Assembly: GCA_017983955.1 (NCBI GenBank)
Contig: JAGOAJ010000016.1
Coordinates: forward strand, 1 to 63,655
Source of the DNA: Burkholderiaceae bacterium
Lineage (GTDB): Bacteria > Pseudomonadota > Gammaproteobacteria > Burkholderiales > Burkholderiaceae_B
DNA length: 63,655 bases
Reading direction: 5' to 3'
Below the pieces are notes generated by a model. It saw nothing but the letters and a program-made list of their open reading frames with translations, made no database searches and was not told the DNA's origin. This document shows positions 1 through 63,655 of the stretch, in pieces; within the stretch, counting starts at the first letter, position 1, and each line of letters begins with the position of its first letter. Both the position numbers and the translations under genes were made by a program.

Positions 1-50
1 ATATGCAGGCCTTCCCCGTTCATGTCGGGAGCCAAAGTAAAAGGGTTCAT
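1..50 (-). CDS. ribH: 6,7-dimethyl-8-ribityllumazine synthase, N-terminal fragment cut by window edge
   Basis: Only the first 16 codons are present; the gene runs off the left edge. They read MNPFTLAPDMNGEGLH, which resembles the start of betaproteobacterial lumazine synthases. The ATG lies 14 bp after the stop of the ribB-type gene on the same strand, so the two are probably co-transcribed. Lumazine synthase condenses the ribB product with the pyrimidine intermediate in riboflavin synthesis. The call rests on a short peptide plus this operon context. Confidence 0.8.
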   Translation of the reverse strand, partial: MNPFTLAPDMNGEGLH

Positions 51-64
51 AATCAATAGTCCTG

Positions 65-1231
65 TTAGGGGGTGGAAGTAGGTTCAGTATCGTAACCCGT
101 TATTGTCAGGGAAAACCCCGTCATGCTAGGCATTTTTCGTGGGCGCGCCAACAAACGTGCCTTACCTACGCCCAAGTCGCGCAATATTTGCGCACCTATG
201 CCAAAAGTACGCAAATCGTAGCGATTGGCCCGATCGGTAGCTGGCGCGTCTGTGGTTGGTGCACCCCAGCGTTCAAACTGACCAAAGATCAGTTCGGCAT
301 CGCTTTGGCAATTCATCAGTACCAACACGCCCGCAGGTGAAGCTGCAATGGCCTTCAGAGAGTTGGACACGCTCCAGCTATGGCCGCTGTCGCCCTCGGA
401 CAAGATATCCAATACCGTGGTGGGTTCATGTACGCGCACCAGGGTTTCGGTATCCGGGCTGATGTCACCATGTACCAGCGCCAAATGCGGCGCACCCGAG
501 GCCAAATCGCGGTAGGCGACGGCATTGAATACGCCCCAAGGGGTTTGCATAAGGTGGCTGGGCAAGCGCTCGACCATGGATTCGTGTTCGCTGCGATACT
601 GAATCAGATCGGCAATTGTGCCTATTTTCAGACCATGTTCGCGGGCAAAAACCTTAAGATCGGGCAGCCTGGCCATAGTACCGTCGGGCTTCAGAATTTC
701 ACAGATGACTGCAGCAGGCGTCAAGCCAGCCAGATCTGTCAGGTCGCAACCCGCTTCAGTATGACCTGCGCGCACCAGCACGCCACCACGCACAGCCTGC
801 ACCGGGAAGATATGTCCGGGCTGGACTAAATCCGTTGGCTTGGCATCGCGGGCCACGGCAGCCTGGATGGTACGTGCCCGGTCGGCGGCGGAGATACCCG
901 TGTCCACGCCTTCGGCGGCTTCTATGGACATGGTGAAGTTGGTGCCAAAGCGCGTACCGTTGCGGCTGGCCATTAAGGGCAGATCCAGTTGCTTGCAACG
1001 TTCTTCGGTCAAGGTCAAACAAACCAGCCCGCGCGCATGGGTAACCATGAAATTAATGGCTTCAGGGGTAACATACTGCGCAGCCATGACTAGATCGCCT
1101 TCGTTTTCACGGTCTTCTTCGTCCACCAGGATAACCATGCGGCCAGAACGCAGCTCGTCGATGATTTCAGGAACTGGCGATATATCGTAAGGTGTAGCGG
1201 TATCGAACTCGCCTTCAGTAGTGATGCTCAT
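65..1231 (-). CDS. ribB: 3,4-dihydroxy-2-butanone 4-phosphate synthase with degenerate GTP cyclohydrolase II-like domain (RibBX type)
   Basis: The 388-residue protein makes 3,4-dihydroxy-2-butanone 4-phosphate from ribulose 5-phosphate for riboflavin synthesis. The N-terminal ~215 residues are a full RibB domain, with the acidic loop DEEDRENEGD at 38-47 and RAGHTEA at 154-160. The C-terminal part resembles RibA (VRVHE at 265-269), but the zinc-binding cysteine cluster expected just after that motif is absent (EPTTVLDILSEGDSGHSW instead). The RibA domain is therefore unlikely to hydrolyse GTP, as in the RibBX variant known from Proteobacteria. A separate ribA is expected elsewhere. No FMN riboswitch was recognised in the ~130 bp upstream. 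Confidence 0.93.
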   Translation of the reverse strand: MSITTEGEFDTATPYDISPVPEIIDELRSGRMVILVDEEDRENEGDLVMAAQYVTPEAINFMVTHARGLVCLTLTEERCKQLDLPLMASRNGTRFGTNFTMSIEAAEGVDTGISAADRARTIQAAVARDAKPTDLVQPGHIFPVQAVRGGVLVRAGHTEAGCDLTDLAGLTPAAVICEILKPDGTMARLPDLKVFAREHGLKIGTIADLIQYRSEHESMVERLPSHLMQTPWGVFNAVAYRDLASGAPHLALVHGDISPDTETLVRVHEPTTVLDILSEGDSGHSWSVSNSLKAIAASPAGVLVLMNCQSDAELIFGQFERWGAPTTDAPATDRANRYDLRTFGIGAQILRDLGVGKARLLARPRKMPSMTGFSLTITGYDTEPTSTP

Positions 1232-1362
1232 AGTAGGTCCGGTAAAAAGTTAACCGATTTTAACGCCTGAACGCATTACGTGGCCTATATACCCCAGAAT
1301 ACTAACCCTGTCTGCCTAAAGCCAGCTAATATCTTGGCTGCAACCCCGGATTATTTGCTTTT

Positions 1363-2181
1363 ATGCCTGCTACTAAAACCAAAACCCTACCTGCCAACGA
1401 TGGCCGCCGCAGCATACAGTCGGTGGAAACGGGCTTTCCCCTGCTAGCGGCGCTGGTTGATGCGGGCGTGCCCCTGATGTTGCGTGACTTGGCCGCACGC
1501 GCCAACATGACGTCGGCCAAAGCCCACCCCTATCTGGTCAGCTTCACCCGCGTTGGCCTAGTACAGCAAGACAGCAGCACCGGGCAATACGAATTGGGTC
1601 CATTCGCGCTACAAATGGGGTTGGTTAGCCTGCAACGCCTGGATTCGGTGCGTATCGCACTGCCCCTGGTGAATCAATTGTCCAGCCAAATAGGCCATAC
1701 CTTGGCGATTGCCGTTCTAGGTTCGCACGGTCCGACCATGATACACATTACAGAAGCCAGCTATCCTGTACACGTCAACATGCGCAAGGGCACTGTTATG
1801 TCCATGCTGCACACGGCCACTGGCCACGTATTTGCCGCGTGGTTACCACCAAAAATCGCCCAGCACTATATAGAGCGTGAAATTGGCGACACCCAGGTGG
1901 TTACCAGCATCAGCCCCTTGCGGCCCAGCCCCGCCGCCCTGCAGAGCATGCTGGACCAAGTTCGCAAAGTAGGCATTGCCCAAGCTCAGGGCAACCCCCT
2001 GCCTGGCATAGACGCGCTGTCGGTTCCTGTGTTTGATCACACCGGCAGTATTACGCTCTCACTGACCAGCTTAGGGCCCAGCACGTTATTCGACGTCAGC
2101 ATTGACGGACCTATTGCCACTGCGCTCAAAAATTGCGCGGCGCAAATTTCCCATAGCCTGGGCTATCGGTCCGCACCCTGA
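1363..2181 (+). CDS. IclR-family transcriptional regulator
   Basis: This 272-residue protein has the IclR layout: a winged helix-turn-helix at about residues 18-80 (RSIQSVETGFPLLAALVDAG, then LRDLAARANMTSAKAHPYL) followed by an effector-binding domain. It probably binds DNA as a dimer or tetramer and senses a small organic acid. It is divergent from ribB with 131 bp between the starts, and lies 33 bp upstream of the CYTH-CHAD gene. Neither neighbour is a typical IclR target, so the regulon cannot be named from context. Confidence 0.88.
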   Translation: MPATKTKTLPANDGRRSIQSVETGFPLLAALVDAGVPLMLRDLAARANMTSAKAHPYLVSFTRVGLVQQDSSTGQYELGPFALQMGLVSLQRLDSVRIALPLVNQLSSQIGHTLAIAVLGSHGPTMIHITEASYPVHVNMRKGTVMSMLHTATGHVFAAWLPPKIAQHYIEREIGDTQVVTSISPLRPSPAALQSMLDQVRKVGIAQAQGNPLPGIDALSVPVFDHTGSITLSLTSLGPSTLFDVSIDGPIATALKNCAAQISHSLGYRSAP

Positions 2182-2214
2182 CCGCCTGCCACGTAGCGCC
2201 ACGGAGTCACCCGC

Positions 2215-3696
2215 ATGCTAGAGCGTGAACTAAAGTTTTATATCCCACTGGATCAACGTGATGGCGTGGCGCAAGCCATGCAGGAGCTGCGCGCCGTCAC
2301 GGTGCCCTTACATGCCTGCTATTTCGACACCAAGCAAGGCGACTTGGCCAAGGATCGCATCGCCTTGCGCTTGCGCCAAGAGGGCCAGCAGTGGGTACAA
2401 ACCATCAAAGCACCTGGCCCCGACAAGATCACCCACATCGAGCTGAATCATCTACGTCCGGACGCGACTCTGGACCTCTCGGTTTATCACAACAGCGCTA
2501 TAGCAGGTGCCATATTCGGCCTGGAAACCGAGCTGCTTATGCGCTACGAAACCGTGATATCACGCCAAGTGGTCACGCTAAACCATCAAGGCAGCCAGAT
2601 AGAATTGGCTTATGACCTGGGGGTCATTAGGTCAGGCGACCAGCAAACACAGGTCAGCGAACTTGAGTTTGAACAACTGGCTGGCGCTGTAGACGATTTA
2701 TTTGATCTGGCCATGCAGTGGTTGCATCGCCATGCGTTGGTACTGGATTTTCGCAGCAAGGCCGAACGGGGCAATACCCTGGCCACTCGTCGTAGTTTGC
2801 ATAAGTCACGAAAAACCCATGACATAGCGGCGACTGCCGACATCAATTTGACCCAGGCCTATCTGCAGTCAGCCAACGAATGCCTGGCGCATATCGTCGC
2901 TAATGCCAACTTGCTGGCTGGATCGGAAGGGCCGGTTACTGCCAATATGGCGATTACCTATGTGCACCAACTGCGTGTGGGCATACGGCGCCTGCGTTCA
3001 TGCTGGCGGCTATTCAGCCCCTGGATAGAAACGATAGAAAAACGCCCAGCACCAGTGTTACTGGATTATTTCGCGGTATTGGGCCAGGACAGGGACAGGG
3101 ATATCACCCACACCGTCATCGCCCCCAAGCTGGTGCGTGCTGGCATGCCGGCACATACGGCCAGTCATCAGGGCCAAGACGAAGATGCTGGACCATCCCG
3201 TGCCATGGCCGCCGACCCTAAGCTGCAGTCTGCCCTGCTAGAGGTCTTGCACGGCTTGGTCAGCACGGCGGAACGCCCCCAGGAACCCGACCAACCTGGT
3301 ATTTCCAAGCTGGTAAAGCGTCTGAATAAATGGCTAGAGCACATCAACACCCAAGGCTCGGAATTTACCCACTTGGCTGAAAACGCTCAACATGATCTGC
3401 GTAAAAAAGTAAAACGCCTGCGCTACAACCTGGATTTCTGCGCTGGTCTGCTAGAAGCGTCCAGTCTGACCAGCATTAGCCAAGCTTTAAGCAAAGCCCA
3501 AAACACCCTGGGTGATCTGAATGATTTATACGTGGCGTACCAGCACTATGTACCGCTTACAGCAGAACAACCGTCAGCCTGGTTCGCTCTGGGCTGGCTG
3601 CGCGCCATGCAGCAGCAAAAAAGTCGGCAGGCTCACGCCGACTTCATAGTGCTGGCGCAAGCCGGACGGCTAAAAAAACGCAAGCATCACAACTAG
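2215..3696 (+). CDS. CYTH and CHAD domain-containing protein (putative inorganic triphosphatase)
   Basis: The 493-residue protein opens with the CYTH signature ExExK (EREL K, residues 3-7), which coordinates metal and triphosphate in the family. The CYTH barrel covers about residues 1-200. A CHAD helical domain follows, with conserved histidine/arginine-rich helices near residue 250 (HQLRVGIRRLRS) and near 391 (HDLRKKVKRLRY). CHAD domains bind polyphosphate. Family members hydrolyse inorganic triphosphate or associate with polyphosphate granules; which applies here is not decided. Its stop codon overlaps that of convergent ftsY within a shared CTAG. Confidence 0.88.
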   Translation: MLERELKFYIPLDQRDGVAQAMQELRAVTVPLHACYFDTKQGDLAKDRIALRLRQEGQQWVQTIKAPGPDKITHIELNHLRPDATLDLSVYHNSAIAGAIFGLETELLMRYETVISRQVVTLNHQGSQIELAYDLGVIRSGDQQTQVSELEFEQLAGAVDDLFDLAMQWLHRHALVLDFRSKAERGNTLATRRSLHKSRKTHDIAATADINLTQAYLQSANECLAHIVANANLLAGSEGPVTANMAITYVHQLRVGIRRLRSCWRLFSPWIETIEKRPAPVLLDYFAVLGQDRDRDITHTVIAPKLVRAGMPAHTASHQGQDEDAGPSRAMAADPKLQSALLEVLHGLVSTAERPQEPDQPGISKLVKRLNKWLEHINTQGSEFTHLAENAQHDLRKKVKRLRYNLDFCAGLLEASSLTSISQALSKAQNTLGDLNDLYVAYQHYVPLTAEQPSAWFALGWLRAMQQQKSRQAHADFIVLAQAGRLKKRKHHN

Positions 3697-4940
3697 TCAC
3701 CCAATAGGGCTGTGGCAAAGTCACGCGCCACAAAGGGCTGCAAATCGTTTATGCCTTCACCCACCCCTATCCAATACACGGGTACCGGCCTGACACCCTG
3801 ACTACCCGCAGCAACCGCCGCCAGCGTCCCGCCCTTGGCCGTGCCGTCTAGCTTGGTAACCACTAAGCCAGTCAGTTCTATGGCAGCATCAAATGCACGT
3901 ATTTGCGCAATCGCATTCTGACCCGTGTTGCCATCTATAACCAGCAGAACCTCGTGTGGTGCTGCACCATCCGCTTTGCCTATGACGCGTTTGATTTTCT
4001 TGAGCTCTTCCATCAGATGCAATTGAGTGGGCAAACGTCCTGCCGTATCCACCATTACCACGGAGGCTTCGCGGGCACGGCCGGCATTGACAGCGTCAAA
4101 GGCAACAGCGGCTGGATCGCCGCCTTCTTGCGAGATCACGGTCACATTATTGCGCGTGCCCCACTCAACCAGTTGTTCGCGCGCCGCCGCCCGGAAGGTA
4201 TCGCCAGCCGCCAGCAGTACTTTGGCGCCCTGGGCCTGAAAGGTATTTGCCAGCTTGCCGATAGAGGTGGTTTTCCCTGCACCATTCACCCCGGCTATCA
4301 TGATGACCAGCGGAGCCGCCTTACCCAAAGGAAAGGGCTTTTCCAGCACGCTAAGGTGATCGGCCAATATGTCGCGCAAGGCCGCTTTGACTTGGGCCCC
4401 ATCAGCTAGACGTTCTTTGCGCACCCGAGCACGCAAGGCGGTTAATAAGCGCTGGGTGGCCTCGACACCCGCGTCCGCCATAATCAGCGCCGTCTCCAGC
4501 TCTTCGAATAGGTCTTCATCAACCTTGACGCCCACAAACAGGCTGCCCAGATTGGAACCCGTACGCGATAGGCCCTTTTTCAGACGCGCCAACCAAGAGG
4601 ATGTCTCGGCGACGGGGGCAGGCTCCGGTTCAGGTGCCGGCTCTGCAACCGCCTGCGACATTATGGTCGGCTCCGGCTCTGGTTCGCGTACTGGCTGAGG
4701 CGGCAGCGATGCAGACGGCTCGACCTTAGGCGTCTGTTCCTGTTCAGGCGCGACAACGGGCACATGACTTGGCAGCACACTGTCCTGCTGTGCGCTGTCT
4801 TGCGGTACTCTGACCGTTGGAGCCTGAACATCCACCGGCACAGCTGCCGCTTCCTGGGCTGGCTGATCAGGCGCTGGCGCCGCTGCCTTGGCATCAGTTG
4901 CAGGCGGCTGACCTTTCTTTCTTTTAAATAAACTGAACAT
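3693..4940 (-). CDS. ftsY: Signal recognition particle receptor FtsY
   Basis: FtsY is the membrane-associated GTPase that docks the SRP-ribosome complex at the inner membrane. The 415-residue protein has an acidic, proline-rich N-terminal extension (about 1-115), then the NG domain. Visible GTPase motifs are the P-loop GVNGAGKTT, the DTAGR motif, and TKLDGTAKGG at 362-371, all intact. It is divergent from rsmD with a 28-bp gap, an arrangement often seen in betaproteobacteria. The variable N-terminal extension is normal for the family. The stop is shared with the convergent CYTH-CHAD gene. Confidence 0.97.
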   Translation of the reverse strand: MFSLFKRKKGQPPATDAKAAAPAPDQPAQEAAAVPVDVQAPTVRVPQDSAQQDSVLPSHVPVVAPEQEQTPKVEPSASLPPQPVREPEPEPTIMSQAVAEPAPEPEPAPVAETSSWLARLKKGLSRTGSNLGSLFVGVKVDEDLFEELETALIMADAGVEATQRLLTALRARVRKERLADGAQVKAALRDILADHLSVLEKPFPLGKAAPLVIMIAGVNGAGKTTSIGKLANTFQAQGAKVLLAAGDTFRAAAREQLVEWGTRNNVTVISQEGGDPAAVAFDAVNAGRAREASVVMVDTAGRLPTQLHLMEELKKIKRVIGKADGAAPHEVLLVIDGNTGQNAIAQIRAFDAAIELTGLVVTKLDGTAKGGTLAAVAAGSQGVRPVPVYWIGVGEGINDLQPFVARDFATALLGD

Positions 4941-4968
4941 ACGCTTACACTACCCGAAAACTGTTTCG

Positions 4969-5589
4969 ATGAACACAACGAAGGCGCTACAACAGCCACC
5001 TATGAAAAAGCACGTAGTACGTATTGTAGGCGGGGAATACCGCCGCACCCCCATACCAGTGATAGACCTGCCTGGCTTACGCCCCACGCCCGATCGCGTG
5101 CGTGAAACTCTGTTCAACTGGCTGCAGCACTTCTGGGCTGGCGAGTTCGCCGACAAGCGTGTGCTGGACCTGTTTGCAGGCACCGGCGCACTTGGCTTTG
5201 AGGCAGCTTCCCGAGGCGTGGCCCATGTTCAGATGGTGGAAAACGACCCCCAGGCCGTAGCCAGCCTACGAGCCTTGCGCACCAAGCTCAACGCTGACCA
5301 AATTCGCATACACAGTGGCAGCGCCACCCAGGTATTGCAGCGTCTGAACAACACTCCTTTCGACCTGATACTGCTGGACCCACCCTTTGACAAGGGTTGG
5401 ATTGCACGCTTGTGGCCCAGCCTGCCGCAGTTACTGTCGCCGCTAGGCTTGGTCTATGTCGAGTCCGAGGCACCCTTGCCCGAACACCTTGAGTGCGAGA
5501 TACTCCGCCAGGCACGTGCCGGACGAGTGCACTTTTACCTGCTACGATTTGCTGCAACGCAAAAAACAGTCAATAATCTTGATGTATAA
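4969..5589 (+). CDS. rsmD: 16S rRNA (guanine(966)-N(2))-methyltransferase
   Basis: RsmD methylates G966 of 16S rRNA using S-adenosylmethionine. The 206-residue protein has the family opening RIVGGEYRRTPIPV, the GLRPTPDRVRETLFNWL block, the SAM-binding LDLFAGTGALGFEAASRG, and the catalytic DPPF tetrapeptide near residue 138. The start is uncertain: an in-frame ATG at 5002 (MKKHVVRIVGG) fits the usual family start better, and neither start has a strong ribosome binding site. It heads the rsmD-coaD-ferredoxin run. Confidence 0.95.
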   Translation: MNTTKALQQPPMKKHVVRIVGGEYRRTPIPVIDLPGLRPTPDRVRETLFNWLQHFWAGEFADKRVLDLFAGTGALGFEAASRGVAHVQMVENDPQAVASLRALRTKLNADQIRIHSGSATQVLQRLNNTPFDLILLDPPFDKGWIARLWPSLPQLLSPLGLVYVESEAPLPEHLECEILRQARAGRVHFYLLRFAATQKTVNNLDV

Positions 5590-5634
5590 ACCTGAGCGTT
5601 CGTATAAGCTTAAGCTTTTAGCCCTCCATCGTGA

Positions 5635-6204
<570 letters not shown>

Positions 6205-6258
6205 TCGCCTGCCAGCATGGCGCGGGCATTACACTGGCAAGGTTATCTGTTTATTTAG

Positions 6259-6528
<270 letters not shown>

Positions 6529-6543
6529 TAAAACGTCAGCAGC

Positions 6544-6933
6544 TTAGCGGTCTGTCCACAACACCGGCCCAGCATCAGGATGTACCTTAACCAAACGGCA
6601 CGGCTGCTGCAGAAAACGCGACACCCACGCTGCCACCAGGTCGCCTTCATCCACAACATTAATACGCTGTTTACCGATAACGATATCGCGACAAACGCTA
6701 TCGTCATCTTCGATGACATCCAAGGGTATATCAAGACGCAACATGCCCGGAGCGCGTAACACCAGGTAGCCAAAGCGCAGTTCCAAGCCTATCTGATTAA
6801 GCAAAGCACATTGGCCATTCGTCAGCCACCCCCCCTGAGCGTCAATAATCAGCCACCGCCTGTCGTAAGGCGCGGCATCTGGGTTTTCCAGTCCAGGGCA
6901 GGATGCAATTGGGGAATAAAACAAAGTAGTCAT
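6544..6933 (-). CDS. MOSC N-terminal beta-barrel domain protein, catalytic MOSC domain absent
   Basis: The 129 residues match only the N-terminal barrel of MOSC proteins: YSPIASCPGLE near residue 6, then YDRRWLIIDAQGGWLT near 23-38, ending at KVHPDAGPVLWTDR. Usual family members run to about 280 residues, with a C-terminal MOSC domain carrying the sulfur-transfer cysteine. Here the frame stops where that domain should begin, and the downstream antisense frame over the ferredoxin gene is not MOSC-like. The ATG overlaps the stop of the upstream AsmA-family gene by 4 bp, so it is translationally coupled. It could be a true short protein or a 3'-truncated remnant. Confidence 0.72.
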   Translation of the reverse strand: MTTLFYSPIASCPGLENPDAAPYDRRWLIIDAQGGWLTNGQCALLNQIGLELRFGYLVLRAPGMLRLDIPLDVIEDDDSVCRDIVIGKQRINVVDEGDLVAAWVSRFLQQPCRLVKVHPDAGPVLWTDR

Positions 6934-9524
6934 TGGCCTAATAATCCTTTTAGTGCATTACCTATACTTTTCACACGATCTGTTTTCTTGGCATCATCTG
7001 AAGCTGCGGCATCCGGTGCCTTGCCCGCTTGCCGAGACAACATATCCAACAATCCGTCTTTGACCGCTTGCTTAACAGCGCTGCTACCTATGTCTTGCCA
7101 TTGCACTTGATAACCCAAAGCATCAAAGGGGCCCGAGACACGCATAGGCACGGTGACGCCTTGGAGTTCGGCGAGTTCCTTGCCGTCCTGACCCGTCTTG
7201 GTATTTACCACCTTAACGTTAATTAATAGGTCGAGTTGCTGATTAGCAAGATCAATGGATGCAGGCGTGCCCTGGGACACGCGTAATAACGGCGCGACCA
7301 GATTCAGCTTTTTAATCGTGCCCTGACCTTGGCTAAAATCCACATTGGCATCCAACGCCGAAAAGTCAGTTTGGCGGCCCATATCAAATTCGCTAGCCAT
7401 ATCAGGAAGCTGGCCGCTGAATACATTACGCACGGCATCTTGTGCCTCACGCAGAGTCTGAGCCACATTTATGCCGCGTATGGCTCCATCGCGCAAGCTA
7501 AGCTGTATGCTGCCATCCAGGGCGGCTTTCAGGGCATCCAAGGTAGTACCGCTAGCTTGCAGCTTGGCCTTCAGGGTTCCTTTACCCAACAAACGCTTTT
7601 CCTGTGCTACGGCAATCAGCAAAGGACCTATATCCACGCTATCTAGCGCCAAATCGGCAGTTATCGCGTTTTCCGAAGTCGCCGTAAGCCGCCCGGCCAA
7701 TTTACCCTGATACAAGACGGCCTTGATGCCGCTAATATCCAGTTTTCCCGCCTTGGCAAGCACATTGGCGGCCACATCCGTGGCCAAGAAATCATGGTGT
7801 ACTAACCGATCCACCGCAATTTTTCCCTGAATATCCATACCATCCAAGAAAGACAAATCGACATGTGGCGACGCGGCCTGGTTACCGGCTGGCTGAGCAG
7901 CGCCCTTGTCTGTCTTAGCAGCAGGCTTGTCCGACGCCACTATGGTGACTGGCTCCGCTGAGGGCAACAGTGCACTTAAGTCCAGCTTATCGGCCACCAG
8001 GCCAAACACCACCTTGGGGTCGGCCAACTGCTTGGCCTGCACTTTGAAGTCAATTTTCCCGCCATTCAACACAGCGTTGATATCGCTGGAGAGCTCGTCT
8101 TTGAACAAGTCGGCATGCAGGCTGCCTATGAAAGGAAATTGAAATGCGCTATCAGGATGGGCTGCGTCTTCAATGCGTACATCACCTTTGATGGCGGACA
8201 AGCTGCCGGTTTCCTCGAATAGCTTCCAGGTCGCTGGCGACGCCACAGTCAATTGCGACAAGCGCTCGCCCTGTTTTAGGTTGCCTTCGAACTTAAGTTC
8301 TTTGAACGTTAGTTGATTGACATTACCACCCAAACCCGACAAGCCCATAGACACGCCCACGATATTTGGGCCGCCACTGACCTTCAAAGTACTGGTGATG
8401 GCACCGCCCTTGGCCATATCGGGTGAAACCGCCAAGCTGGGCGCATCCAAAGCCATATCAAAGCGCTGGTCTGGCCAGTTACCCTTGGCTCGAAATGCCA
8501 GTTTTTCCAGTTGCAGCTGAGCCTGGCTGCGGTCCACCTTAAGTTGCGACACGGTCAAGCTGCTATCCAGGCCTTTAATAGGCGCATTGCCGCCCAGGTC
8601 ACCCTGCAATTGCATTTCGATGTTGCTGGCGCCTAGCATTTGGGAAAAGACGTTATAGGCCAGATTACCGCGCAGCCCTGCTGTTTTGGCCTGTAAGTCG
8701 CCAATAGCACCGCTAATTTGCAGACTAATCTTCTGGGCTGAATAGTTTTGAGTGCTAGGGTCAAGCTTGACGATCGCCTGTGCATCCAAGGTAGCATTCG
8801 TCAGCGGTTGTTCACCCAGGATGTTGCCCTTGATAGCCACATCAAATGCCTGATCAAAGGTTACCCTGCCCGTATTGATATCCAGTTGCTCTACCCGTAA
8901 ATCAGCGCCCGACACCACATCGCGCCAGTGAATTTCACCATTTTTAAGGTCCAACCCGGCAATATCAATATTCAGATCAGCCTTGGCGACTGGCCCGCCC
9001 AGTATGGTGGACCAGCCAGCGGCAGCAACAGGCGCTGCCGGTTCAGAGGCTTGCGCCGTGCTTAATACCCCCTTAGGGGCATTGTTGCTTTCCGTCGCGC
9101 TGTCGGCAACAGGCTGTGGCTGACCATATCCCGCCAAATCACTGAAATTGAATAAACCGTCCTTGTCGCGTACCAACCAGGCTTTGAACCCCGTCACCGC
9201 AACATGATCGACCACCAGTCGATTCGACAGCAAAGGCCAGATCGCAACCGCGAATCTGGCGCTATCCACCGACGCAAACAGTTCAGTACTTTCCCTGTTC
9301 GACAAAGAGACATCGCTTACGGACAAGCCTATACGCGGAAAAAGCGACAGCTGAATATCACCCTTGATCGCCAAGGTACGGTGATAGCGGCTATAAACAA
9401 TTTCCCCGAGCTTACTTTTATATGCATTGGGATCGAACGTCAAAAGAAAAATTGCAATGCTTACCAGAGCAACAATAAACACTACAACGAGACTGATCAG
9501 TACCCGTTTCAACCAAATTTTCAA
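6930..9524 (-). CDS. AsmA-family protein
   Basis: This 864-residue protein has one N-terminal membrane anchor (about residues 8-30) and a long beta-rich periplasmic region of AsmA type. AsmA-like proteins are large bridge-like or lipid-transfer-like proteins linked to outer-membrane assembly. A low-complexity Ala/Pro/Lys stretch lies mid-protein (near DKPAAKTDKGAAQPAG). The C-terminal block (ALDGSIQLSLRDGAIRGINVAQTLREA) is the AsmA_2 signature. The start codon is TTG, preceded by AGAGG about 9 bases upstream; no earlier ATG exists in frame. It overlaps the MOSC_N gene by 4 bp. Confidence 0.88.
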   Translation of the reverse strand: MKIWLKRVLISLVVVFIVALVSIAIFLLTFDPNAYKSKLGEIVYSRYHRTLAIKGDIQLSLFPRIGLSVSDVSLSNRESTELFASVDSARFAVAIWPLLSNRLVVDHVAVTGFKAWLVRDKDGLFNFSDLAGYGQPQPVADSATESNNAPKGVLSTAQASEPAAPVAAAGWSTILGGPVAKADLNIDIAGLDLKNGEIHWRDVVSGADLRVEQLDINTGRVTFDQAFDVAIKGNILGEQPLTNATLDAQAIVKLDPSTQNYSAQKISLQISGAIGDLQAKTAGLRGNLAYNVFSQMLGASNIEMQLQGDLGGNAPIKGLDSSLTVSQLKVDRSQAQLQLEKLAFRAKGNWPDQRFDMALDAPSLAVSPDMAKGGAITSTLKVSGGPNIVGVSMGLSGLGGNVNQLTFKELKFEGNLKQGERLSQLTVASPATWKLFEETGSLSAIKGDVRIEDAAHPDSAFQFPFIGSLHADLFKDELSSDINAVLNGGKIDFKVQAKQLADPKVVFGLVADKLDLSALLPSAEPVTIVASDKPAAKTDKGAAQPAGNQAASPHVDLSFLDGMDIQGKIAVDRLVHHDFLATDVAANVLAKAGKLDISGIKAVLYQGKLAGRLTATSENAITADLALDSVDIGPLLIAVAQEKRLLGKGTLKAKLQASGTTLDALKAALDGSIQLSLRDGAIRGINVAQTLREAQDAVRNVFSGQLPDMASEFDMGRQTDFSALDANVDFSQGQGTIKKLNLVAPLLRVSQGTPASIDLANQQLDLLINVKVVNTKTGQDGKELAELQGVTVPMRVSGPFDALGYQVQWQDIGSSAVKQAVKDGLLDMLSRQAGKAPDAAASDDAKKTDRVKSIGNALKGLLGQ

Positions 9525-9785
9525 TTCCGGCCTCTAGATTGACGCAAACGCCTAGACAGCATGCAAGGCGAACATCCTGAATGCTAACCCAAGTTGGGCA
9601 ATTTGCTTAACGATAACTGCTATGAAGTCGCTGCTATTTATGACACAGCACACAGACAGCATGAGGTATTTATTACCGTTTACTATATAGATAGCTAACA
9701 ATAGTCTATCGACATCAACAATAGCCCGGTACGATGCTGTTCTATCCTCTTGAACCCTGTTACTACTTTCTTCTGAAAAATCACT

Positions 9786-11063
9786 ATGAAACTTGAAACT
9801 CTTGCGATTCATGCGGGTTATCAACCCGATCCAACCACCAAATCGGTAGCCGTACCTATCTACCAAACGACCTCGTACGCTTTTGATAGTACTCAGCACG
9901 GCGCGGATCTGTTTGATCTGAAGGTACCTGGGAATATCTATACCCGTATTATGAACCCGACCAACGCCGTATTGGAAGAACGTGTAGCGGCCATGGAAGG
10001 CGGAATCGCAGCGTTAGCAGTAGCCTCGGGCATGTCGGCCATTACATACGCGATACAGACTATCGCCCAGGCGGGTGACAATATTGTATCGGTCAGCAAG
10101 CTGTATGGCGGCACCTACAATCTATTCGCTCACACTTTCCCACGTCAAGGCATTACCGTAAAGTTTGCGCCATACAACGACGTCGCTGCCCTGGAAGCCC
10201 TGATCGACGAAAACACCAAAGCCGTATTCTGCGAAACCATAGGAAATCCAGCCGGTAACATCGTCGATATCCAGGCCATCGCCGACGCGGCCCACCGCCA
10301 TGGCGTGCCCCTGATCGTGGATAACACGGTGGCATCGCCCGCCTTGTGCAGGCCGTTTGAACACGGCGCTGACATCATTGTGCATGCGCTGACCAAGTAT
10401 ATGGGCGGTCATGGCACTACCTTGGCGGGTGCAGTCGTTGATTCGGGCAAATTCCCCTGGGCCGAGCACAAAGAACGCTTCCCCATGCTGAACGAACCCG
10501 ATCCGTCCTACCATGGCGTGGTCTACACCGAAGCCTTTGGCCCCGCCGCCTTTATTGGCCGCTGCCGTGTAGTGCCATTGCGCAACACAGGCGCTGCGTT
10601 GTCGCCCTTTAATGCCTTCCTAATCTTACAAGGCATAGAAACACTGGCATTACGCATGGAGCGCCATACAGAAAACGCCTTGAAGGTTGCTGAATTCCTA
10701 GAGCAACATGATCAGGTATCGTGGGTGCAATACGCAGGACTGCCCAAACATCCCGACCATGCCTTGGCTCAAAAATACATGGGCGGCAAGCCCGCCAGCA
10801 TATTGTCATTCGGCATCAAAGGTGGCAGTGAGGCAGGCGCACGATTTATCGACGCCTTGAAGCTGGTGCTGCGACTGGTGAACATTGGCGACACCAAGTC
10901 CCTGGCCTGCCACCCCGCATCTACCACCCACCGTCAGTTGGATCCCGACGAACTGGCTGCCGCCGGTGTCGGTCAAGACATGATACGTCTGTCCATAGGC
11001 ATAGAGCACATTGACGACATCATGGCCGATCTTGTTCAGGCTTTGGAAGCCAGCCGCGGCTAG
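9786..11063 (+). CDS. metY: O-acetylhomoserine aminocarboxypropyltransferase (sulfhydrylase)
   Basis: This 425-residue PLP enzyme of the Cys/Met metabolism family forms homocysteine (or methionine with methanethiol) from O-acetylhomoserine. Family marks include the start LETLAIHAGYQPDPTTKSVAVPIYQTTSY, the IYTRIMNPTN block, and the PLP lysine K204 in HALTKYMGGHG. The length of about 425 residues separates it from the shorter cystathionine synthases and lyases. It stands alone, 261 bp after the divergent AsmA gene, and is closed by a strong terminator. Confidence 0.95.
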   Translation: MKLETLAIHAGYQPDPTTKSVAVPIYQTTSYAFDSTQHGADLFDLKVPGNIYTRIMNPTNAVLEERVAAMEGGIAALAVASGMSAITYAIQTIAQAGDNIVSVSKLYGGTYNLFAHTFPRQGITVKFAPYNDVAALEALIDENTKAVFCETIGNPAGNIVDIQAIADAAHRHGVPLIVDNTVASPALCRPFEHGADIIVHALTKYMGGHGTTLAGAVVDSGKFPWAEHKERFPMLNEPDPSYHGVVYTEAFGPAAFIGRCRVVPLRNTGAALSPFNAFLILQGIETLALRMERHTENALKVAEFLEQHDQVSWVQYAGLPKHPDHALAQKYMGGKPASILSFGIKGGSEAGARFIDALKLVLRLVNIGDTKSLACHPASTTHRQLDPDELAAAGVGQDMIRLSIGIEHIDDIMADLVQALEASRG

Positions 11064-11101
11064 ACACAACATCAGTACCCGTCCTTAAGGGCAGGCCATA
11101 T

Positions 11102-11136
11102 AAAAAGGCCACGACACCAGCCGTCGTGGCCTTTTT
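11102..11136 (+). terminator. Rho-independent terminator after metY
   Basis: A 9-bp perfect stem (GGCCACGAC / GTCGTGGCC) with a 7-base loop is flanked by five A upstream and five T downstream, 38 bp after the metY stop. The symmetrical A/T flanks would allow it to work in both directions, but only metY reads into it. Confidence 0.9.
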
Positions 11137-11228
11137 GCCGTGCTGACACTGTTAACACGGCCTAAAACCGTAAAATTTTGTGTATAGTAAACGCCATTAT
11201 AAAAAAACCGTCATGCTGGAGTAGCAAT

Positions 11229-12347
11229 ATGCAAATAGGAATCCCTCGCGAAAGCCTGGTCGGGGAAACGCGGGTGGCGGCAACGCCCGAAACGGTTAAA
11301 AAATATACGGCAGCCAAACACACTGTATTAGTAGAAACAGGCGCAGGCCTGGCTGCCCGTTATCCCGACCAAGCTTATATAGATGCCGGCGCACAGCTGG
11401 TTGATGCCAAACAGGCTCTGGGCGCCGACCTGGTTCTTAAAGTCAGGTCGCCCAGCAACGACGAGCTGCAGCACATGAAGTCTGGCGCTGTGCTGGTCGG
11501 CATGCTGGACCCTTTCAACCAAGATGGCTTAACCGCCCTGGCCAACGCCGGTCTGACCGCCTTTGCCTTGGAAGCCGCGCCCCGCATTACGCGTGCCCAA
11601 AGCCTGGATGTACTGTCATCCCAAGCCAACTTGGCAGGCTACAAGGCTGTGCTGCTAGCTGGTCATCATTACGGCAGGATGTTTCCCATGATGATGACTG
11701 CGGCCGGTACGCTCAAAGCCGCGCGCGTTGTGGTTCTGGGTGCAGGCGTTGCTGGTTTGCAGGCGATAGCTACAGCCAAGCGCCTGGGCGCTTTGGTTGA
11801 AGCCTCGGATGTACGCCCTGCTGCCAAGGAACAAATCGAATCTCTGGGCGCCAAATTCATTGATGTGCCCTTTGAAACCGACGAAGAACGTGAAATTGCG
11901 CAAGGCGTAGGCGGCTACGCCCGACCCATGCCGGCCGCCTGGATGCAACGTCAGGCCACCCTGGTAGCCCAGCGCTGTCAGCAAGCCGACATTGTCATCA
12001 GCACCGCGCTGATACCCGGCCGCCCCGCCCCCGTCCTGATCAGCGAAGCAACTGTCCAAGGCATGAAGCCAGGCTCGGTGATTGTTGACCTGGCCGTAGA
12101 GCGCGGCGGTAACTGCCCATTGTCAGAAAAAGATCAGGTCGTGGAAAAACACGGCGTCATACTGGTGGGTTACAGCAACCTGCCCGCCATGGTCGCCACC
12201 GACGCCTCGGCCCTATATTCCCGTAACGTCATAGACTTCATGAAACTCATCACCAACGAAGATGGCCAGCTTGCCATTCAGTACGAAGACGAAATCGTCG
12301 CCGCGTGCCTAATGTGCACCGATGGCAAAGTCCATAGGAGCGCCTAA
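11229..12347 (+). CDS. pntA: NAD(P) transhydrogenase subunit alpha, part 1 (NAD-binding dI)
   Basis: This is the peripheral NAD(H)-binding domain of the proton-translocating transhydrogenase, 372 residues from the ATG at 11229. That start has GGAG upstream and gives the family opening MQIGIPRE; a longer frame from 11178 has no such support. Motifs seen are AAGTLKAARVVVLGAGVAGLQAI (NAD-binding fold) and the RQATLVAQRC region. The membrane part is encoded separately, so this is the three-polypeptide form. Its TAATG junction overlaps the next gene. Confidence 0.95.
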   Translation: MQIGIPRESLVGETRVAATPETVKKYTAAKHTVLVETGAGLAARYPDQAYIDAGAQLVDAKQALGADLVLKVRSPSNDELQHMKSGAVLVGMLDPFNQDGLTALANAGLTAFALEAAPRITRAQSLDVLSSQANLAGYKAVLLAGHHYGRMFPMMMTAAGTLKAARVVVLGAGVAGLQAIATAKRLGALVEASDVRPAAKEQIESLGAKFIDVPFETDEEREIAQGVGGYARPMPAAWMQRQATLVAQRCQQADIVISTALIPGRPAPVLISEATVQGMKPGSVIVDLAVERGGNCPLSEKDQVVEKHGVILVGYSNLPAMVATDASALYSRNVIDFMKLITNEDGQLAIQYEDEIVAACLMCTDGKVHRSA

Positions 12348-12661
12348 TGGAAGCCGTTAATCCAACACTTATCAATATCATTATTTTTGTTCTGGCCATT
12401 TACGTGGGCTTCCATGTGGTCTGGAACGTAACACCTGCGCTGCATACGCCACTGATGGCCGTCACCAACGCTATTTCCGCCATCGTCATCGTTGGCGCCA
12501 TGCTGGCTGCTGGCCTGACCGAAGACGGTCTGGCACGCTACATGGGCGTATTTGCGGTGGCATTGGCGGCAGTCAACGTCTTTGGCGGTTTCCTGGTTAC
12601 CCGACGCATGCTGGAAATGTTCAAGAAAAAAACTAAAAAACCCACTGGAGACCAGTCATGA
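12347..12661 (+). CDS. pntAB: NAD(P) transhydrogenase subunit alpha, part 2 (membrane domain)
   Basis: This 104-residue membrane protein corresponds to the C-terminal membrane part of single-chain PntA. Three hydrophobic helices are visible (about residues 6-26, 33-55 and 63-85), ending in a basic tail with KKKTKK. It starts within the stop of the preceding gene (TAATG), and its own stop overlaps pntB by 4 bp. The tight coupling supports equal production of the three subunits. Confidence 0.93.
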   Translation: MEAVNPTLINIIIFVLAIYVGFHVVWNVTPALHTPLMAVTNAISAIVIVGAMLAAGLTEDGLARYMGVFAVALAAVNVFGGFLVTRRMLEMFKKKTKKPTGDQS

Positions 12662-14097
12662 TATCCGTCGATCTGGTTACGCTACTTTATCTGGTGGCTT
12701 CTGTCTGTTTCATACAGGCCCTTAAAGGCTTGTCCCACCCCACCACTTCACGACGCGGCAATGCCTTTGGCATGGCCGGGATGGCCATCGCCATACTGAC
12801 CACTGCTGCCCTGATTATCAGCCTGGCGGCTGACGGCACAGCTGGCATAGGCATGGCTTGGGTCGTAGGCGGCTTGCTGGTCGGCGGCGTCATAGGCACC
12901 GTTATGGCTCAACGCGTCGAAATGACCAAGATGCCGGAACTGGTCGCTTTCATGCACAGCATGATAGGTCTGGCTGCCGTAGCCATTGCGATCGCCGTGG
13001 TAGCAGAACCCCATGCCTTCAACATTGCCGCAGCAGGCGCGCCTATACCTGTAGGCAACCGTCTGGAACTGTTCATCGGCACGTTTGTCGGTGCTATTAC
13101 CTTCTCAGGTTCGGTTATCGCCTTTGGAAAACTATCCGGCAAATACAAGTTCCGGCTATTCCAGGGCGCACCCGTGGTCTTCCCTGCCCAGCACATGGTT
13201 AACTTGCTGCTGGCAATCACCATGCTGGGTTGCGGCTTCTGGTTCATGGCCACACAGGCCTGGCTACCCTTCATCATAATGACTTTGCTGGCCTTTGTAC
13301 TGGGCGTGCTTATCATCATCCCCATCGGCGGCGCCGACATGCCTGTCGTGGTCTCCATGCTGAATAGCTATTCCGGCTGGGCCGCCGCTGGTATCGGTTT
13401 TTCGTTGAACAACCCCATGCTGATCATTGCTGGTTCGCTGGTGGGCTCATCAGGCGCGATTCTGTCCTACATCATGTGCAAGGCCATGAACCGGTCCTTC
13501 TTTAACGTGATATTAGGGGGCTTCGGCGCCGCACCTGGCGCAGCCGCCGATGCAGGCAGCGCCGGCCAGCGCAACGTGCGTTCGGGCAGCGCAGACGATG
13601 CCGCCTTCCTGATGAATAACGCCGAAACCGTCACCATAGTCCCCGGCTACGGCCTGGCTGTGGCGCGCGCTCAGCATGCCCTTAAGGAATTGGCTGAAAA
13701 ACTGACGAATAATGGCATCACCGTCAAATACGCCATACACCCCGTAGCTGGCCGTATGCCGGGTCACATGAACGTCTTGCTGGCTGAAGCCGAAGTACCC
13801 TACGATCAAGTCTTTGAAATGGACGACATCAATAGCGAATTCAGCCAGACCGACGTGGTCCTGGTCCTGGGCGCCAATGACGTGGTCAACCCTGCCGCCA
13901 AGAACGATCCCCAATCAGCCATCGCCGGCATGCCTATATTGGAAGCCTACAAAGCGCGTACGGTAATCGTGAACAAGCGTTCCATGGCCTCGGGATACGC
14001 TGGTCTGGACAACGAACTGTTTTACATGGATAAAACCATGATGGTGTTTGGCGACGCCAAGAAAGTCATCGAAGACATGGTCAAAGCCATAGACTAA
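12658..14097 (+). CDS. pntB: NAD(P) transhydrogenase subunit beta
   Basis: PntB carries the remaining membrane helices and the cytoplasmic NADP(H)-binding domain that links hydride transfer to proton movement. The 479-residue protein has many hydrophobic segments in its first ~280 residues, then the dIII domain with VTIVPGYGLAVARAQH, GRMPGHMNVLLAEA and VLGANDVVNP. Together with the two upstream genes it completes a transhydrogenase whose likely job is NADPH supply. Confidence 0.96.
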   Translation: MISVDLVTLLYLVASVCFIQALKGLSHPTTSRRGNAFGMAGMAIAILTTAALIISLAADGTAGIGMAWVVGGLLVGGVIGTVMAQRVEMTKMPELVAFMHSMIGLAAVAIAIAVVAEPHAFNIAAAGAPIPVGNRLELFIGTFVGAITFSGSVIAFGKLSGKYKFRLFQGAPVVFPAQHMVNLLLAITMLGCGFWFMATQAWLPFIIMTLLAFVLGVLIIIPIGGADMPVVVSMLNSYSGWAAAGIGFSLNNPMLIIAGSLVGSSGAILSYIMCKAMNRSFFNVILGGFGAAPGAAADAGSAGQRNVRSGSADDAAFLMNNAETVTIVPGYGLAVARAQHALKELAEKLTNNGITVKYAIHPVAGRMPGHMNVLLAEAEVPYDQVFEMDDINSEFSQTDVVLVLGANDVVNPAAKNDPQSAIAGMPILEAYKARTVIVNKRSMASGYAGLDNELFYMDKTMMVFGDAKKVIEDMVKAID

Positions 14098-14137
14098 ACG
14101 TCCATATCGGCTAAACACCATATCTGTCAGTACCCAG

Positions 14138-14167
14138 TAAAAAACCCAGCGTAAGCTGGGTTTTTTA
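14138..14167. terminator. Bidirectional terminator between pntB and the convergent aldehyde dehydrogenase gene
   Basis: A 12-bp stem (AAAAAACCCAGC / GCTGGGTTTTTT) with a 4-base GTAA loop lies 41 bp after the pntB stop and 18 bp before the end of the convergent gene. The A and T flanks suit termination from both sides. Confidence 0.9.
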
Positions 14168-14184
14168 CAAAGTGCACGTTTGAT

Positions 14185-15687
14185 CTAATCGTCGCCGAAC
14201 TTGATACCCTGTGCCAGCGGCAGTTCATTCGAGTAATTAATGGTGTTGGTAGCACGGCGCATATAAACCCGCCAAGCGTCCGAGCCAGATTCACGTCCAC
14301 CGCCGGTTTCCTTCTCACCGCCAAAAGCCCCGCCAATTTCAGCGCCAGACGTACCAATATTGACGTTGGCAATTCCGCAGTCCGAACCTGCTGCGGACAA
14401 AAACCGTTCAGCTTCGCGCAGATCGGTAGTGAATATGGCCGACGACAAGCCCTGGGGCACGTCGTTATGCATGGCTATGGCCTGATCAAAGTCGTCATAC
14501 TGCATAACATACAGTATGGGGGCAAAGGTCTCATGGCACACCACGGCTGTCTGGCCAGGCATTTCAGCAATGGCTGGCGCTACATACCAGGCATTGGGCT
14601 GCTGGTCAGCCAACTGACGCTGCCCACCAGTGATCTGACCGCCTTCTGCACGCGCCCGTTCTAGAGCCGCTTGCATGGCATCAAAAGACGCCTGATCTAT
14701 CAAAGGCCCGACCAGGGTATCGGCATGAGTGGGGTCGCCCACCTTGGCGCTGGCGTAAGCTTTTTTCAGACGCGTTACCAGTTCAGTGGCCACGCTGCTG
14801 TGCACAATAAGCCGGCGTGTGCTGGTGCAGCGTTGCCCCGCGGTGCCTATGGCACCAAACAAAATAGCACGTGCAGCCATATCCAGGTCTGCCGATGGGC
14901 TGACAATAATGGCGTTGTTGCCGCCCAACTCCAATAGCGAACGACCAAATCTGGCGGCGACACGCGGGCCGACTTCGCGTCCCATGCGGGTAGATCCGGT
15001 GGCTGACACCAAAGCGACTTGTGGGTTATCCACCAAGGCCTGACCAACTTCTCGACCACCAATAAGGACTTGCGACAAACCCGCTGGCGCATCCCCGAAT
15101 TTTTCCAGAGCACGCTGAAACAAAGCTTGGCATGCAAGAGCTGTCAACGGTGTTTTTTCGGACGGCTTCCAGACCACGGGATTGCCGCAAACGATGGCCA
15201 ATGCGGTGTTCCATGACCATACGGCCACTGGAAAATTAAATGCCGAGATCACGCCAACCACACCCAGTGGATGCCAGGTTTCCATCATGCGATGACCGGG
15301 CCGTTCCGACGCTATGGTTAAGCCATAAAGCTGGCGCGACAGGCCTACGGCAAAATCGCAAATATCTATCATTTCCTGAACCTCGCCTGCGCCTTCAGCC
15401 AGTATTTTACCGGCCTCTATGGACACCAGACGACCCAGTGCGTCTTTATGCTGACGCAGTTCCTCGCCCAGCAGACGTATTAACTCACCACGCCGTGGCG
15501 CAGGCACAGTGCGCCATGCAATGTAGGCGTCATGCGCTTGGGCAATGATTTGCTGTGTTTCGGCAACGCTGTGTTCATGCACAGCGGCAATCTGCCCCCC
15601 AGTGATGGGCGTATGTACTAGCAGGCTTCCACCCTGTAAGGCAGATGGGTCCAAGCCCAAAGTGTGTAACAGCTCGGCTGTGTTCAT
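14185..15687 (-). CDS. amaB: ALDH7-family aldehyde dehydrogenase, likely L-aminoadipate-semialdehyde dehydrogenase
   Basis: This 500-residue NAD-dependent dehydrogenase likely oxidises 2-aminoadipate 6-semialdehyde (in equilibrium with piperideine-6-carboxylate) in lysine or pipecolate breakdown. The start at 15687 is chosen for its GGGGA ribosome binding site and MNTAELL opening. Catalytic Glu253 (LELGGNNA) and Cys287 (GQRCTSTRR) are present. The C-terminal NVNIGTSGAEIGGAFGGEKETGGG is typical of ALDH7. It is divergent from an FAD amino-acid oxidase, matching the amaA/amaB pairing known in pseudomonads. Substrate identity is inferred from family and context. Confidence 0.82.
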   Translation of the reverse strand: MNTAELLHTLGLDPSALQGGSLLVHTPITGGQIAAVHEHSVAETQQIIAQAHDAYIAWRTVPAPRRGELIRLLGEELRQHKDALGRLVSIEAGKILAEGAGEVQEMIDICDFAVGLSRQLYGLTIASERPGHRMMETWHPLGVVGVISAFNFPVAVWSWNTALAIVCGNPVVWKPSEKTPLTALACQALFQRALEKFGDAPAGLSQVLIGGREVGQALVDNPQVALVSATGSTRMGREVGPRVAARFGRSLLELGGNNAIIVSPSADLDMAARAILFGAIGTAGQRCTSTRRLIVHSSVATELVTRLKKAYASAKVGDPTHADTLVGPLIDQASFDAMQAALERARAEGGQITGGQRQLADQQPNAWYVAPAIAEMPGQTAVVCHETFAPILYVMQYDDFDQAIAMHNDVPQGLSSAIFTTDLREAERFLSAAGSDCGIANVNIGTSGAEIGGAFGGEKETGGGRESGSDAWRVYMRRATNTINYSNELPLAQGIKFGDD

Positions 15688-15879
15688 GGTGATTCCCCAG
15701 AATAAGAAGTCCAAACAACAGGCTATGCCTGCCGACAGAAATATCTCAGCCCGGCCAGAATATCATGAATTTTTCGTATAGGAAATTAAATTGCCCAAGG
15801 GAAAATACTAAGGGCATTTTCACAGGATTCTGGAACAATGGGTCACCGTAGAAAACCTAAAGTCGTCGGAGCCGCCAAC

Positions 15880-17064
15880 ATGCAGCAACACAGTCACTAT
15901 GACGTTGTAATTATGGGCGGTGCTGCCATAGGCAGCGCCGCTGCCTATTTCCTGACTAGTCATCCGGGGTTTAAGGGGACGGTGCTGGTCATAGAAAAAG
16001 ACTTTAGCTATCAATATTGCGCTACGGCATTGTCGGCGGCGTCTATCCGACATCAATTCTCTACGCCCGAAAACATCATGATGTCGCAGTTTGGCACCGA
16101 GTTCCTGCGTAACTTCAGTACCCATCTTGCCGTCAACGGTGAACAGCCCGATGCCGCCTTTCACGAAGGGGGCTATCTGTTTTTGGCCACTCAGTCGGGC
16201 ATGGCGACACTGCAAGAGAACCATCAAACACAACGATCTTTAGGGGTAGATGTCACCCTGCTGGACCCTATTAGCCTGCAAGCACGCTACCCCTGGATGA
16301 ACACCGATGATTTGGCGGGTGGCTCTTTGGGCTTATCCGGCGAAGGCTGGCTGGACGCTTACGGACTAATGCAAGGCATGCGCAAAAAAGCCATGGCACA
16401 GGGCGCTAATTGGCTACAAGGGCAAGTGCTTGAGCTGCACCGTGACCTACATCGTATCAGCGGGATCACGCTGGCCGATGGCACACGGATAGACTGCGAC
16501 TATGTGATTAACGCAGCGGGTACCGGCGCTACCCAATTGGCCAACCAGGTAGGAATTCACCTGCCCATCGAGTCACGCAAGCGTTGCGTATTTTACCTAC
16601 AGTGCCCGGATAGTCTGCCAAACTGCCCCATGGTGATAGATCCCAGCGGGGCCTATTTCCGGCCCGAGGGACAGGGCTTTATCGCTGGCATAGCGCCCAA
16701 CGCAAACGACGACCCAGAGTCTTATGACTTTAATGTCCACCCTACGCTATTTGAAGAAGTCTTGTGGCCGCTGCTGGCCGCCCGAGTCCCCGCCTTCGAG
16801 GCCTTGCGTTGCACCCGTAGTTGGGCGGGTCATTACGACATGAACACCGTGGATCAAAACCTGATCATTGGCCTGCACCCCGACGTCAACAATCTGTTTT
16901 TTGCCAATGGCTTCAGCGGCCATGGCATGCAGCAATCGCCAGCCGTGGGCCGCGCCCTGTCGGAATTGATTGTGGATGGCAGCTACCAAACCCTGGATTT
17001 ATCGCGCATGGGATGGCAACGCATACTTAACGGTCAGCCTTTAACCGAAAAAAATATTGTTTAG
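15880..17064 (+). CDS. FAD-dependent oxidoreductase of the DAO/sarcosine oxidase family, possible pipecolate oxidase
   Basis: This 394-residue flavoenzyme has an N-terminal dinucleotide-binding motif VVIMGGAAIGSAAAYFL, where the second glycine of GxGxxG is alanine, and a C-terminal FANGFSGHGMQQSPAVGRAL block typical of DAO-family proteins. The start at 15880 has GGAG upstream; a frame from 15838 adds 14 residues without support. It probably oxidises a secondary or N-methyl amino acid. Pairing with the ALDH7 gene suggests L-pipecolate to piperideine-6-carboxylate, but dimethylglycine- or sarcosine-type substrates are not excluded. It precedes the liv genes by 73 bp. Confidence 0.78.
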   Translation: MQQHSHYDVVIMGGAAIGSAAAYFLTSHPGFKGTVLVIEKDFSYQYCATALSAASIRHQFSTPENIMMSQFGTEFLRNFSTHLAVNGEQPDAAFHEGGYLFLATQSGMATLQENHQTQRSLGVDVTLLDPISLQARYPWMNTDDLAGGSLGLSGEGWLDAYGLMQGMRKKAMAQGANWLQGQVLELHRDLHRISGITLADGTRIDCDYVINAAGTGATQLANQVGIHLPIESRKRCVFYLQCPDSLPNCPMVIDPSGAYFRPEGQGFIAGIAPNANDDPESYDFNVHPTLFEEVLWPLLAARVPAFEALRCTRSWAGHYDMNTVDQNLIIGLHPDVNNLFFANGFSGHGMQQSPAVGRALSELIVDGSYQTLDLSRMGWQRILNGQPLTEKNIV

Positions 17065-17137
17065 CCAGTTCTTTCAGTGTTGTTACGGCCACTAGTGGTC
17101 ATTATTAAAACCTAATCCTTATCCACCAGGAGACATC

Positions 17138-18262
17138 ATGCAACAACGAATCAGGCTTATTTTTGCCAGCGCTGTATTAGCTGGGGTACTTCCTTTCGCC
17201 GCCCAGGCACAAACCACCGTAAAAATAGGGGTGGCAGGCCCGTTTACCGGAGCCAATGCCGCCTTTGGCGAACAACTATGGACGGGTGCCACCGAAGCCG
17301 CCGCCGCGATTAACGCCAATGGCGGTATTAACGGCAAGCAAATCGAACTGGTCAAAGCAGATGACGCCTGCGAACCCAAACAGGCAGTCGCTGTGGCCAA
17401 CCGCCTGGTTGACCAGGACAAGGTGGCCGCTGTTGTAGGGCACTTCTGCTCGTCCAGCACCATACCGGCATCGGAAATTTATGACGAGGCCGACATCCTG
17501 TCCATGGCCACCGGCTCTACCAACCCCGAGGTCACAGAGCGTAACCTTCCTACAGTCACTCGCATTTGCGGACGTGACGACCAGCAGGCCGAGGTCATAG
17601 GCAAGTTCATTGCCGACACCCTGAAAGCCAAACGTATCGCCATCATCCACGACAAGGACACCTATGGTCGTGGACTGGCCGACGCCACCCGTATGGAAAC
17701 TGGAAAATTCGGAGTGGAAACCGTACTGTATGACGGCGTCACCCGTGGCGAGCGCGACTACAACGCCCTGGTCACCAAAATGAAGGCTGCCAACGTGGAT
17801 GCGGTGTTCTTTGGTGGTCTGTACGCCGAAGCCGGCACGCTGGTGCGCCAGATCCGTGAACAAGGCCTGGATGTGCCCTATGTATCTGATGACGGCATCG
17901 TTGATCCAGCCTTCGTGACATCGGCTGGCGGTCCTCAGTATGCCCAAGGCGTTTACATGGGCTTCCCGGCTGACCCTCGCAAAATGGAATCCAGCAAAGC
18001 CATCGTCGCCAAACTCGTGGCCGAGGGTAAAAAATCCGATGGCTTTACCTTGTATGCCTACGCCGCTGTCCAGGCAGTCTCCGCCGCGATTGCTGCTACT
18101 AACAGCACTAAAGGCACGGAACTGGCCGAATGGCTGAAGAAAAACAAAGTATCTACCGTACTTGGCGACAAAGAATGGAACGAAAAAGGCGACTTGAGAA
18201 CGCCTGACTATGTCATGTACCAATGGGATAAAGACGGCAACTATGCCGAACTGCCCCGCTAA
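17138..18262 (+). CDS. livJ: Branched-chain amino acid ABC transporter substrate-binding protein
   Basis: This 374-residue periplasmic binding protein has a Sec signal peptide (about 1-24, cleavage after AQA) and the mature opening TTVKIGVAGPFTGANAAFGEQ. The type I binding-protein fold of the LivJ/LivK family is clear: AVVGHFCSSSTIPASEIY ligand loop and IAIIHDKDTYGRGLAD. It leads a complete five-gene ABC system. Ligands may be leucine, isoleucine or valine, or, given the upstream catabolic genes, another amino acid. A strong hairpin follows its stop. Confidence 0.92.
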   Translation: MQQRIRLIFASAVLAGVLPFAAQAQTTVKIGVAGPFTGANAAFGEQLWTGATEAAAAINANGGINGKQIELVKADDACEPKQAVAVANRLVDQDKVAAVVGHFCSSSTIPASEIYDEADILSMATGSTNPEVTERNLPTVTRICGRDDQQAEVIGKFIADTLKAKRIAIIHDKDTYGRGLADATRMETGKFGVETVLYDGVTRGERDYNALVTKMKAANVDAVFFGGLYAEAGTLVRQIREQGLDVPYVSDDGIVDPAFVTSAGGPQYAQGVYMGFPADPRKMESSKAIVAKLVAEGKKSDGFTLYAYAAVQAVSAAIAATNSTKGTELAEWLKKNKVSTVLGDKEWNEKGDLRTPDYVMYQWDKDGNYAELPR

Positions 18263-18270
18263 GCCCTGAC

Positions 18271-18310
18271 CCGGTTGCGCCCGCCCGGAAATATGGGCGG
18301 GCGCAACCGG
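18271..18310 (+). promoter_or_regulatory. Long perfect hairpin between livJ and livH
   Basis: Two 16-base arms (CCGGTTGCGCCCGCCC and its exact complement) enclose an 8-base loop 8 bp after the livJ stop. There is no T-run, so it is not a standard terminator. In binding-protein-dependent operons such structures stabilise the upstream message or reduce read-through, giving more binding protein than permease. That role is inferred here. Confidence 0.8.
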
Positions 18311-18345
18311 CCTTGCCGACCTTATATCGGGTTTAAAGGATACAA

Positions 18346-19263
18346 ATGGACGGTTACGTACTTGGCCAGCAGTTAATCAACGGCCTTACCCTGGGTTCCA
18401 TCTATGGCCTGATCGCCATAGGCTATACCATGGTTTACGGCATTATTGGCATGATCAACTTCGCCCACGGCGACGTCTATATGATCAGCGCCTACATCAG
18501 CGCCATTGCGCTGGCGATAGTGTCGTACTTCGGTGTGCAATCAGTCCCCTTCGCCTTGTTGCTTACCCTATTGATCACCATGGTGATCACGGGCATGTAT
18601 GGCTGGTCCATAGAACGTACGGTATATCGCCCCTTAAGCAGTACCAATCGCCTGGCTCCCTTGATTTCCGCCATAGGCGTGTCGCTGGTCCTGCAAAACT
18701 ATGTGCAACTATCGCAGGGTTCTAACGTTCAAGGCGTGCCTACGCTTATCCAAGGCAGCTTGCGCCTGGGTGGCGCAGAACACTTTGTGCAGATTAAGTA
18801 TGTCAGCTTAATCATTATCGCCATCAGCATTATCTCCATGGCAGTGCTGACTTGGCTGATACACGGCACCAGCCTGGGCCGCCAATGTCGTGCTACCCAG
18901 CAAGACCGAAAAATGGCCACCATACTAGGCATTAATACGACGCAGATTATTTCACTGGTGTTTGTGATCGGGTCGGTCATGGCATCAATCGCCGGCGTTC
19001 TGGTCACCATGAATTACGGCTCTTTTGACTTTTTCGTGGGCTTTATCGTCGGCATCAAGGCGTTTAGCGCCGCCGTGCTGGGCGGTATCGGATCCTTGCC
19101 AGGCGCCATGCTGGGCGGCCTGCTGTTAGGCATACTGGAATCCCTGTTTTCTGGCTATATCAGCAGCGATTACAAAGATGTATTTTCGTTCAGCGTGCTA
19201 GTGCTGGTGCTGATTTTCAAACCCAGCGGCCTATTGGGCCGGCCTGCTGTGGAAAAGGTGTGA
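18346..19263 (+). CDS. livH: Branched-chain amino acid ABC transporter permease LivH
   Basis: This 305-residue inner-membrane permease has about eight hydrophobic segments and the LivH signature near the N terminus ([32 protein letters not shown]). The C-terminal [23 protein letters not shown] block is also typical. AAAGGA lies 9 bases before the ATG. It is followed after 1 bp by livM, with which it forms the membrane channel. Confidence 0.95.
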
Positions 19264-19264
19264 C

Positions 19265-20761
19265 ATGAGCAATCTGGCGTTAAACCCCACACTAAATATT
19301 AGCCATTGCCTGAAACAGGCCCTGGTTGCTGGCGTACTGACCATGCTGGTACTGGGCCCCATCAGCAACATCGTTCTGGATCAATACAGTTTTAACTTCC
19401 ACCCCCTGCGCCAGCCGTTAATCGTCAACGGCATACTGTTAGGCGTGGTGGTCGCCATAGGCCGATTCTTTTTTTCCGTACTGGCACAAACACAAGCAGG
19501 CCATAAATTTTTGCAGAACCTGGGCAGAAAAAAAGAACACCACGCCAATGTGGACAGTACATCCAGCGAAAAACGCCGTGCTGTTATCAGTTTATTAGGG
19601 ATGTCTGTGCTGTGTTGCGTGCTACTGGCCGCACTAGGCTTAGGAGGCATACTGCACAAGGGCGCTGCGTTTGCCTTGGTGCTGATCATACTGTTCGTCT
19701 GGCTAAGTTATGGCATCAGCGTCCCCAAGCTACGCGGTCAAGCCAACACCTGGCGGCTACTGGTGCCCTTGCTGTTTCTGGCGGGTTTTCTGCTGCCTGT
19801 GGTGTTAAACCAAATTGGGCTATTACCCAAAGTATGGTTAAGCAACCTGACCCTGGCCTTGATCTATGTACTGCTGGGCCTGGGGCTAAATATTGTCGTT
19901 GGCATGGCAGGCTTGCTGGACTTGGGCTTTGTCGCCTTTTATGCCGTAGGTGCTTATTTTCTGGCCATGGGCGCGCAATACCTGGAAATGGGCTTTTGGA
20001 CAGCGCTGGTGCTGGCCCCTATTCTGGCGGCCGCTACCGGAGCATTGCTAGGCTTCCCGGTGCTACGCATGCATGGCGACTATCTGGCCATAGTCACCCT
20101 GGGCTTTGGTGAAATCATACGCCTGGTGTTAACGAATTGGATAGACCTGACCGGCGGCCCCAATGGCATGGCGGCGCCTGCACCCACCTTGTTCGGCCTG
20201 GAGTTTTCACGTCGCTCCAGCGACGGTGGGCAAGTATTCCACGAATTCTTCGGCCTGCCTTACAGCAGCGACTACAAAGCTTTGTTTATCTACATGATCC
20301 TGTTCACTGTGGTGGCGATTATGCTGCGCTTTCTGAATCGCCTGCGCTATATGCCCATAGGCCGTTCTTGGGAAGCGTTACGCGAAGACGAGATTGCCTG
20401 CCGGTCGTTGGGTATCAACCACGTCACCGTGAAACTCTCCGCCTTTATGCTGGGCGCGCTATCGGGTGGTGTTGCAGGAGTTTTCTTTGCCACTTACCAA
20501 GGGTTTATCAATCCTTCATCATTCAACTTCTTTGAGTCGGTGCTGATCCTGTCTATCGTGGTGCTGGGCGGCATGGGCTCTACCCTGGGTATTATTATTG
20601 CCGCTTTGGCCCTGACCTTACTGCCGGAATTGATGCGCGACCTGGCCAACTACCGGGTGCTGTTGTTTGGCTTGCTGATGATCGCCATGATGATATGGCG
20701 ACCCTATGGGTTGATACGCCCCAAACGCCCCACGTTTACCGCCAGAGGCCGTAATGAATAG
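19265..20761 (+). CDS. livM: Branched-chain amino acid ABC transporter permease LivM, long form
   Basis: This 498-residue permease is longer than the minimal LivM (~300-350) because of a ~170-residue N-terminal extension with extra hydrophobic segments, as in many proteobacterial LivM proteins. The core begins near [27 protein letters not shown] and contains [23 protein letters not shown], the EAA-type loop [15 protein letters not shown], and [10 protein letters not shown]. It overlaps livG by 8 bp. Confidence 0.95.
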
Positions 20762-21578
20762 CCCCGCCAAGCCACTATTACAGGTAGAAGGCCTGACGCG
20801 CCGCTTTGGTGGCATTATCGCCAATAACGATGTCAGCTTCGATGTAGCGCAAGGGTCGATTACCGCCCTGATAGGCCCCAATGGCGCAGGCAAAACCACG
20901 GTGTTCAATTGCATCACCGGCTTTTACCGCGCATCGGCAGGAAAAATCACGCTATGGGACCAGGACCAGTCTGTCGAGGTTGGCGACTTACTATCCCGGC
21001 CATTTACAGGCGGTTCCTACCTGGTTGCGCGAGCCGGCATTGCCCGCACTTTTCAAAACATTCGGTTGTTCAGCGATATGACCGTACTCGAAAACCTGCT
21101 GGTGGCTCAACACCGACGCCTGGACGGTAACCTGATACGCGGCATGATGGCCTCGGCCAGCTTTCTGAATAAAGAACATGACGCACTGGATAAGGCCTAT
21201 CACTGGCTGGACATCATGGATTTGCGCCGTGATGCCAATAAGCTGGCTGGGGAATTGTCCTATGGGCGTCAACGACGCTTGGAAATTGCACGCTCTATGT
21301 GTACTTCTCCAAGGCTGATTTGCCTGGACGAACCCGCCGCCGGCCTTAACCCCAGCGAAACCGAACAACTATCCGAACTAATCCAGCGCCTACGCGACGA
21401 ACACAACGTCACCATATTGCTAATAGAGCACGATATGGGGCTGGTCATGGAGGTTTCCGAACATATCGTCGTATTGGATTACGGCCAGGTCATCGCCGCA
21501 GGCGACCCGGATAGCGTGCGCGATGCGCCTGCGGTTATTGCCGCCTACCTGGGCACCGACACCGAGGAGACCACATGA
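20754..21578 (+). CDS. livG: Branched-chain amino acid ABC transporter ATP-binding protein LivG
   Basis: This 274-residue ATPase drives the Liv transporter with LivF. Walker A is GPNGAGKTT at 41-49. The signature is the LivG-type [15 protein letters not shown] near residue 167 instead of LSGGQ, and Walker B is [13 protein letters not shown]. The long insert between Walker A and the signature is usual for LivG. The stop overlaps the livF start by 4 bp. Confidence 0.96.
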
Positions 21579-22303
21579 CCACACCCGTACTTGAACTACG
21601 TCAGGTCAACACCTATTACGGGGCGATCCAGGCCCTGCGTGATGTCAGCCTGCATATTAATACGGGTGAAATCGTAACCTTGATAGGGGCCAATGGCGCA
21701 GGCAAAAGCACCCTGCTGATGACTATTTTTGGTGCACCCAAAGCCGCCAGCGGCAGCATAGTCTACAAAGGCACGGAACTGACTCGCTTGCCCGCCCATG
21801 ACATCGCCCGCCAGGGCATAGCCCAGGTTCCAGAGGGGCGACGTATTTTCGGCAGCATGACAGTTGAAGAAAACATCATGATAGGTACGCTACCGGTGGG
21901 CCCCAAACATGCTGACGCCGACAAGCTAGCCATGTTTGAACTATTCCCCCGCCTGAAAGAACGACGCAATCAGCGGGCCGGCACCTTGTCTGGCGGCGAG
22001 CAGCAAATGCTGGCCATTGCCCGTGCTCTGATGGGTCGCCCAGACACTATTTTGCTAGACGAACCCAGCCTGGGTCTGGCCCCCTTGATCGTCAAGCAAA
22101 TCTTTGAAATTCTGCAAGAAATAAAATCCCTGGGGAAAACCATTTTTCTGGTTGAGCAAAATGCTCATCATGCTTTACGGCTGGCTGATAGAGGCTATGT
22201 CTTGGTCAACGGCCGCATACAGCTTACGGGAACAGGATCTGAGCTATTGGCCAATACCGATATACGCGACGCCTATTTAGGAAAAAGGAAGCGCACTGCC
22301 TAA
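21575..22303 (+). CDS. livF: Branched-chain amino acid ABC transporter ATP-binding protein LivF
   Basis: This 242-residue second ATPase has Walker A GANGAGKST at 38-46, the signature LSGGEQQMLAIARAL near 139, and Walker B TILLDEPSLGLAP. The VPEGRRIFGSMTVEENI segment is characteristic of LivF. It closes the transporter operon and is followed after 47 bp by a regulator on the same strand. Confidence 0.96.
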   Translation: MTTPVLELRQVNTYYGAIQALRDVSLHINTGEIVTLIGANGAGKSTLLMTIFGAPKAASGSIVYKGTELTRLPAHDIARQGIAQVPEGRRIFGSMTVEENIMIGTLPVGPKHADADKLAMFELFPRLKERRNQRAGTLSGGEQQMLAIARALMGRPDTILLDEPSLGLAPLIVKQIFEILQEIKSLGKTIFLVEQNAHHALRLADRGYVLVNGRIQLTGTGSELLANTDIRDAYLGKRKRTA

Positions 22304-22350
22304 GGCTACAATTTCACCCTTATGGTAATTGCTGATTATGGAATGGAAAC

Positions 22351-22968
22351 GTGAGTCACGAAGACGTACTGAATAGCGAATCTGCGTTGGCTGAACGCCT
22401 GCGCGCCCTACGCCAACAACGCGGCTGGACCCTGGGTCAAACCAGTAAAGCCAGCGGTGTTGCTACGTCCACACTATCAAAAATTGAAAATGGGCTGATG
22501 TCACCTACGTACGACATACTGCTGAAACTGGCCAATGGCCTGGAGCTGGACGTCGCCGAACTATTTTCACCGGCCCAGGCTCATATGGGCGCAGGTAGAC
22601 GCAGCATAGAACGCCACGGCAAAGGCGACGTACACGAAACGCCCATGTACAGACACCGTGTACTATGTTCACAGTTATCACACAAACGGATGATGCCTTT
22701 TTTTACGCAGATTAAAAAAAGCACATTACTGGACGAAACCGAGGGTTGGAGCCGCCACGAAGGCGAAGAGTTTGTCTATGTATTAAAGGGCAGCATAGAG
22801 CTGCACACAGAATACTACCAACCCGCCATTCTTAACGAAGGCGATTGTTTCTACATTGACAGTCGCATGCGTCATCGGGTGATCAACCACAGTGACCTAA
22901 CCGCCGAAGTGCTGTGGGTCAGTACCCAACCTGATGTATCCAAAGACAGCCTGATCGCTCAGCCCTAA
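22351..22968 (+). CDS. XRE-family helix-turn-helix regulator with cupin domain
   Basis: This 205-residue protein starts with GTG; the ATG just upstream is out of frame and stops at once. An HTH_3 domain covers about residues 13-67 (LRALRQQRGWTLGQTSKASGV, STLSKIENG), and a C-terminal cupin covers about 115-190 (RHEGEEFVYVLKGSIELH, LNEGDCFYIDSRMRHRV). Such regulators control amino-acid or polyamine catabolism. Its place 47 bp after livF suggests it controls the liv genes or the divergent amaB/oxidase pair, which is inferred. Confidence 0.88.
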   Translation: MSHEDVLNSESALAERLRALRQQRGWTLGQTSKASGVATSTLSKIENGLMSPTYDILLKLANGLELDVAELFSPAQAHMGAGRRSIERHGKGDVHETPMYRHRVLCSQLSHKRMMPFFTQIKKSTLLDETEGWSRHEGEEFVYVLKGSIELHTEYYQPAILNEGDCFYIDSRMRHRVINHSDLTAEVLWVSTQPDVSKDSLIAQP

Positions 22969-23107
22969 CTTACCCGCCGCGTGTGATTTGGCCTTGGTAA
23001 GATGCATCTATACCGAAATTACGCACTTGTGCATGGACCAAGTCCCGAGACTGAACTATGCTAACATACCTTTACTATCAAATGGTAGCATAAGGATACA
23101 CAAAGTT

Positions 23108-23836
23108 ATGCCAGACACCGACGATACTTTTGTACTTAGCTCTTACCTTGAAATACGGGCCTTGCTACTTGCGGCCCAAAGTAGGCGCACCTTGCTGCGC
23201 ATGTATACCGAAAACCATACACTGGCTTTGGTCACTACCTTGCTAGACATAGATGACGACAGTCAGTCCATAATCGTCGATAACTCGGCTGATGACGCGT
23301 TTAACCGTCGTTTGGTTCAGGCCAAAAGCGTTTCATTTGAAGCCATGCTGGATAAAGTACGGATAGTATTTACTTCCGCTGGCGCCCAGCATTGCATCCA
23401 CGACCAGCGCCCAGCCTTGCGTCTACCTTTTCCCGAAAACATGCAGCGTGTGCAGCGACGTGAGTTTTATCGGGTGGATGTCCCCATCACCGTATCTGCA
23501 CTAGCCACTATTCCCCAGCCATATCACAGCATCACAACATTGCCGATCAAGGACATCAGTGCAGGCGGCCTATCCTTGATTGATGATGTCGGCATACTGG
23601 ATATCACACCAAGCTTCATGTATCGTAACTGCACCCTGACCCTGCCCGATACAGGCAAAGTCACCACAGATCTACAAGTAAGACGTAGTCATGATGTCAT
23701 TTTGCCAAACGGAAAAACAGCCAATAGCATAGGCTTTCAGTTCGTCAACCTACCCAACCCTATGCGCATACTGGTCCAAAACTTCATAGGCCGACTGGAG
23801 CGTAAGCTTAGTGCACGCTTCCACGGTCTGGACTGA
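23108..23836 (+). CDS. YcgR-like PilZ-domain protein (putative c-di-GMP effector)
   Basis: The 242-residue protein has an N-terminal YcgR domain (about 10-105) and a PilZ domain with both c-di-GMP motifs: RREFYR at 117-122 (RxxxR) and DISAGG at 149-154 (D/NxSxxG). YcgR proteins slow flagellar rotation when c-di-GMP is high. The start at 23108 (MPDTDDTF) has AAGGA upstream; the frame extends 40 codons further but that part is not family-like. No motility gene adjoins it. Confidence 0.85.
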   Translation: MPDTDDTFVLSSYLEIRALLLAAQSRRTLLRMYTENHTLALVTTLLDIDDDSQSIIVDNSADDAFNRRLVQAKSVSFEAMLDKVRIVFTSAGAQHCIHDQRPALRLPFPENMQRVQRREFYRVDVPITVSALATIPQPYHSITTLPIKDISAGGLSLIDDVGILDITPSFMYRNCTLTLPDTGKVTTDLQVRRSHDVILPNGKTANSIGFQFVNLPNPMRILVQNFIGRLERKLSARFHGLD

Positions 23837-23848
23837 ATCTGATCAGAC

Positions 23849-25051
23849 TTACTGCAGGTAGCTCATAAAGCCGGTGATGATGACTGCATTGAAAAAATCA
23901 ATGAACAAAGAGCCGACCAGGGGTATCACGAAGAACGCTTTGACCGACATGCCGTTGCTGGCCGTAAACGCCTGCATATTGGCCATGGCATTCGGGGTCG
24001 CGCCCATACCAAACCCACAGTGCCCAGCTGCGATCACAGCCGCATCGTAGTCGCTGCCCATGACCCGAAAAGTCACAAAATAGGCATAGGCAAACATCAC
24101 CACAGTTTGCACTGCCAGTATCACCATCAGTGGACCGGCCACATCAGCCAATTCCCACAACTTCATGGACATCAGGGCCATCACCAGAAAAAACGCCAGC
24201 GACACATTACCAACCACATCCACCTGGTGCCTGGGCAGTACGTAGCCACGACTATCGATCAAGTTGCGTATCACCGCCGCCACCAGCATGGGCCCAAGAT
24301 AGGCAGGTAAGATCAGGCCCAGATCCGCCAGCCAGTTGACCAACACCGTCCCCGCCCCTATAGACAGGGCGATCAACACGGTTACGTGCATGACGGCAGC
24401 GCCTGCGCGCTCGGTGGAGTCAGGCAGAAAGTTAGCGGCAGGTGCTGATGGGTCACTGCTGTCAGCTTTAGGTGCGGGACCTTTAAGCTTGTAGCGGCGC
24501 ATCAACAAAGAACCTACAGGCCCACCTATGATGCAACCTGCCACCAAACCGTAAGTGGATGCAGCAATTGCCGCTGGTAAGGCACCAAAAGCGCCAGCCT
24601 GCTCCAGTAAGGGTCCAAATGCAGCCGATGTACCGTGCCCGCCCGTCAAAGAAATTGACCCGGCTGCCAGTCCAATCAAAGGACTGTATCCCATGACCGA
24701 GGCTATTGAAGCCCCCAACACATTCTGCAATATCACCAGCACCACGGCAGCGGACAGAAATAGGGCTACGCCTACACCGCCCTTTTTCAGCAGTTCAAAA
24801 CTGGCCGAGAAGCCTATGGTGGTAAAGAACACCAGCAGCAAGAAGCTGCGCATAGTGTCGTAAAATTCAAATGAAAAACTGCCTGTTTGATGGCCTACCA
24901 AAGCTATCAATGAAAACAGTAAACCGCCAATAATGGGGCCTGGAATAAAGTAGCGGGAAAGAATACCTACCCGATTTCTAACGAATTCACCTACCACCAG
25001 AAAAACCGCTGCTACGCCAACAGTCTGAGCGATATCTAGCTCTATAAGCAT
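23849..25051 (-). CDS. gltS: Sodium/glutamate symporter
   Basis: This 400-residue integral membrane protein imports glutamate with sodium. About ten hydrophobic segments are present. Family marks include GGHGTSAAFGPLLEQAG in the first half and GHCGFGMGATPNAMANMQA in the second, the two halves being inverted repeats of the fold. The start at 25051 (MLIELDIAQT) has GAGGA upstream and the family length of ~400. It is convergent with the PilZ gene (12-bp gap) and divergent from azlC. Confidence 0.95.
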   Translation of the reverse strand: MLIELDIAQTVGVAAVFLVVGEFVRNRVGILSRYFIPGPIIGGLLFSLIALVGHQTGSFSFEFYDTMRSFLLLVFFTTIGFSASFELLKKGGVGVALFLSAAVVLVILQNVLGASIASVMGYSPLIGLAAGSISLTGGHGTSAAFGPLLEQAGAFGALPAAIAASTYGLVAGCIIGGPVGSLLMRRYKLKGPAPKADSSDPSAPAANFLPDSTERAGAAVMHVTVLIALSIGAGTVLVNWLADLGLILPAYLGPMLVAAVIRNLIDSRGYVLPRHQVDVVGNVSLAFFLVMALMSMKLWELADVAGPLMVILAVQTVVMFAYAYFVTFRVMGSDYDAAVIAAGHCGFGMGATPNAMANMQAFTASNGMSVKAFFVIPLVGSLFIDFFNAVIITGFMSYLQ

Positions 25052-25202
25052 CGCGCAAAGTCCTCGTCTTACTTTTAAAGTTCGACAGTATCTCATGATG
25101 ACCGCTGTAACATGAGCTATGTCACAAAATTCCTGCGATTAGCTGGCATATACTTGTAAGCTTTTCTTTCGTAACATCTTTTTCTTTACAGGCATCACCC
25201 CC

Positions 25203-25886
25203 ATGCGCGCCTTTCTTAATGGATTGCTTGCCAGTCTTTCTATAGGAGCGGGCTACCTGCCGGTTGCCTTTTCCTTTGGGCTGTCGGCGATGCAAGCGGG
25301 CCTGACGCCCAGCACCACGCTACTGACATCTATTGTTGTCTATGCGGGCGCCAGCCAATTCGTATTGATTACCTTGCTTGCCTCGGGCGCAGGGTTGTTG
25401 ACCGCCGTTCCCACCATATTGCTGATGAATGCACGCCACTTGTTTTATGGCCCTGCTTTGCTGGGACGCTTTACTAGCCAAACAGCCAAGGTGCCTCCAC
25501 CCATGCTGGCGTTTGGCCTGACTGACGAAGTGTTTGCCACGGCCTTGAGCAAATTGAATAGCATCCCTGACGCAGACCGTGAACACTGGTATGTGGGCTT
25601 GCAACTGGGCGCCTACAGTGCTTGGGTGCTGGGCACCCTATTGGGCACTACCCTAAGCGATGGTTTCCATAATCCACCGGTCTTTGTGCGCGAAGCCCTG
25701 GCTTTTGTCCTGCCCAGCCTATTTTTTGTATTGCTGCTGGAATCCGGCGTACTGAGATCGCTACGCACTATAGTCGTCAGTGCAGTGGCCGCCTTGCTGC
25801 TGGTCAACATACTGCCTAATTACCACGCCCTAGCCCTAGGCATGCTGGCAGGCGCATTATTCAACATGATAGCGGGACGACGATGA
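25203..25886 (+). CDS. azlC: AzlC-family branched-chain amino acid exporter, large subunit
   Basis: This 227-residue membrane protein shows the AzlC opening (FLNGLLASLSIGAGYLPVAFSFG) and the conserved ASQFVLITLLASG and LLMNARHLFYGPAL blocks. AzlC with AzlD exports branched-chain amino acids and analogues. Its stop overlaps the azlD start by 4 bp, so the two are translated together. Placement between glutamate uptake and an MFS carrier gives no further hint on substrate. Confidence 0.93.
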   Translation: MRAFLNGLLASLSIGAGYLPVAFSFGLSAMQAGLTPSTTLLTSIVVYAGASQFVLITLLASGAGLLTAVPTILLMNARHLFYGPALLGRFTSQTAKVPPPMLAFGLTDEVFATALSKLNSIPDADREHWYVGLQLGAYSAWVLGTLLGTTLSDGFHNPPVFVREALAFVLPSLFFVLLLESGVLRSLRTIVVSAVAALLLVNILPNYHALALGMLAGALFNMIAGRR

Positions 25887-26227
25887 TCTCTGAAACCGAT
25901 TTAATCGTAATACTGTGCGGTGCAGGCACGTTTCTACTACGCTTTTTACCCATATGGCAAAACCGGCGCAAGGTTAAAAGCTCGACCACATCGGGCGCCA
26001 TGCAACGATTTTTGCAAGGCATAGGGCCAGCGGCGATCAGTGCCTTGTTGGCAATATCACTATGGTCTATTGTTAAGGATGGCCAAGGGATAGCACCAAT
26101 AGTCGCTGCCGGCCTGGCGCTGCTAAGTATATTTTTGGTGAAACAAAAATTAGGGGGTATAGGAGGCCCAACGTTGGCGGGCGCTGTAGTCTATGGCTTG
26201 TTAATGCATTTTGCGGTGGGGATCTAG
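25883..26227 (+). CDS. azlD: AzlD-family branched-chain amino acid exporter, small subunit
   Basis: This 114-residue protein has four hydrophobic segments and the AzlD pattern TFLLRFLPIW near the N terminus and FLQGIGPAAISALLAISLW in the centre. It partners AzlC. Its TAG stop is shared with the TAG of the convergent MFS gene within CTAG at 26224-26227. Confidence 0.92.
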   Translation: MISETDLIVILCGAGTFLLRFLPIWQNRRKVKSSTTSGAMQRFLQGIGPAAISALLAISLWSIVKDGQGIAPIVAAGLALLSIFLVKQKLGGIGGPTLAGAVVYGLLMHFAVGI

Positions 26228-27390
26228 GTCGCAAACCGATAGCGCATCACTACAAAAATCAGGACACCTACAAACAACGCTGACGCAGCACAGGCCAGCG
26301 CCACAGAAAACCCACCGGTACGCACCACCAACGCCGCCGCCAAAGGCGGCCCGGCAATTTGCCCTAGCCCATATACTGCCGTCATCAAACCCATCAAGCG
26401 CGGCGCCTGTGGTCCCCATAAGCGTCGCGCCTCGGCCATGGCAAAGCCCACCAAGGCGGTAAAGGGCAAGCCCGTCAGCACACTGCTTAGGGCAAAGCCG
26501 GCCACCGTGGGCCAGGCAATTGCCAGCACTACACCTAAAGCCTGTACGCAATACGCTATAGCCAGCAGTTTGCGATTGTCATGATGCGCACCCAATTTAA
26601 GGGTGGCAAGCGCACCCAAGGCCGAACCCACACCAAACATGGGCCAGAACAGATCAGCCCATAATGTGCCCGGCAATACCTGACGAGCAATCACGGGCAA
26701 AAAAGTAGCGGTCACTATGTAGCCAAAGCCAGCTATGCCATAGCCTATGGTCAGAGCCCAGGCTTCGCCATTCAGACGCGGTGCCACGGGTATGGCAGCG
26801 CTTGCCATACCTTGCGCAGGAGGCACCGAGATAAATATCGGCCATACGACCACAGTCAGCACTACGGACAGACCGCCAAACAGGGCCCAACCCCAACCGG
26901 CCTGTAAATCCAGCGCTGTCAGGCCAAAGATCACCAGACCTGTAACAGCGATACCTATACCCGGTCCGCAAAAAATCAGGCCAGTCCATGACGGCTTGCC
27001 CATTTCGGCCAGCCGCTGCATACACCAGCCCGAGGTATAGACCAGGACAAAAGCACTGGCCACGCCGGATGCCGTGCGCCATATCGCCCAAAGCCATAAT
27101 TCGCTTGGTGCAGCCATCGCCAGTGTTAACAAGGCCGTTGCAACTAGGCCAATACGCACCATGCGCGCGCCATCAGGCCGTATGAACAAACAAATGGCTG
27201 CGCCAAAGAAATAACCTATGTAGTTCAGCGTGGCCAGCCAACTGCCTTGGGCCAGCGTAACGCTGCCATCATGCAGCATCATGGGCAGCAAGGGGGTAAA
27301 GGCAAAGCGCCCTATCCCCATTGCCACCGCCAGCGCCACCAGCCCCACCATGGCAATCGCCAGCGGACTACGACCTGATGCGTGCTGCAT
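26224..27390 (-). CDS. YbfB/YjiJ-family MFS transporter
   Basis: This 388-residue carrier has about twelve hydrophobic segments. The N-terminal VALAVAMGIGRFAFTPLLPMML and LNYIGYFFGA match the YbfB/YjiJ subgroup of the major facilitator superfamily. Substrate is unknown. It lies 5 bp upstream of nothing on its own strand and ends convergently on azlD with overlapping stops; the tautomerase gene lies just downstream of its start on the right and is transcribed into it after a 5-bp gap. Confidence 0.88.
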   Translation of the reverse strand: MQHASGRSPLAIAMVGLVALAVAMGIGRFAFTPLLPMMLHDGSVTLAQGSWLATLNYIGYFFGAAICLFIRPDGARMVRIGLVATALLTLAMAAPSELWLWAIWRTASGVASAFVLVYTSGWCMQRLAEMGKPSWTGLIFCGPGIGIAVTGLVIFGLTALDLQAGWGWALFGGLSVVLTVVVWPIFISVPPAQGMASAAIPVAPRLNGEAWALTIGYGIAGFGYIVTATFLPVIARQVLPGTLWADLFWPMFGVGSALGALATLKLGAHHDNRKLLAIAYCVQALGVVLAIAWPTVAGFALSSVLTGLPFTALVGFAMAEARRLWGPQAPRLMGLMTAVYGLGQIAGPPLAAALVVRTGGFSVALACAASALFVGVLIFVVMRYRFAT

Positions 27391-27395
27391 AGAGA

Positions 27396-27599
27396 CTACT
27401 TGCCGGCTTTACGTCTTGCCGTAATGGACTCGGCGCCCACGCCCCAGTTATCAGTATCTACTTCATCAATAATCACGAACGTGGTTGCAGGGTTCTTGCC
27501 CAACACGTCCACCAGCAACTGGGTCGCGCCCTGAATTAGCGCCGCCTTTTGTTCTGCGGTTGCGCCTTCACGGGTAATCTTGATATTTACGAACGGCAT
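27396..27599 (-). CDS. 4-oxalocrotonate tautomerase-family protein
   Basis: This 67-residue protein of the tautomerase superfamily has Pro as second residue (MPFVNIKITREGATAEQK), which becomes the catalytic N-terminal proline after methionine removal. Small members isomerise enol/keto acids. It ends 5 bp before the start of the MFS gene on the same strand, so the two are probably co-transcribed and may handle the same aromatic or keto acid. The true substrate cannot be read from the sequence. Confidence 0.88.
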   Translation of the reverse strand: MPFVNIKITREGATAEQKAALIQGATQLLVDVLGKNPATTFVIIDEVDTDNWGVGAESITARRKAGK

Positions 27600-27628
27600 A
27601 AAAGCTCCTAGAAGGAAAAGTAAAGTGT

Positions 27629-28564
27629 TTAAACGCTGGGCTTGGTAGCCTTGACCATGGTCATGGCCGCAGCAATCATGCTACCCATATCGCCCATATT
27701 GGCGGGCAATATCAAGGTATTGTTTTTCTGAGCCACTTCCTTGAATGCATCGACATAGCGTTCGGCCACGCTAAGGTTGACGGCATCCATGCCGCCAGGT
27801 GCCTGGGTGGCACGAGCAACCCGTTCCAAGGATTCTGCGGTGGCTTGCGCTATGGTCAGCAGCGCCTGGGCTTCACCCTGGGCGTAGTTGATCATGGACT
27901 GCTGCTCGCCCTCGGACTTAAGGATGGCCGCTTGGCGGTTACCCTGGGCAATATTGATGTCTTCCTGTTTTTTACCTTCAGATTCGGTCACCAGCGCCCG
28001 CTTGGTGCGTTCTGCTGTAATTTGCAATTGCATGGCGCGCAGGATTTCGTCTGGCGGGGTCAAGTCGCTGATTTCATAGCGTAATACCTTCACACCCCAG
28101 TTGGTGGCGGCCTCGTCCAGAGCCTGCACCACAGCCAAGTTGATCAGGTCGCGTTTTTCGAAGGTTTCATCCATTTCCAGCTTGCCAATCACAGAGCGCA
28201 AGGAGGTCTGGGCCAAGTTGGAAATTGCCAGCACGTAATTGGCCGAACCGTAAGAGGCCTGGCGTGGGTCAGTGACCTGGTAATAAAGTACGCCGTCTAC
28301 CCGCAACTGGGTATTGTCTTTGGTAATACATACCTGGCTGGCAACATCCAGCACCATTTCTTTAAGCGAGTGACGGTAAGCGACCTTTTCCAGGAAGGGT
28401 ACGGTAAACCCCAGTCCAGGAGCCAGGATACGATCAAACTTACCCAGGCGTTCAACCACGGCAGCATGCTGCTGTGGCACGATCTGAATAGTAGATTTAA
28501 TAACAACAAATACGACCAACGCCGCGATTATCCAAAAAGATAGCGTCATTACAAGAGCGTCCAT
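27629..28564 (-). CDS. SPFH/Band 7 membrane protein (stomatin/paraslipin, QmcA-like)
   Basis: This 311-residue protein has one N-terminal membrane segment (about residues 8-25), then a Band 7 domain starting IVPQQHAAVVERLGKFDRILAPGLGF. An alanine/glutamate/glutamine-rich coiled-coil follows (SEGKKQEDINIAQGNRQAAILKSEGE). Paraslipins form membrane oligomers and are linked to membrane microdomains and proteolysis. The nfeD gene lies 48 bp upstream on the same strand, the standard partner arrangement. Confidence 0.92.
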   Translation of the reverse strand: MDALVMTLSFWIIAALVVFVVIKSTIQIVPQQHAAVVERLGKFDRILAPGLGFTVPFLEKVAYRHSLKEMVLDVASQVCITKDNTQLRVDGVLYYQVTDPRQASYGSANYVLAISNLAQTSLRSVIGKLEMDETFEKRDLINLAVVQALDEAATNWGVKVLRYEISDLTPPDEILRAMQLQITAERTKRALVTESEGKKQEDINIAQGNRQAAILKSEGEQQSMINYAQGEAQALLTIAQATAESLERVARATQAPGGMDAVNLSVAERYVDAFKEVAQKNNTLILPANMGDMGSMIAAAMTMVKATKPSV

Positions 28565-28612
28565 AGCGGATCCAATATAGAAAAAGTTGATGACGTTTGG
28601 GATTCCAAACGC

Positions 28613-29053
28613 CTAGTATTGAGTATCCGATGCAGAATACTGACCTGGTCGCAAAATTAGCGTCAGGCCTTGTACTGCTTGGATATAGTGTTCGCCAGGC
28701 TGCACGGGCTGGTCGGCGTCTATGCGCGCGCTCCAGTGGGCGCCTCGATAAAAGACCCTGGCCATGCCATTTTCATCCCAAGCGTCCACGATCACGCTTT
28801 GCCCTATGTCCTGCACCACATCGGCATCGGACTGGGTAGGAACATAGCCCTTGGATTTACGATAATGATGCAGCACCACCAGCCCTATCAGGGAGACGAC
28901 CAAGCCGCTAATAATTTGCCACACCAGCGATAAACCTGCATACGTTGCCGTGCCGGACGCCACCAAGCCCAAGGCCACCAGCAGCAAATAGAAGGTGCCG
29001 GTTGCCATTTCCATGAGCAGAAACAGCGCAGCCACCCCAAACCAAAGCCACAT
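28613..29053 (-). CDS. NfeD-family membrane protein
   Basis: This 146-residue protein has hydrophobic segments over about the first 75 residues and a C-terminal OB-like soluble domain (about 85-140: GQSVIVDAWDENGMARVFYRGAHWSARI). It is the short NfeD form without the ClpP-like protease domain. NfeD and SPFH genes co-occur widely and their products interact at the membrane. It is the first gene of this pair. Confidence 0.9.
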   Translation of the reverse strand: MWLWFGVAALFLLMEMATGTFYLLLVALGLVASGTATYAGLSLVWQIISGLVVSLIGLVVLHHYRKSKGYVPTQSDADVVQDIGQSVIVDAWDENGMARVFYRGAHWSARIDADQPVQPGEHYIQAVQGLTLILRPGQYSASDTQY

Positions 29054-29170
29054 ATCAGATTCCTTATAAATTGTTTCTATTTTGCCACGTTAAGACGTTC
29101 ATAAGGGGCTGATCGCTAATATAAGCAGTCAACGTGCCTGGGCGGGGAACAGCCATGGTAGCCCAGACGC

Positions 29171-29207
29171 AAAAAACCTTCCCCGCTGATGTGCTGGGGA
29201 AGGTTTT
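29171..29207 (-). terminator. Rho-independent terminator after the aldolase/aldehyde dehydrogenase pair
   Basis: A 12-bp stem (AAAACCTTCCCC / GGGGAAGGTTTT) with an 11-base loop is found 34 bp after the aldolase stop. On the minus strand it ends in six T, as expected for a terminator of the minus-strand catabolic genes. Confidence 0.88.
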
Positions 29208-29240
29208 AGGGGTACTGCCTTAAGCGTGAATGCTAGTGAT

Positions 29241-30275
29241 TCAGGCGCTCTGCTTTAGTTTAAGCAAGGACAGCGCCGTGTCTTCTATCATGTCCTCTTG
29301 GCCACCCACCATACCGCGGCGGCCCATTTCGACCAGAATGTCGCGTGCAGGCACGCCAAACTTCTGTTCGGCGCGCTTGGCAAACAGCAAGAAAGAACCA
29401 TAGACCCCGGCATAGCCCAAGGTCAGGGCATCACGATCCAAACGTATAGGGAAGTCCATAATGGGCACAACCAGATCTTCGGCCACGTCCTGAATCTTGA
29501 ATACGTCAACACCGGTGGCTATGCCCATCAAGTCCAAGACGGCGACCAGCACTTCCAACGGAGTATTCCCAGCCCCAGCGCCTAGACCAGCAGCAGCGGC
29601 ATCAATGCGGTCTGCCCCCGCTTCAATGGCGGCTATGCTATTGGCGACGCCCATGGCAAGGTTATGGTGACCATGAAAACCCAATTGGGTTTCAGGCTGC
29701 AGCGCATCGCGTACTGCCTGCAATCTATCTTTGACCGTTGCTGGCAGCATATGGCCTGCGGAATCGGTAACGTAAATACAGTTCGCGCCATAGCTTTCCA
29801 TCAACTTGGCCTGGGTGACTAGGCCTTGCGGACTGTTCATGTGGGCCATCATCAAGAAACCCACGGTATCCATGCCTAACTTGCGGCCCATGCTGATGTG
29901 CTGCTCGGACACGTCAGCTTCGGTGCAATGTGTGGCCACGCGTATGGTGCTTACGCCCAGATCGTGTGCCATTCTTAGGTGGTCTACCGTGCCTATGCCA
30001 GGAATCAGTAAAGCCGATATCTTGGCTTGCTTAACGGCTGGAATAACGGCACTTAGGTATTCTTCATCGCTATGCGCCGGAAATCCATAGTTGACTGAAG
30101 CACCGCCCAGGCCGTCGCCGTGGGTGACTTCAATCAGCGGTACGCCGGCTTCGTCCAAGCCGCGTGCAATGCTGGTCATCTGGTCCAGGGTGATCTGGTG
30201 GCGCTTGGGGTGCATGCCATCCCTAAGTGTCATGTCATGCAAGATGATTTTTTTATCAGTAAAGCTCATTGTCAT
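29241..30275 (-). CDS. 4-hydroxy-2-oxovalerate aldolase
   Basis: This 344-residue class II aldolase cleaves 4-hydroxy-2-oxoacids to pyruvate and an aldehyde. The HMGL-like start [19 protein letters not shown] carries Arg18-Asp19 and His22, and metal ligands H201 and H203 are in [11 protein letters not shown]. It follows the acetaldehyde dehydrogenase by 13 bp; the two enzymes form a channelling complex in DmpFG/BphIJ/MhpEF systems. No 2-hydroxypentadienoate hydratase or ring-cleavage gene is nearby, so the usual meta-cleavage role is not supported here. Confidence 0.94.
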
Positions 30276-30288
30276 TTCCTTGATCTAT

Positions 30289-31197
30289 TTAACCGTTCAC
30301 GCTTTCCAGCGCTTCATCCTGCATTTGCTCGGCAAACATTTCGGCAGTACGCGCGGCAGCCGCGGTCATGATGTCCAAGTTACCGGAATATTTGGGCAGG
30401 TAGTCGCCCAAGCCTTCGACTTCCAGATACACCGACACACGGTTGCCATCAAAGATGGGACCATTGGCCAGGCGGTAGCCCGGAACATATTTTTGAACTT
30501 CTTCTATCATGGCGTGTATCGAGGCCGTGATCTTTTCCTGATCGGGTTCAGTTTCTGTCAGGCAATGCACCGTATCGCGCATGGTGATAGGTGGTTCTGC
30601 CGGGTTCAATATGATGATGGCTTTACCGACCTTGGCGCCACCCACTTTCTCGACGGCGCCAGCCGTGGTGCGGGTAAATTCATCAATATTTTTACGCGTG
30701 CCAGGCCCTGCAGATTTGGACGACACCGTGGCAATGATTTCGCCATACTTTACAGGCTGCACGCGCGACACCGCATACACCATAGGGATGGTGGCCTGAC
30801 CACCGCAAGTGACCATATTCAGGTTGACTTCACGCTTGGCCAGATGTTCCTGTAAATTAACAGGTGGCACGCAATACGGACCTATCGCAGCAGGCGTCAG
30901 GTCTATGACCAGGACACCTAATGGCGTCAGCTTATCCGAGTTTTCTTTATGGACATAAGCGCTGGTCGCATCAAAAACAATCTGAATATTGTCTTCTTTG
31001 ATAAACGGCAACAAACCGTCCACGCCATCAGAGGTGGTCTTCAAGCCCAACGCCGTAGCACGCTTCAGGCCATCCGATTCGGGGTCTACGCCCACCATCC
31101 AAACTGGCTCTAGTAAGGGGCTGCGCATTAACTTGGCCAACAGATCGGTACCAATGTTACCGGGACCAATAATGGCGGTACGAAGTTTCTTTGCCAT
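30289..31197 (-). CDS. Acetaldehyde dehydrogenase (acetylating)
   Basis: This 302-residue enzyme converts the aldehyde released by the aldolase to acyl-CoA with NAD and CoA. It has the N-terminal Rossmann motif [12 protein letters not shown] and the catalytic Cys131 in [14 protein letters not shown]. Its length is typical for the DmpF/BphJ/MhpF family. It is the upstream gene of the two-gene aldolase unit and lies 66 bp downstream of a TRAP binding-protein gene on the same strand, suggesting one transcript. Confidence 0.95.
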
Positions 31198-31263
31198 GAT
31201 TATTTTCCTAATGAATAGAATGTGTGGACCAGGGCTAACTATTCGCCCTGGTCATCTTTAGCG

Positions 31264-32274
31264 TTAGCCCTTAACTTCCTTGATGATGCTGTCAACTATG
31301 TCAGCACCTATTTTTTTCTTCACCAAGTCATATATAGGTCCCATCTTGCTGGCAAAAGCGGCCTGTTCTTCAGGAGTCAACTCGGTAATCGTTACATCCG
31401 TCATTTTTTCCACAGCAGCGTCATCGGCTTTCTGGGCCAGCCCACGCTGATAATCTGTAGTTTCCTTCATGACTTGGGCAAAGACTTCCTTGTCAGCGTC
31501 GCTAAACCGCGCGTAGACGTCAGGATTGATCAGGACGGGCCAAGGGGAATAGACGTGATTGGTTTTACTGATGAACTTCTGCACTTCGTAGAACTTCATG
31601 TCGTAAAATAAGTTGATGGGGCCTTCCTGGGCATCAAAGGTGCCTTGCTGCAGGGCGGTAAACAGCTCGCCAAATGCCAAGGGCGCAGGATTAGCACCTT
31701 CTTCCCGCCAGGCTGCAATATGGACTTCGTTTTCCATAGTGCGCATTTTCATGCCTTGCAGGTCATCGGGTGTTTTGATGATTTTCTTGCTGTTGGTCAA
31801 CTGACGGAAACCGTTTTCCCAGTAACCTACCGCTTTGATTCCAACCTTGCTTAGGCTGTCCAACAGGCCCTGACCAATTTTCCCATCCAGCACGCGGTAA
31901 ACACTGTCGCGATCAGTAAAGATAAAGGGAATATCCAACGCGAAGAATTCTTGGTTAAAACCACCCAGTACGGCCGAGGATACAAAGGTCATATCCACGT
32001 TGCCCAACTGTATGCTTTCGATCAGTTCACGCTCGCTGCCCAGTTGCGAGTTAGGGAAAATTTCAATGGTGATACGACCATCGGTTTTTTCAGCCAACTG
32101 CTTGCCCATGTGCTCTAGAGCCAAATGGCCGGTATTGGATGTTGAGGCCGCATGGCCAGCTTTCAGCACGATGTTACTAGCGACAGCCTGAGTCGATGCA
32201 CCGATAGAAAAAGCACACAAACCGGCAGCCATTACTGCCGAACGCACGAATTTTTTTGGAAGCTTGAAAAACAT
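31264..32274 (-). CDS. TRAP transporter substrate-binding protein DctP (copy without adjacent permeases)
   Basis: This 336-residue periplasmic binding protein has a signal peptide (about 1-32, ending QAVAS). The DctP/TeaA-type body includes LGSERELIESIQLGNVDMTF and the ligand-binding arginine region KMRTMENEVHI. By hand alignment it is about 87% identical to the protein encoded at 36745-37758, with differences concentrated in the signal peptide and the C terminus. No DctQM genes adjoin this copy. It heads the run leading into acetaldehyde dehydrogenase and the aldolase, so its ligand probably feeds that pathway. Confidence 0.93.
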   Translation of the reverse strand: MFFKLPKKFVRSAVMAAGLCAFSIGASTQAVASNIVLKAGHAASTSNTGHLALEHMGKQLAEKTDGRITIEIFPNSQLGSERELIESIQLGNVDMTFVSSAVLGGFNQEFFALDIPFIFTDRDSVYRVLDGKIGQGLLDSLSKVGIKAVGYWENGFRQLTNSKKIIKTPDDLQGMKMRTMENEVHIAAWREEGANPAPLAFGELFTALQQGTFDAQEGPINLFYDMKFYEVQKFISKTNHVYSPWPVLINPDVYARFSDADKEVFAQVMKETTDYQRGLAQKADDAAVEKMTDVTITELTPEEQAAFASKMGPIYDLVKKKIGADIVDSIIKEVKG

Positions 32275-32468
32275 TGCTCATCTCCACATAGTTGCTTATC
32301 CCAACCACTAACGTGGCTGGTTGAATTTTCACTCGATTAACGTGTCTGAACTTTGGCACGTGCTGTTTGATTGTAATTTGGTACTATATTTTTTTCAACT
32401 ATTGAACAACACTCTCACTATGTGAGAAATATTGATTTTTATCAAAGAAAACAAGGAACTCCCGCATC

Positions 32469-33899
32469 ATGAGTACACCCATACATAGCGCAAGCAATAC
32501 CTCCCAGGCCACGCCAGACATCATTATTGAGGCCTTGCGCAATACCTTGGGCAGTCAGGAAGTGTTGGTAGGCGACGCGATAGGCGCCAAATATTTCCAG
32601 GACTGGAGTGGAGAAAAAGGCGGTACGCCATTGGCGGTCATACGGCCACGCAACGCGACTGAAATCTCTGCCGCGCTGAAGGTTTGCCATGATCTTCACT
32701 GGCCAGTAGTGCCTCAAGGTGGTCTGACCGGACTGGCGGGGGCTGCCGTCCCTAATGAGCAGGCTGTCATCGTATCCCTGGAGCGCATGAGCGGCATCGT
32801 AGAAATTGATGCAGCCTCGGCCACCATGACGGTACTGGCCGGCACCCCCTTGCAGACCATACAAGAAGCCGCGCAAGACGCAGGCTTCCTTTTTGCTCTG
32901 GACCTAGGCGCACGCGGCTCATGTCAGATAGGTGGCAACATTGCCACCAACGCAGGCGGTAATCGTGTCATACGCTATGGCATGGCGCGTGACTTAGTGT
33001 TGGGTCTGGAAGTGGTGCTACCCGATGGCACCATACTGTCCATGCTAAACAAAATGGTTAAAAACAATGCCGGCCCTGACCTTAAGCATTTGTTTATGGG
33101 TACCGAAGGCACCATGGGCATCATCAGCCAGGCCGTGTTGCGCTTACACCCCGGTGTTAACGGCGCCAATACCGCCCTGGTCGCTCTAAGCGGTTTTGAC
33201 GCCGTGGTGCAGTTGCTGCGCTACGCCCAGAAACGTTTATCTGGGCAGGTCAGTGCATTTGAAATTATGTGGGCTGATTACTATCAAGCGGCCGTCAAGG
33301 TCGGCAACCTGCGTGCGCCGCTGGCAACTGACTACCCGGTGTACGTACTGCTGGATCTGCAAAGCGCCACCCCTGATGAAGACCAGGAGCGCTTTGAGTC
33401 CGTACTGGAACACGCACTGACCGAAGGCTGGGCGCTGGACGCGGCTATCGCCCAATCACAAGGCGATGCCGACGATTTCTGGGCATTGCGTGACGCCCCA
33501 TCCGAATTGATGCTGCATTACGCGCCTACGATCAACTTCGACATTTCTTTCCCGATTTCCAGCATAGGAGAGGCCGTTGAACGTTTACGCAAGGTCATGA
33601 GCTCGTACCCTGACATACAGCCCATGTTTTTCGGTCACGTAGGCGATGGCAACATCCACATCACTGTGGGTCCCATTCCTGACGATGGCGGCAAAACAGA
33701 GCACGCTATAGAATTGGCGTTTTATACGATCGCTCGCGAATTGGAAGGTTCAGTGTCTGCCGAGCATGGCATAGGTTTACATAAAAAGCCGTGGCTAAGC
33801 TATAGCCGCAGCGATGCAGAAATTGCCTTGATCAAGACCCTGAAACAGGCACTGGATCCCCATAACATCATGAATCCAGGCAAGGTCGTGTCCTTATAA
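32469..33899 (+). CDS. FAD-binding 2-hydroxyacid dehydrogenase (D-lactate/glycolate/2-hydroxyglutarate dehydrogenase type)
   Basis: This 476-residue flavoprotein has an N-terminal FAD_binding_4 (PCMH) domain with PQGGLTGLAGAAVP and GGNIATNAGGNRVIRYGM, and a C-terminal FAD-oxidase_C domain with HVGDGNIHITV and SAEHGIGLHKKPWL. Family members oxidise D-2-hydroxyacids to 2-oxoacids. The gene is divergent from the orphan dctP (194 bp between starts) and convergent with an IclR regulator. In this setting it could make the 4-hydroxy-2-oxoacid for the aldolase, which is inferred. Confidence 0.9.
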   Translation: MSTPIHSASNTSQATPDIIIEALRNTLGSQEVLVGDAIGAKYFQDWSGEKGGTPLAVIRPRNATEISAALKVCHDLHWPVVPQGGLTGLAGAAVPNEQAVIVSLERMSGIVEIDAASATMTVLAGTPLQTIQEAAQDAGFLFALDLGARGSCQIGGNIATNAGGNRVIRYGMARDLVLGLEVVLPDGTILSMLNKMVKNNAGPDLKHLFMGTEGTMGIISQAVLRLHPGVNGANTALVALSGFDAVVQLLRYAQKRLSGQVSAFEIMWADYYQAAVKVGNLRAPLATDYPVYVLLDLQSATPDEDQERFESVLEHALTEGWALDAAIAQSQGDADDFWALRDAPSELMLHYAPTINFDISFPISSIGEAVERLRKVMSSYPDIQPMFFGHVGDGNIHITVGPIPDDGGKTEHAIELAFYTIARELEGSVSAEHGIGLHKKPWLSYSRSDAEIALIKTLKQALDPHNIMNPGKVVSL

Positions 33900-33928
33900 A
33901 CCTGCAAAGGCCCAGCCCAGTCTACTGA

Positions 33929-34741
33929 CTAGGTTGGGCGACCACCCAGCTCTATGCTGATTTGCCTGGCAGCGGCCTGCACCACAGGCACTAGTGCCTG
34001 CATACGATCCGGCCCCATGTGTTCCTGGGTGCTGGAAACACTGATGGCGGCAACGATGCGGTTGCTGCTATCACGCACAGGAGCAGCCACACAGCGTATC
34101 GTAGGCTCGTCTTCACCCACATCGTAGGCATAGCCGACTTGCGCATAATCACGCATGGTCTGGCGCCATTGTGGCCAGGTCAGTGGCTCGCGCAATAAAT
34201 GTGCGCCCTGCTCGTACACATGCCGCCACTCGTCCTCGGACCTATCCAGCAACAACGCCTTACCTATGCCGGTCGAAATCAGCGGCTTGCTGGCCCCTAT
34301 ACGTGAGCTGACTTCCACAGGGCGCTGGCTAGCCACCTTGTCCAGATAAATGACCGTATCCAGCTCGACATAGCCCAAGTGGACTGTATCTAGCGTTTCC
34401 TCGGCCAACTTGATCAAGATGGGCCGTGCCAGACGCGTCAGATCCAGTTGAGAATAGGCACGATAGCCCAGCTCCAGAACTTTACGGCCCAGCAAATAGC
34501 CGCTATTGGGGTCACGCTTAATATAGTGGCGCTGCTGCAAAACGGACAAAATTCTGTGTGCAGTGCTGTAGGTCATGCCTGTTTTTTTAGCAATATCGGC
34601 GATATCAACCACACCAGTGGCTACGGCCTCGATAATATCCAGGCCTCGCAACAGGGTTTGGCTGGTGCGTGCCTTCTGACTGGCATCACTTGTGTCGGGC
34701 TCTGGCCTGACGCTGGCTGTTTGTTTGATGTTCTTGCTCAT
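33929..34741 (-). CDS. IclR-family transcriptional regulator
   Basis: This 270-residue regulator has a winged HTH at about residues 24-85 (TLLRGLDIIEAVATGV, DIAKKTGMTYSTAHRILSVL) and an IclR effector domain, including VGYAYDVGEDEPTIRCVAAPVRD and ISVSSTQEHM. A ~20-residue polar tail precedes the HTH. It lies downstream of the dctM terminator and convergent with the FAD dehydrogenase gene. It is the likely effector-sensing regulator of the surrounding acid-uptake and catabolic genes. Confidence 0.9.
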   Translation of the reverse strand: MSKNIKQTASVRPEPDTSDASQKARTSQTLLRGLDIIEAVATGVVDIADIAKKTGMTYSTAHRILSVLQQRHYIKRDPNSGYLLGRKVLELGYRAYSQLDLTRLARPILIKLAEETLDTVHLGYVELDTVIYLDKVASQRPVEVSSRIGASKPLISTGIGKALLLDRSEDEWRHVYEQGAHLLREPLTWPQWRQTMRDYAQVGYAYDVGEDEPTIRCVAAPVRDSSNRIVAAISVSSTQEHMGPDRMQALVPVVQAAARQISIELGGRPT

Positions 34742-34845
34742 GCTGCTACATTATTCGCCCACAGACGCCGCCTAGCGGCCTTGCAACACCATGTTGCCGC
34801 CCTATTGTAGTCAAGCTACGACACCCTTTGCATAGCTCCAAGTAA

Positions 34846-34882
34846 AACACCCGTACTGGCTGATAAGGCCAGTACGGGTGTT
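34846..34882 (-). terminator. Rho-independent terminator after dctM
   Basis: A 15-bp perfect stem (AACACCCGTACTGGC and its complement) with a 7-base loop lies 36 bp after the dctM stop. On the minus strand it ends GTGTTTTAC, a short T-run. It separates the TRAP operon from the IclR gene. Confidence 0.85.
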
Positions 34883-34917
34883 ACGTTTACTACTTACTAG
34901 TATGCAGTACTAACTAT

Positions 34918-36201
34918 CTATATTCCCAACCAGCGCAACGGCGCCAGCGACAACCATGGAATATAGGTAATGAACAGCAGCACCACCAGCATGGACAGAA
35001 TGAAGGGTATCGCGCCTACCGACGCCTTCTCCAGACTAACCCCACCTATGCGCGCGCCCACAAACAGGTTCACACCCACTGGTGGCGTCACCATGCCTAT
35101 GGCCAAGTTGACGATGATGATAATCCCAAAGTGCACGGGGTCCACACCCACTGCTACCACCACGGGTAACAGTATAGGCACCAGAATAATAATGGCCGCC
35201 AGGGTTTCCATGAACATGCCCACAAACAGCAGCAGCACGTTGATCAGCATCAGGATCAATATTGGACTGTCAGTCAGGCCCACAATATAGTCGGCAATCA
35301 TGAAGGGGATGCGTTCTATAGCCAGCATGCGTCCAAAAATGGTCGCCGTGCCAACAATAACCACCACCGTGGCCGATGTTAACGCCGAGCCCACAATCAC
35401 GCCATACAAGTTCTTGAAGGTAATCTCGCGGTGGATAAACATGCCCACAATCAAACCGTAAATTACCCCAACAGCAGCGGATTCAGTAGGTGTAAAGATA
35501 CCCCCATAGATACCACCCAGAATAATCACCGGCACCATCAGCGCCCATTTGGCATCCCATACCGTAGCGAAGATTTGCTTGGCAGAATAACGCTCTTCTG
35601 ATCCTTTGTAGCCTTCTTTACGAGCCTTGAAGTAAGCCACAACCATCAAGCCTATGCCGATCAAGAAGCCTGGCACCACACCAGCCAAGAACATTTGCGT
35701 GATCGACACGTTGGCCGATACCGCGTAAATAATCATGGGAATGCTGGGCGGGATAATAATGCCTATACTGCCCGCCGAAGCAATCAGCCCCACCGAGAAG
35801 CCCTTGTCATAGCCTTCGCGAGCCATGGCAGGCAACAACAAGCCACCAATAGCAGCCACTGTCGCTGGACCCGAACCAGAAATAGCGGCAAAGAACAAGC
35901 AGGTCACAACCGCAATAATGGCCAGGCCGCCTGTGTAACGTCCAAAGAATACATTGGCCACGCCAAGCAGACGACGCGACAAACCACCCTGGCCCATCAA
36001 TTCACCGGCCAGAATAAAGAACGGCACGGCCATCAATGGGAAAGAGTCGATAGACGTGACTAGCCCTTGGGCAATATAACTGCTGCTGACCTTGCCGCTA
36101 TACAGCAGCGCAAACGACGAGGCCAGACCCAGCGAAATTGCGACGGGTACGCTTAAAACCAGGAACCCGATGAAGCATCCGAATAATAATAACGAAACCA
36201 T
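34918..36201 (-). CDS. dctM: TRAP transporter large permease DctM
   Basis: This 427-residue membrane protein of the DctM/SiaM family has about twelve hydrophobic segments. Characteristic blocks are LMAVPFFILAGELMGQGGLSRRL and AISGSGPATVAAIGG in the N half and GMVTPPVGVNLFVGARI near the C terminus. It carries the sodium-coupled transport path. It starts directly after the dctQ stop with no gap and is closed by a terminator. Confidence 0.95.
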   Translation of the reverse strand: MVSLLLFGCFIGFLVLSVPVAISLGLASSFALLYSGKVSSSYIAQGLVTSIDSFPLMAVPFFILAGELMGQGGLSRRLLGVANVFFGRYTGGLAIIAVVTCLFFAAISGSGPATVAAIGGLLLPAMAREGYDKGFSVGLIASAGSIGIIIPPSIPMIIYAVSANVSITQMFLAGVVPGFLIGIGLMVVAYFKARKEGYKGSEERYSAKQIFATVWDAKWALMVPVIILGGIYGGIFTPTESAAVGVIYGLIVGMFIHREITFKNLYGVIVGSALTSATVVVIVGTATIFGRMLAIERIPFMIADYIVGLTDSPILILMLINVLLLFVGMFMETLAAIIILVPILLPVVVAVGVDPVHFGIIIIVNLAIGMVTPPVGVNLFVGARIGGVSLEKASVGAIPFILSMLVVLLFITYIPWLSLAPLRWLGI

Positions 36202-36681
36202 TTAGTGCTCCACCTTGCGCATGCTTAGGATCTCTTGGTAAATGCTTTGCAACAGGCGGATGATCACCAGCCCGAAGCCCACCGTGGGGGCCAGGTAGAT
36301 ATAGCCCATAGGTAAACCCATGGCCGAAGACTTCTGACCAAAAGCAAAGACCTTTAAGGTCAGCGCATAGCCTTCCTTCATGACCATAACGGCAAACAGA
36401 ATGAACAGCGCATGCGACAAGATAGTCGCATAGTGACGTGCTGCCAGTGGCAGCCTTTCTGTCAGGGCTTCCACACAAATATGGGCTTTGTGCTTGACCG
36501 CACAGCTTACGCCCAGATAAGTTGCCCAAATAAAGCAGTAGCGGGCCAGTTCTTCGGACCATGTCAGGGAGTCGTGCATCACGTAGCGCATAAACACCTG
36601 CGCGCCGATCAGCAACGACATCATCGATAAAAGGATCACTAATAGTGATTCTTCCAGATGCTTGTCTAGAAACTTCAACAT
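36202..36681 (-). CDS. dctQ: TRAP transporter small permease DctQ
   Basis: This 159-residue membrane protein has four hydrophobic segments. The pattern RYVMHDSLTWSEELARYCFIWATYLG is typical of DctQ. It sits between dctP (63 bp upstream) and dctM (adjacent), giving a complete DctPQM transporter. Confidence 0.93.
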   Translation of the reverse strand: MLKFLDKHLEESLLVILLSMMSLLIGAQVFMRYVMHDSLTWSEELARYCFIWATYLGVSCAVKHKAHICVEALTERLPLAARHYATILSHALFILFAVMVMKEGYALTLKVFAFGQKSSAMGLPMGYIYLAPTVGFGLVIIRLLQSIYQEILSMRKVEH

Positions 36682-36744
36682 AATGTTTTTCCGGAGTTAG
36701 GCCCTGGCGCCGCCACAGCCTATATAAAACAAAAATTAGAAAAA

Positions 36745-37758
36745 TTAACCATTCACTTCTTTGATAATGCTGTCAACAATTTCAGCACCCACTTTCTTTT
36801 TCACCATTTCATGAATTGGACCCATCTTGTCGGAAAATGCGGCCAGTTCTTCAGGTGTCAGTTCAGTAATCGTGACTGTAGTCATGGCGGCGACGGCTTC
36901 GTCGTCAGCTTTCTGAGCCAGGCCACGCTGGTAGTCTGTGGTTTCCTTCATGACTTGGGCAAAGACTTCCTTGTCGGCGTCGCTAAAGCGAGCGTAGACG
37001 TCAGGGTTGATCAGCACAGGCCAAGGGGAATAGACGTGGTTGGTTTTACTGATGTACTTCTGTACTTCGAAAAACTTCATGTCGTAAAACAGGTTGATAG
37101 GACCTTCCTGGGCATCGAAAGTACCTTGCTGCAGGGCAGTAAACAGTTCGCCAAACGCCAGCGGGGCTGGGTTAGCGCCTTCTTCACGCCAGGCTGCAAT
37201 ATGGACTTCGTTTTCCATGGTGCGCATTTTCATGCCTTTCAGGTCATCAGGTGTTCTGATTTCCTTCTTGTTGTTGGTCAACTGACGGAAACCGTTTTCC
37301 CAGTAACCAACCGCTTTCATACCAACTTTGTTCAGGCTGTCTAACAGGCCCTGACCAATTTTACCGTCCAGCACGCGGTAGACGCTGTCGCGGTCAGTAA
37401 ACAAGAAAGGAATATCCAGAGCAAAGAACTCCTGATTAAAGCTACCCAGCACGGCCGAGGATACAAAGGTCATGTCCACGTTGCCCAGCTGTATGCTTTC
37501 AACCAATTCGCGCTCACTGCCCAATTGACCGCTAGGGAAAATTTCAATGGTAATACGACCATCGGTTTTTTCGGCCAACTGCTTGCCCATGTGCTCTAGA
37601 GCCAAGTGACCGGAGTTTACCGTCGAAACCACGTGCGCAGCTTTCAGCACTATCTTATCTTTCGCAACAGCCTGACCAGACAAGGCGAGTGAAAAAGCAC
37701 CCAAGCCAACCGTCAATGCGGCCGAGCGCAGGAATTTTTTTGGAAGTTTGAACAACAT
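36745..37758 (-). CDS. dctP: TRAP transporter substrate-binding protein DctP (operon copy)
   Basis: This 337-residue periplasmic protein has a signal peptide (about 1-32, ending QAVAK). The conserved core (LGSERELVESIQLGNVDMTF, KMRTMENEVHIAAWREEGA, QGTFDAQEGPINL) is nearly unchanged from the copy at 31264-32274, giving about 87% identity by hand alignment. It is followed by dctQ and dctM. Upstream lies a succinate-semialdehyde-type dehydrogenase 86 bp away on the same strand. Confidence 0.95.
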   Translation of the reverse strand: MLFKLPKKFLRSAALTVGLGAFSLALSGQAVAKDKIVLKAAHVVSTVNSGHLALEHMGKQLAEKTDGRITIEIFPSGQLGSERELVESIQLGNVDMTFVSSAVLGSFNQEFFALDIPFLFTDRDSVYRVLDGKIGQGLLDSLNKVGMKAVGYWENGFRQLTNNKKEIRTPDDLKGMKMRTMENEVHIAAWREEGANPAPLAFGELFTALQQGTFDAQEGPINLFYDMKFFEVQKYISKTNHVYSPWPVLINPDVYARFSDADKEVFAQVMKETTDYQRGLAQKADDEAVAAMTTVTITELTPEELAAFSDKMGPIHEMVKKKVGAEIVDSIIKEVNG

Positions 37759-37778
37759 TGTCTATCTCCGTGTTATTT

Positions 37779-37810
37779 AAGACGCCGCCATATAAAGATG
37801 ACAGCGTCTT
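37779..37810 (-). promoter_or_regulatory. Weak hairpin between the semialdehyde dehydrogenase and dctP genes
   Basis: A 7-bp stem (AAGACGC / GCGTCTT) with an 18-base loop lies 35 bp after the dehydrogenase stop and 21 bp before the dctP start. It could act as partial terminator or processing site within the operon. The long loop makes it weak. Confidence 0.3.
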
Positions 37811-37844
37811 TTAAAATGGTAAAAAGTGTCGGATTATCCGACGC

Positions 37845-39320
37845 TTACCAAGAAGTTGCGATGTATTTAGCTTCGGTATATGCCAGCAGCCCTTCCAGGC
37901 CACCTTCACGTCCCAGACCACTTTGCTTGGCACCGCCAAAAGGTGCTGCTGCATCCGACACCAGACCACGATTCAAGGCCACCATGCCCGAACCCATGCG
38001 CTCTGAAACACGCATACCCTGCGCCAGGTCAGCCGTGTAGACATAGGAAACCAAACCATATTCCGTGTCATTGGCCAACTGTATGGCTTGCTCTTCGGTG
38101 TCGAACGCAACAATGGGTGCGACTGGACCGAAAATTTCTTCACGCAACAAAGTGGCATCAGCAGGTACGTCAACCAACAGCGTGGCGGGGTAGTAAAAGC
38201 CCTTACCTTCGACTGCTTTGCCGCCCAATACCACGCGTGCGCCACGCGCTACGGCGTCATCCACCAAGCTAGCTACCTTGTTGCGGCTGCTGGCATTCAC
38301 CAAAGGACCCAAGTCAGTTGCTGGATCTGTGGCTGGGCCCAGCTTAACGGCACGCATCTTGTCGGCCAGCTTCTGGGTGAAGGTTTCCAGCACGCCGCGC
38401 TGCACGTAAAAACGGTTTGCCGCGGTGCAGGCTTCACCGCCGTTGCGCATTTTAGCAATCATTGCGCCTTCAACAGCGGCGTCAATATCAGCGTTGTCAA
38501 AAACGATAAACGGGGCGTTCCCACCCAGTTCCATGGAGCAATTGATCACCTGGTCAGCCGCTTGCTTAAGCAACACGCGACCCACTTCGGTCGACCCTGT
38601 AAACGACAATTTCCTGACTCGGGGGTCATGCAACAAGGCACCAACCACTTTGCCCGAAGTCGATGTGGTCAAGACGTTAACTACACCAGCCGGCACACCA
38701 GCCTCGTGCAGAATTTCAGCCACGGCATAAGCCGTCAAGGGGGTTTCAGTTGCTGGCTTCAGAATACATGTGCAACCGGCTGCCAAAGCGGGTCCGATTT
38801 TACGTGTTGCCATAGCAGCTGGAAAGTTCCATGGTGTAACCAGCACCGCGATACCCACGGGTTGATACTGCACCACGATACGGTTGGCACCACCGGGCGA
38901 AACACCTATGCTGCCGTTTAAGCGCACGCCTTCTTCGGCATACCAACGGAAGAACTCAGCCGCGTAAGCGACTTCGCCACGAGCATCGGCCAAGGACTTA
39001 CCGTTTTCCAGGGAAATCAAGCCAGCCAGCCATTCGCTGCGTTCGATCATGATGTCGAAAGCACGCATCAGAATATTGGCGCGTTTACGCGGTGCAGTAG
39101 CGGCCCATGCAGCGGCTGCGCCTTCAGCGGCGTCTATTGCGCGCATACCGTCTTCGACGGTGGCATCAGCCACGCTGCAAATCAGGGATTCGTCTGACGG
39201 GTTGTACACATCAATAACATTACCTGTCGAGGCTGGCACCCACTGACCGTTAATAAACAGTTGGTTAGCCAGTTGCTGGTAGTCAGTCGGTGTAGTGGAT
39301 TCTGCGATTACTTGAGACAT
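37845..39320 (-). CDS. NAD(P)-dependent succinate-semialdehyde dehydrogenase-family protein
   Basis: This 491-residue aldehyde dehydrogenase resembles GabD. The start at 39320 (MSQVIAESTTPT) has GTTAGGAGC upstream; a longer frame to 39404 overlaps the neighbour and lacks support. Catalytic Glu (MELGGNAPFIVF) and Cys (NGGEACTAANRFYV) are present, as is PWNFPAAMATRKIGPALAAG. Related enzymes oxidise succinate, glutarate, or glycol-type semialdehydes, so the exact aldehyde is open. It follows an iron alcohol dehydrogenase by 16 bp, suggesting alcohol to aldehyde to acid. Confidence 0.9.
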   Translation of the reverse strand: MSQVIAESTTPTDYQQLANQLFINGQWVPASTGNVIDVYNPSDESLICSVADATVEDGMRAIDAAEGAAAAWAATAPRKRANILMRAFDIMIERSEWLAGLISLENGKSLADARGEVAYAAEFFRWYAEEGVRLNGSIGVSPGGANRIVVQYQPVGIAVLVTPWNFPAAMATRKIGPALAAGCTCILKPATETPLTAYAVAEILHEAGVPAGVVNVLTTSTSGKVVGALLHDPRVRKLSFTGSTEVGRVLLKQAADQVINCSMELGGNAPFIVFDNADIDAAVEGAMIAKMRNGGEACTAANRFYVQRGVLETFTQKLADKMRAVKLGPATDPATDLGPLVNASSRNKVASLVDDAVARGARVVLGGKAVEGKGFYYPATLLVDVPADATLLREEIFGPVAPIVAFDTEEQAIQLANDTEYGLVSYVYTADLAQGMRVSERMGSGMVALNRGLVSDAAAPFGGAKQSGLGREGGLEGLLAYTEAKYIATSW

Positions 39321-39336
39321 AGTTTTGCTCCTAACA

Positions 39337-40557
39337 TTAAGCACCACGCAAGAGAGCACGGTCCCCTGCGTAGGCTGCATTGACAATACGCCCGATACTT
39401 TCAACGGTCAGGGCGCGAGGATTATTGTTGACCAGGCGTGCGGCCAGCATGGATTGCTGGGACACCCATTCCAGTTTGTCGGCGGTGACATTCAAGCCTT
39501 GCAAGGAAGACGGAATGCCTATGCGAGCGAACAACTGCTCGACCGCGTCTATGGCGGCGCGTGCATCCACTGCGTCACCTTGAGCAGGCAAGCCAAACAA
39601 GTGCGCGATCTCGACGAACTCTGGGACACAACTATCCAGGTTGAACTCCATCACATAAGGCATCAAGGTTGCAACACCAAGACCGTGGGCGGTATGCGTC
39701 AGTGCGCCTATAGGGTATTGAATTGCGTGAGCGGCGGCGGTTCCAGCTGTGCCAAACGCCAGGCCCGCAGCCAACGAGCCATACATAACCTGTTCCCTGG
39801 CGGCCAGATTGCTGCCATCTTCCACTGCAATCGGCAAGTATTTTGCCAGCGCAGCAATAGCGGAACGGGCCTGCACATCGCTGAACATATTTTTACCGAT
39901 AAACACCTGGCCCAAGCTTAGCTGTGGGCTGGGTTCGCGCCGTATGGCCGTGAAAGCTTCCAGCGCATGCGTCATCGCGTCGGCGCCAGCAATAGCGGTC
40001 AGCCTGGGCGGGCAAGTCAGGGTCAGCTCGGGATCGAGCACGGCAACAGCCGGTATCAAATAAGGGCTGGAAATACCGACCTTGGTCACGCGCTCGGGGT
40101 CACCCAGCACAGCAACAGGAGTCACTTCCGACCCAGTGCCTGCTGTAGTAGGTACTGCAATCACAGGCAGTATTTTGCCTGGAACGTTGAATTCCCCATA
40201 GAAGGGGCGCAGGTCGTCGCCGTGGCTAATGGACAATGCCACTAATTTAGCTAAATCCTGACAGCTACCGCCACCTATGCCCAAGAGCACATCGGCCTTG
40301 AATTCACGGGCCAACACTGTGGCTTCCTGTATGCAGGAGGCTGGCAGTTCAGCGATAGTGCGGTCATAAGTCATGGTCGCTATGCCGTGAGCCTTAAGGG
40401 CTTGCTCTATGCCTGCCAACAAGGGATCCTGGAAAAAACGCTCGTCTGTGCAAATGAATACACGTTGACCATGCTGCGCAACTATCTGCGGTAGCGCCTT
40501 GCGCTGCCCGGTACCAAAGTAAATCGCTGCTGGCGATCTGAATACACCGTAGGCCAT
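39337..40557 (-). CDS. Iron-containing alcohol dehydrogenase
   Basis: This 406-residue group III alcohol dehydrogenase has the nucleotide-binding GIGGGSCQDLAKL and metal-binding histidines in DAMTHALEAF and AAHAIQYPIGALTHTAHGLG. Family members act on 4-hydroxybutyrate, lactaldehyde, glycerol or simple alcohols. With the downstream semialdehyde dehydrogenase it fits oxidation of an omega-hydroxy acid or diol to the carboxylate. The upstream gene ends 44 bp away, in a gap with a GTTGTACAAC palindrome. Confidence 0.92.
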   Translation of the reverse strand: MAYGVFRSPAAIYFGTGQRKALPQIVAQHGQRVFICTDERFFQDPLLAGIEQALKAHGIATMTYDRTIAELPASCIQEATVLAREFKADVLLGIGGGSCQDLAKLVALSISHGDDLRPFYGEFNVPGKILPVIAVPTTAGTGSEVTPVAVLGDPERVTKVGISSPYLIPAVAVLDPELTLTCPPRLTAIAGADAMTHALEAFTAIRREPSPQLSLGQVFIGKNMFSDVQARSAIAALAKYLPIAVEDGSNLAAREQVMYGSLAAGLAFGTAGTAAAHAIQYPIGALTHTAHGLGVATLMPYVMEFNLDSCVPEFVEIAHLFGLPAQGDAVDARAAIDAVEQLFARIGIPSSLQGLNVTADKLEWVSQQSMLAARLVNNNPRALTVESIGRIVNAAYAGDRALLRGA

Positions 40558-40589
40558 GCCTGCTTCCCTATCTGTTTACAAGTAAAAAG

Positions 40590-40599
40590 GTTGTACAAC
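40590..40599. promoter_or_regulatory. Palindrome GTTGTACAAC upstream of the iron alcohol dehydrogenase gene
   Basis: This perfect 10-bp palindrome sits 33 bp upstream of the alcohol dehydrogenase start. Its half-sites TTGT/ACAA match those near the GntR gene but without the 3-bp spacer. It may be a variant operator or chance. Confidence 0.35.
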
Positions 40600-40601
40600 T
40601 G

Positions 40602-41600
40602 TTACTGCTTTGCGTCTGCACACAAGCGTTCCCACAAGGCGGGAGGTAGATCCATGCCCTGCTCAAGGTTCTTGGTCCGCATCGCATCGGCTCGGTCACC
40701 CGGCACCAATACCTGCACGCCATCCTCAGAACCAGAAGCGCGTATCAAATCCAGATACGCCGCAATCCGGGCAGCCACATCGCTTTGACCCGGCTTGACC
40801 ACCACAAAGACATCGCCCTTGTTGCAGACTGCCGTGGAGTCCAGGGTTCCCTGAACATCCGTACCTATTGCAGATGCCGTCAGACTAGTGACCAGCACTT
40901 CTATTGCCAGGCCCAACGCATAGCCCTTGGCTTCGCCAAAAGGTGCAATGGCACCCTGCTTGGCCGCGACGGCGTCTGTGGTTGGATTACCCTGGGCATC
41001 CAGCGCCCAGCCTGGCTCCAATGGCTTGCCTATTTGTGCGTAATCGTGAATTTTCCCCATGGAAATGACGCTGGTGGCCATGTCCAGGACAAAGGGACGC
41101 TCGCCTGCTGGAACCCCTACCGCAATCGGGTTGGTTCCCAACATTGCCGAGCGCCCGCCCCAAGGGTGGACTAAAGCTTCGCTGGTGGACAGTGCGATCA
41201 GTACATAACCCTGACGGGCAATATGGTCGGCGTACCAGGCCAGCATGCCCAGATGATTGTTGTTGCGTATACCCACCACAACGGCGCCAGTTTCCTGAGT
41301 GCGCTCCATGGCGGCTTCCAGTGCAGCCAAGGCCACGACAGGGCCCAAACCGTTCTGACCATCCACTTCCAGATAGGACGTGCCGCGCCAAGTATGTTTA
41401 CCTTTGGTGACGGGATCAGCCACTTTATTCAGTATGCGTTCAATAATGCGCGGCAAGCGCAATAAACCATGAGAGGCCCTGCCACGCAGTTCGCCTTCAA
41501 TCAGCAGACTCGCCTGAATCTTGGCAGCATCTGCAGGAACCCCGACCTTTTCCAGTGCCTGAGTCGAAACCCGGACGGCCTCTTCGTAACGTATAAGCAT
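40602..41600 (-). CDS. Ldh-family (malate/L-lactate dehydrogenase 2) NAD(P)-dependent oxidoreductase
   Basis: This 332-residue enzyme belongs to the LDH2/MDG2 family, which reduces or oxidises 2-oxo/2-hydroxy acids and some imino acids. Motifs seen are GRASHGLLRLPRI near residues 36-48, with the conserved histidine, and IRNNNHLGMLAWYADHIARQG. It is the first structural gene after the GntR regulator. Two tandem TTGT-N3-ACAA sites lie 59-82 bp upstream of its start. Confidence 0.92.
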   Translation of the reverse strand: MLIRYEEAVRVSTQALEKVGVPADAAKIQASLLIEGELRGRASHGLLRLPRIIERILNKVADPVTKGKHTWRGTSYLEVDGQNGLGPVVALAALEAAMERTQETGAVVVGIRNNNHLGMLAWYADHIARQGYVLIALSTSEALVHPWGGRSAMLGTNPIAVGVPAGERPFVLDMATSVISMGKIHDYAQIGKPLEPGWALDAQGNPTTDAVAAKQGAIAPFGEAKGYALGLAIEVLVTSLTASAIGTDVQGTLDSTAVCNKGDVFVVVKPGQSDVAARIAAYLDLIRASGSEDGVQVLVPGDRADAMRTKNLEQGMDLPPALWERLCADAKQ

Positions 41601-41658
41601 TGCAACCCTATTGCATAGTTCACAGGGCTAGCGCTGAACGCAGCTAGCCCTGTTTATC

Positions 41659-41682
41659 TTGTATAACAAAATTGTATGACAA
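41659..41682. promoter_or_regulatory. Two tandem candidate GntR operators upstream of the Ldh-family gene
   Basis: TTGTATAACAA (41659-41669) and TTGTATGACAA (41672-41682) are both inverted repeats TTGT-N3-ACAA separated by 2 bp. They lie 59-82 bp upstream of the Ldh-family start and just downstream of the GntR regulator. FadR-subfamily GntR proteins bind short palindromes of this form. Binding by the neighbouring regulator is inferred. Confidence 0.65.
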
Positions 41683-41724
41683 GTTAATCATACACAATAT
41701 CAGGGTTAGTACTAATAAGGAGGG

Positions 41725-42543
41725 TTATTTGTCGTTTAGAACAGCATGTAAATCCGTTGCGACCAAACGTTGAGCTGCCGTCTGAGACGCGCCTTCCCAG
41801 TACGTTTTGTCCGCCATCTGCATACGGCCTGCTGTATTGCGCATATGCAAAAAAGCCGCCGCGCGCGCCGCCGTCACATCTTGGTTTTTAATGGCCATAA
41901 ATATCGCACGGTGCTCGCTGCGCACCTGCGCCTTCAAATCTCGATTACTGGCGTCATAGTCACGCGTTAATTTGATCGCGTCCTTGACCGCACGAGTCAA
42001 CATACCCAGCAACGCTGTGTAATGCGGATTGCCCGTGGCACGCGAGATAGCCATGTGAAACGCCAGGTCTTCAAGCACCCCATCCTTACCTGCCCGGACA
42101 GCGCCGTCTATTGCCTGCAACGCATGCTCAATCTGGGCCAGATCAGCCTCTGTGCGGCGCTCTGCCGCCAGCGCAACCATCTCGACCTCTATCCCACGGC
42201 GCAACTCTATGATGTGCAACACTGCCTGCACCGGATCAGGATCGTCCCAGCCCAGGCGAAATGATTCGCTGCGCTTAGGGTCCAGCACCACGGTACCGCT
42301 GCCCTGCCGCGTCTCCACCAAGCCCTCGGACTTCAAGCGCGAAATAGCCTCACGCACTACGGTGCGACTAACACCATACTGCTGAGTCATGAATTTTTCA
42401 GTGGGAAGCCGGGCGCTAACAGGATAGACCCCATCACGAATCTGACGAGTCAGCGCATCAGTGACCTGATCCGCCAATGTCATTTCGGCGGGCGCTTTGT
42501 CCGCCCCCGCGATGGCGGCTGCTGCCTTGTTTGTCTGATTCAT
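41725..42543 (-). CDS. FadR-subfamily GntR transcriptional regulator
   Basis: This 272-residue regulator has a winged HTH at about residues 25-95 (LTRQIRDGVYPVSARLPTEKFMTQQYGVSRTVVREAISRL) and an all-helical FCD effector domain with the His/Asp metal-site pattern DLAFHMAISRATGN. The start at 42543 (MNQTNKA) is favoured over 42591. TTGT-N3-ACAA sites lie upstream of its own gene and of the downstream Ldh-family gene, suggesting autoregulation and control of the alcohol/acid oxidation and TRAP operon. Confidence 0.92.
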   Translation of the reverse strand: MNQTNKAAAAIAGADKAPAEMTLADQVTDALTRQIRDGVYPVSARLPTEKFMTQQYGVSRTVVREAISRLKSEGLVETRQGSGTVVLDPKRSESFRLGWDDPDPVQAVLHIIELRRGIEVEMVALAAERRTEADLAQIEHALQAIDGAVRAGKDGVLEDLAFHMAISRATGNPHYTALLGMLTRAVKDAIKLTRDYDASNRDLKAQVRSEHRAIFMAIKNQDVTAARAAAFLHMRNTAGRMQMADKTYWEGASQTAAQRLVATDLHAVLNDK

Positions 42544-42619
42544 ATTCACACCCCACACCAAAAAATAAAAGTGCGCGAAGCACCTAGGCATCTTACCACT
42601 CTAGGGATGAATTTTGGTT

Positions 42620-42636
42620 AAGTTGTAGGACAACTT
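42620..42636. promoter_or_regulatory. Candidate GntR operator upstream of the FadR-type regulator
   Basis: AAGTTGTAGGACAACTT is a perfect 7+3+7 inverted repeat containing TTGT-AGG-ACAA. It lies 77 bp upstream of the regulator start and overlaps the end of the racemase gene. It has the same half-sites and spacing as the two sites upstream of the Ldh-family gene. Confidence 0.65.
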
Positions 42637-43501
42637 ATGCGGACATGTGGAGTAATTCGTACGTCAGCCCTTCGAAATAGATCTGATCATCGCCAAAAAA
42701 GCGCTGCGCAATTTTCATGATCTTTTCTGGATTAGCAGAGGTATAAAAAGAGATTCCGGGTCGGTCATCTTCCACAAACTCCGGATGACGACCCAGGTAA
42801 GCAACCAAGCTTTGAGCCGTTATTTTCGGTTGTGAAAAGATTTCCACGTGACTAGGCAAAGCCTCAACAAAAAGATCCTCGATCAACGGGTAATGCGTGC
42901 AACCAAGTAAAGCCGCCGCCAAATGCTCTCTATCCAGGCGATGCAATAAAAGGCTGACATAGCTCCGAACAGCACTGCGAAGATCGTGCAATGGTGCACC
43001 CGCTTCTATCAATCTAACCAGACTAGGACAGGCTTGTTGAACAACGTGAATGTCTGGGGTGCGCCTTGCTGTTTCATCAATAAATATCCGGCTGTTCACC
43101 GTATACTCTGTTGCGAAGACAGCGACCGTCTTGCTAGCAAAACTTGGTTTAGTTGCAGCGTGCGTCGTTGACCAGGGTACGCCCGTCATGGCTTCCACCA
43201 TGGGCACAACGACACCAATAACGCGCTTGTCGGGAAAGTGGGTTGGCAACCAGGTCTGCTGCAGTCGACGCAGTCCCGTCGCTGCCGCGGTATTGCACGC
43301 CACCACGACCAATGAGCAGCCCAAGGCAAACAGCCGCGTCAACGACGACAGGGTAAGTTCATAGATGGCGTCGGCATCGCGATCACCGTAAGGCGCGTTG
43401 CCATGATCACCGTAATACACAAAGTGTTGGTCAGGCAACGTCGCCCTGAGCTCTTTTAGAACCGTCAGTCCGCCACTGCCTGAATCAAAAACCCCTATCA
43501 C
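42635..43501 (-). CDS. Glutamate racemase-family protein
   Basis: This 288-residue Asp/Glu racemase has both catalytic cysteines, C69 in VACNTA and C201 in GCTHYPL, plus D6 in FDSGSGG and the GDHGNAPYG block. It therefore looks fully active and MurI-like. It starts with GTG 15 bp after the stop of the amidase gene on the same strand, with GAAGGG upstream, so it is probably the last gene of the amide transporter operon. It may serve cell-wall D-glutamate supply or racemise an amino acid released by the amidases; the sequence cannot tell these apart. Confidence 0.88.
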   Translation of the reverse strand: MIGVFDSGSGGLTVLKELRATLPDQHFVYYGDHGNAPYGDRDADAIYELTLSSLTRLFALGCSLVVVACNTAAATGLRRLQQTWLPTHFPDKRVIGVVVPMVEAMTGVPWSTTHAATKPSFASKTVAVFATEYTVNSRIFIDETARRTPDIHVVQQACPSLVRLIEAGAPLHDLRSAVRSYVSLLLHRLDREHLAAALLGCTHYPLIEDLFVEALPSHVEIFSQPKITAQSLVAYLGRHPEFVEDDRPGISFYTSANPEKIMKIAQRFFGDDQIYFEGLTYELLHMSA

Positions 43502-43516
43502 TACTTTTTTTTCCCT

Positions 43517-44923
43517 TCAGATATTCGGTGCCTGCCTATAAAACTTCGTCACGGCCTCAAACTGAGCTCCAATACGGAACAGAGTTGCTTCATCGAACGG
43601 TTTACCGATGATCTGCATACCCACTGGCAAGCCGCCATCATCGAACCCACACGGTACGTTCAGTGCAGGAAGTCCCGTCAAGCTAGGCACGCCAGTGAAC
43701 TGCATGATTGCCGATAGCATATCTTCCTCTTCCCCGTTCTCTATAACCACTTTCATTGCGCCAACGTCCGTGGCGGTGAATGGCAGGGTCGGGCAGATAA
43801 AGACGTCAACGCGTTTGAAAGCTTCCAGAAACTCTTCACGCAGCAAGGCGCGATAGCGCTGGGCCTGAACATAGTGCGTGCCCAGCAGCATCTCACCCGC
43901 GTCCAGCAGTGCGCGTACATCGTCGCCATAGTCATCGGGACGTTCGCGCAGCCATCGCTGATGGTAGGCACTAGGCTCTACGGATTCAATCGTCAACTGA
44001 GCGGAGATATTACCTTCAATATTGGTGATCGGGATGTCGATCACCATAGCGCCCAGGCTTTCGAACGTCTTCAATGCTGTCGTCACGCTATCCTTGACTG
44101 CACCTTGCAAGTGCGAGAAGAAGTAATTGGGGACGACGCCTATGCGCAAGCCTTTAATATCCAGATGAAGGTCACGGGTATAGTCCACCAGCGGCTGCAA
44201 AGCGCTGGCGGGGTCGTTGTGATCATGCCCAGCAATGACGTTGAACATGATCGCGCAATCTTCAACAGTGCGAGTCATGGGGCCCGCCGTATCCATGCTC
44301 CAGGCCAATGGGATAATACCCCGATTGCTAACGCGCCCGTACGTGGGTCGCATCCCGACGATGCCGTTGATAGCAGACGGCAGCCGCACGCTGCCGCCAG
44401 TATCAGTGCCAATCGAGCCATAACATGTTCTAGCAGCCACGGCCACACCGGAGCCGCCACTGGAACCGGCTGGAAATTTATCCGTGTTCCAGGGGTTGCG
44501 AACGGCTCCGTAGTGCGGGTTGTCGGAAGTGCCGCCCCAAGCGAATTCGTGCATGTTGCACTTGCCAAGAAAGATGGCACCCGCTCCGCGCAGACGATGA
44601 GCAATGGTGGCATCCTCCTCTGGGTACCAGTCTGAAAGAACTTTGCTACCTGCGGTGGTGCGTTTTCCCTTGAGCGCAATATTATCCTTTAGCGAGACCG
44701 GTACGCCGTGCAGTGCGCCCAGGTCGTGGCCAGCCATGATCATGGCCTCGGATGCTTTGGCGACTTGAGTAGCTTCCTCGGCAAAAACACTAATATAGGC
44801 GTGCGTTTTACTGTTGACGGCATCAATACGCGCCAGGCAAACCTCTACGAGATCAACAGGCGATACTTCTTTTTTCTTCACAGCTGTAGCCGCTTGGGCC
44901 AGCGTCAGTTCCTGCAAGTCCAT
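43517..44923 (-). CDS. AtzE/GatA-like amidase
   Basis: This 468-residue amidase-signature enzyme has the full triad: Lys79 (VSLKDN), cis-Ser155 (AGSSGGSG) and Ser178 (GTDTGGSVR). The start at 44923 (MDLQELT) has AGGAG upstream; the longer frame to 44998 overlaps the small upstream gene. A 68-residue AtzG-like protein is encoded 16 bp upstream. In the cyanuric-acid pathway AtzG partners the amidase AtzE, which hydrolyses 1-carboxybiuret. Substrate here is unknown, but the transporter context points to an imported amide or ureido compound. Confidence 0.9.
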   Translation of the reverse strand: MDLQELTLAQAATAVKKKEVSPVDLVEVCLARIDAVNSKTHAYISVFAEEATQVAKASEAMIMAGHDLGALHGVPVSLKDNIALKGKRTTAGSKVLSDWYPEEDATIAHRLRGAGAIFLGKCNMHEFAWGGTSDNPHYGAVRNPWNTDKFPAGSSGGSGVAVAARTCYGSIGTDTGGSVRLPSAINGIVGMRPTYGRVSNRGIIPLAWSMDTAGPMTRTVEDCAIMFNVIAGHDHNDPASALQPLVDYTRDLHLDIKGLRIGVVPNYFFSHLQGAVKDSVTTALKTFESLGAMVIDIPITNIEGNISAQLTIESVEPSAYHQRWLRERPDDYGDDVRALLDAGEMLLGTHYVQAQRYRALLREEFLEAFKRVDVFICPTLPFTATDVGAMKVVIENGEEEDMLSAIMQFTGVPSLTGLPALNVPCGFDDGGLPVGMQIIGKPFDEATLFRIGAQFEAVTKFYRQAPNI

Positions 44924-44939
44924 TATCTGTCTCCTGATT

Positions 44940-45146
44940 TCAGCGCCGAGCACCAAGGGTAAAAATAGTGCCTGGTAATTGATCACGCACCTCGTCACGG
45001 GCCATACGCTCGCTTAACGCATTCGCAGCAGGTACCCAAGCTTGCAAGATGGGCAGAACGGCCTGCTTGCGAGCGCTGTTTAATGGTAGGTCGGCGTAGC
45101 GCGCCAAGGCATCCAGGCCTTGATCGGTAACAATGTCATCGGTCAT
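44940..45146 (-). CDS. AtzG-like small amidase subunit (DUF4089 type)
   Basis: This 68-residue protein (start MTDDIVTDQG at 45146) has the pattern of DUF4089/AtzG proteins: DALARYADLPLNSARKQAVLPILQAW, then a helix resembling GatC. AtzG forms a complex with AtzE and is needed for its folding or activity. It sits directly between the last transporter ATPase gene (34 bp upstream) and the amidase gene (16 bp downstream), as expected for a dedicated subunit. A longer frame to 45188 overlaps the ATPase gene. Confidence 0.82.
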   Translation of the reverse strand: MTDDIVTDQGLDALARYADLPLNSARKQAVLPILQAWVPAANALSERMARDEVRDQLPGTIFTLGARR

Positions 45147-45180
45147 GTGCAGTTCCTTATTTCTATGTTCAAACACCTTG

Positions 45181-45876
45181 TCAGGCAAAGTGACCCAGTG
45201 CAGACTCTTCTGTTAACTCTTCAGGCCGCAGCTCTTGAGTGATGGCACCCTTGTGGATCAGCAGCACACGGTCGGAAAGCTGGCGGATGAAATCGATGTT
45301 TTGCTCGACCAACAAGATCGTCAGTCCCATCTGCACACGGATTTCTTTCAGCGTATCCACGATTTCGTCAATAATCGACGGCTGAATACCTTCGGTGGGT
45401 TCGTCCAAAAGCAATAAGCGCGGCCTGGAAATCAAAGAACGTGCCAATGCCAGTAATTGTTGTTCGCCACCGCTCAGCGCACCGCCGTGCCGCGCAACCA
45501 AGGGCTTGAGGCGCGGAAACTGTTCCAGCATCTCGTCCACACTCATACTGTTTGCAGGGTTAGCCGTAGCTGAAAAGCTTAGGTTCTCAAGTACCGACAG
45601 ACCAGGAAAAATACCTCGCCCTTGCGGTACATAGCCCACCCCCATGCGCGCACGCGCGTGGGTAGGTAATCGCGTAGTGTCAGTACCTGCCAAATCTATG
45701 GACCCGGCGGTTGCAGGCAGCAGGCCCATCAGCGTCTTCAGCAAGGTGGACTTGCCCATGCCGTTATGGCCTAACACCCCCAGGAATTCGGCCTGGGCAA
45801 CATTAAAGCTGACACCGTCCAGAATTGGGATGCGTCCATAGCCAGACGCTAGATCCTTTACGATTAGCATACTCAT
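45181..45876 (-). CDS. UrtE/LivF-like ABC transporter ATP-binding protein
   Basis: This 231-residue ATPase has Walker A GHNGMGKST at 36-44; the GMGK variant is typical of UrtE. The signature LSGGEQQLLALARSL and Walker B LLLLDEPTEGIQPSI also match UrtE. Its ATG overlaps the stop of the preceding ATPase by 4 bp. It is one of two ATPases of the amide/urea-type importer and lies just upstream of the AtzG-like gene. Confidence 0.92.
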   Translation of the reverse strand: MSMLIVKDLASGYGRIPILDGVSFNVAQAEFLGVLGHNGMGKSTLLKTLMGLLPATAGSIDLAGTDTTRLPTHARARMGVGYVPQGRGIFPGLSVLENLSFSATANPANSMSVDEMLEQFPRLKPLVARHGGALSGGEQQLLALARSLISRPRLLLLDEPTEGIQPSIIDEIVDTLKEIRVQMGLTILLVEQNIDFIRQLSDRVLLIHKGAITQELRPEELTEESALGHFA

Positions 45877-46601
45877 GTCGTTTTTCCTCGTCCCAGATAA
45901 ACGTCGCGTACTTGCTGGTTGCTGACGACCTCGTCAAACGTGCCTTCTGTCAGGATGCGACCCCGGTGAAAGACAGTAACCATCCGTGCAATTTTTCCGA
46001 TGAACGCCATGTCGTGTTCAACGACGACAATGGCCGCCTGCTGGTTCAACTCCTGGATCAGTTCGGCCATGCGTTGCGTTTCCTCTTCGCTCATGCCGGC
46101 AGCGGGTTCGTCGAACAAAATCACCTTCGGGTCGCGAGCAATGACCATGCCGATTTCTACCCACTGGCGCTGGCCGTGAGCCAATTCACCCACCAGCTTG
46201 CGGGATACAGAACCCAAGCCCAGTCGTGTTTTGAGTTGCTCGGTTCGTTCACTTGCCTCATCGGCTCCACGTACGCTACGCGCAGCAAGCCACAGGTTCT
46301 CGTCAACAGACAAGCCGTCCAGAACAGTCGGCACCTGATTTTTGATACCCATGCCCAGCTTTGCAATGGCATGTTGCTCTGCGCGACGGATACTTCGGCC
46401 CCCAAAGAGGATATCTCCGCCGGTGGGCTTGAGTTGCCCGCTCAATAGCTTGAAAAAAGTGCTTTTGCCTGCGCCATTAGGACCAATCAGGCAACGTAGT
46501 TCACCGCTACGCAAGGTGAAGTCAATACTGCTTAGCGCCTTCACCCCGCCGAAGCTCTTTTCTACACCGCGCGCCTCCAGGATGATGTCTTGGTTTGCCA
46601 T
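45873..46601 (-). CDS. UrtD/LivG-like ABC transporter ATP-binding protein
   Basis: This 242-residue ATPase has Walker A GPNGAGKST at 40-48, the signature LAHGQRQWVEIGMVIARDPK (UrtD-type rather than LSGGQ) and Walker B VILFDEPAAGMSEEET. It lies 3 bp downstream of the UrtC-like permease gene and overlaps the UrtE-like gene by 4 bp. Confidence 0.92.
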   Translation of the reverse strand: MANQDIILEARGVEKSFGGVKALSSIDFTLRSGELRCLIGPNGAGKSTFFKLLSGQLKPTGGDILFGGRSIRRAEQHAIAKLGMGIKNQVPTVLDGLSVDENLWLAARSVRGADEASERTEQLKTRLGLGSVSRKLVGELAHGQRQWVEIGMVIARDPKVILFDEPAAGMSEEETQRMAELIQELNQQAAIVVVEHDMAFIGKIARMVTVFHRGRILTEGTFDEVVSNQQVRDVYLGRGKTT

Positions 46602-46604
46602 GAT

Positions 46605-47645
46605 TCAGTCCTCCTGCTCTTTCTGGGGCATTACGCGTCCGATAACGCTATGCAGCGCAGGCACTAGCCCTTGAGGCAATAGCAGCACGCAAAGGATTAG
46701 GATGAATCCTAGAAACACCGTCACTTGACCCACGCCCACCGTACCTAGCCAAGTCGTCAGGTACTGGATGAGCAGTGTGCCGACGATAGGCCCTAACAGA
46801 GTGGAGCGTCCGCCTACAATCACCCAAATGACGACCATAGCGGCTTGATTAAGACCGAACATTTCGGGCCCCACAAAGCTTCCCCACAATGCATACAAAC
46901 CACCGGCCAGGCCAGCGATGCCGCCAGCGATAACAAACGCCAGCAATTTGTATAAGCGGCTGTCATAGCCTAGCAATTCCATGCGGTTCTCGTTCTCACG
47001 CAAACCCACCAGAACACGGCCCGCCGTACTAGCCAAGAACAGCCTGATGCCCACGTAAACGACCAGCAAAAAGAATAGCGCCAAATAGAAGATGCCATCG
47101 ATGGATTGCAAGTCGATCGGCCCGATCTGAAAGGGTAAACCTGGCAGGCCTGGGATACCATTTTGCCCGTTCAAGCGAACGCTACCGATTACGTACTCTG
47201 GGCCTGAGGTTGACCGCACAGCCTTTTCGAAGATCAGCGTCACTACCAGCGTAATTACACTAAGGTAGATATCACTAATACGACCAAATATCATGAAGTA
47301 GCCCAGCACCAGGGCAAACAGCATAGGTACAACTACTGCCAGCACAAAGGCTGCGCCTGCCATATCTGTATTCAGGCTGAACAACGCATAGGTATAACCG
47401 CCCAGGCCGAAGAAAATCGTTTGCCCGAAACTCAGAATACCAACATAGCCCCATAAAAATGCCATGCTAAGCGCCAGTAATGACAAGATAAGCACTAGCG
47501 ACAGATCAAGCTGCAACGCCATATCGCCATATACGGGAATTGCCAGCATCAGCAAGAAGCAGACGACTACCGCCGTCCACCAAGAACGGCGCGGCGACTG
47601 ACCTGCGTGGGCATCAAAACCCATGGAAAATGTTGAGCCATTCAT
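46605..47645 (-). CDS. UrtC/LivM-like ABC transporter permease
   Basis: This 346-residue inner-membrane permease has about nine hydrophobic segments. Motifs include LLALSMAFLWGYVGILSFGQTIFFGLGGYTYAL, typical of UrtC/FmdF proteins, and ENENRMELLGYDSRLYKLLAFVIAGG as the coupling loop. It lies 1 bp downstream of the UrtB-like gene, showing tight operon packing. Confidence 0.92.
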   Translation of the reverse strand: MNGSTFSMGFDAHAGQSPRRSWWTAVVVCFLLMLAIPVYGDMALQLDLSLVLILSLLALSMAFLWGYVGILSFGQTIFFGLGGYTYALFSLNTDMAGAAFVLAVVVPMLFALVLGYFMIFGRISDIYLSVITLVVTLIFEKAVRSTSGPEYVIGSVRLNGQNGIPGLPGLPFQIGPIDLQSIDGIFYLALFFLLVVYVGIRLFLASTAGRVLVGLRENENRMELLGYDSRLYKLLAFVIAGGIAGLAGGLYALWGSFVGPEMFGLNQAAMVVIWVIVGGRSTLLGPIVGTLLIQYLTTWLGTVGVGQVTVFLGFILILCVLLLPQGLVPALHSVIGRVMPQKEQED

Positions 47646-47646
47646 G

Positions 47647-48540
47647 CTACATACCTTTCTTCATTCGACCAGTGATGCCTAGGGGAAGCAGGCGCAACAG
47701 CAGGACCGCTGCAATCAGCATAGAGACTTCACCCGTAACAGAACTGTAGATATAGGACACCACCCCATCGATAGCGCCAAAGATGGATGAAGCGGCAGTT
47801 GCGCCTATCAGTGGAAGATGGCCACCAACGATGACGGTGATGAAAGCCTTTGCGATGAAAAAGGCACCCATGGCAGGGCTGACGCCGGTGATCGGCGCCA
47901 AAGCGGCACCTGCCAGCCCTGCCAGGCAAGAGCCAAAGCCGAAAGTCGCCATGTAGACTTTGGAGCGATCTACTCCCAGGCAACTGGCCACCTCTGGCAC
48001 CTGCATGGTGCCGCGCACTATAAGCCCCACCTTCGTGCCCACGGCCAGCCACCATGTAAGTAGCGCCAGGGCGATCGAGAACGCACAAACAATCAGGTTG
48101 TACGACGATACGTTCATTCCGCCGATGCTGACGTTGGTGAATTCCGTGGAGATCCCCATACCCGACGCACCGAAGATGGTAGTTGCTGCCCCTACAAACA
48201 GTAACGACAGCCCCCAAGTAGCAAGTAAGGTATCGATGATGCGGCCATAAAGAAACCGGATCACAAGCCTCTCGACAATAATGCCCAGCACACCAGTGAC
48301 AAGGCCGCCAAACAGCACGCCCAGCCACAATGGCGCACCAGCATTAACAGTCAATACGCAGGTGTAGCCTCCTACCATCATGAACTCACCATGGGCCAGG
48401 TTAATGACCTTCATCATGCCAAAGATCACTGCCAGTCCCAGGCTGATAAGCAGCATGAGCGATATCGAGAAAATGACCAAGTACAGGCCGGTATAAAATA
48501 CTTCCACAACGTTCTCCCAAGCGACGCCGTTAACCACCAT
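47647..48540 (-). CDS. UrtB/LivH-like ABC transporter permease
   Basis: This 297-residue permease has about eight hydrophobic segments and the signature LGLAVIFGMMKVINLAHGEFMMVGGYT. The VGTKVGLIVRGTMQVPEVASCLGVD segment is the ATPase-coupling loop. It lies 45 bp downstream of the binding-protein gene and 1 bp upstream of the UrtC-like gene. Confidence 0.92.
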   Translation of the reverse strand: MVVNGVAWENVVEVFYTGLYLVIFSISLMLLISLGLAVIFGMMKVINLAHGEFMMVGGYTCVLTVNAGAPLWLGVLFGGLVTGVLGIIVERLVIRFLYGRIIDTLLATWGLSLLFVGAATTIFGASGMGISTEFTNVSIGGMNVSSYNLIVCAFSIALALLTWWLAVGTKVGLIVRGTMQVPEVASCLGVDRSKVYMATFGFGSCLAGLAGAALAPITGVSPAMGAFFIAKAFITVIVGGHLPLIGATAASSIFGAIDGVVSYIYSSVTGEVSMLIAAVLLLRLLPLGITGRMKKGM

Positions 48541-48585
48541 ACTTACGGAAAGAGATAGCGCGCGAACTGCTTATCGCGCCTTCTG

Positions 48586-49824
48586 CTATACCTTGGGTTC
48601 GTACTGTTTGGTATCGTTGGGATTCTCCCGCAGGTTGCATACCTCTTGCGTGTCGCTAGGCGGCTGCTGCTGGAACGATTTGATGACATCAAATCCCTTG
48701 TCCTTGTTGCCAACGGCAATATGGATATCCATAATCGTGTGGTTGGACTGATCATCAATGGTGTATAGCCCACCCGGACCCGCAAACGTGGTACCTGGTA
48801 GCGCCGCAATGACTTTATCCGGGTCCACGCTGCCAGCACGCTTCACAGCTTCCGCCCACAGCATCATCCCGCGATAGCCGTATTCACCGTATTCACCGAT
48901 GTAGTCCGTTTCACCCGTGAAGTCGGCAAAACGCTTTACAAAGCCCCTAGCCGCATCCGTGGGCAAGGTGTCAATAAATGATGCTGCAATGATAGTGCCG
49001 TCATTTTCCTGGGCGCTAAGCATGGCATTTTCCCGGGCGGCGCCATAGACTGTGCCGATCAGTGACATGTTTTTCTTGCCTATCGTGGATTCGAACTGAC
49101 GATAGAAGCTCATATGAGCATCGCCCACTAAAGCTGACCACACAGCGTCGGGCTTCGCGCTCTGGATGCGGCTGAGCACCGGCGCAAAGTTGGTGACGTC
49201 CAGCGGGAAGAATTCAACCGCTACATCCTCTCCGCCTTTTTCTCGAATGAACTTTTGCAACCACTTACTGGTGATATGACCGTAGTTATAGTCAGCTGCC
49301 AGAATGTAATGCTTTTTGGCATTGCGCTCTTTAATCACGTAATCGACCAGTGGTTCAAGCTCTTGTGCCGGAACCATGCCGGTACATACGTGGCGGCGGT
49401 CGCAGACCCCGCCTTCGTACAATGCATTGTAAAAATACAGACCCTTGAAACGCTGCACGATAGGTCGAACCACCTCGCGCGCAGAACTGGCTACAGCGCC
49501 ATGGATCACATCGACTTTGTCTCGTACAAAAGCCTGTGTAGCATACTGCGAATACAGCCGGTTACTGGACTGAGTGTCATAGAAGTTAATCTCCACCTTC
49601 CTGCCCAGTAAGCCGCCACTGGCATTGATCTCGTCGACTGCCATGGCGGCCGCCTTGATCTGCTTAAGGCAATAGTTATTCAGTACCCCCGTCTTGTCCA
49701 AAAGATTAGCGACTTTGATGGGATTAGTGCTATCGATATTCGACTGAGCAAGCAGATTGAAACTACTGGCGTAAGCCAATACGCCTGCTGCGGTCTTGAT
49801 AAAGCCACGTCGGTTAATAGTCAT
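48586..49824 (-). CDS. UrtA/FmdD-like ABC transporter substrate-binding protein
   Basis: This 412-residue periplasmic protein is of the urea/amide-binding UrtA/FmdD/AmiC group. The start at 49824 (MTINRRGFIKTAAGV) has GGAGGAGA upstream and shows a twin-arginine export signal. Body motifs include DKTGVLNNYCLKQIKAAAMAVDEINASGGLLGRKVE and AADYNYGHITSKWLQKF. The linked amidases suggest the ligand is an amide or urea derivative rather than an amino acid, which is inferred. It is first of the transporter genes, 88 bp after the upstream amidase stop. Confidence 0.9.
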   Translation of the reverse strand: MTINRRGFIKTAAGVLAYASSFNLLAQSNIDSTNPIKVANLLDKTGVLNNYCLKQIKAAAMAVDEINASGGLLGRKVEINFYDTQSSNRLYSQYATQAFVRDKVDVIHGAVASSAREVVRPIVQRFKGLYFYNALYEGGVCDRRHVCTGMVPAQELEPLVDYVIKERNAKKHYILAADYNYGHITSKWLQKFIREKGGEDVAVEFFPLDVTNFAPVLSRIQSAKPDAVWSALVGDAHMSFYRQFESTIGKKNMSLIGTVYGAARENAMLSAQENDGTIIAASFIDTLPTDAARGFVKRFADFTGETDYIGEYGEYGYRGMMLWAEAVKRAGSVDPDKVIAALPGTTFAGPGGLYTIDDQSNHTIMDIHIAVGNKDKGFDVIKSFQQQPPSDTQEVCNLRENPNDTKQYEPKV

Positions 49825-49912
49825 GATATCTCCTCCATGAGTCCGCCCCAAGGACAACCTCGGGTGCGGGTGCTGCGTGTAATTTCTATACTTGTATTTA
49901 GACAGCTAACGG

Positions 49913-51325
49913 TTAACTACCAACCAGCGTGGGGCGCTGCTTGTGCCAGTTTGTTTCCCCCTGGAAGGCATGTGCAGCACGCACCAGCAAGTCCTCTCGG
50001 AAATCCGCGCCAACAAACTGGAAACCAAGTGGCGTGCGGGCTTGCGTGAAGCCACCAGGAAGCGTAATAGTGGGTACACCAGCCATGTCAAATGGCGCGG
50101 TATAGCGCATCATTGCAAACCAGCGGTCCACGTACTCCTGACCGGTGACGCTCATTTGAGCAATTGTGGGTGAGGCAATTGGCGTCGTAGGCACCAGAAG
50201 CAGGTCAAGGCCTTGCATCATCGCGCGAAGCTTGCCGGTATAGGCTGCACGTTGCAGCAGGATTTTCTGGTAGTCAGTGGCGCGCAGCGCCCTGCCTGTA
50301 TCGATCAGGCCACTTAGCGCGGGGCCATAAACCTCTTTGCGTGAAGGATAGGTTTCTTCATGTGCCACTGCCGCCTCTACGCTACACAAATTGAACCAGT
50401 TGCGCTGCACATCGGTAGCGTCTGGAGCCTTCACCTCGATAATCTCGGCACCCAACTTGGTCATAATTTCGATAGCCGCATCCATCATCTGGCGCGTGGG
50501 GGCGTCCACATCATCATTGTTCCAGGCCCGGTCTATACCAATGCGCAGGCCTTTCGCGCCACGGTTAATTTCCTGGAGATAGTCCTGGACTGGCATGTGA
50601 CTGGCGGTAGGATCGTTCTCATCCGGCCCAGCGATAGCATGCAGCATGGCCGCAGAGTCTTCCGCGCTACGCGTCATAGGGCCCAAATGGTCTAACGAAG
50701 CAGCCAATTCAAAAGCACCATAGCGGCTGACGCGGCCCCATGTCGGTTTTATGCCCGTCAGTCCGCATGCAGCGGACGGATAGCGGATGGAGCCACCAGT
50801 GTCCGTGCCAATCGCTCCATAACACATGCCGGCTGCAGGTGCGACACCAGAGCCACTGGACGAAACACCTGCCCAGTGGTCGCTATTCCATGGATTCACG
50901 GGCGGGTCGATATCTGGATGGTGGTCTGTCAGAGCGCCTTCAGTTAACTGGACCTTGCCCAGGATCACCGCACCCGCCTCACGCAGACGCTTGACGACTG
51001 TCCCATCTTCACTGGATTGGAATCCACGATGCAAGGTGGTACCAAACGCTGTGGGCGCATCGCTGGTCCAACACAAGTCTTTGACTGCTACTGGCACGCC
51101 GTGCAGGGGGCCGTGCGACTTGCCTTGTGCAATTTCCTGATCGGCACGACGTGCCTCGTTCAGCGCTTGCTCCTGCATCAAGACCACATAACTTTTGAGG
51201 TGGCTATCTAGCTCGCTGATACGTTCGAACTGTTTTTTGGTTACCGTCTCGGATGAAATCTTGCCGGATTGGATTGCCTCACCTATTTCACGCAGGCCCA
51301 TGTAATGCAGGTTTTCGTGGTTCAT
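49913..51325 (-). CDS. Amidase-signature family amidase
   Basis: This 470-residue amidase carries Lys82 (VAVKDL), cis-Ser157 (SSSGSG) and Ser179 (GTDTGGSIR), so the catalytic triad is intact. AGGAGGA lies just before the ATG at 51325. It is the first gene of the minus-strand run that continues into the UrtA-E-like transporter and ends with the AtzG/AtzE-like pair. The two amidases are clearly different paralogues and may act on successive amide bonds. No signal peptide is seen, so it acts in the cytoplasm after import. Confidence 0.9.
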   Translation of the reverse strand: MNHENLHYMGLREIGEAIQSGKISSETVTKKQFERISELDSHLKSYVVLMQEQALNEARRADQEIAQGKSHGPLHGVPVAVKDLCWTSDAPTAFGTTLHRGFQSSEDGTVVKRLREAGAVILGKVQLTEGALTDHHPDIDPPVNPWNSDHWAGVSSSGSGVAPAAGMCYGAIGTDTGGSIRYPSAACGLTGIKPTWGRVSRYGAFELAASLDHLGPMTRSAEDSAAMLHAIAGPDENDPTASHMPVQDYLQEINRGAKGLRIGIDRAWNNDDVDAPTRQMMDAAIEIMTKLGAEIIEVKAPDATDVQRNWFNLCSVEAAVAHEETYPSRKEVYGPALSGLIDTGRALRATDYQKILLQRAAYTGKLRAMMQGLDLLLVPTTPIASPTIAQMSVTGQEYVDRWFAMMRYTAPFDMAGVPTITLPGGFTQARTPLGFQFVGADFREDLLVRAAHAFQGETNWHKQRPTLVGS

Positions 51326-51452
51326 GTCATCCTCCTGGATAAAGTATCGGCATTAATGCCTTTTTTGCTTTAATCCAGATTATGCCCAGTAGCACAAGGA
51401 TGCTTGCCTGAAACCGCCAGTGCGTTTGACTGCAACCGACAAATCAGAAACG

Positions 51453-52400
51453 TTAGTGTTTTTTGCTAGTCAATAGGCTGCTTGGAGATTGTCCATAAGC
51501 CATTTTGAAGACGCGACTAAAGTGTGAAACATCATTAAAGCCGTAACGGAAGGCAGCTTCGGTCACCTGATTCACCCTGCCTTCTGTGAGTGAATAATAT
51601 GCAGCCTCTAGTCGACGCTGCCACACCCAACGCATTGGGGTGATACCACTTTCGGCGAAAATCCGCGTAAGAGTACGCTCGGATACGCGCACTTTAGCCG
51701 CAATGCTATCAACTGTTAGCAACGGATCATCCAGGTGGGATTCAATAAAATACTTGGCGCTTTCGAGCAACTGATTGCGCTGGCTGGACGCTGCCGTGTC
51801 GCCAGCCATTTGCACCTGGATGGCCGCTCCAAGCAGATCCAATAGCGACCCGGCAAACTGTGCCTGCACCGCCGGGGGCAGATCCTCGGATAAGTTGATG
51901 TGGGCTGCCTCTTTGATCATATTCGCAAGCAGGCCGGTAATGGGCTTTTCGGGCGTGAAACGTACTGCCGTATAGCGCTCGGCCTGCGGAGCTCGGTACA
52001 ACAGCTGCTTACGGGGGATGCGCAGTAGTAATACAGACTCTGGACTTAAATCATACGTAAATGGTCTTTCGGCATCGTACAGTACGATATCGCCGCTGTT
52101 TGTTTGCGCGGAACGACCCGATTGTGACAAGTGCCCAGTACCCGATATCATCAGTGCCAGCAAAAATGCCTCGTTGGGGTCCCTGCGCAAATGGGTCGTA
52201 GTGCGGTCCCATACATGACGTGGCGATGACATCCGTGAAACTTCAAGGTCCCCGAGCGATTTTGCCGAGAACTGGCCAATAAAGCCCTGAGGATTATCGA
52301 TCTGACTATTGGCCTGAACGCAGTGTTTACACACAACATCATTCCAGTATTGCGAGCGTTGACGCTCGCTCAATTCCTCAGTTGAAAAGCTCAGCTTCAC
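51453..52400 (-). CDS. AraC-family transcriptional regulator
   Basis: This 315-residue regulator has an N-terminal AraC-binding-like sensor domain and a C-terminal double HTH at about 210-310 (LTVDSIAAKVRVSERTLTRIFAESG, VTEAAFRYGFNDVSHFSRVFKMAYG). The GTG at 52400 is preferred because GGAGG lies just upstream; another GTG at 52415 lacks a site. It lies 127 bp upstream of the first amidase gene on the same strand and is the likely activator of the amide uptake operon. Confidence 0.88.
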   Translation of the reverse strand: MKLSFSTEELSERQRSQYWNDVVCKHCVQANSQIDNPQGFIGQFSAKSLGDLEVSRMSSPRHVWDRTTTHLRRDPNEAFLLALMISGTGHLSQSGRSAQTNSGDIVLYDAERPFTYDLSPESVLLLRIPRKQLLYRAPQAERYTAVRFTPEKPITGLLANMIKEAAHINLSEDLPPAVQAQFAGSLLDLLGAAIQVQMAGDTAASSQRNQLLESAKYFIESHLDDPLLTVDSIAAKVRVSERTLTRIFAESGITPMRWVWQRRLEAAYYSLTEGRVNQVTEAAFRYGFNDVSHFSRVFKMAYGQSPSSLLTSKKH

Positions 52401-52523
52401 TTTGCCTCCCGGCACAGGGGCACACTAGCGCACCCTAATACGTGTACTCCCTTTGAAAGATTACACTAAATATAAGGATCACCCGCACTAGGGTTTCCCC
52501 TTGGAAATATCGAAGGCGTCGCG

Positions 52524-53528
52524 CTATAAGCGTACCAATCGCTTGCCTAGATTCTCACCTCGGTACAGCTCTTCGATGGCACCCATTGCGGTGTCCAGCC
52601 CGTCGGTAATGTGCTCACGGCAAGTCAACTTGCCTGCCCTGATTAGTTCTTCTAGCTGACTGACATAATCACCGTAGGTGTCCATGTGATCAAAAAGAAT
52701 AAAACCTTGCATACGGGCACGGCGCGTTAAAAGAATTCGCTCTACGCGCGGCCCCATGGGAATCGGATCCCACGTGGCGATTGAAGCCGTGCCACATACA
52801 ACTACCCGTGCCCGGATAGCCAAATGCTGCATTACGGTATCTGAAATCCGGCCGGCGGTATTATCAAAGTACACATCCACGCCATCAGGACAGGCGGCTT
52901 TTAAGGCGGCACCAATATCGTCGGTCTTGTAATTGATGACGTGGTCATAACCGAACTGCTCGTAGCACGCCTTGACCTTCTCTGGCGTGCTGGTCAACCC
53001 CACAACACGACAGCCCATGGACTTTGCAAGCTGACCGACGCAAGAACCTACTCCACCAGCGGCTGTGGAGACGACAACGGTTTCACCTTGTTTAGGCTGA
53101 CCGATTTCTGTCAGCGCTGTCGCGGCAGTAACACCGTTCAAGCCTAATACGCCTAAATATAAAGATGGCGATAGGTCGCTAGCTGTAATTTTCTGCACGA
53201 TAGCTGCAGGTTCTACCACTGCATACTGCTGCCAGCCGAACCAGCCCATCAGGCGCTCGCCTGCGCTGTAGCCGTCCGCCTGCGATTCGACGACGACGCC
53301 CACGCAGAAGGACCTCATCACGTCCCCAACCGCAACACTGGCGTAGTTGTTGGCATCGGCCAACCAGCCACGCATGGCAGGCTCAACCGACAACCACTCG
53401 TTTCGTATAAGAATCTGACCTTGTTGTACCGCGGGTACCAGCTGCACATCCTTGCGGAAGTTTTCAGCTGTAGGGATGCCCGTTGGCCGTGATGCTACAT
53501 AGATAGCCTCATTCATTAGATTCTTCAT
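52524..53528 (-). CDS. NADP-dependent medium-chain oxidoreductase (CurA/leukotriene B4 dehydrogenase-like)
   Basis: This 334-residue zinc-independent enzyme of the MDR superfamily has the family opening YVASRPTGIPTAENF, the GYSAGERLMGWFGWQQY block, the dinucleotide site VVSTAAGGVGSCVGQLAKSMG, and VYFDNTAGRISDTV. Relatives reduce 2-alkenals or enones with NADPH. GAGAG lies before the ATG. It is divergent from a MaoC hydratase gene, hinting at acyl or enone metabolism. Confidence 0.9.
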   Translation of the reverse strand: MKNLMNEAIYVASRPTGIPTAENFRKDVQLVPAVQQGQILIRNEWLSVEPAMRGWLADANNYASVAVGDVMRSFCVGVVVESQADGYSAGERLMGWFGWQQYAVVEPAAIVQKITASDLSPSLYLGVLGLNGVTAATALTEIGQPKQGETVVVSTAAGGVGSCVGQLAKSMGCRVVGLTSTPEKVKACYEQFGYDHVINYKTDDIGAALKAACPDGVDVYFDNTAGRISDTVMQHLAIRARVVVCGTASIATWDPIPMGPRVERILLTRRARMQGFILFDHMDTYGDYVSQLEELIRAGKLTCREHITDGLDTAMGAIEELYRGENLGKRLVRL

Positions 53529-53678
53529 ACTTGTCTCTCTGTAAACGGTTGAATTATTTTACGCGGTTGCTTGCTAAATTTCGGCCATTTCATCTTGATG
53601 CGCTCCAAGATACTAACTGATGCGCTATAACACTAACCACCAAAACAATAGTAATTAAGTTACTGGGAGGTACTTGCT

Positions 53679-54137
53679 ATGGATGAATCAGTGCAGACGC
53701 TATATTTTCTGGAAGACCTTGAGCTTGGCCAGCGCTTTAGTAGCGGAACCTATACGCTTACCGAAGAAAAGCTGATTGCCTTCGCCTCGGAATATGACCC
53801 CCAACCCTTTCACCTGGATCACAACGCCGCATTGACGACATTGTTCAAGGGGCTTGCGGCAAGCGGTTGGCATACCGCCGCCATTACCATGAAGCTACTC
53901 AACAGTGGCGGGGCTCCTTTGGCCGGAGGCCTGATAGGCGCAGGCGGACAAATCGAATGGCCAAGACCCACACGACCAGGCGATGTACTCCAAGTAGTCA
54001 GCGAGATAATGGAAATCATCCCATCACGTTCTAAACCGCAGCAGGGGCTAGTTGTAATGCGTTGCGAAACAAAGAATCAGCACGGGCAAGTGCTACAGAT
54101 TCTTACCGCGAAACTAATCGTGCCGCGCCGCCCTTAG
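53679..54137 (+). CDS. MaoC-family dehydratase
   Basis: This 152-residue hot-dog protein has the hydratase-2 motif with Asp40 and His45 in FASEYDPQPFHLDHNAA. Such proteins hydrate enoyl-CoA or related thioesters. GGGAGG lies before the ATG. It is divergent from the medium-chain oxidoreductase and followed after 89 bp by an SRPBCC gene. Its substrate is not evident. Confidence 0.9.
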   Translation: MDESVQTLYFLEDLELGQRFSSGTYTLTEEKLIAFASEYDPQPFHLDHNAALTTLFKGLAASGWHTAAITMKLLNSGGAPLAGGLIGAGGQIEWPRPTRPGDVLQVVSEIMEIIPSRSKPQQGLVVMRCETKNQHGQVLQILTAKLIVPRRP

Positions 54138-54226
54138 TAATCTGGGGATGCTGTTTAACGGGTATTTCCACGTTGGAAATAAAGTAGTAAAAAAGATGGT
54201 GAGTTCCCTACTTAAAGGATCACACC

Positions 54227-54673
54227 ATGACGACCGGAACCGTTAATCTATACCGCGTCCTGCGCGCACCCGCCGAACGTGTCTACCGCGCTTTCCTTGA
54301 ACCCGATGCATTAGCGAAGTGGCTTCCCCCTTATGGGTTTACGTGTCAAGTCCACAGCATGGAGGCCAGCGTTGGCGGCACTTACAAGATGTCTTTCCGT
54401 AACTTCGGAACTGGCAATAGCCACTCGTTCGGTGGCGAATACCTGGAGTTAGTACCGTTTACGAAGATCCGCTATCAGGACCGGTTCGACGACCCGAACC
54501 TGCCTGGACAGATGCATGTCACTATTTCATTACGACCGGTGTCTTGCGGAACCGAGTTGACCATAGTGCAAGAAGGCATACCCCAGGCCATACCTGTAGA
54601 AATGTGTTATTTGGGCTGGCAGGAGTCGCTGATTCAGTTGGCCAAGCTGGTGGAACCAGAGGTTGCTGATTGA
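54227..54673 (+). CDS. SRPBCC/AHSA1-family protein
   Basis: This 148-residue protein has the START-like fold of the Activator of Hsp90 homologue 1 group: VNLYRVLRAPAERVYRAFLEPDALAKWLPPYGF at the start, GGTYKMSFRNFGTGNSHSFGGEYLEL in the middle, and a C-terminal helix with GWQESLIQLAKLVEP. Members bind hydrophobic ligands; a function is not known. It is a single gene convergent with a TetR regulator. Confidence 0.85.
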   Translation: MTTGTVNLYRVLRAPAERVYRAFLEPDALAKWLPPYGFTCQVHSMEASVGGTYKMSFRNFGTGNSHSFGGEYLELVPFTKIRYQDRFDDPNLPGQMHVTISLRPVSCGTELTIVQEGIPQAIPVEMCYLGWQESLIQLAKLVEPEVAD

Positions 54674-54776
54674 CCAAGTGCAAACACGCCTGCATGTTTC
54701 GCCTGTATTGACGCTACTCTAGGATCTCAGCTACAGGAGTCGGTGGCGTGCCTAGCCGCCAAAACAGGAACTCCTT

Positions 54777-55409
54777 TTACTTGCTGGTGCGCGTGTTTTC
54801 CCGCTTTGCTTCGAGCGGCTCTGAAATCGAAAGAACGGCCTTGAGCACGACGTCGTGGAAGGTGTCCGTGATGTCGTCGATCATGGACGCGTTCTCGGGC
54901 TGGATCCATATATAGCTGTAGTAGTACATGCCCAACAGACCTTTCAAACGAGATTTTGAGTAAGTTCTGAACTGCCCCGTCTTCGCCCCCGCTTTCAGCA
55001 CGTCGGCCCATATGCGCTCGTAGGTAGCATGCAGGCCCAGGACTTTCTCTCGGCGCTCTCCCGAGAGAGACTGGATTTCCCGGAAGCAGACGGTCAGCTC
55101 AGCCTTGTGACGGGCAATGATGCCGATCAGATCATGGCCCAGTTTGCGCAGTTGAATTTCAGGGTCTGGCTCTTGCTCGACAGTGTGCCGGGCGACCTCA
55201 CCCAACTGAGTCATGTAGCTACTGCAGATCTCGTCAAGGATCTCTTCTTTGCTATGAATGTGATGATAAAGCGCCCCGCGACTTAGGCCGACGGCTTTGC
55301 ACAGATCGTTTACGCCCACCGCGTGATAGCCGCGCTCGGCAAACAACAATGCCGCCACGCGGATAATGCGATCCCTAGAAGCGAGTTCAGAAAAATTCGT
55401 ATTGGACAT
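54777..55409 (-). CDS. TetR-family transcriptional regulator divergent from sulfite dehydrogenase genes
   Basis: This 210-residue repressor has an N-terminal HTH (about 12-58: RIIRVAALLFAERGYHAVGVNDLCKAVGLSRGALYHH) and a ligand-binding helical domain. The ATG at 55409 is preferred over an upstream TTG at 55415. It is divergent from the SoxC-type gene, and a perfect 18-bp palindrome lies between them, so it probably represses that operon and perhaps itself. The inducing ligand is unknown. Confidence 0.9.
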   Translation of the reverse strand: MSNTNFSELASRDRIIRVAALLFAERGYHAVGVNDLCKAVGLSRGALYHHIHSKEEILDEICSSYMTQLGEVARHTVEQEPDPEIQLRKLGHDLIGIIARHKAELTVCFREIQSLSGERREKVLGLHATYERIWADVLKAGAKTGQFRTYSKSRLKGLLGMYYYSYIWIQPENASMIDDITDTFHDVVLKAVLSISEPLEAKRENTRTSK

Positions 55410-55517
55410 AAGCAAAAAAGTTAGTAATAGCAGCCTACAGCGACAAGTATTTTCAAAAGAATCAACATTTTACCTCTGTCCCTGCATCGCAAAGTATTTA
55501 ATGATAGAATTTTCGCG

Positions 55518-55535
55518 ACAGACCGATCGGTCTGT
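55518..55535. promoter_or_regulatory. TetR-type operator palindrome ACAGACCGATCGGTCTGT
   Basis: This perfect 18-bp palindrome lies 33 bp before the ATG of the SoxC-type gene and 108 bp from the TetR start. The GACC/GGTC arms resemble operators of the AcrR/NemR group. A possible -10 element TAGAAT lies just upstream at 55506-55511, so a bound repressor would block transcription of the sulfite dehydrogenase genes. Confidence 0.8.
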
Positions 55536-55568
55536 TATGGGCTCGGTGATGAGCAAAGGAGACAAACC

Positions 55569-56906
55569 ATGACCACCCGTCAAGGCGCCGGGGCGCTAGC
55601 AGTACCAAAAAAGAAAATTCTTGTGGATGAGGCCGAGGGTACACCCACCCTGGAACGTCGCCAGTTCCTAGCAAAAGGCGGAGCCATTGCAGGCGCGTTA
55701 GCCACTCTGGGCCTAGCCGATCGCAGCATGGCACAAGCCCAGGGCACAGCCGCCACAGGCATGTCCAATCTTCCGCCCAATGTGCCGCAATGGTCAAAAG
55801 AGCTGGGCAGCCCCACAGCTGCACCTTATGGAAAGCCTTCCACATTCGAAACACGTGCGGTACGCAAGATGTATCCTGGGCTCGTTGAACCCATGTCGGC
55901 GTACAGCACCACTCCACTCCAAGAACTAGACGGCATAATCACCCCCAATGGTTTGTTCTACGAGCGACATCATGCGGGCATACCTAAAGTAGATCCGGAT
56001 CAACACCGGTTGATGATTCACGGATTAGTCGACAAGCCGTTGACCTTCACAGTGGATGAACTGCGCCAGTTTCCTTCTGAGTCCCATATTTATTTTATGG
56101 AGTGCTCGGGCAATCCATCGTTCCTGCCGCCCTGGGGCAAGACCGCAGCCGAAGTGGCGGGCCTGGTCAGTTGCGCAGAATGGACGGGGGTATCTTTAAA
56201 AACCATTCTGCGCGAGGCTGGTGTAGACCCTGCTGCCACCTGGATTATCGCGGAAGGCGCGGACGGCGCTTCCATGACGCGTAGTATTCCCATGGAAAAA
56301 TGCTTGGATGACGTCCTGTTGGTGTACAGCCAGAACGGCGAACGACTTCGTCCAGAGCAAGGTTATCCTTTGCGCCTATTCGTCCCCGGCTACGAAGGCA
56401 ATACCCATATCAAATGGTTGCGGCGGCTACATGTCACCAAACAGGCTGGCTACACACGGGAAGAAACCGCCAAATACACCGATCTCATGGAGGATGGCCG
56501 CGCGAAAAAATTTACTTTCGTCATGGAATGCAAGTCCATCATCACCAATCCATCGGGCACCCACAAGCTTACCCGCAAAGGTATGCATGAAATGCGTGGC
56601 ATCGCCTGGAGCGGGCGTGGACGCATCTCGCACGTGGACGTTTCTGTCGACGGCGGCAATACCTGGACAGAGGCGCAGCTGCAACAGCCCGTTCTTAACA
56701 AGGCATTTACCGCCTTCAGGGCCCCTTTCCAGTGGACGGGTCAAGAGCTAACGCTAATGAGCCGCGCTGTAGACGAAACAGGCTATGTACAGCCGACTCT
56801 CGAACAGCTTACCGAGGTTCGCGGCCAAGTGTCGTTTTATCACAATAATTCCATCCAGCCATGGCGCGTGGATGCAAATGGGGAGGTGACGAATGGGCGC
56901 GCTTAA
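55569..56906 (+). CDS. soxC: SoxC-type sulfite/sulfane dehydrogenase molybdenum subunit
   Basis: This 445-residue molybdopterin oxidoreductase of the sulfite oxidase fold has a twin-arginine signal (RR at 30-31, RRQFLAKGGAIAGALATLG), so it is exported folded with its cofactor. The Mo-ligand Cys179 lies in MECSGNPSF. The C-terminal dimerisation domain contains KGMHEMRGIAWSGRGRISHVDVSVDGG, typical of SoxC. AAAGGAGA precedes the ATG. A one-haem cytochrome gene overlaps its end by 14 bp. No soxXYZAB genes are seen, so it may detoxify sulfite rather than act in full thiosulfate oxidation. Confidence 0.9.
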   Translation: MTTRQGAGALAVPKKKILVDEAEGTPTLERRQFLAKGGAIAGALATLGLADRSMAQAQGTAATGMSNLPPNVPQWSKELGSPTAAPYGKPSTFETRAVRKMYPGLVEPMSAYSTTPLQELDGIITPNGLFYERHHAGIPKVDPDQHRLMIHGLVDKPLTFTVDELRQFPSESHIYFMECSGNPSFLPPWGKTAAEVAGLVSCAEWTGVSLKTILREAGVDPAATWIIAEGADGASMTRSIPMEKCLDDVLLVYSQNGERLRPEQGYPLRLFVPGYEGNTHIKWLRRLHVTKQAGYTREETAKYTDLMEDGRAKKFTFVMECKSIITNPSGTHKLTRKGMHEMRGIAWSGRGRISHVDVSVDGGNTWTEAQLQQPVLNKAFTAFRAPFQWTGQELTLMSRAVDETGYVQPTLEQLTEVRGQVSFYHNNSIQPWRVDANGEVTNGRA

Positions 56907-57474
56907 ATATGCTTTGCTGACCGGGTTGGCGGCGCTGTCGGTGGGTGCAACCACTGGGGCACAAGAGAGCTACGGTTTGGGCACACCTGCCACCGACGAA
57001 CAAATCGCGGGCTGGCACATCGACGTACTACCGGACGGCAATGGCCTGCCGCCCGGTTCGGGTACCGTAATACTGGGAAAGCAGGTTTACGAAACACAAT
57101 GCCTGGCTTGTCATGGTGCGGATCTGAAAGGCGTGGCTTTCTGGCCGGCCTTGGTAGGCGGGCAGGACAGTCTAGGTACTGACAAGCCTAAAAAAACGGT
57201 GGGCAGCTACTGGCCCTACGCCACAACGCTGTACGACTACATCCGCCGCGCCATGCCATTCCAGGCGCCACAAAGCCTTAGCAATGACCAGGTCTACAGC
57301 GTGACCGCCTATATTTTGCATATGAATGGAATATTAGGTGAAGATGCAACTCTTGATGCAAAAAACCTACCAGAGGTCAAAATGCCTAATCGTGATGGAT
57401 TCTATGAGGATGATCGGCCTGATACTCAAAACATCCGTTGCATGAGCGATTGCCTGAAACAGAATAAAAGTTAA
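56893..57474 (+). CDS. c-type cytochrome, SoxD-like electron acceptor of the sulfite dehydrogenase
   Basis: This 193-residue periplasmic protein has a signal peptide (about 1-23, cleavage after GAQ) and a single haem site CLACH at 70-74. Met121 in RRAMPFQAPQSL is the likely axial ligand. The tail NIRCMSDC resembles SoxD. Known SoxD proteins are often about twice as long with two haems; here only the first haem domain exists. GGGAGG lies before the ATG inside the end of the soxC-type gene, so the two are translated together. Confidence 0.88.
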   Translation: MGALKYALLTGLAALSVGATTGAQESYGLGTPATDEQIAGWHIDVLPDGNGLPPGSGTVILGKQVYETQCLACHGADLKGVAFWPALVGGQDSLGTDKPKKTVGSYWPYATTLYDYIRRAMPFQAPQSLSNDQVYSVTAYILHMNGILGEDATLDAKNLPEVKMPNRDGFYEDDRPDTQNIRCMSDCLKQNKS

Positions 57475-57499
57475 AGCGAAGCGTAACTAACTTTTCCGA

Positions 57500-57525
57500 G
57501 GCGGTGTAGCAAAGTCTACGCCGCC
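57500..57525 (+). terminator. Possible terminator hairpin after the cytochrome gene
   Basis: A 10-bp stem with one G-T wobble (GGCGGTGTAG / CTACGCCGCC) and a 6-base loop lies 25 bp after the cytochrome stop. No T-run follows, so intrinsic termination is uncertain. Confidence 0.4.
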
Positions 57526-57597
57526 CTCAGTTCTATCCCAAGCAAATTAAGACTGGCTGTACATTTACACTTGCTGCCGACAAGCCTGCAAGATAAG

Positions 57598-58509
57598 CTA
57601 ACGCCGCCCGAACAGTTCCTGCAGTTCAGGCAGTGCATGCCGTGCTGCGCGCTCGCCCTCTTCGATTGCCTGAGCTGCGCGGTGATAGTCCATCAGCGCT
57701 AGGTTGGCTAAGCGTGGCCGGATCAGCACATCGGCAGGCTCGCCCGCCAAACGGCTGCGAGTGATGCGTACCTGCATGATATTTAAGCTAATACTAAGCA
57801 CGTCGAATATAGATGGCATCACAGTCGAGGTTGCTGGCCCGCTTTTAAGGCGCCCTAGCCCCAGCGGCAATTTATCCAACACCGTTGCAAGTGCGCTGGG
57901 CGTTGGCGCCTCCGGTTCTTCGGATGCTTCGCTCAGGTCGAAATGACGCCCAATAAGATCCGAGTTCAAATCCACAGCAATGACAATATCGGCGCCCATC
58001 GCACGGCAAAGGGATACCGGCACAGGATTCACCAGTGCGCCATCCACCATCAACCGTCCATCAAGTTGAGCCGGTTTAAAAAGACCAGGCAAGGCGGCGG
58101 ATGCACGTACAGCGTCGATCACCGAGCCCTTGCGCAGCCACACTTCCCGCCCCGTGACAAGCTCTGTGGCAACCGCACCGAAGGCTTTCGGTAATGAAGC
58201 AATGTCTCGGTCGTTCAGATGCGAGCGAAGAAAGGCGAAGAGCTTTTCTCCGTGGATAAGACCACCGTTGATTGTGAAGTCGAGCAAGCCCACAATGCTC
58301 TGCCACGTCAACCCACGCACCCAGCTTTCCAGGGAATCAAGTTGCCCATCGGCGTAAGCCGCCCCCACCAGAGAACCGATCGACGTGCCGCAAACGATGT
58401 CGGGCACAATCCCCGCCTCTTCAAGCACGCGGATAATGCCAATGTGCGACCAGCCCCGTGCTGATCCACTACCCAGGGCAAGTCCGATCTTGGGCTTGGT
58501 ACGTCGCAT
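57598..58509 (-). CDS. Patatin-like phospholipase (RssA-like)
   Basis: This 303-residue protein has the complete patatin catalytic set: oxyanion motif GSGSARG at 13-19, nucleophile Ser43 in GTSIG, and Asp156 in DGALVNP. Patatins are serine-aspartate lipid acyl hydrolases. No signal peptide is seen, so it acts in the cytoplasm or on the inner membrane leaflet. It stands alone between the sulfite dehydrogenase genes and the transglycosylase. Confidence 0.92.
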   Translation of the reverse strand: MRRTKPKIGLALGSGSARGWSHIGIIRVLEEAGIVPDIVCGTSIGSLVGAAYADGQLDSLESWVRGLTWQSIVGLLDFTINGGLIHGEKLFAFLRSHLNDRDIASLPKAFGAVATELVTGREVWLRKGSVIDAVRASAALPGLFKPAQLDGRLMVDGALVNPVPVSLCRAMGADIVIAVDLNSDLIGRHFDLSEASEEPEAPTPSALATVLDKLPLGLGRLKSGPATSTVMPSIFDVLSISLNIMQVRITRSRLAGEPADVLIRPRLANLALMDYHRAAQAIEEGERAARHALPELQELFGRR

Positions 58510-58791
58510 GGCTGTTCTCTTTGATATAACGGTGGCGAACAGAAAGCTTAACGCATATCGAAATTTCTAGAACGGATGTTAAAGGCCAGCAGTAGGTTAA
58601 GGGTTTGTGCATTATTTTTACATTTCGCAAGTCCTGCATTAGAGGACCATGCTATGGTTTTGAACTAGAAAAGCGGCGCCGCTCGCCGGATAATCAACAA
58701 AACAAACCGCAACACAGTCATTGCTCAGACCCCTGCGTCCAACCAGGGGCCAATTCTTCTTCCCAGTGCTAGCTGTGGCGGTTCCGGACCA
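58510..58791. other. Intergenic gap between divergent patatin and transglycosylase genes
   Basis: No gene or RNA was recognised in these 282 bp. A perfect 12-bp palindrome AGCGGCGCCGCT lies at 58672-58683 and is the only notable symmetry. Both flanking genes must take their promoters from this gap. Confidence 0.5.
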
Positions 58792-59520
58792 ATGAATTTC
58801 ATTAAGCAATTAGAAAACATCCTTTTCGCAACCAAGCATTTCACTTTTATTCGTAGCAAACGTCAGCTTGTCGCCAGACTCATCCTGGCTGCGGGCGTCT
58901 TCGGCCCGCCTGGCGTCCTAGCTGGTGAGCTTGACATGCAGGAACAGCAACCTTCGAATCAGCAGCTTGCCTTGCAAGCGCCGTCCCTAGTACCAGACGA
59001 AAGCTCTAAAGTGCATTTACCGTTCAAATCGCTGGAGCACAGACGCGCTCTGAAGGCCGAAGAAGAGGCGAAGATACAAGCGCAAACACAGTATCTGGCT
59101 GCGAAATTTCGTCAAAGTGAATCGGCAATTCGCGAATTCGTGGATCTAGCCTGGAAGGAAGCTAGTAAACACAATGGAATGCCTCCAGAGCTTCTAATTG
59201 CTATCATGCAAAAAGAAAGCTCTTTGCGTCCAAAAGTGGAAAGTCGCTATGGCGCCCAAGGTCTGATGCAGATCGTTCGTCGGTGGCATCACGACAAGTT
59301 GCATCCTTCCGAGTCACTCTTCGATCCAGAGGTGAATATACGTGTCGGGGCTGAGGTTCTGGAAGAGTATCTGGATGACGCAGGTGGAAGCCTAAGCATA
59401 GCGCTTGGGAAATACTCCGGCGACGCACAAGGCTATGCCACAAGGGTGTTGAACGAATCATATAAGCTCGCTCGTCTCGCCGCCGAGGCAGCGAGTCAAG
59501 CTGTAGCATCGGCAAGCTAA
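58792..59520 (+). CDS. Lytic transglycosylase SLT domain protein
   Basis: This 242-residue protein has an N-terminal hydrophobic segment (about 28-45) consistent with a signal, a charged helix (about 80-110), and an SLT domain from about residue 118. The catalytic Glu142 is in MQKESSLRP, followed by YGAQGLMQIV and FDPEVNIRVGAEVLEEYL. Such enzymes cleave peptidoglycan. Unlike most family members, there is no obvious secretion-system or phage context. A long basic N-terminus precedes the hydrophobic segment. Confidence 0.87.
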   Translation: MNFIKQLENILFATKHFTFIRSKRQLVARLILAAGVFGPPGVLAGELDMQEQQPSNQQLALQAPSLVPDESSKVHLPFKSLEHRRALKAEEEAKIQAQTQYLAAKFRQSESAIREFVDLAWKEASKHNGMPPELLIAIMQKESSLRPKVESRYGAQGLMQIVRRWHHDKLHPSESLFDPEVNIRVGAEVLEEYLDDAGGSLSIALGKYSGDAQGYATRVLNESYKLARLAAEAASQAVASAS

Positions 59521-59616
59521 CTCCGTAATGAATACATTGATTTCGCGCTTCAGGTGCGGTTCACCTGGCGTCCACGCTGGACGGCTGGCCCGCTACTTGC
59601 TAGGCGGATGTGAATG

Positions 59617-59639
59617 CCCGCCGGTGCTGCCCCGGCGGG
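59617..59639 (+). promoter_or_regulatory. GC-rich hairpin between transglycosylase and entericidin-like genes
   Basis: CCCGCCGG and CCGGCGGG form a stem with a 7-base loop, 37 bp before the lipoprotein start. No T-run follows. It may be a terminator-like or message-stabilising structure. Confidence 0.35.
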
Positions 59640-59675
59640 TCGGAAGTAAGAATAGTCACTCGAAGGGAGATAACC

Positions 59676-59804
59676 ATGAACAAAAAAGTCTGGCTACCGG
59701 TGTTGTTGGCTATTGCCGTCTTGACGGCCGGATGTAACACGATGAGAGGCGTAGGCCAGGATATCGAGCACGGGGGCGAAAAAATTCAGCAAAAGGCGCA
59801 GTAG
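59676..59804 (+). CDS. Entericidin A/B-family lipoprotein
   Basis: This 42-residue lipoprotein has a signal with lipobox LTAGC and lipidated Cys20. The mature part NTMRGVGQDIEHGGEKIQQKAQ is the entericidin pattern. GAAGGGAG lies 7 bases before the ATG at 59676. Entericidins are small envelope lipoproteins; in E. coli the pair acts as an antidote/toxin under starvation, but single copies such as this are widespread and their role is not known. Confidence 0.88.
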   Translation: MNKKVWLPVLLAIAVLTAGCNTMRGVGQDIEHGGEKIQQKAQ

Positions 59805-60063
59805 CCGGGTCGGGCCCGTTTCGTCGAACGTTGAACTGACGGAATGCGTTACACGCAGCCGGGAATGCTTGCGGGCTCGGCCAGCACTTTTATTTTCTGC
59901 ATCATGATCAGGTGTTATGTTGTAACGAGTATACATACTATTGCCCCTGCTGATTAAGCCTTAACCGAAGCCCCATTTCACCCTGAAAATCGCCGTCAGA
60001 CGTAGTGGCCTGCGCGCTGCAGACACCCTTATGACACTGTCGCGCTCTACCCTTTCGAAAGCC

Positions 60064-61077
60064 TCACCACTCAACGACAAGCTTGCCGAAGTGCTCGCCG
60101 CGTTCCTGCCGTCGGAAAGCGTCAGCCAATTGCTCTAGAGGCAAGCTGTCATGAATGATAGGGCGAATACCGGTCTGCTCTAGCGCTGCAACATACTCCT
60201 GTTGCTGGCGGCGGTTACCGACAATCAGTCCTTGCAAACGGACCTGTTTGCTCATCAACTCCATCGTCGGCACCTCGCCATTGAACCCTGTCAGCACACC
60301 GATCAGCGCAATATGGCCACCGACTTTTACGGCCCTGATCGACTGCGCGAGCGTGCCAGCCCCCCCAACTTCAACGACGTGATCCACGCCCTGCCCACTG
60401 GTGAGTTCCAGCACTTGCTGGCCCCAGTCTGGAGTCTTCCGATAGTTGATGATGTGATCAGCCCCAAGGTCACGTAACCGCTCGAACTTGTCATCAGAGC
60501 CGGTGGTGGCAATGACGCTGGCACCCATGGATTTGGCGATCTGCAATGCTGCGATGGAAACGCCCCCGGTACCTAACACCAGCACGCTGTCGCCGGCTTT
60601 GAGCTGTCCATTGACCACTAGTGCACGCCAGGCGGTTAAACCCGCCGTGGTAATGGTCGCCGCTTCTGCATGGCTCCAGCCTCGCGGAGCACGAGTGAAA
60701 GCCGTGGCCGAACGTACTGCATACTCGGCTGCATAGCCATCGATACCATCGCCAGGTGTACCATGGAAATTAGCCACAGCGTCGAAAGGCAAACCGTCGG
60801 ACCACTGAGGGAAGAAGCAGGAAACCACGTGATCGCCAACCTTGAACTCGGTCACTTCCTTGCCAATGGCTTCAACAACACCAGCACCGTCGCTCATTAG
60901 TACCCGACCATTTTCGGTGGGAATCGTACCATTAGCGACCAGCAGGTCATGAAAGTTAAGAGAGGTGGCGTGTAGCGCAACGCGGATCTGGCCTGATCCG
61001 GGCTGACCAGGATCAGGCAGATTTTCCACTTCAAGATTATCCAATCCTGCAGGGGTACGTACAACGATAGCTTTCAT
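60064..61077 (-). CDS. Zinc-independent NAD(P)-dependent alcohol dehydrogenase-like MDR protein
   Basis: This 337-residue medium-chain oxidoreductase has the GroES-like N-terminal domain (NFHDLLVANGTIP, LMSDGAGVVEAIG, FKVGDHVVSCFFPQW) and a Rossmann domain with VLVLGTGGVSIAALQIAKSMGA. Zinc-ligand cysteines of classical alcohol dehydrogenases are missing, placing it with quinone-reductase-like proteins. It lies 43 bp downstream of a TetR gene on the same strand and is probably the target of that regulator. Substrate may be a reactive carbonyl or quinone, by analogy only. Confidence 0.88.
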   Translation of the reverse strand: MKAIVVRTPAGLDNLEVENLPDPGQPGSGQIRVALHATSLNFHDLLVANGTIPTENGRVLMSDGAGVVEAIGKEVTEFKVGDHVVSCFFPQWSDGLPFDAVANFHGTPGDGIDGYAAEYAVRSATAFTRAPRGWSHAEAATITTAGLTAWRALVVNGQLKAGDSVLVLGTGGVSIAALQIAKSMGASVIATTGSDDKFERLRDLGADHIINYRKTPDWGQQVLELTSGQGVDHVVEVGGAGTLAQSIRAVKVGGHIALIGVLTGFNGEVPTMELMSKQVRLQGLIVGNRRQQQEYVAALEQTGIRPIIHDSLPLEQLADAFRRQERGEHFGKLVVEW

Positions 61078-61120
61078 GAATGATTCCTCGTATATTAAAT
61101 TAATAAAAAATGCTCGACCA

Positions 61121-61726
61121 TCACTGTGGATGATCTGAGGACAATCCCAATAGGTCCTGCGTTGCCGTCAGTGCGGACTCTAGGGGAGTGCCGTTGCGTA
61201 CGATTTTGGCGCACACACTGGCACCCAACCACAATTGGTACAACGTGGTTGCCATCGTCCGGGCAGTCAGATGCTTCGGAAGGGACCCATCAGCAATGCC
61301 TTCCTCGATCATGGCAGCCAAGCGACTGATGGCATGGCCGGTCCCTTGCTCCAGAACCGCACGCATTGCCTCGGAGAGATCACTGACCTCGGCGGCAAGC
61401 TTTACGACCAAGCACCTGCCCTTAGGGTCACAGGTCGCCTGGGTTTCTCGCCAGTAGGTGAAGTAGCTTATTAAACGCTGAGCGGCAGACAGGTCGGGCC
61501 TGCTAAATAAAGTATCCACCGTGGACAAGTAGCTGGTGAAATACCTGTCCAGCAATGCCTCGCCAAAAGCTTCCTTGGAACTGAAATAGTGGTAGAAAGA
61601 CCCCTTTGGTATACCCGAGGCCTGAAGGATTTCATTCAAACCGACCGCACTAAACCCCTTGCCACCGATGATGGCCTGGCCTGTATCAAGAATGTGCTGA
61701 CGTGTGTCGCTTGTGATTGAAGTCAT
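61121..61726 (-). CDS. TetR/AcrR-family regulator (NemR-like)
   Basis: This 201-residue regulator has the HTH at about 8-54 (HILDTGQAIIGGKGFSAVGLNEILQASGIPKGSFYHYFSSKEAFG) and a C-terminal domain of the TetR_C group found in NemR-like proteins. Cysteines occur at QATCDPKGRCLVVKL near residues 95-105; NemR-type sensors use cysteines for electrophile sensing, so the same is possible here. It is first of a two-gene unit with the MDR oxidoreductase. Confidence 0.88.
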   Translation of the reverse strand: MTSITSDTRQHILDTGQAIIGGKGFSAVGLNEILQASGIPKGSFYHYFSSKEAFGEALLDRYFTSYLSTVDTLFSRPDLSAAQRLISYFTYWRETQATCDPKGRCLVVKLAAEVSDLSEAMRAVLEQGTGHAISRLAAMIEEGIADGSLPKHLTARTMATTLYQLWLGASVCAKIVRNGTPLESALTATQDLLGLSSDHPQ

Positions 61727-61746
61727 CAGGCTATCCTAACCAAAAT

Positions 61747-61761
61747 TAGACCGGTCGTCTA
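61747..61761. promoter_or_regulatory. Candidate NemR-like operator TAGACCGGTCGTCTA
   Basis: The arms TAGAC and GTCTA form an inverted repeat with a 5-bp centre, 21 bp upstream of the TetR start. It resembles the TAGACC/GGTCTA box of NemR-type repressors. A further GGTCTA occurs at 61776-61781. Autoregulation is inferred. Confidence 0.55.
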
Positions 61762-61790
61762 TACCGGCCTATTATGGTCTACCTGACTTA

Positions 61791-62385
61791 TTAATAACGC
61801 CAGCTTAGGTTGAGCGACCCAGTGTGCTCGCGATTGCCACCGCCATACTGTCCGCTGTAGCTTAGGCCCAGGGTTGCATGACGAGAAATCGCCATATCCA
61901 CCCCCAGCTCGGTCAAGGCAGCGTTACGTGCCATCGGTGCACCTGCCACGGTAAACGCCTGTCCACCCTGGAAGGCCAGCGTTGATTGCGGCGCTACATC
62001 ACCAAACGCATGACTCCAACCCAGCTTGGCGCGTAGTTGGCCATCGACCTGGCCTAGTGTGAATCCACTGTGTGCACGCAGGCCCAGGGTGGTGCTAGTT
62101 TGTGCGTGGCTACCGGACTGCCCGCTTAGTTCCGCCGAGCCCCCCGACTCCGAAAATCCACGTGTGCGTAGTTGGTTCCAGGCCAATCCCGCAAAGGGCT
62201 CGACGGTAGCGCGCTCAGATAACGGTACCGCGTAGCCCAATTCAGTAAACACCTGTGTGGTGGTAGCACGGTAGTCGGATTTAAGTTTCTGTGATGCCTT
62301 GGCGACGGTCGCGTGGCGTTCGGTGTTTAATTTGTGCCAGGTATAGGCGGTACCGGCCAAGAAATTCAACTTGCCGGCCCCCACT
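61791..62385 (-). pseudogene. Autotransporter beta-barrel domain, 5'-truncated remnant
   Basis: The roughly 195 C-terminal residues of an autotransporter barrel are readable: LAGTAYTWHKLNTERH near the break, FTELGYAVPLSERATVEPFAGLAWNQLRTRGF, then TLGLRAHSGF and the C-terminal LNLSWRY ending in an aromatic residue as outer-membrane barrels do. The passenger domain, signal peptide and first strands are missing. The frame extends to 62441, but beyond about 62365-62385 the opposite strand carries AraC-like coding, so the start there is not real. Confidence 0.75.
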
Positions 62386-63149
62386 GCGTGGATGGCTATT
62401 ACCTGCTGGTACTGCCCACCCAGGGGCAGGCGGTGTTTCATTTCGATGGGAGCAACATCCAGGTGTCACCAAACGGAGCTGTCCTTCTCAGCCCCGACAG
62501 ACGGTTTCACTTCAGGACCAGCCACGACTACACACAGGTGCTGCTGCGCCTGGACCGGTCGGCCATCGCCGATGCCTGGAACCGTTTGACAGCGCAAGAG
62601 CACGCGCCCGACATCTGCTTCGACGCTGTCATTCCCTTGAACACCGTTAGCTGGCAAGCGCTGCTGCCTATGTTGCAATGGGTGGTGCGATGCTCGGGCT
62701 TGGGGCTGGGCCAGGACACCGCCCAAGCAGCCTTGCTGGCCCAGACCGAGATGCTGGTCGCCACCACTTTATTGCTACACCAACCGCACAGTATGGCGGC
62801 ACACTTATGGCCGGCGCCACCACCCTCCGCGCCACAGGTCATTCGGCGCGCTCAATCTTATATGCTTAATCATCTAAGCGAGCATCTGCCCGTTGCAATG
62901 ATCGCCAGCCATTGCGGCCTGTCGGTCAGGCGCTTGCAAGCCTTGTTCCAAGACGAGTGCAATCAGTCGCCTTTGCAATGGCTACGTATGCAGCGCTTAC
63001 AAGCGGTCCGACTAGCTTTGTCGTAGGCCGGCGATGCGGTCAAAGTCAGCGAAACCGCGGTACGTTTCGGCTTCACCCACCTTGGCGAGTTCTCGCGCGC
63101 CTACCGCCGTGCTTTCGGTGAAACGCCGCGACAGACACGCGACAAGTGA
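62370..63149 (+). pseudogene. AraC-family regulator remnant, 5'-truncated and with an in-frame stop
   Basis: Readable AraC-like protein begins near GYYLLVLPTQGQAVFHF at the break with the autotransporter remnant and runs through a sensor domain into the first HTH (LPVAMIASHCGLSVRRLQALFQ, LRMQRLQAVRLALS). An in-frame TAG at 63024-63026 interrupts it. The same frame continues after the stop with AGDAVKVSETAVRFGFTHLGEFSRAYRRAFGETPRQ, the second HTH, and ends in TGA at 63147-63149. The N-terminal ~80-100 residues usual for the family are missing. A single base change could explain the stop. Confidence 0.82.
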
Positions 63150-63236
63150 AAAAACGACATTTTCCCAATAGCCAACGGAAATCGAACAGGCCGGGTCAGT
63201 CAGCTTGCGCCGGATAAGTACCATCACCCAAAGGAG

Positions 63237-63655
63237 TCAATGATGGTTGGGGTCATTGGAAAGCTCCACATAGCGTGTGAAGTTGTTCAGAATGGCCTGC
63301 CACCCATCGCGTTGCTCTTCGATGGACTCAGTCGGTTCGCTATCGAAAGTAACGCACACGATCACGCCCTTCGGGCTATCCTGAAACTCGACTCGTGCCG
63401 CGCGATCACCGAAGGAATACTCAATAAGCTTATGTTGCTCGATATTCTTATACGTACCAGCGAAATCAAATCCCATGCTGCCATCTCTTGCCTCCATTCG
63501 AGAGGAAAAGACGCCGCCGACACGCAAATCGACTGTGGCGGCGCTGGTGTACCAATCGTCTGATGCGGCATTCCAATGCTTGATATCCTCGGGCGTTGTA
63601 TAGGCGTGCCAAACTTTCTCGATGGGTGCGTTCACCGTGGTTTCAACGGCAATTT
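63237..63655 (-). CDS. SRPBCC-family protein, N terminus cut by window edge
   Basis: The open frame continues through the right edge of the window (reading I-A-V-E-T-T-V-N-A-P-I-E-K-V-W), so the GTG at 63635 is probably internal and the true start lies outside. The START-like fold is clear: VNAPIEKVWHAYTTPEDIKHWN, GGVFSSRMEARDGSMGFDFAGTY, and the C-terminal helix EEQRDGWQAILNNFTRYVE. It belongs to the AHSA1-like group; no function is known. It is a different subgroup from the SRPBCC gene at 54227. Confidence 0.87.
   Translation of the reverse strand, partial: IAVETTVNAPIEKVWHAYTTPEDIKHWNAASDDWYTSAATVDLRVGGVFSSRMEARDGSMGFDFAGTYKNIEQHKLIEYSFGDRAARVEFQDSPKGVIVCVTFDSEPTESIEEQRDGWQAILNNFTRYVELSNDPNHH

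What the first reader, a model, noticed from the sequence alone, without database searches (positions are those of the whole stretch)
42635..52400. Urea/amide-type ABC importer fused in one operon with two amidases, an AtzG-like subunit and a racemase
On the minus strand an amidase, UrtA-, UrtB-, UrtC-, UrtD- and UrtE-like genes, an AtzG-like subunit, an AtzE/GatA-like amidase and a glutamate-racemase-family gene follow each other with gaps of at most about 90 bp and several overlaps, below an AraC regulator. Urt/FmdDEF importers carry urea or short amides. Amidases and AtzG/AtzE hydrolyse amide or ureido bonds. The combination suggests a dedicated uptake-and-hydrolysis route for a compound with two amide-type bonds that releases an amino acid or ammonia. 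I know of no named system with exactly this gene set.
Basis: partly seen in the sequence, partly recalled or inferred. Interest (0 to 1): 0.72.

Follow-up and report, generated by a model that had tools for sequence, protein, structure and literature searches.

The report
Amide importer operon with two amidases
A bacterial gene cluster that most likely imports a small amide and splits it inside the cell for nitrogen; it belongs to a known kind of system, and the racemase gene at its end appears to be a newcomer rather than a conserved working part.

Summary
On the minus strand at 52415-42635 lie AraC, amidase A, a UrtABCDE-like importer, a 68-aa protein, amidase B and a MurI-like racemase. Comparison splits the set.

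(1) Importer and amidases are a real unit: the 19 other importer loci found (binding protein 44-95% identical) all have an amidase-signature gene within about 2.2 kb.

(2) The racemase is not a conserved part: 0 of 19 have it. In the same-genus genome the slot after amidase B holds a terminator-like hairpin and a thioesterase.

(3) The binding protein is UrtA/AmiC-type, but Trp120, Gln144 and Asn246, needed for urea binding in UrtA, are Val, Leu and Val; Ser122 and Tyr190 remain. Urea is unlikely; another carboxamide is likely.

(4) The small protein matches no Pfam AtzG model, but its four best fold matches, weak ones, are GatC. It precedes amidase B in 7 of 7 loci with that gene, so it is probably a GatC/AtzG-type partner.

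UrtABCDE-like importers beside amide hydrolases are already described (PMC3098086, PMC13209695). Verdict: a variant of a known amide uptake-and-hydrolysis operon, plus a lineage-specific racemase insertion.

The parts
51453..52415 (-). AraC-family regulator (AraC_binding_2 + HTH_18; FeaR-like at 140.3 bits, below the FeaR cut-off of 199)
   Evidence: an AraC homologue lies beside the importer in 12 of 19 other loci, four of these only 32-39% identical
49913..51325 (-). Amidase A, amidase-signature enzyme; no signal peptide and the Lys/Ser/Ser motifs present, both judged by eye (motifs recalled)
   Evidence: PF01425 351.8 bits; sequence
48586..49824 (-). UrtA/AmiC-type substrate-binding protein with a twin-arginine-like N-terminus (NRRGFIK; motif recalled); the ORF runs to 49857, the probable start is the ATG at 49824
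47647..48540 (-). UrtB-like permease
46605..47645 (-). UrtC-like permease
45873..46601 (-). UrtD-like ATPase
45181..45876 (-). UrtE-like ATPase
44940..45146 (-). 68-aa helical protein, probable GatC/AtzG-type partner of amidase B
   Evidence: no Pfam or NCBIfam match of weight; alignment A1; fold; profile comparison
43517..44923 (-). Amidase B, GatA-like amidase-signature enzyme (ATG start as in relatives; a longer GTG-start ORF reaches 44998)
   Evidence: PF01425 405.7 bits; GatA 4wj3 324.1 bits against AtzE 6c62 224.9 bits; AtzE and GatA cut-offs not met
42635..43501 (-). MurI-type glutamate racemase, the only match to that model in this assembly; lineage-specific insertion, not a conserved operon member
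   Evidence: TIGR00067 154.7 bits against cut-off 146.65; single hit; absent from 19 of 19 relatives' loci; tree
42620..42636 (-). 17-bp element AAGTTGTCCTACAACTT with 7-bp inverted arms; identical in the same-genus genome before gntR; overlaps the racemase stop codon; likely operator of the next unit
41725..42591 (-). GntR/FCD regulator that opens the next, separate unit (Ldh_2, Fe-ADH, ALDH, TRAP transporter)
   Evidence: same order in L047/L089

Best explanation
The unit 52415-43517 is an AraC-controlled operon for taking up a small carboxamide other than urea and hydrolysing it in the cytoplasm. A UrtA/AmiC-type binding protein, probably Tat-exported, captures the amide and UrtBCDE-like subunits import it. 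Amidase A and amidase B cleave it to ammonia and a carboxylic acid; amidase B probably works as a GatA/AtzE-like enzyme stabilised by the 68-aa GatC-like protein. The racemase at the end (43501-42635) is a later, lineage-specific arrival. It fills a slot that in the same-genus genome holds a terminator-like hairpin and a thioesterase. It is probably either an ordinary glutamate racemase or a mobile catabolic racemase, not a conserved step. Shown here: gene order, linkage, loss of residues needed for urea, absence of the racemase in relatives' loci. Inferred: ligand class, cytoplasmic hydrolysis, the pairing of amidase B with the small protein, regulation. The first two rivals concern the racemase alone and are compatible with the rest of this statement.
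Confidence: 0.72

Rival explanations
1. The racemase is a functional member of the pathway in this species: the amide is chiral or yields glutamate or aspartate, and the racemase lets both stereoisomers be used. (Concerns the racemase only.)
For: It is 15 bp downstream of amidase B on the same strand. Its type occurs near other transport or catabolic genes: after TctC and amidohydrolase in 3 of 7 other genomes, before a Peripla_BP_6 binding-protein gene and UrtE/D/C/B-like genes (up to 39% identical) in one. It has both cysteine motifs.
Against: It is absent from 19 of 19 other importer loci, including the same-genus genome with 95% identical UrtA. It ends on the next unit's conserved palindrome and stands where that genome has a terminator-like hairpin and a thioesterase. 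It passes the general glutamate-racemase cut-off.
Confidence: 0.17
2. The racemase is this organism's MurI for cell-wall D-glutamate, placed at the end of the operon by chance. (Concerns the racemase only.)
For: It is the only TIGR00067 match in the assembly and is over the cut-off. The seven family genomes holding its nearest relatives have no second strong MurI match; further matches there are at most 44 bits.
Against: The same-genus genome G042 (99% complete) has only a 36-bit match and none by the protein; 105 of 151 family genomes have no strong match. So another D-glutamate source seems common here, although some of the weak matches could serve. The assembly is 94% complete, so another copy could be missing.
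Confidence: 0.4
3. It is a urea importer coupled to urea or allophanate hydrolysis.
For: The nearest named models are UrtA-E, and the closest folds are urea-bound UrtA structures.
Against: The urea cut-offs are missed by all five subunits; W120, Q144 and N246 are replaced in 14 of 14 other loci at 65% identity or more. No urease or urea carboxylase gene was among the ORFs scanned; the rest of the genome was not searched for them.
Confidence: 0.05
4. It is an AtzE/AtzG-type route for ureido compounds such as carboxybiuret, as in cyanuric acid breakdown.
For: Amidase B is GatA/AtzE-like and preceded by a GatC/AtzG-like protein. Burkholderiales atzG-atzE-atzH clusters near ABC transporters and amidases are described (PMC6219798, passages).
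Against: AtzE cut-offs are not met: 354.3 against 461 and 339.3 against 425.75. No PF13318 match. Amidase B is closer to GatA than to AtzE. No AtzH or AtzD family appears among the neighbours scanned with Pfam.
Confidence: 0.07
5. It is a branched-chain amino-acid importer (LIV type) with incidental amidases.
For: Same transporter superfamily (PF02653; BCA_ABC_TP_C in UrtD).
Confidence: 0.03

Closest known systems
Urea importer UrtABCDE
   Different: Trp120, Gln144, Asn246 and Ser274 changed; all urea cut-offs missed; linked to amidases
UrtABCDE-like importers beside amide hydrolases (B. japonicum blr0968-blr0973 region, PMC3098086; Pseudomonas veronii Yu15 chromosomal cluster, PMC13209695; passages of both seen; fmdDEF, recalled)
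   Same: Importer next to amide hydrolases; authors propose a non-urea amide as cargo
   Different: Those use acetamidase/formamidase and AmiE-type enzymes; here the enzymes are amidase-signature proteins, one with a probable GatC-like partner
AmiC amide receptor of Pseudomonas aeruginosa
   Different: AmiC is titled a negative regulator of the amidase operon; this protein has a Tat-like N-terminus and importer genes beside it
AtzE/AtzG (1-carboxybiuret hydrolase) and GatA/GatC
   Same: Amidase preceded by a small helical protein; GatC chains are its best, weak, fold matches
   Different: AtzE, GatA and PF13318 cut-offs not met; no AtzH or GatB adjacent
MurI glutamate racemase
   Same: TIGR00067 over cut-off; ACNTAA and GCTHYP cysteine motifs
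   Different: Belongs to a clade apart from the other family MurI in the tree, grouped with two alphaproteobacterial sequences

Membership tests
Urea ABC transporter UrtABCDE | Scores over the NCBIfam cut-offs for UrtA-E | tested here: not met
   UrtA 223.6/492.75, UrtB 198.8/250.3, UrtC 180.1/296.2, UrtD 262.1/304.1, UrtE 264.1/285.8; archaeal UrtA 282.1/494.8, UrtB 242.2/374.25, UrtC 279.9/575.55
Urea ABC transporter UrtABCDE | Urea-binding residues Trp120, Ser122, Gln144, Tyr190, Asn246 (PMC10392092, passages) | tested here: not met
   V, S, L, Y, V (2 of 5 kept)
Urea ABC transporter UrtABCDE | Binds and imports urea | not testable with these tools
   needs a binding assay
UrtA/AmiC structural family (Peripla_BP_5) | Pfam PF13433 over cut-off and UrtA/AmiC fold | tested here: met
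Amide importer plus amidase operon | Importer genes consistently linked to amide hydrolases | tested here: met
   19 of 19 other loci, within about 2.2 kb
Amide importer plus amidase operon | Transport and hydrolysis of a carboxamide | not testable with these tools
   needs growth and enzyme assays
Amidase-signature family | PF01425 over cut-off | tested here: met
   405.7 and 351.8 bits against 27
AtzE family | NCBIfam AtzE models over cut-off | tested here: not met
   amidase B 354.3/461 and 339.3/425.75; amidase A 275.6/461 and 277.2/425.75
AtzG (PF13318) | Pfam AtzG-like model over cut-off | tested here: not met
   not among hits up to E 10 for four of these proteins; the only hit in the genome lies elsewhere, 12.5 bits, below cut-off 24
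GatC/AtzG-type small partner | GatC-like fold | tested here: inconclusive
GatC/AtzG-type small partner | Forms a complex with its amidase | not testable with these tools
   co-expression needed; gene pairing seen in 7 of 7 loci with amidase B
MurI glutamate racemase | TIGR00067 over cut-off and two cysteine motifs | tested here: met
   154.7/146.65; motifs. The PRK00865 models are not met (147.1/328 and 77.6/408)
MurI glutamate racemase | Supplies D-glutamate for the cell wall | not testable with these tools
   needs deletion and D-glutamate rescue

The most novel reading that the evidence does not exclude
The 68-aa protein founds a previously unrecognised GatC-type family that turns a GatA-like amidase into a two-subunit enzyme serving an amide importer. 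This would be a third branch beside GatC/GatA (translation) and AtzG/AtzE (triazine breakdown), acting on an amide not yet known as an imported nutrient.
Probability: 0.4. Interest if true: 0.45.

Novelty: new variant of a known kind. Interest (0 to 1): 0.3.

Why it matters
Automatic annotation would tend to call the importer 'urea' and the last gene part of the pathway. The comparison argues against both: residues needed for urea are missing and the racemase is a newcomer. It gives a clean test case for reading ligand class in UrtA-family proteins, and a candidate new GatC-like partner family. Otherwise it is ordinary nitrogen scavenging.

Tried and rejected
Racemase as conserved operon member: rejected, 0 of 19. 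Urea importer: rejected on cut-offs and pocket. AtzG by Pfam: no match. The 6-sequence profile of the small protein found no PDB sequence up to E 10. A terminator scan limited to short loops did not call the hairpin after amidase B in L047; folding that 61-base stretch alone showed it (-31.5 kcal/mol, z -6.5). The first hhalign run used several loci in the wrong orientation; discarded and redone. Plasmid records gave 45% or so identity (15 of 1175 matching records listed, best 46.5% among them); three of the 15 were read: each has an amidase annotated near the importer, none has an annotated glutamate racemase in the stretch (L098 has an alanine racemase further off). Paper searches on AtzG/AtzE, fmdDEF and amidase plus urea ABC transporter listed no title or abstract start describing this gene set; apart from passages of four papers I saw only listings. 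The 2018 JBC paper on AtzEG (recalled) is not held. A search on MurI in this group was seen as a listing only.

Counting notes. The genome searches with the binding protein scored only the best 4 to 6 candidates per genome and used strict limits (E 1e-130 or 1e-110), so more distant or missed operons are not counted. Likewise the genomes other than G044 and G183 are those of loci L047-L055. The racemase was sought at E 1e-4 in L047-L058 and at 1e-3 in L053-L058 and L085-L095. The small protein was sought with six queries in L053-L058 and L085-L095, but in L049, L050 and L052 only with the window's own copy at E 1e-4. Its copy in L085 is a tblastn match over 64% of the query, not read as an ORF.

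Full report
WHAT IS THERE. The genes exist as described. Reading down the minus strand: AraC regulator 52415-51453, amidase A 51325-49913, UrtA-like binding protein to 48586, UrtB-like 48540-47647, UrtC-like 47645-46605, UrtD-like 46601-45873, UrtE-like 45876-45181, a 68-aa protein 45146-44940, amidase B 44923-43517, MurI-like racemase 43501-42635. After that comes a GntR/FCD regulator with Ldh_2, Fe-ADH, ALDH and TRAP-transporter genes.

WHAT TRAVELS WITH WHAT. Relatives of the binding protein were collected from genome contigs (12 loci), the family (12 of 268 genomes, own included, at E 1e-130), the order (1 of 399, own only) and the phylum (7 of 398, own included, at E 1e-110). After removing duplicates, 19 other loci remain (L047-L058, L085, L086, L090-L094; binding protein 44-95% identical). 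In 19 of 19 at least one amidase-signature gene, recognised by tblastn similarity to the amidases of the window or of L058, lies within about 2.2 kb of the importer. Both amidases of the window type occur in L047, L048 and L055. Four named Achromobacter loci (L049-L052), and L086 from a genome with the same genus label, have AraC plus amidase A without amidase B; L091 has amidase A and an AraC gene beside the importer on the other strand. L053, L054 and L085 have amidase B without amidase A. The remaining 7 (L056-L058, L090, L092-L094) have other amidases; the two scanned, both from L058, belong to subfamily PRK07235, over its cut-off. So one importer is combined with different amidases, which argues against a fixed two-step pathway.

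THE RACEMASE. It is the only glutamate-racemase match in this assembly and has the usual cysteine motifs. It is in 0 of 19 importer loci. Elsewhere in the genomes of the 12 loci, 7 of 12 have some MurI homologue, at 33-46% identity. In the same-genus genome (L047/L089; UrtA 95%, same order through to GntR-Ldh2-FeADH) amidase B is followed by a stable hairpin and T-run (-31.5 kcal/mol, z -6.5), then a 132-aa 4HBT thioesterase, then the 17-bp palindrome AAGTTGTCCTACAACTT that both genomes share before gntR. In the window the racemase fills that interval and its stop codon overlaps the palindrome. Its third-position GC is 0.53 against 0.59-0.62 for the six neighbours measured, a weak sign of foreign origin. 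Relatives of this racemase at 50% identity or more occur in 7 of 150 other family genomes; in the 19-kb regions around them no importer gene reaches 40% identity to this one, though L042 has UrtE/D/C/B-like genes of up to 39%. In a tree of 37 sequences (30 of the matches and the 7) this type groups with two alphaproteobacterial sequences (Roseobacter and Sulfitobacter genomes), apart from the family's other MurI (100/100 support, but on a long branch, and the program warns of long branches meeting); three rows of the type (L014, L016, L017) lack the GCTH pattern. Against the 'chance' reading: three of the seven other genomes have it after a TctC and an amidohydrolase gene, and one has it directly before a Peripla_BP_6 binding-protein gene, so it may be a mobile catabolic racemase. 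It being the cell's MurI is also open.

COMPARISON WITH WHAT IS KNOWN. UrtABCDE-like importers next to amide hydrolases were noted in 2010 for B. japonicum, with the inference that the cargo is an amide other than urea (PMC3098086, passages), and in 2026 for P. veronii with amiE and fmdA (PMC13209695, passages). Burkholderiales clusters of atzG-atzE-atzH with ABC transporters and amidases are in PMC6219798 (passages). The present operon is a variant: two amidase-signature enzymes, one with a probable GatC-like partner, plus an unrelated racemase insertion.

VERDICT. Observation right; uptake-and-hydrolysis reading supported; urea and racemase parts not. Modest interest. The checking of this report changed wording and added results, but no probability.

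Noticed in passing
family-wide search: Only 46 of 151 genomes of this family, own included, have a strong MurI-type match (46 of 151 by protein; 46 with more than 80 bits, another 47 with weak matches of at most 48.4 bits, 58 with none). The same-genus genome G042 (99% complete) has only a 36-bit match. How these bacteria make D-glutamate is not explained here.
   Followed up: partly
L042, L043, L045, L046: The same racemase type sits after a TctC and an amidohydrolase gene in three genomes and before a Peripla_BP_6 binding-protein gene in another, suggesting a mobile gene that lands in transport or catabolic clusters.
   Followed up: partly
L056, L057, L058, L093, L094, L098: In these operons a gene of the antibiotic-biosynthesis-monooxygenase family (PF03992; one copy scanned, the rest by similarity or annotation) lies beside an amidase (before it in L056-L058, after it in L093, L094, L098). 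An extra UrtA/AmiC-like protein is encoded nearby in L056-L058, L090 and L092-L094.
   Followed up: no
window 48586-49824 (alignment A2): All 20 binding proteins share a C-terminal tail with an invariant Cys and N-P-x-D-x-x-Q-Y, plus an invariant Cys152; the two might form a disulfide.
   Followed up: no
window 42620-42636: Palindrome AAGTTGTCCTACAACTT before gntR, identical in the same-genus genome: possible GntR/FCD operator for the Ldh2-FeADH-ALDH-TRAP unit.
   Followed up: partly
window 17138-22303 (+): A separate LIV-type branched-chain amino-acid importer in the same window (LivM model over its cut-off).
   Followed up: no
window 31264-32274 and 36745-37758 (-): Two DctP-type TRAP binding proteins 87% identical to each other in the same window, probably a recent duplication.
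   Followed up: no
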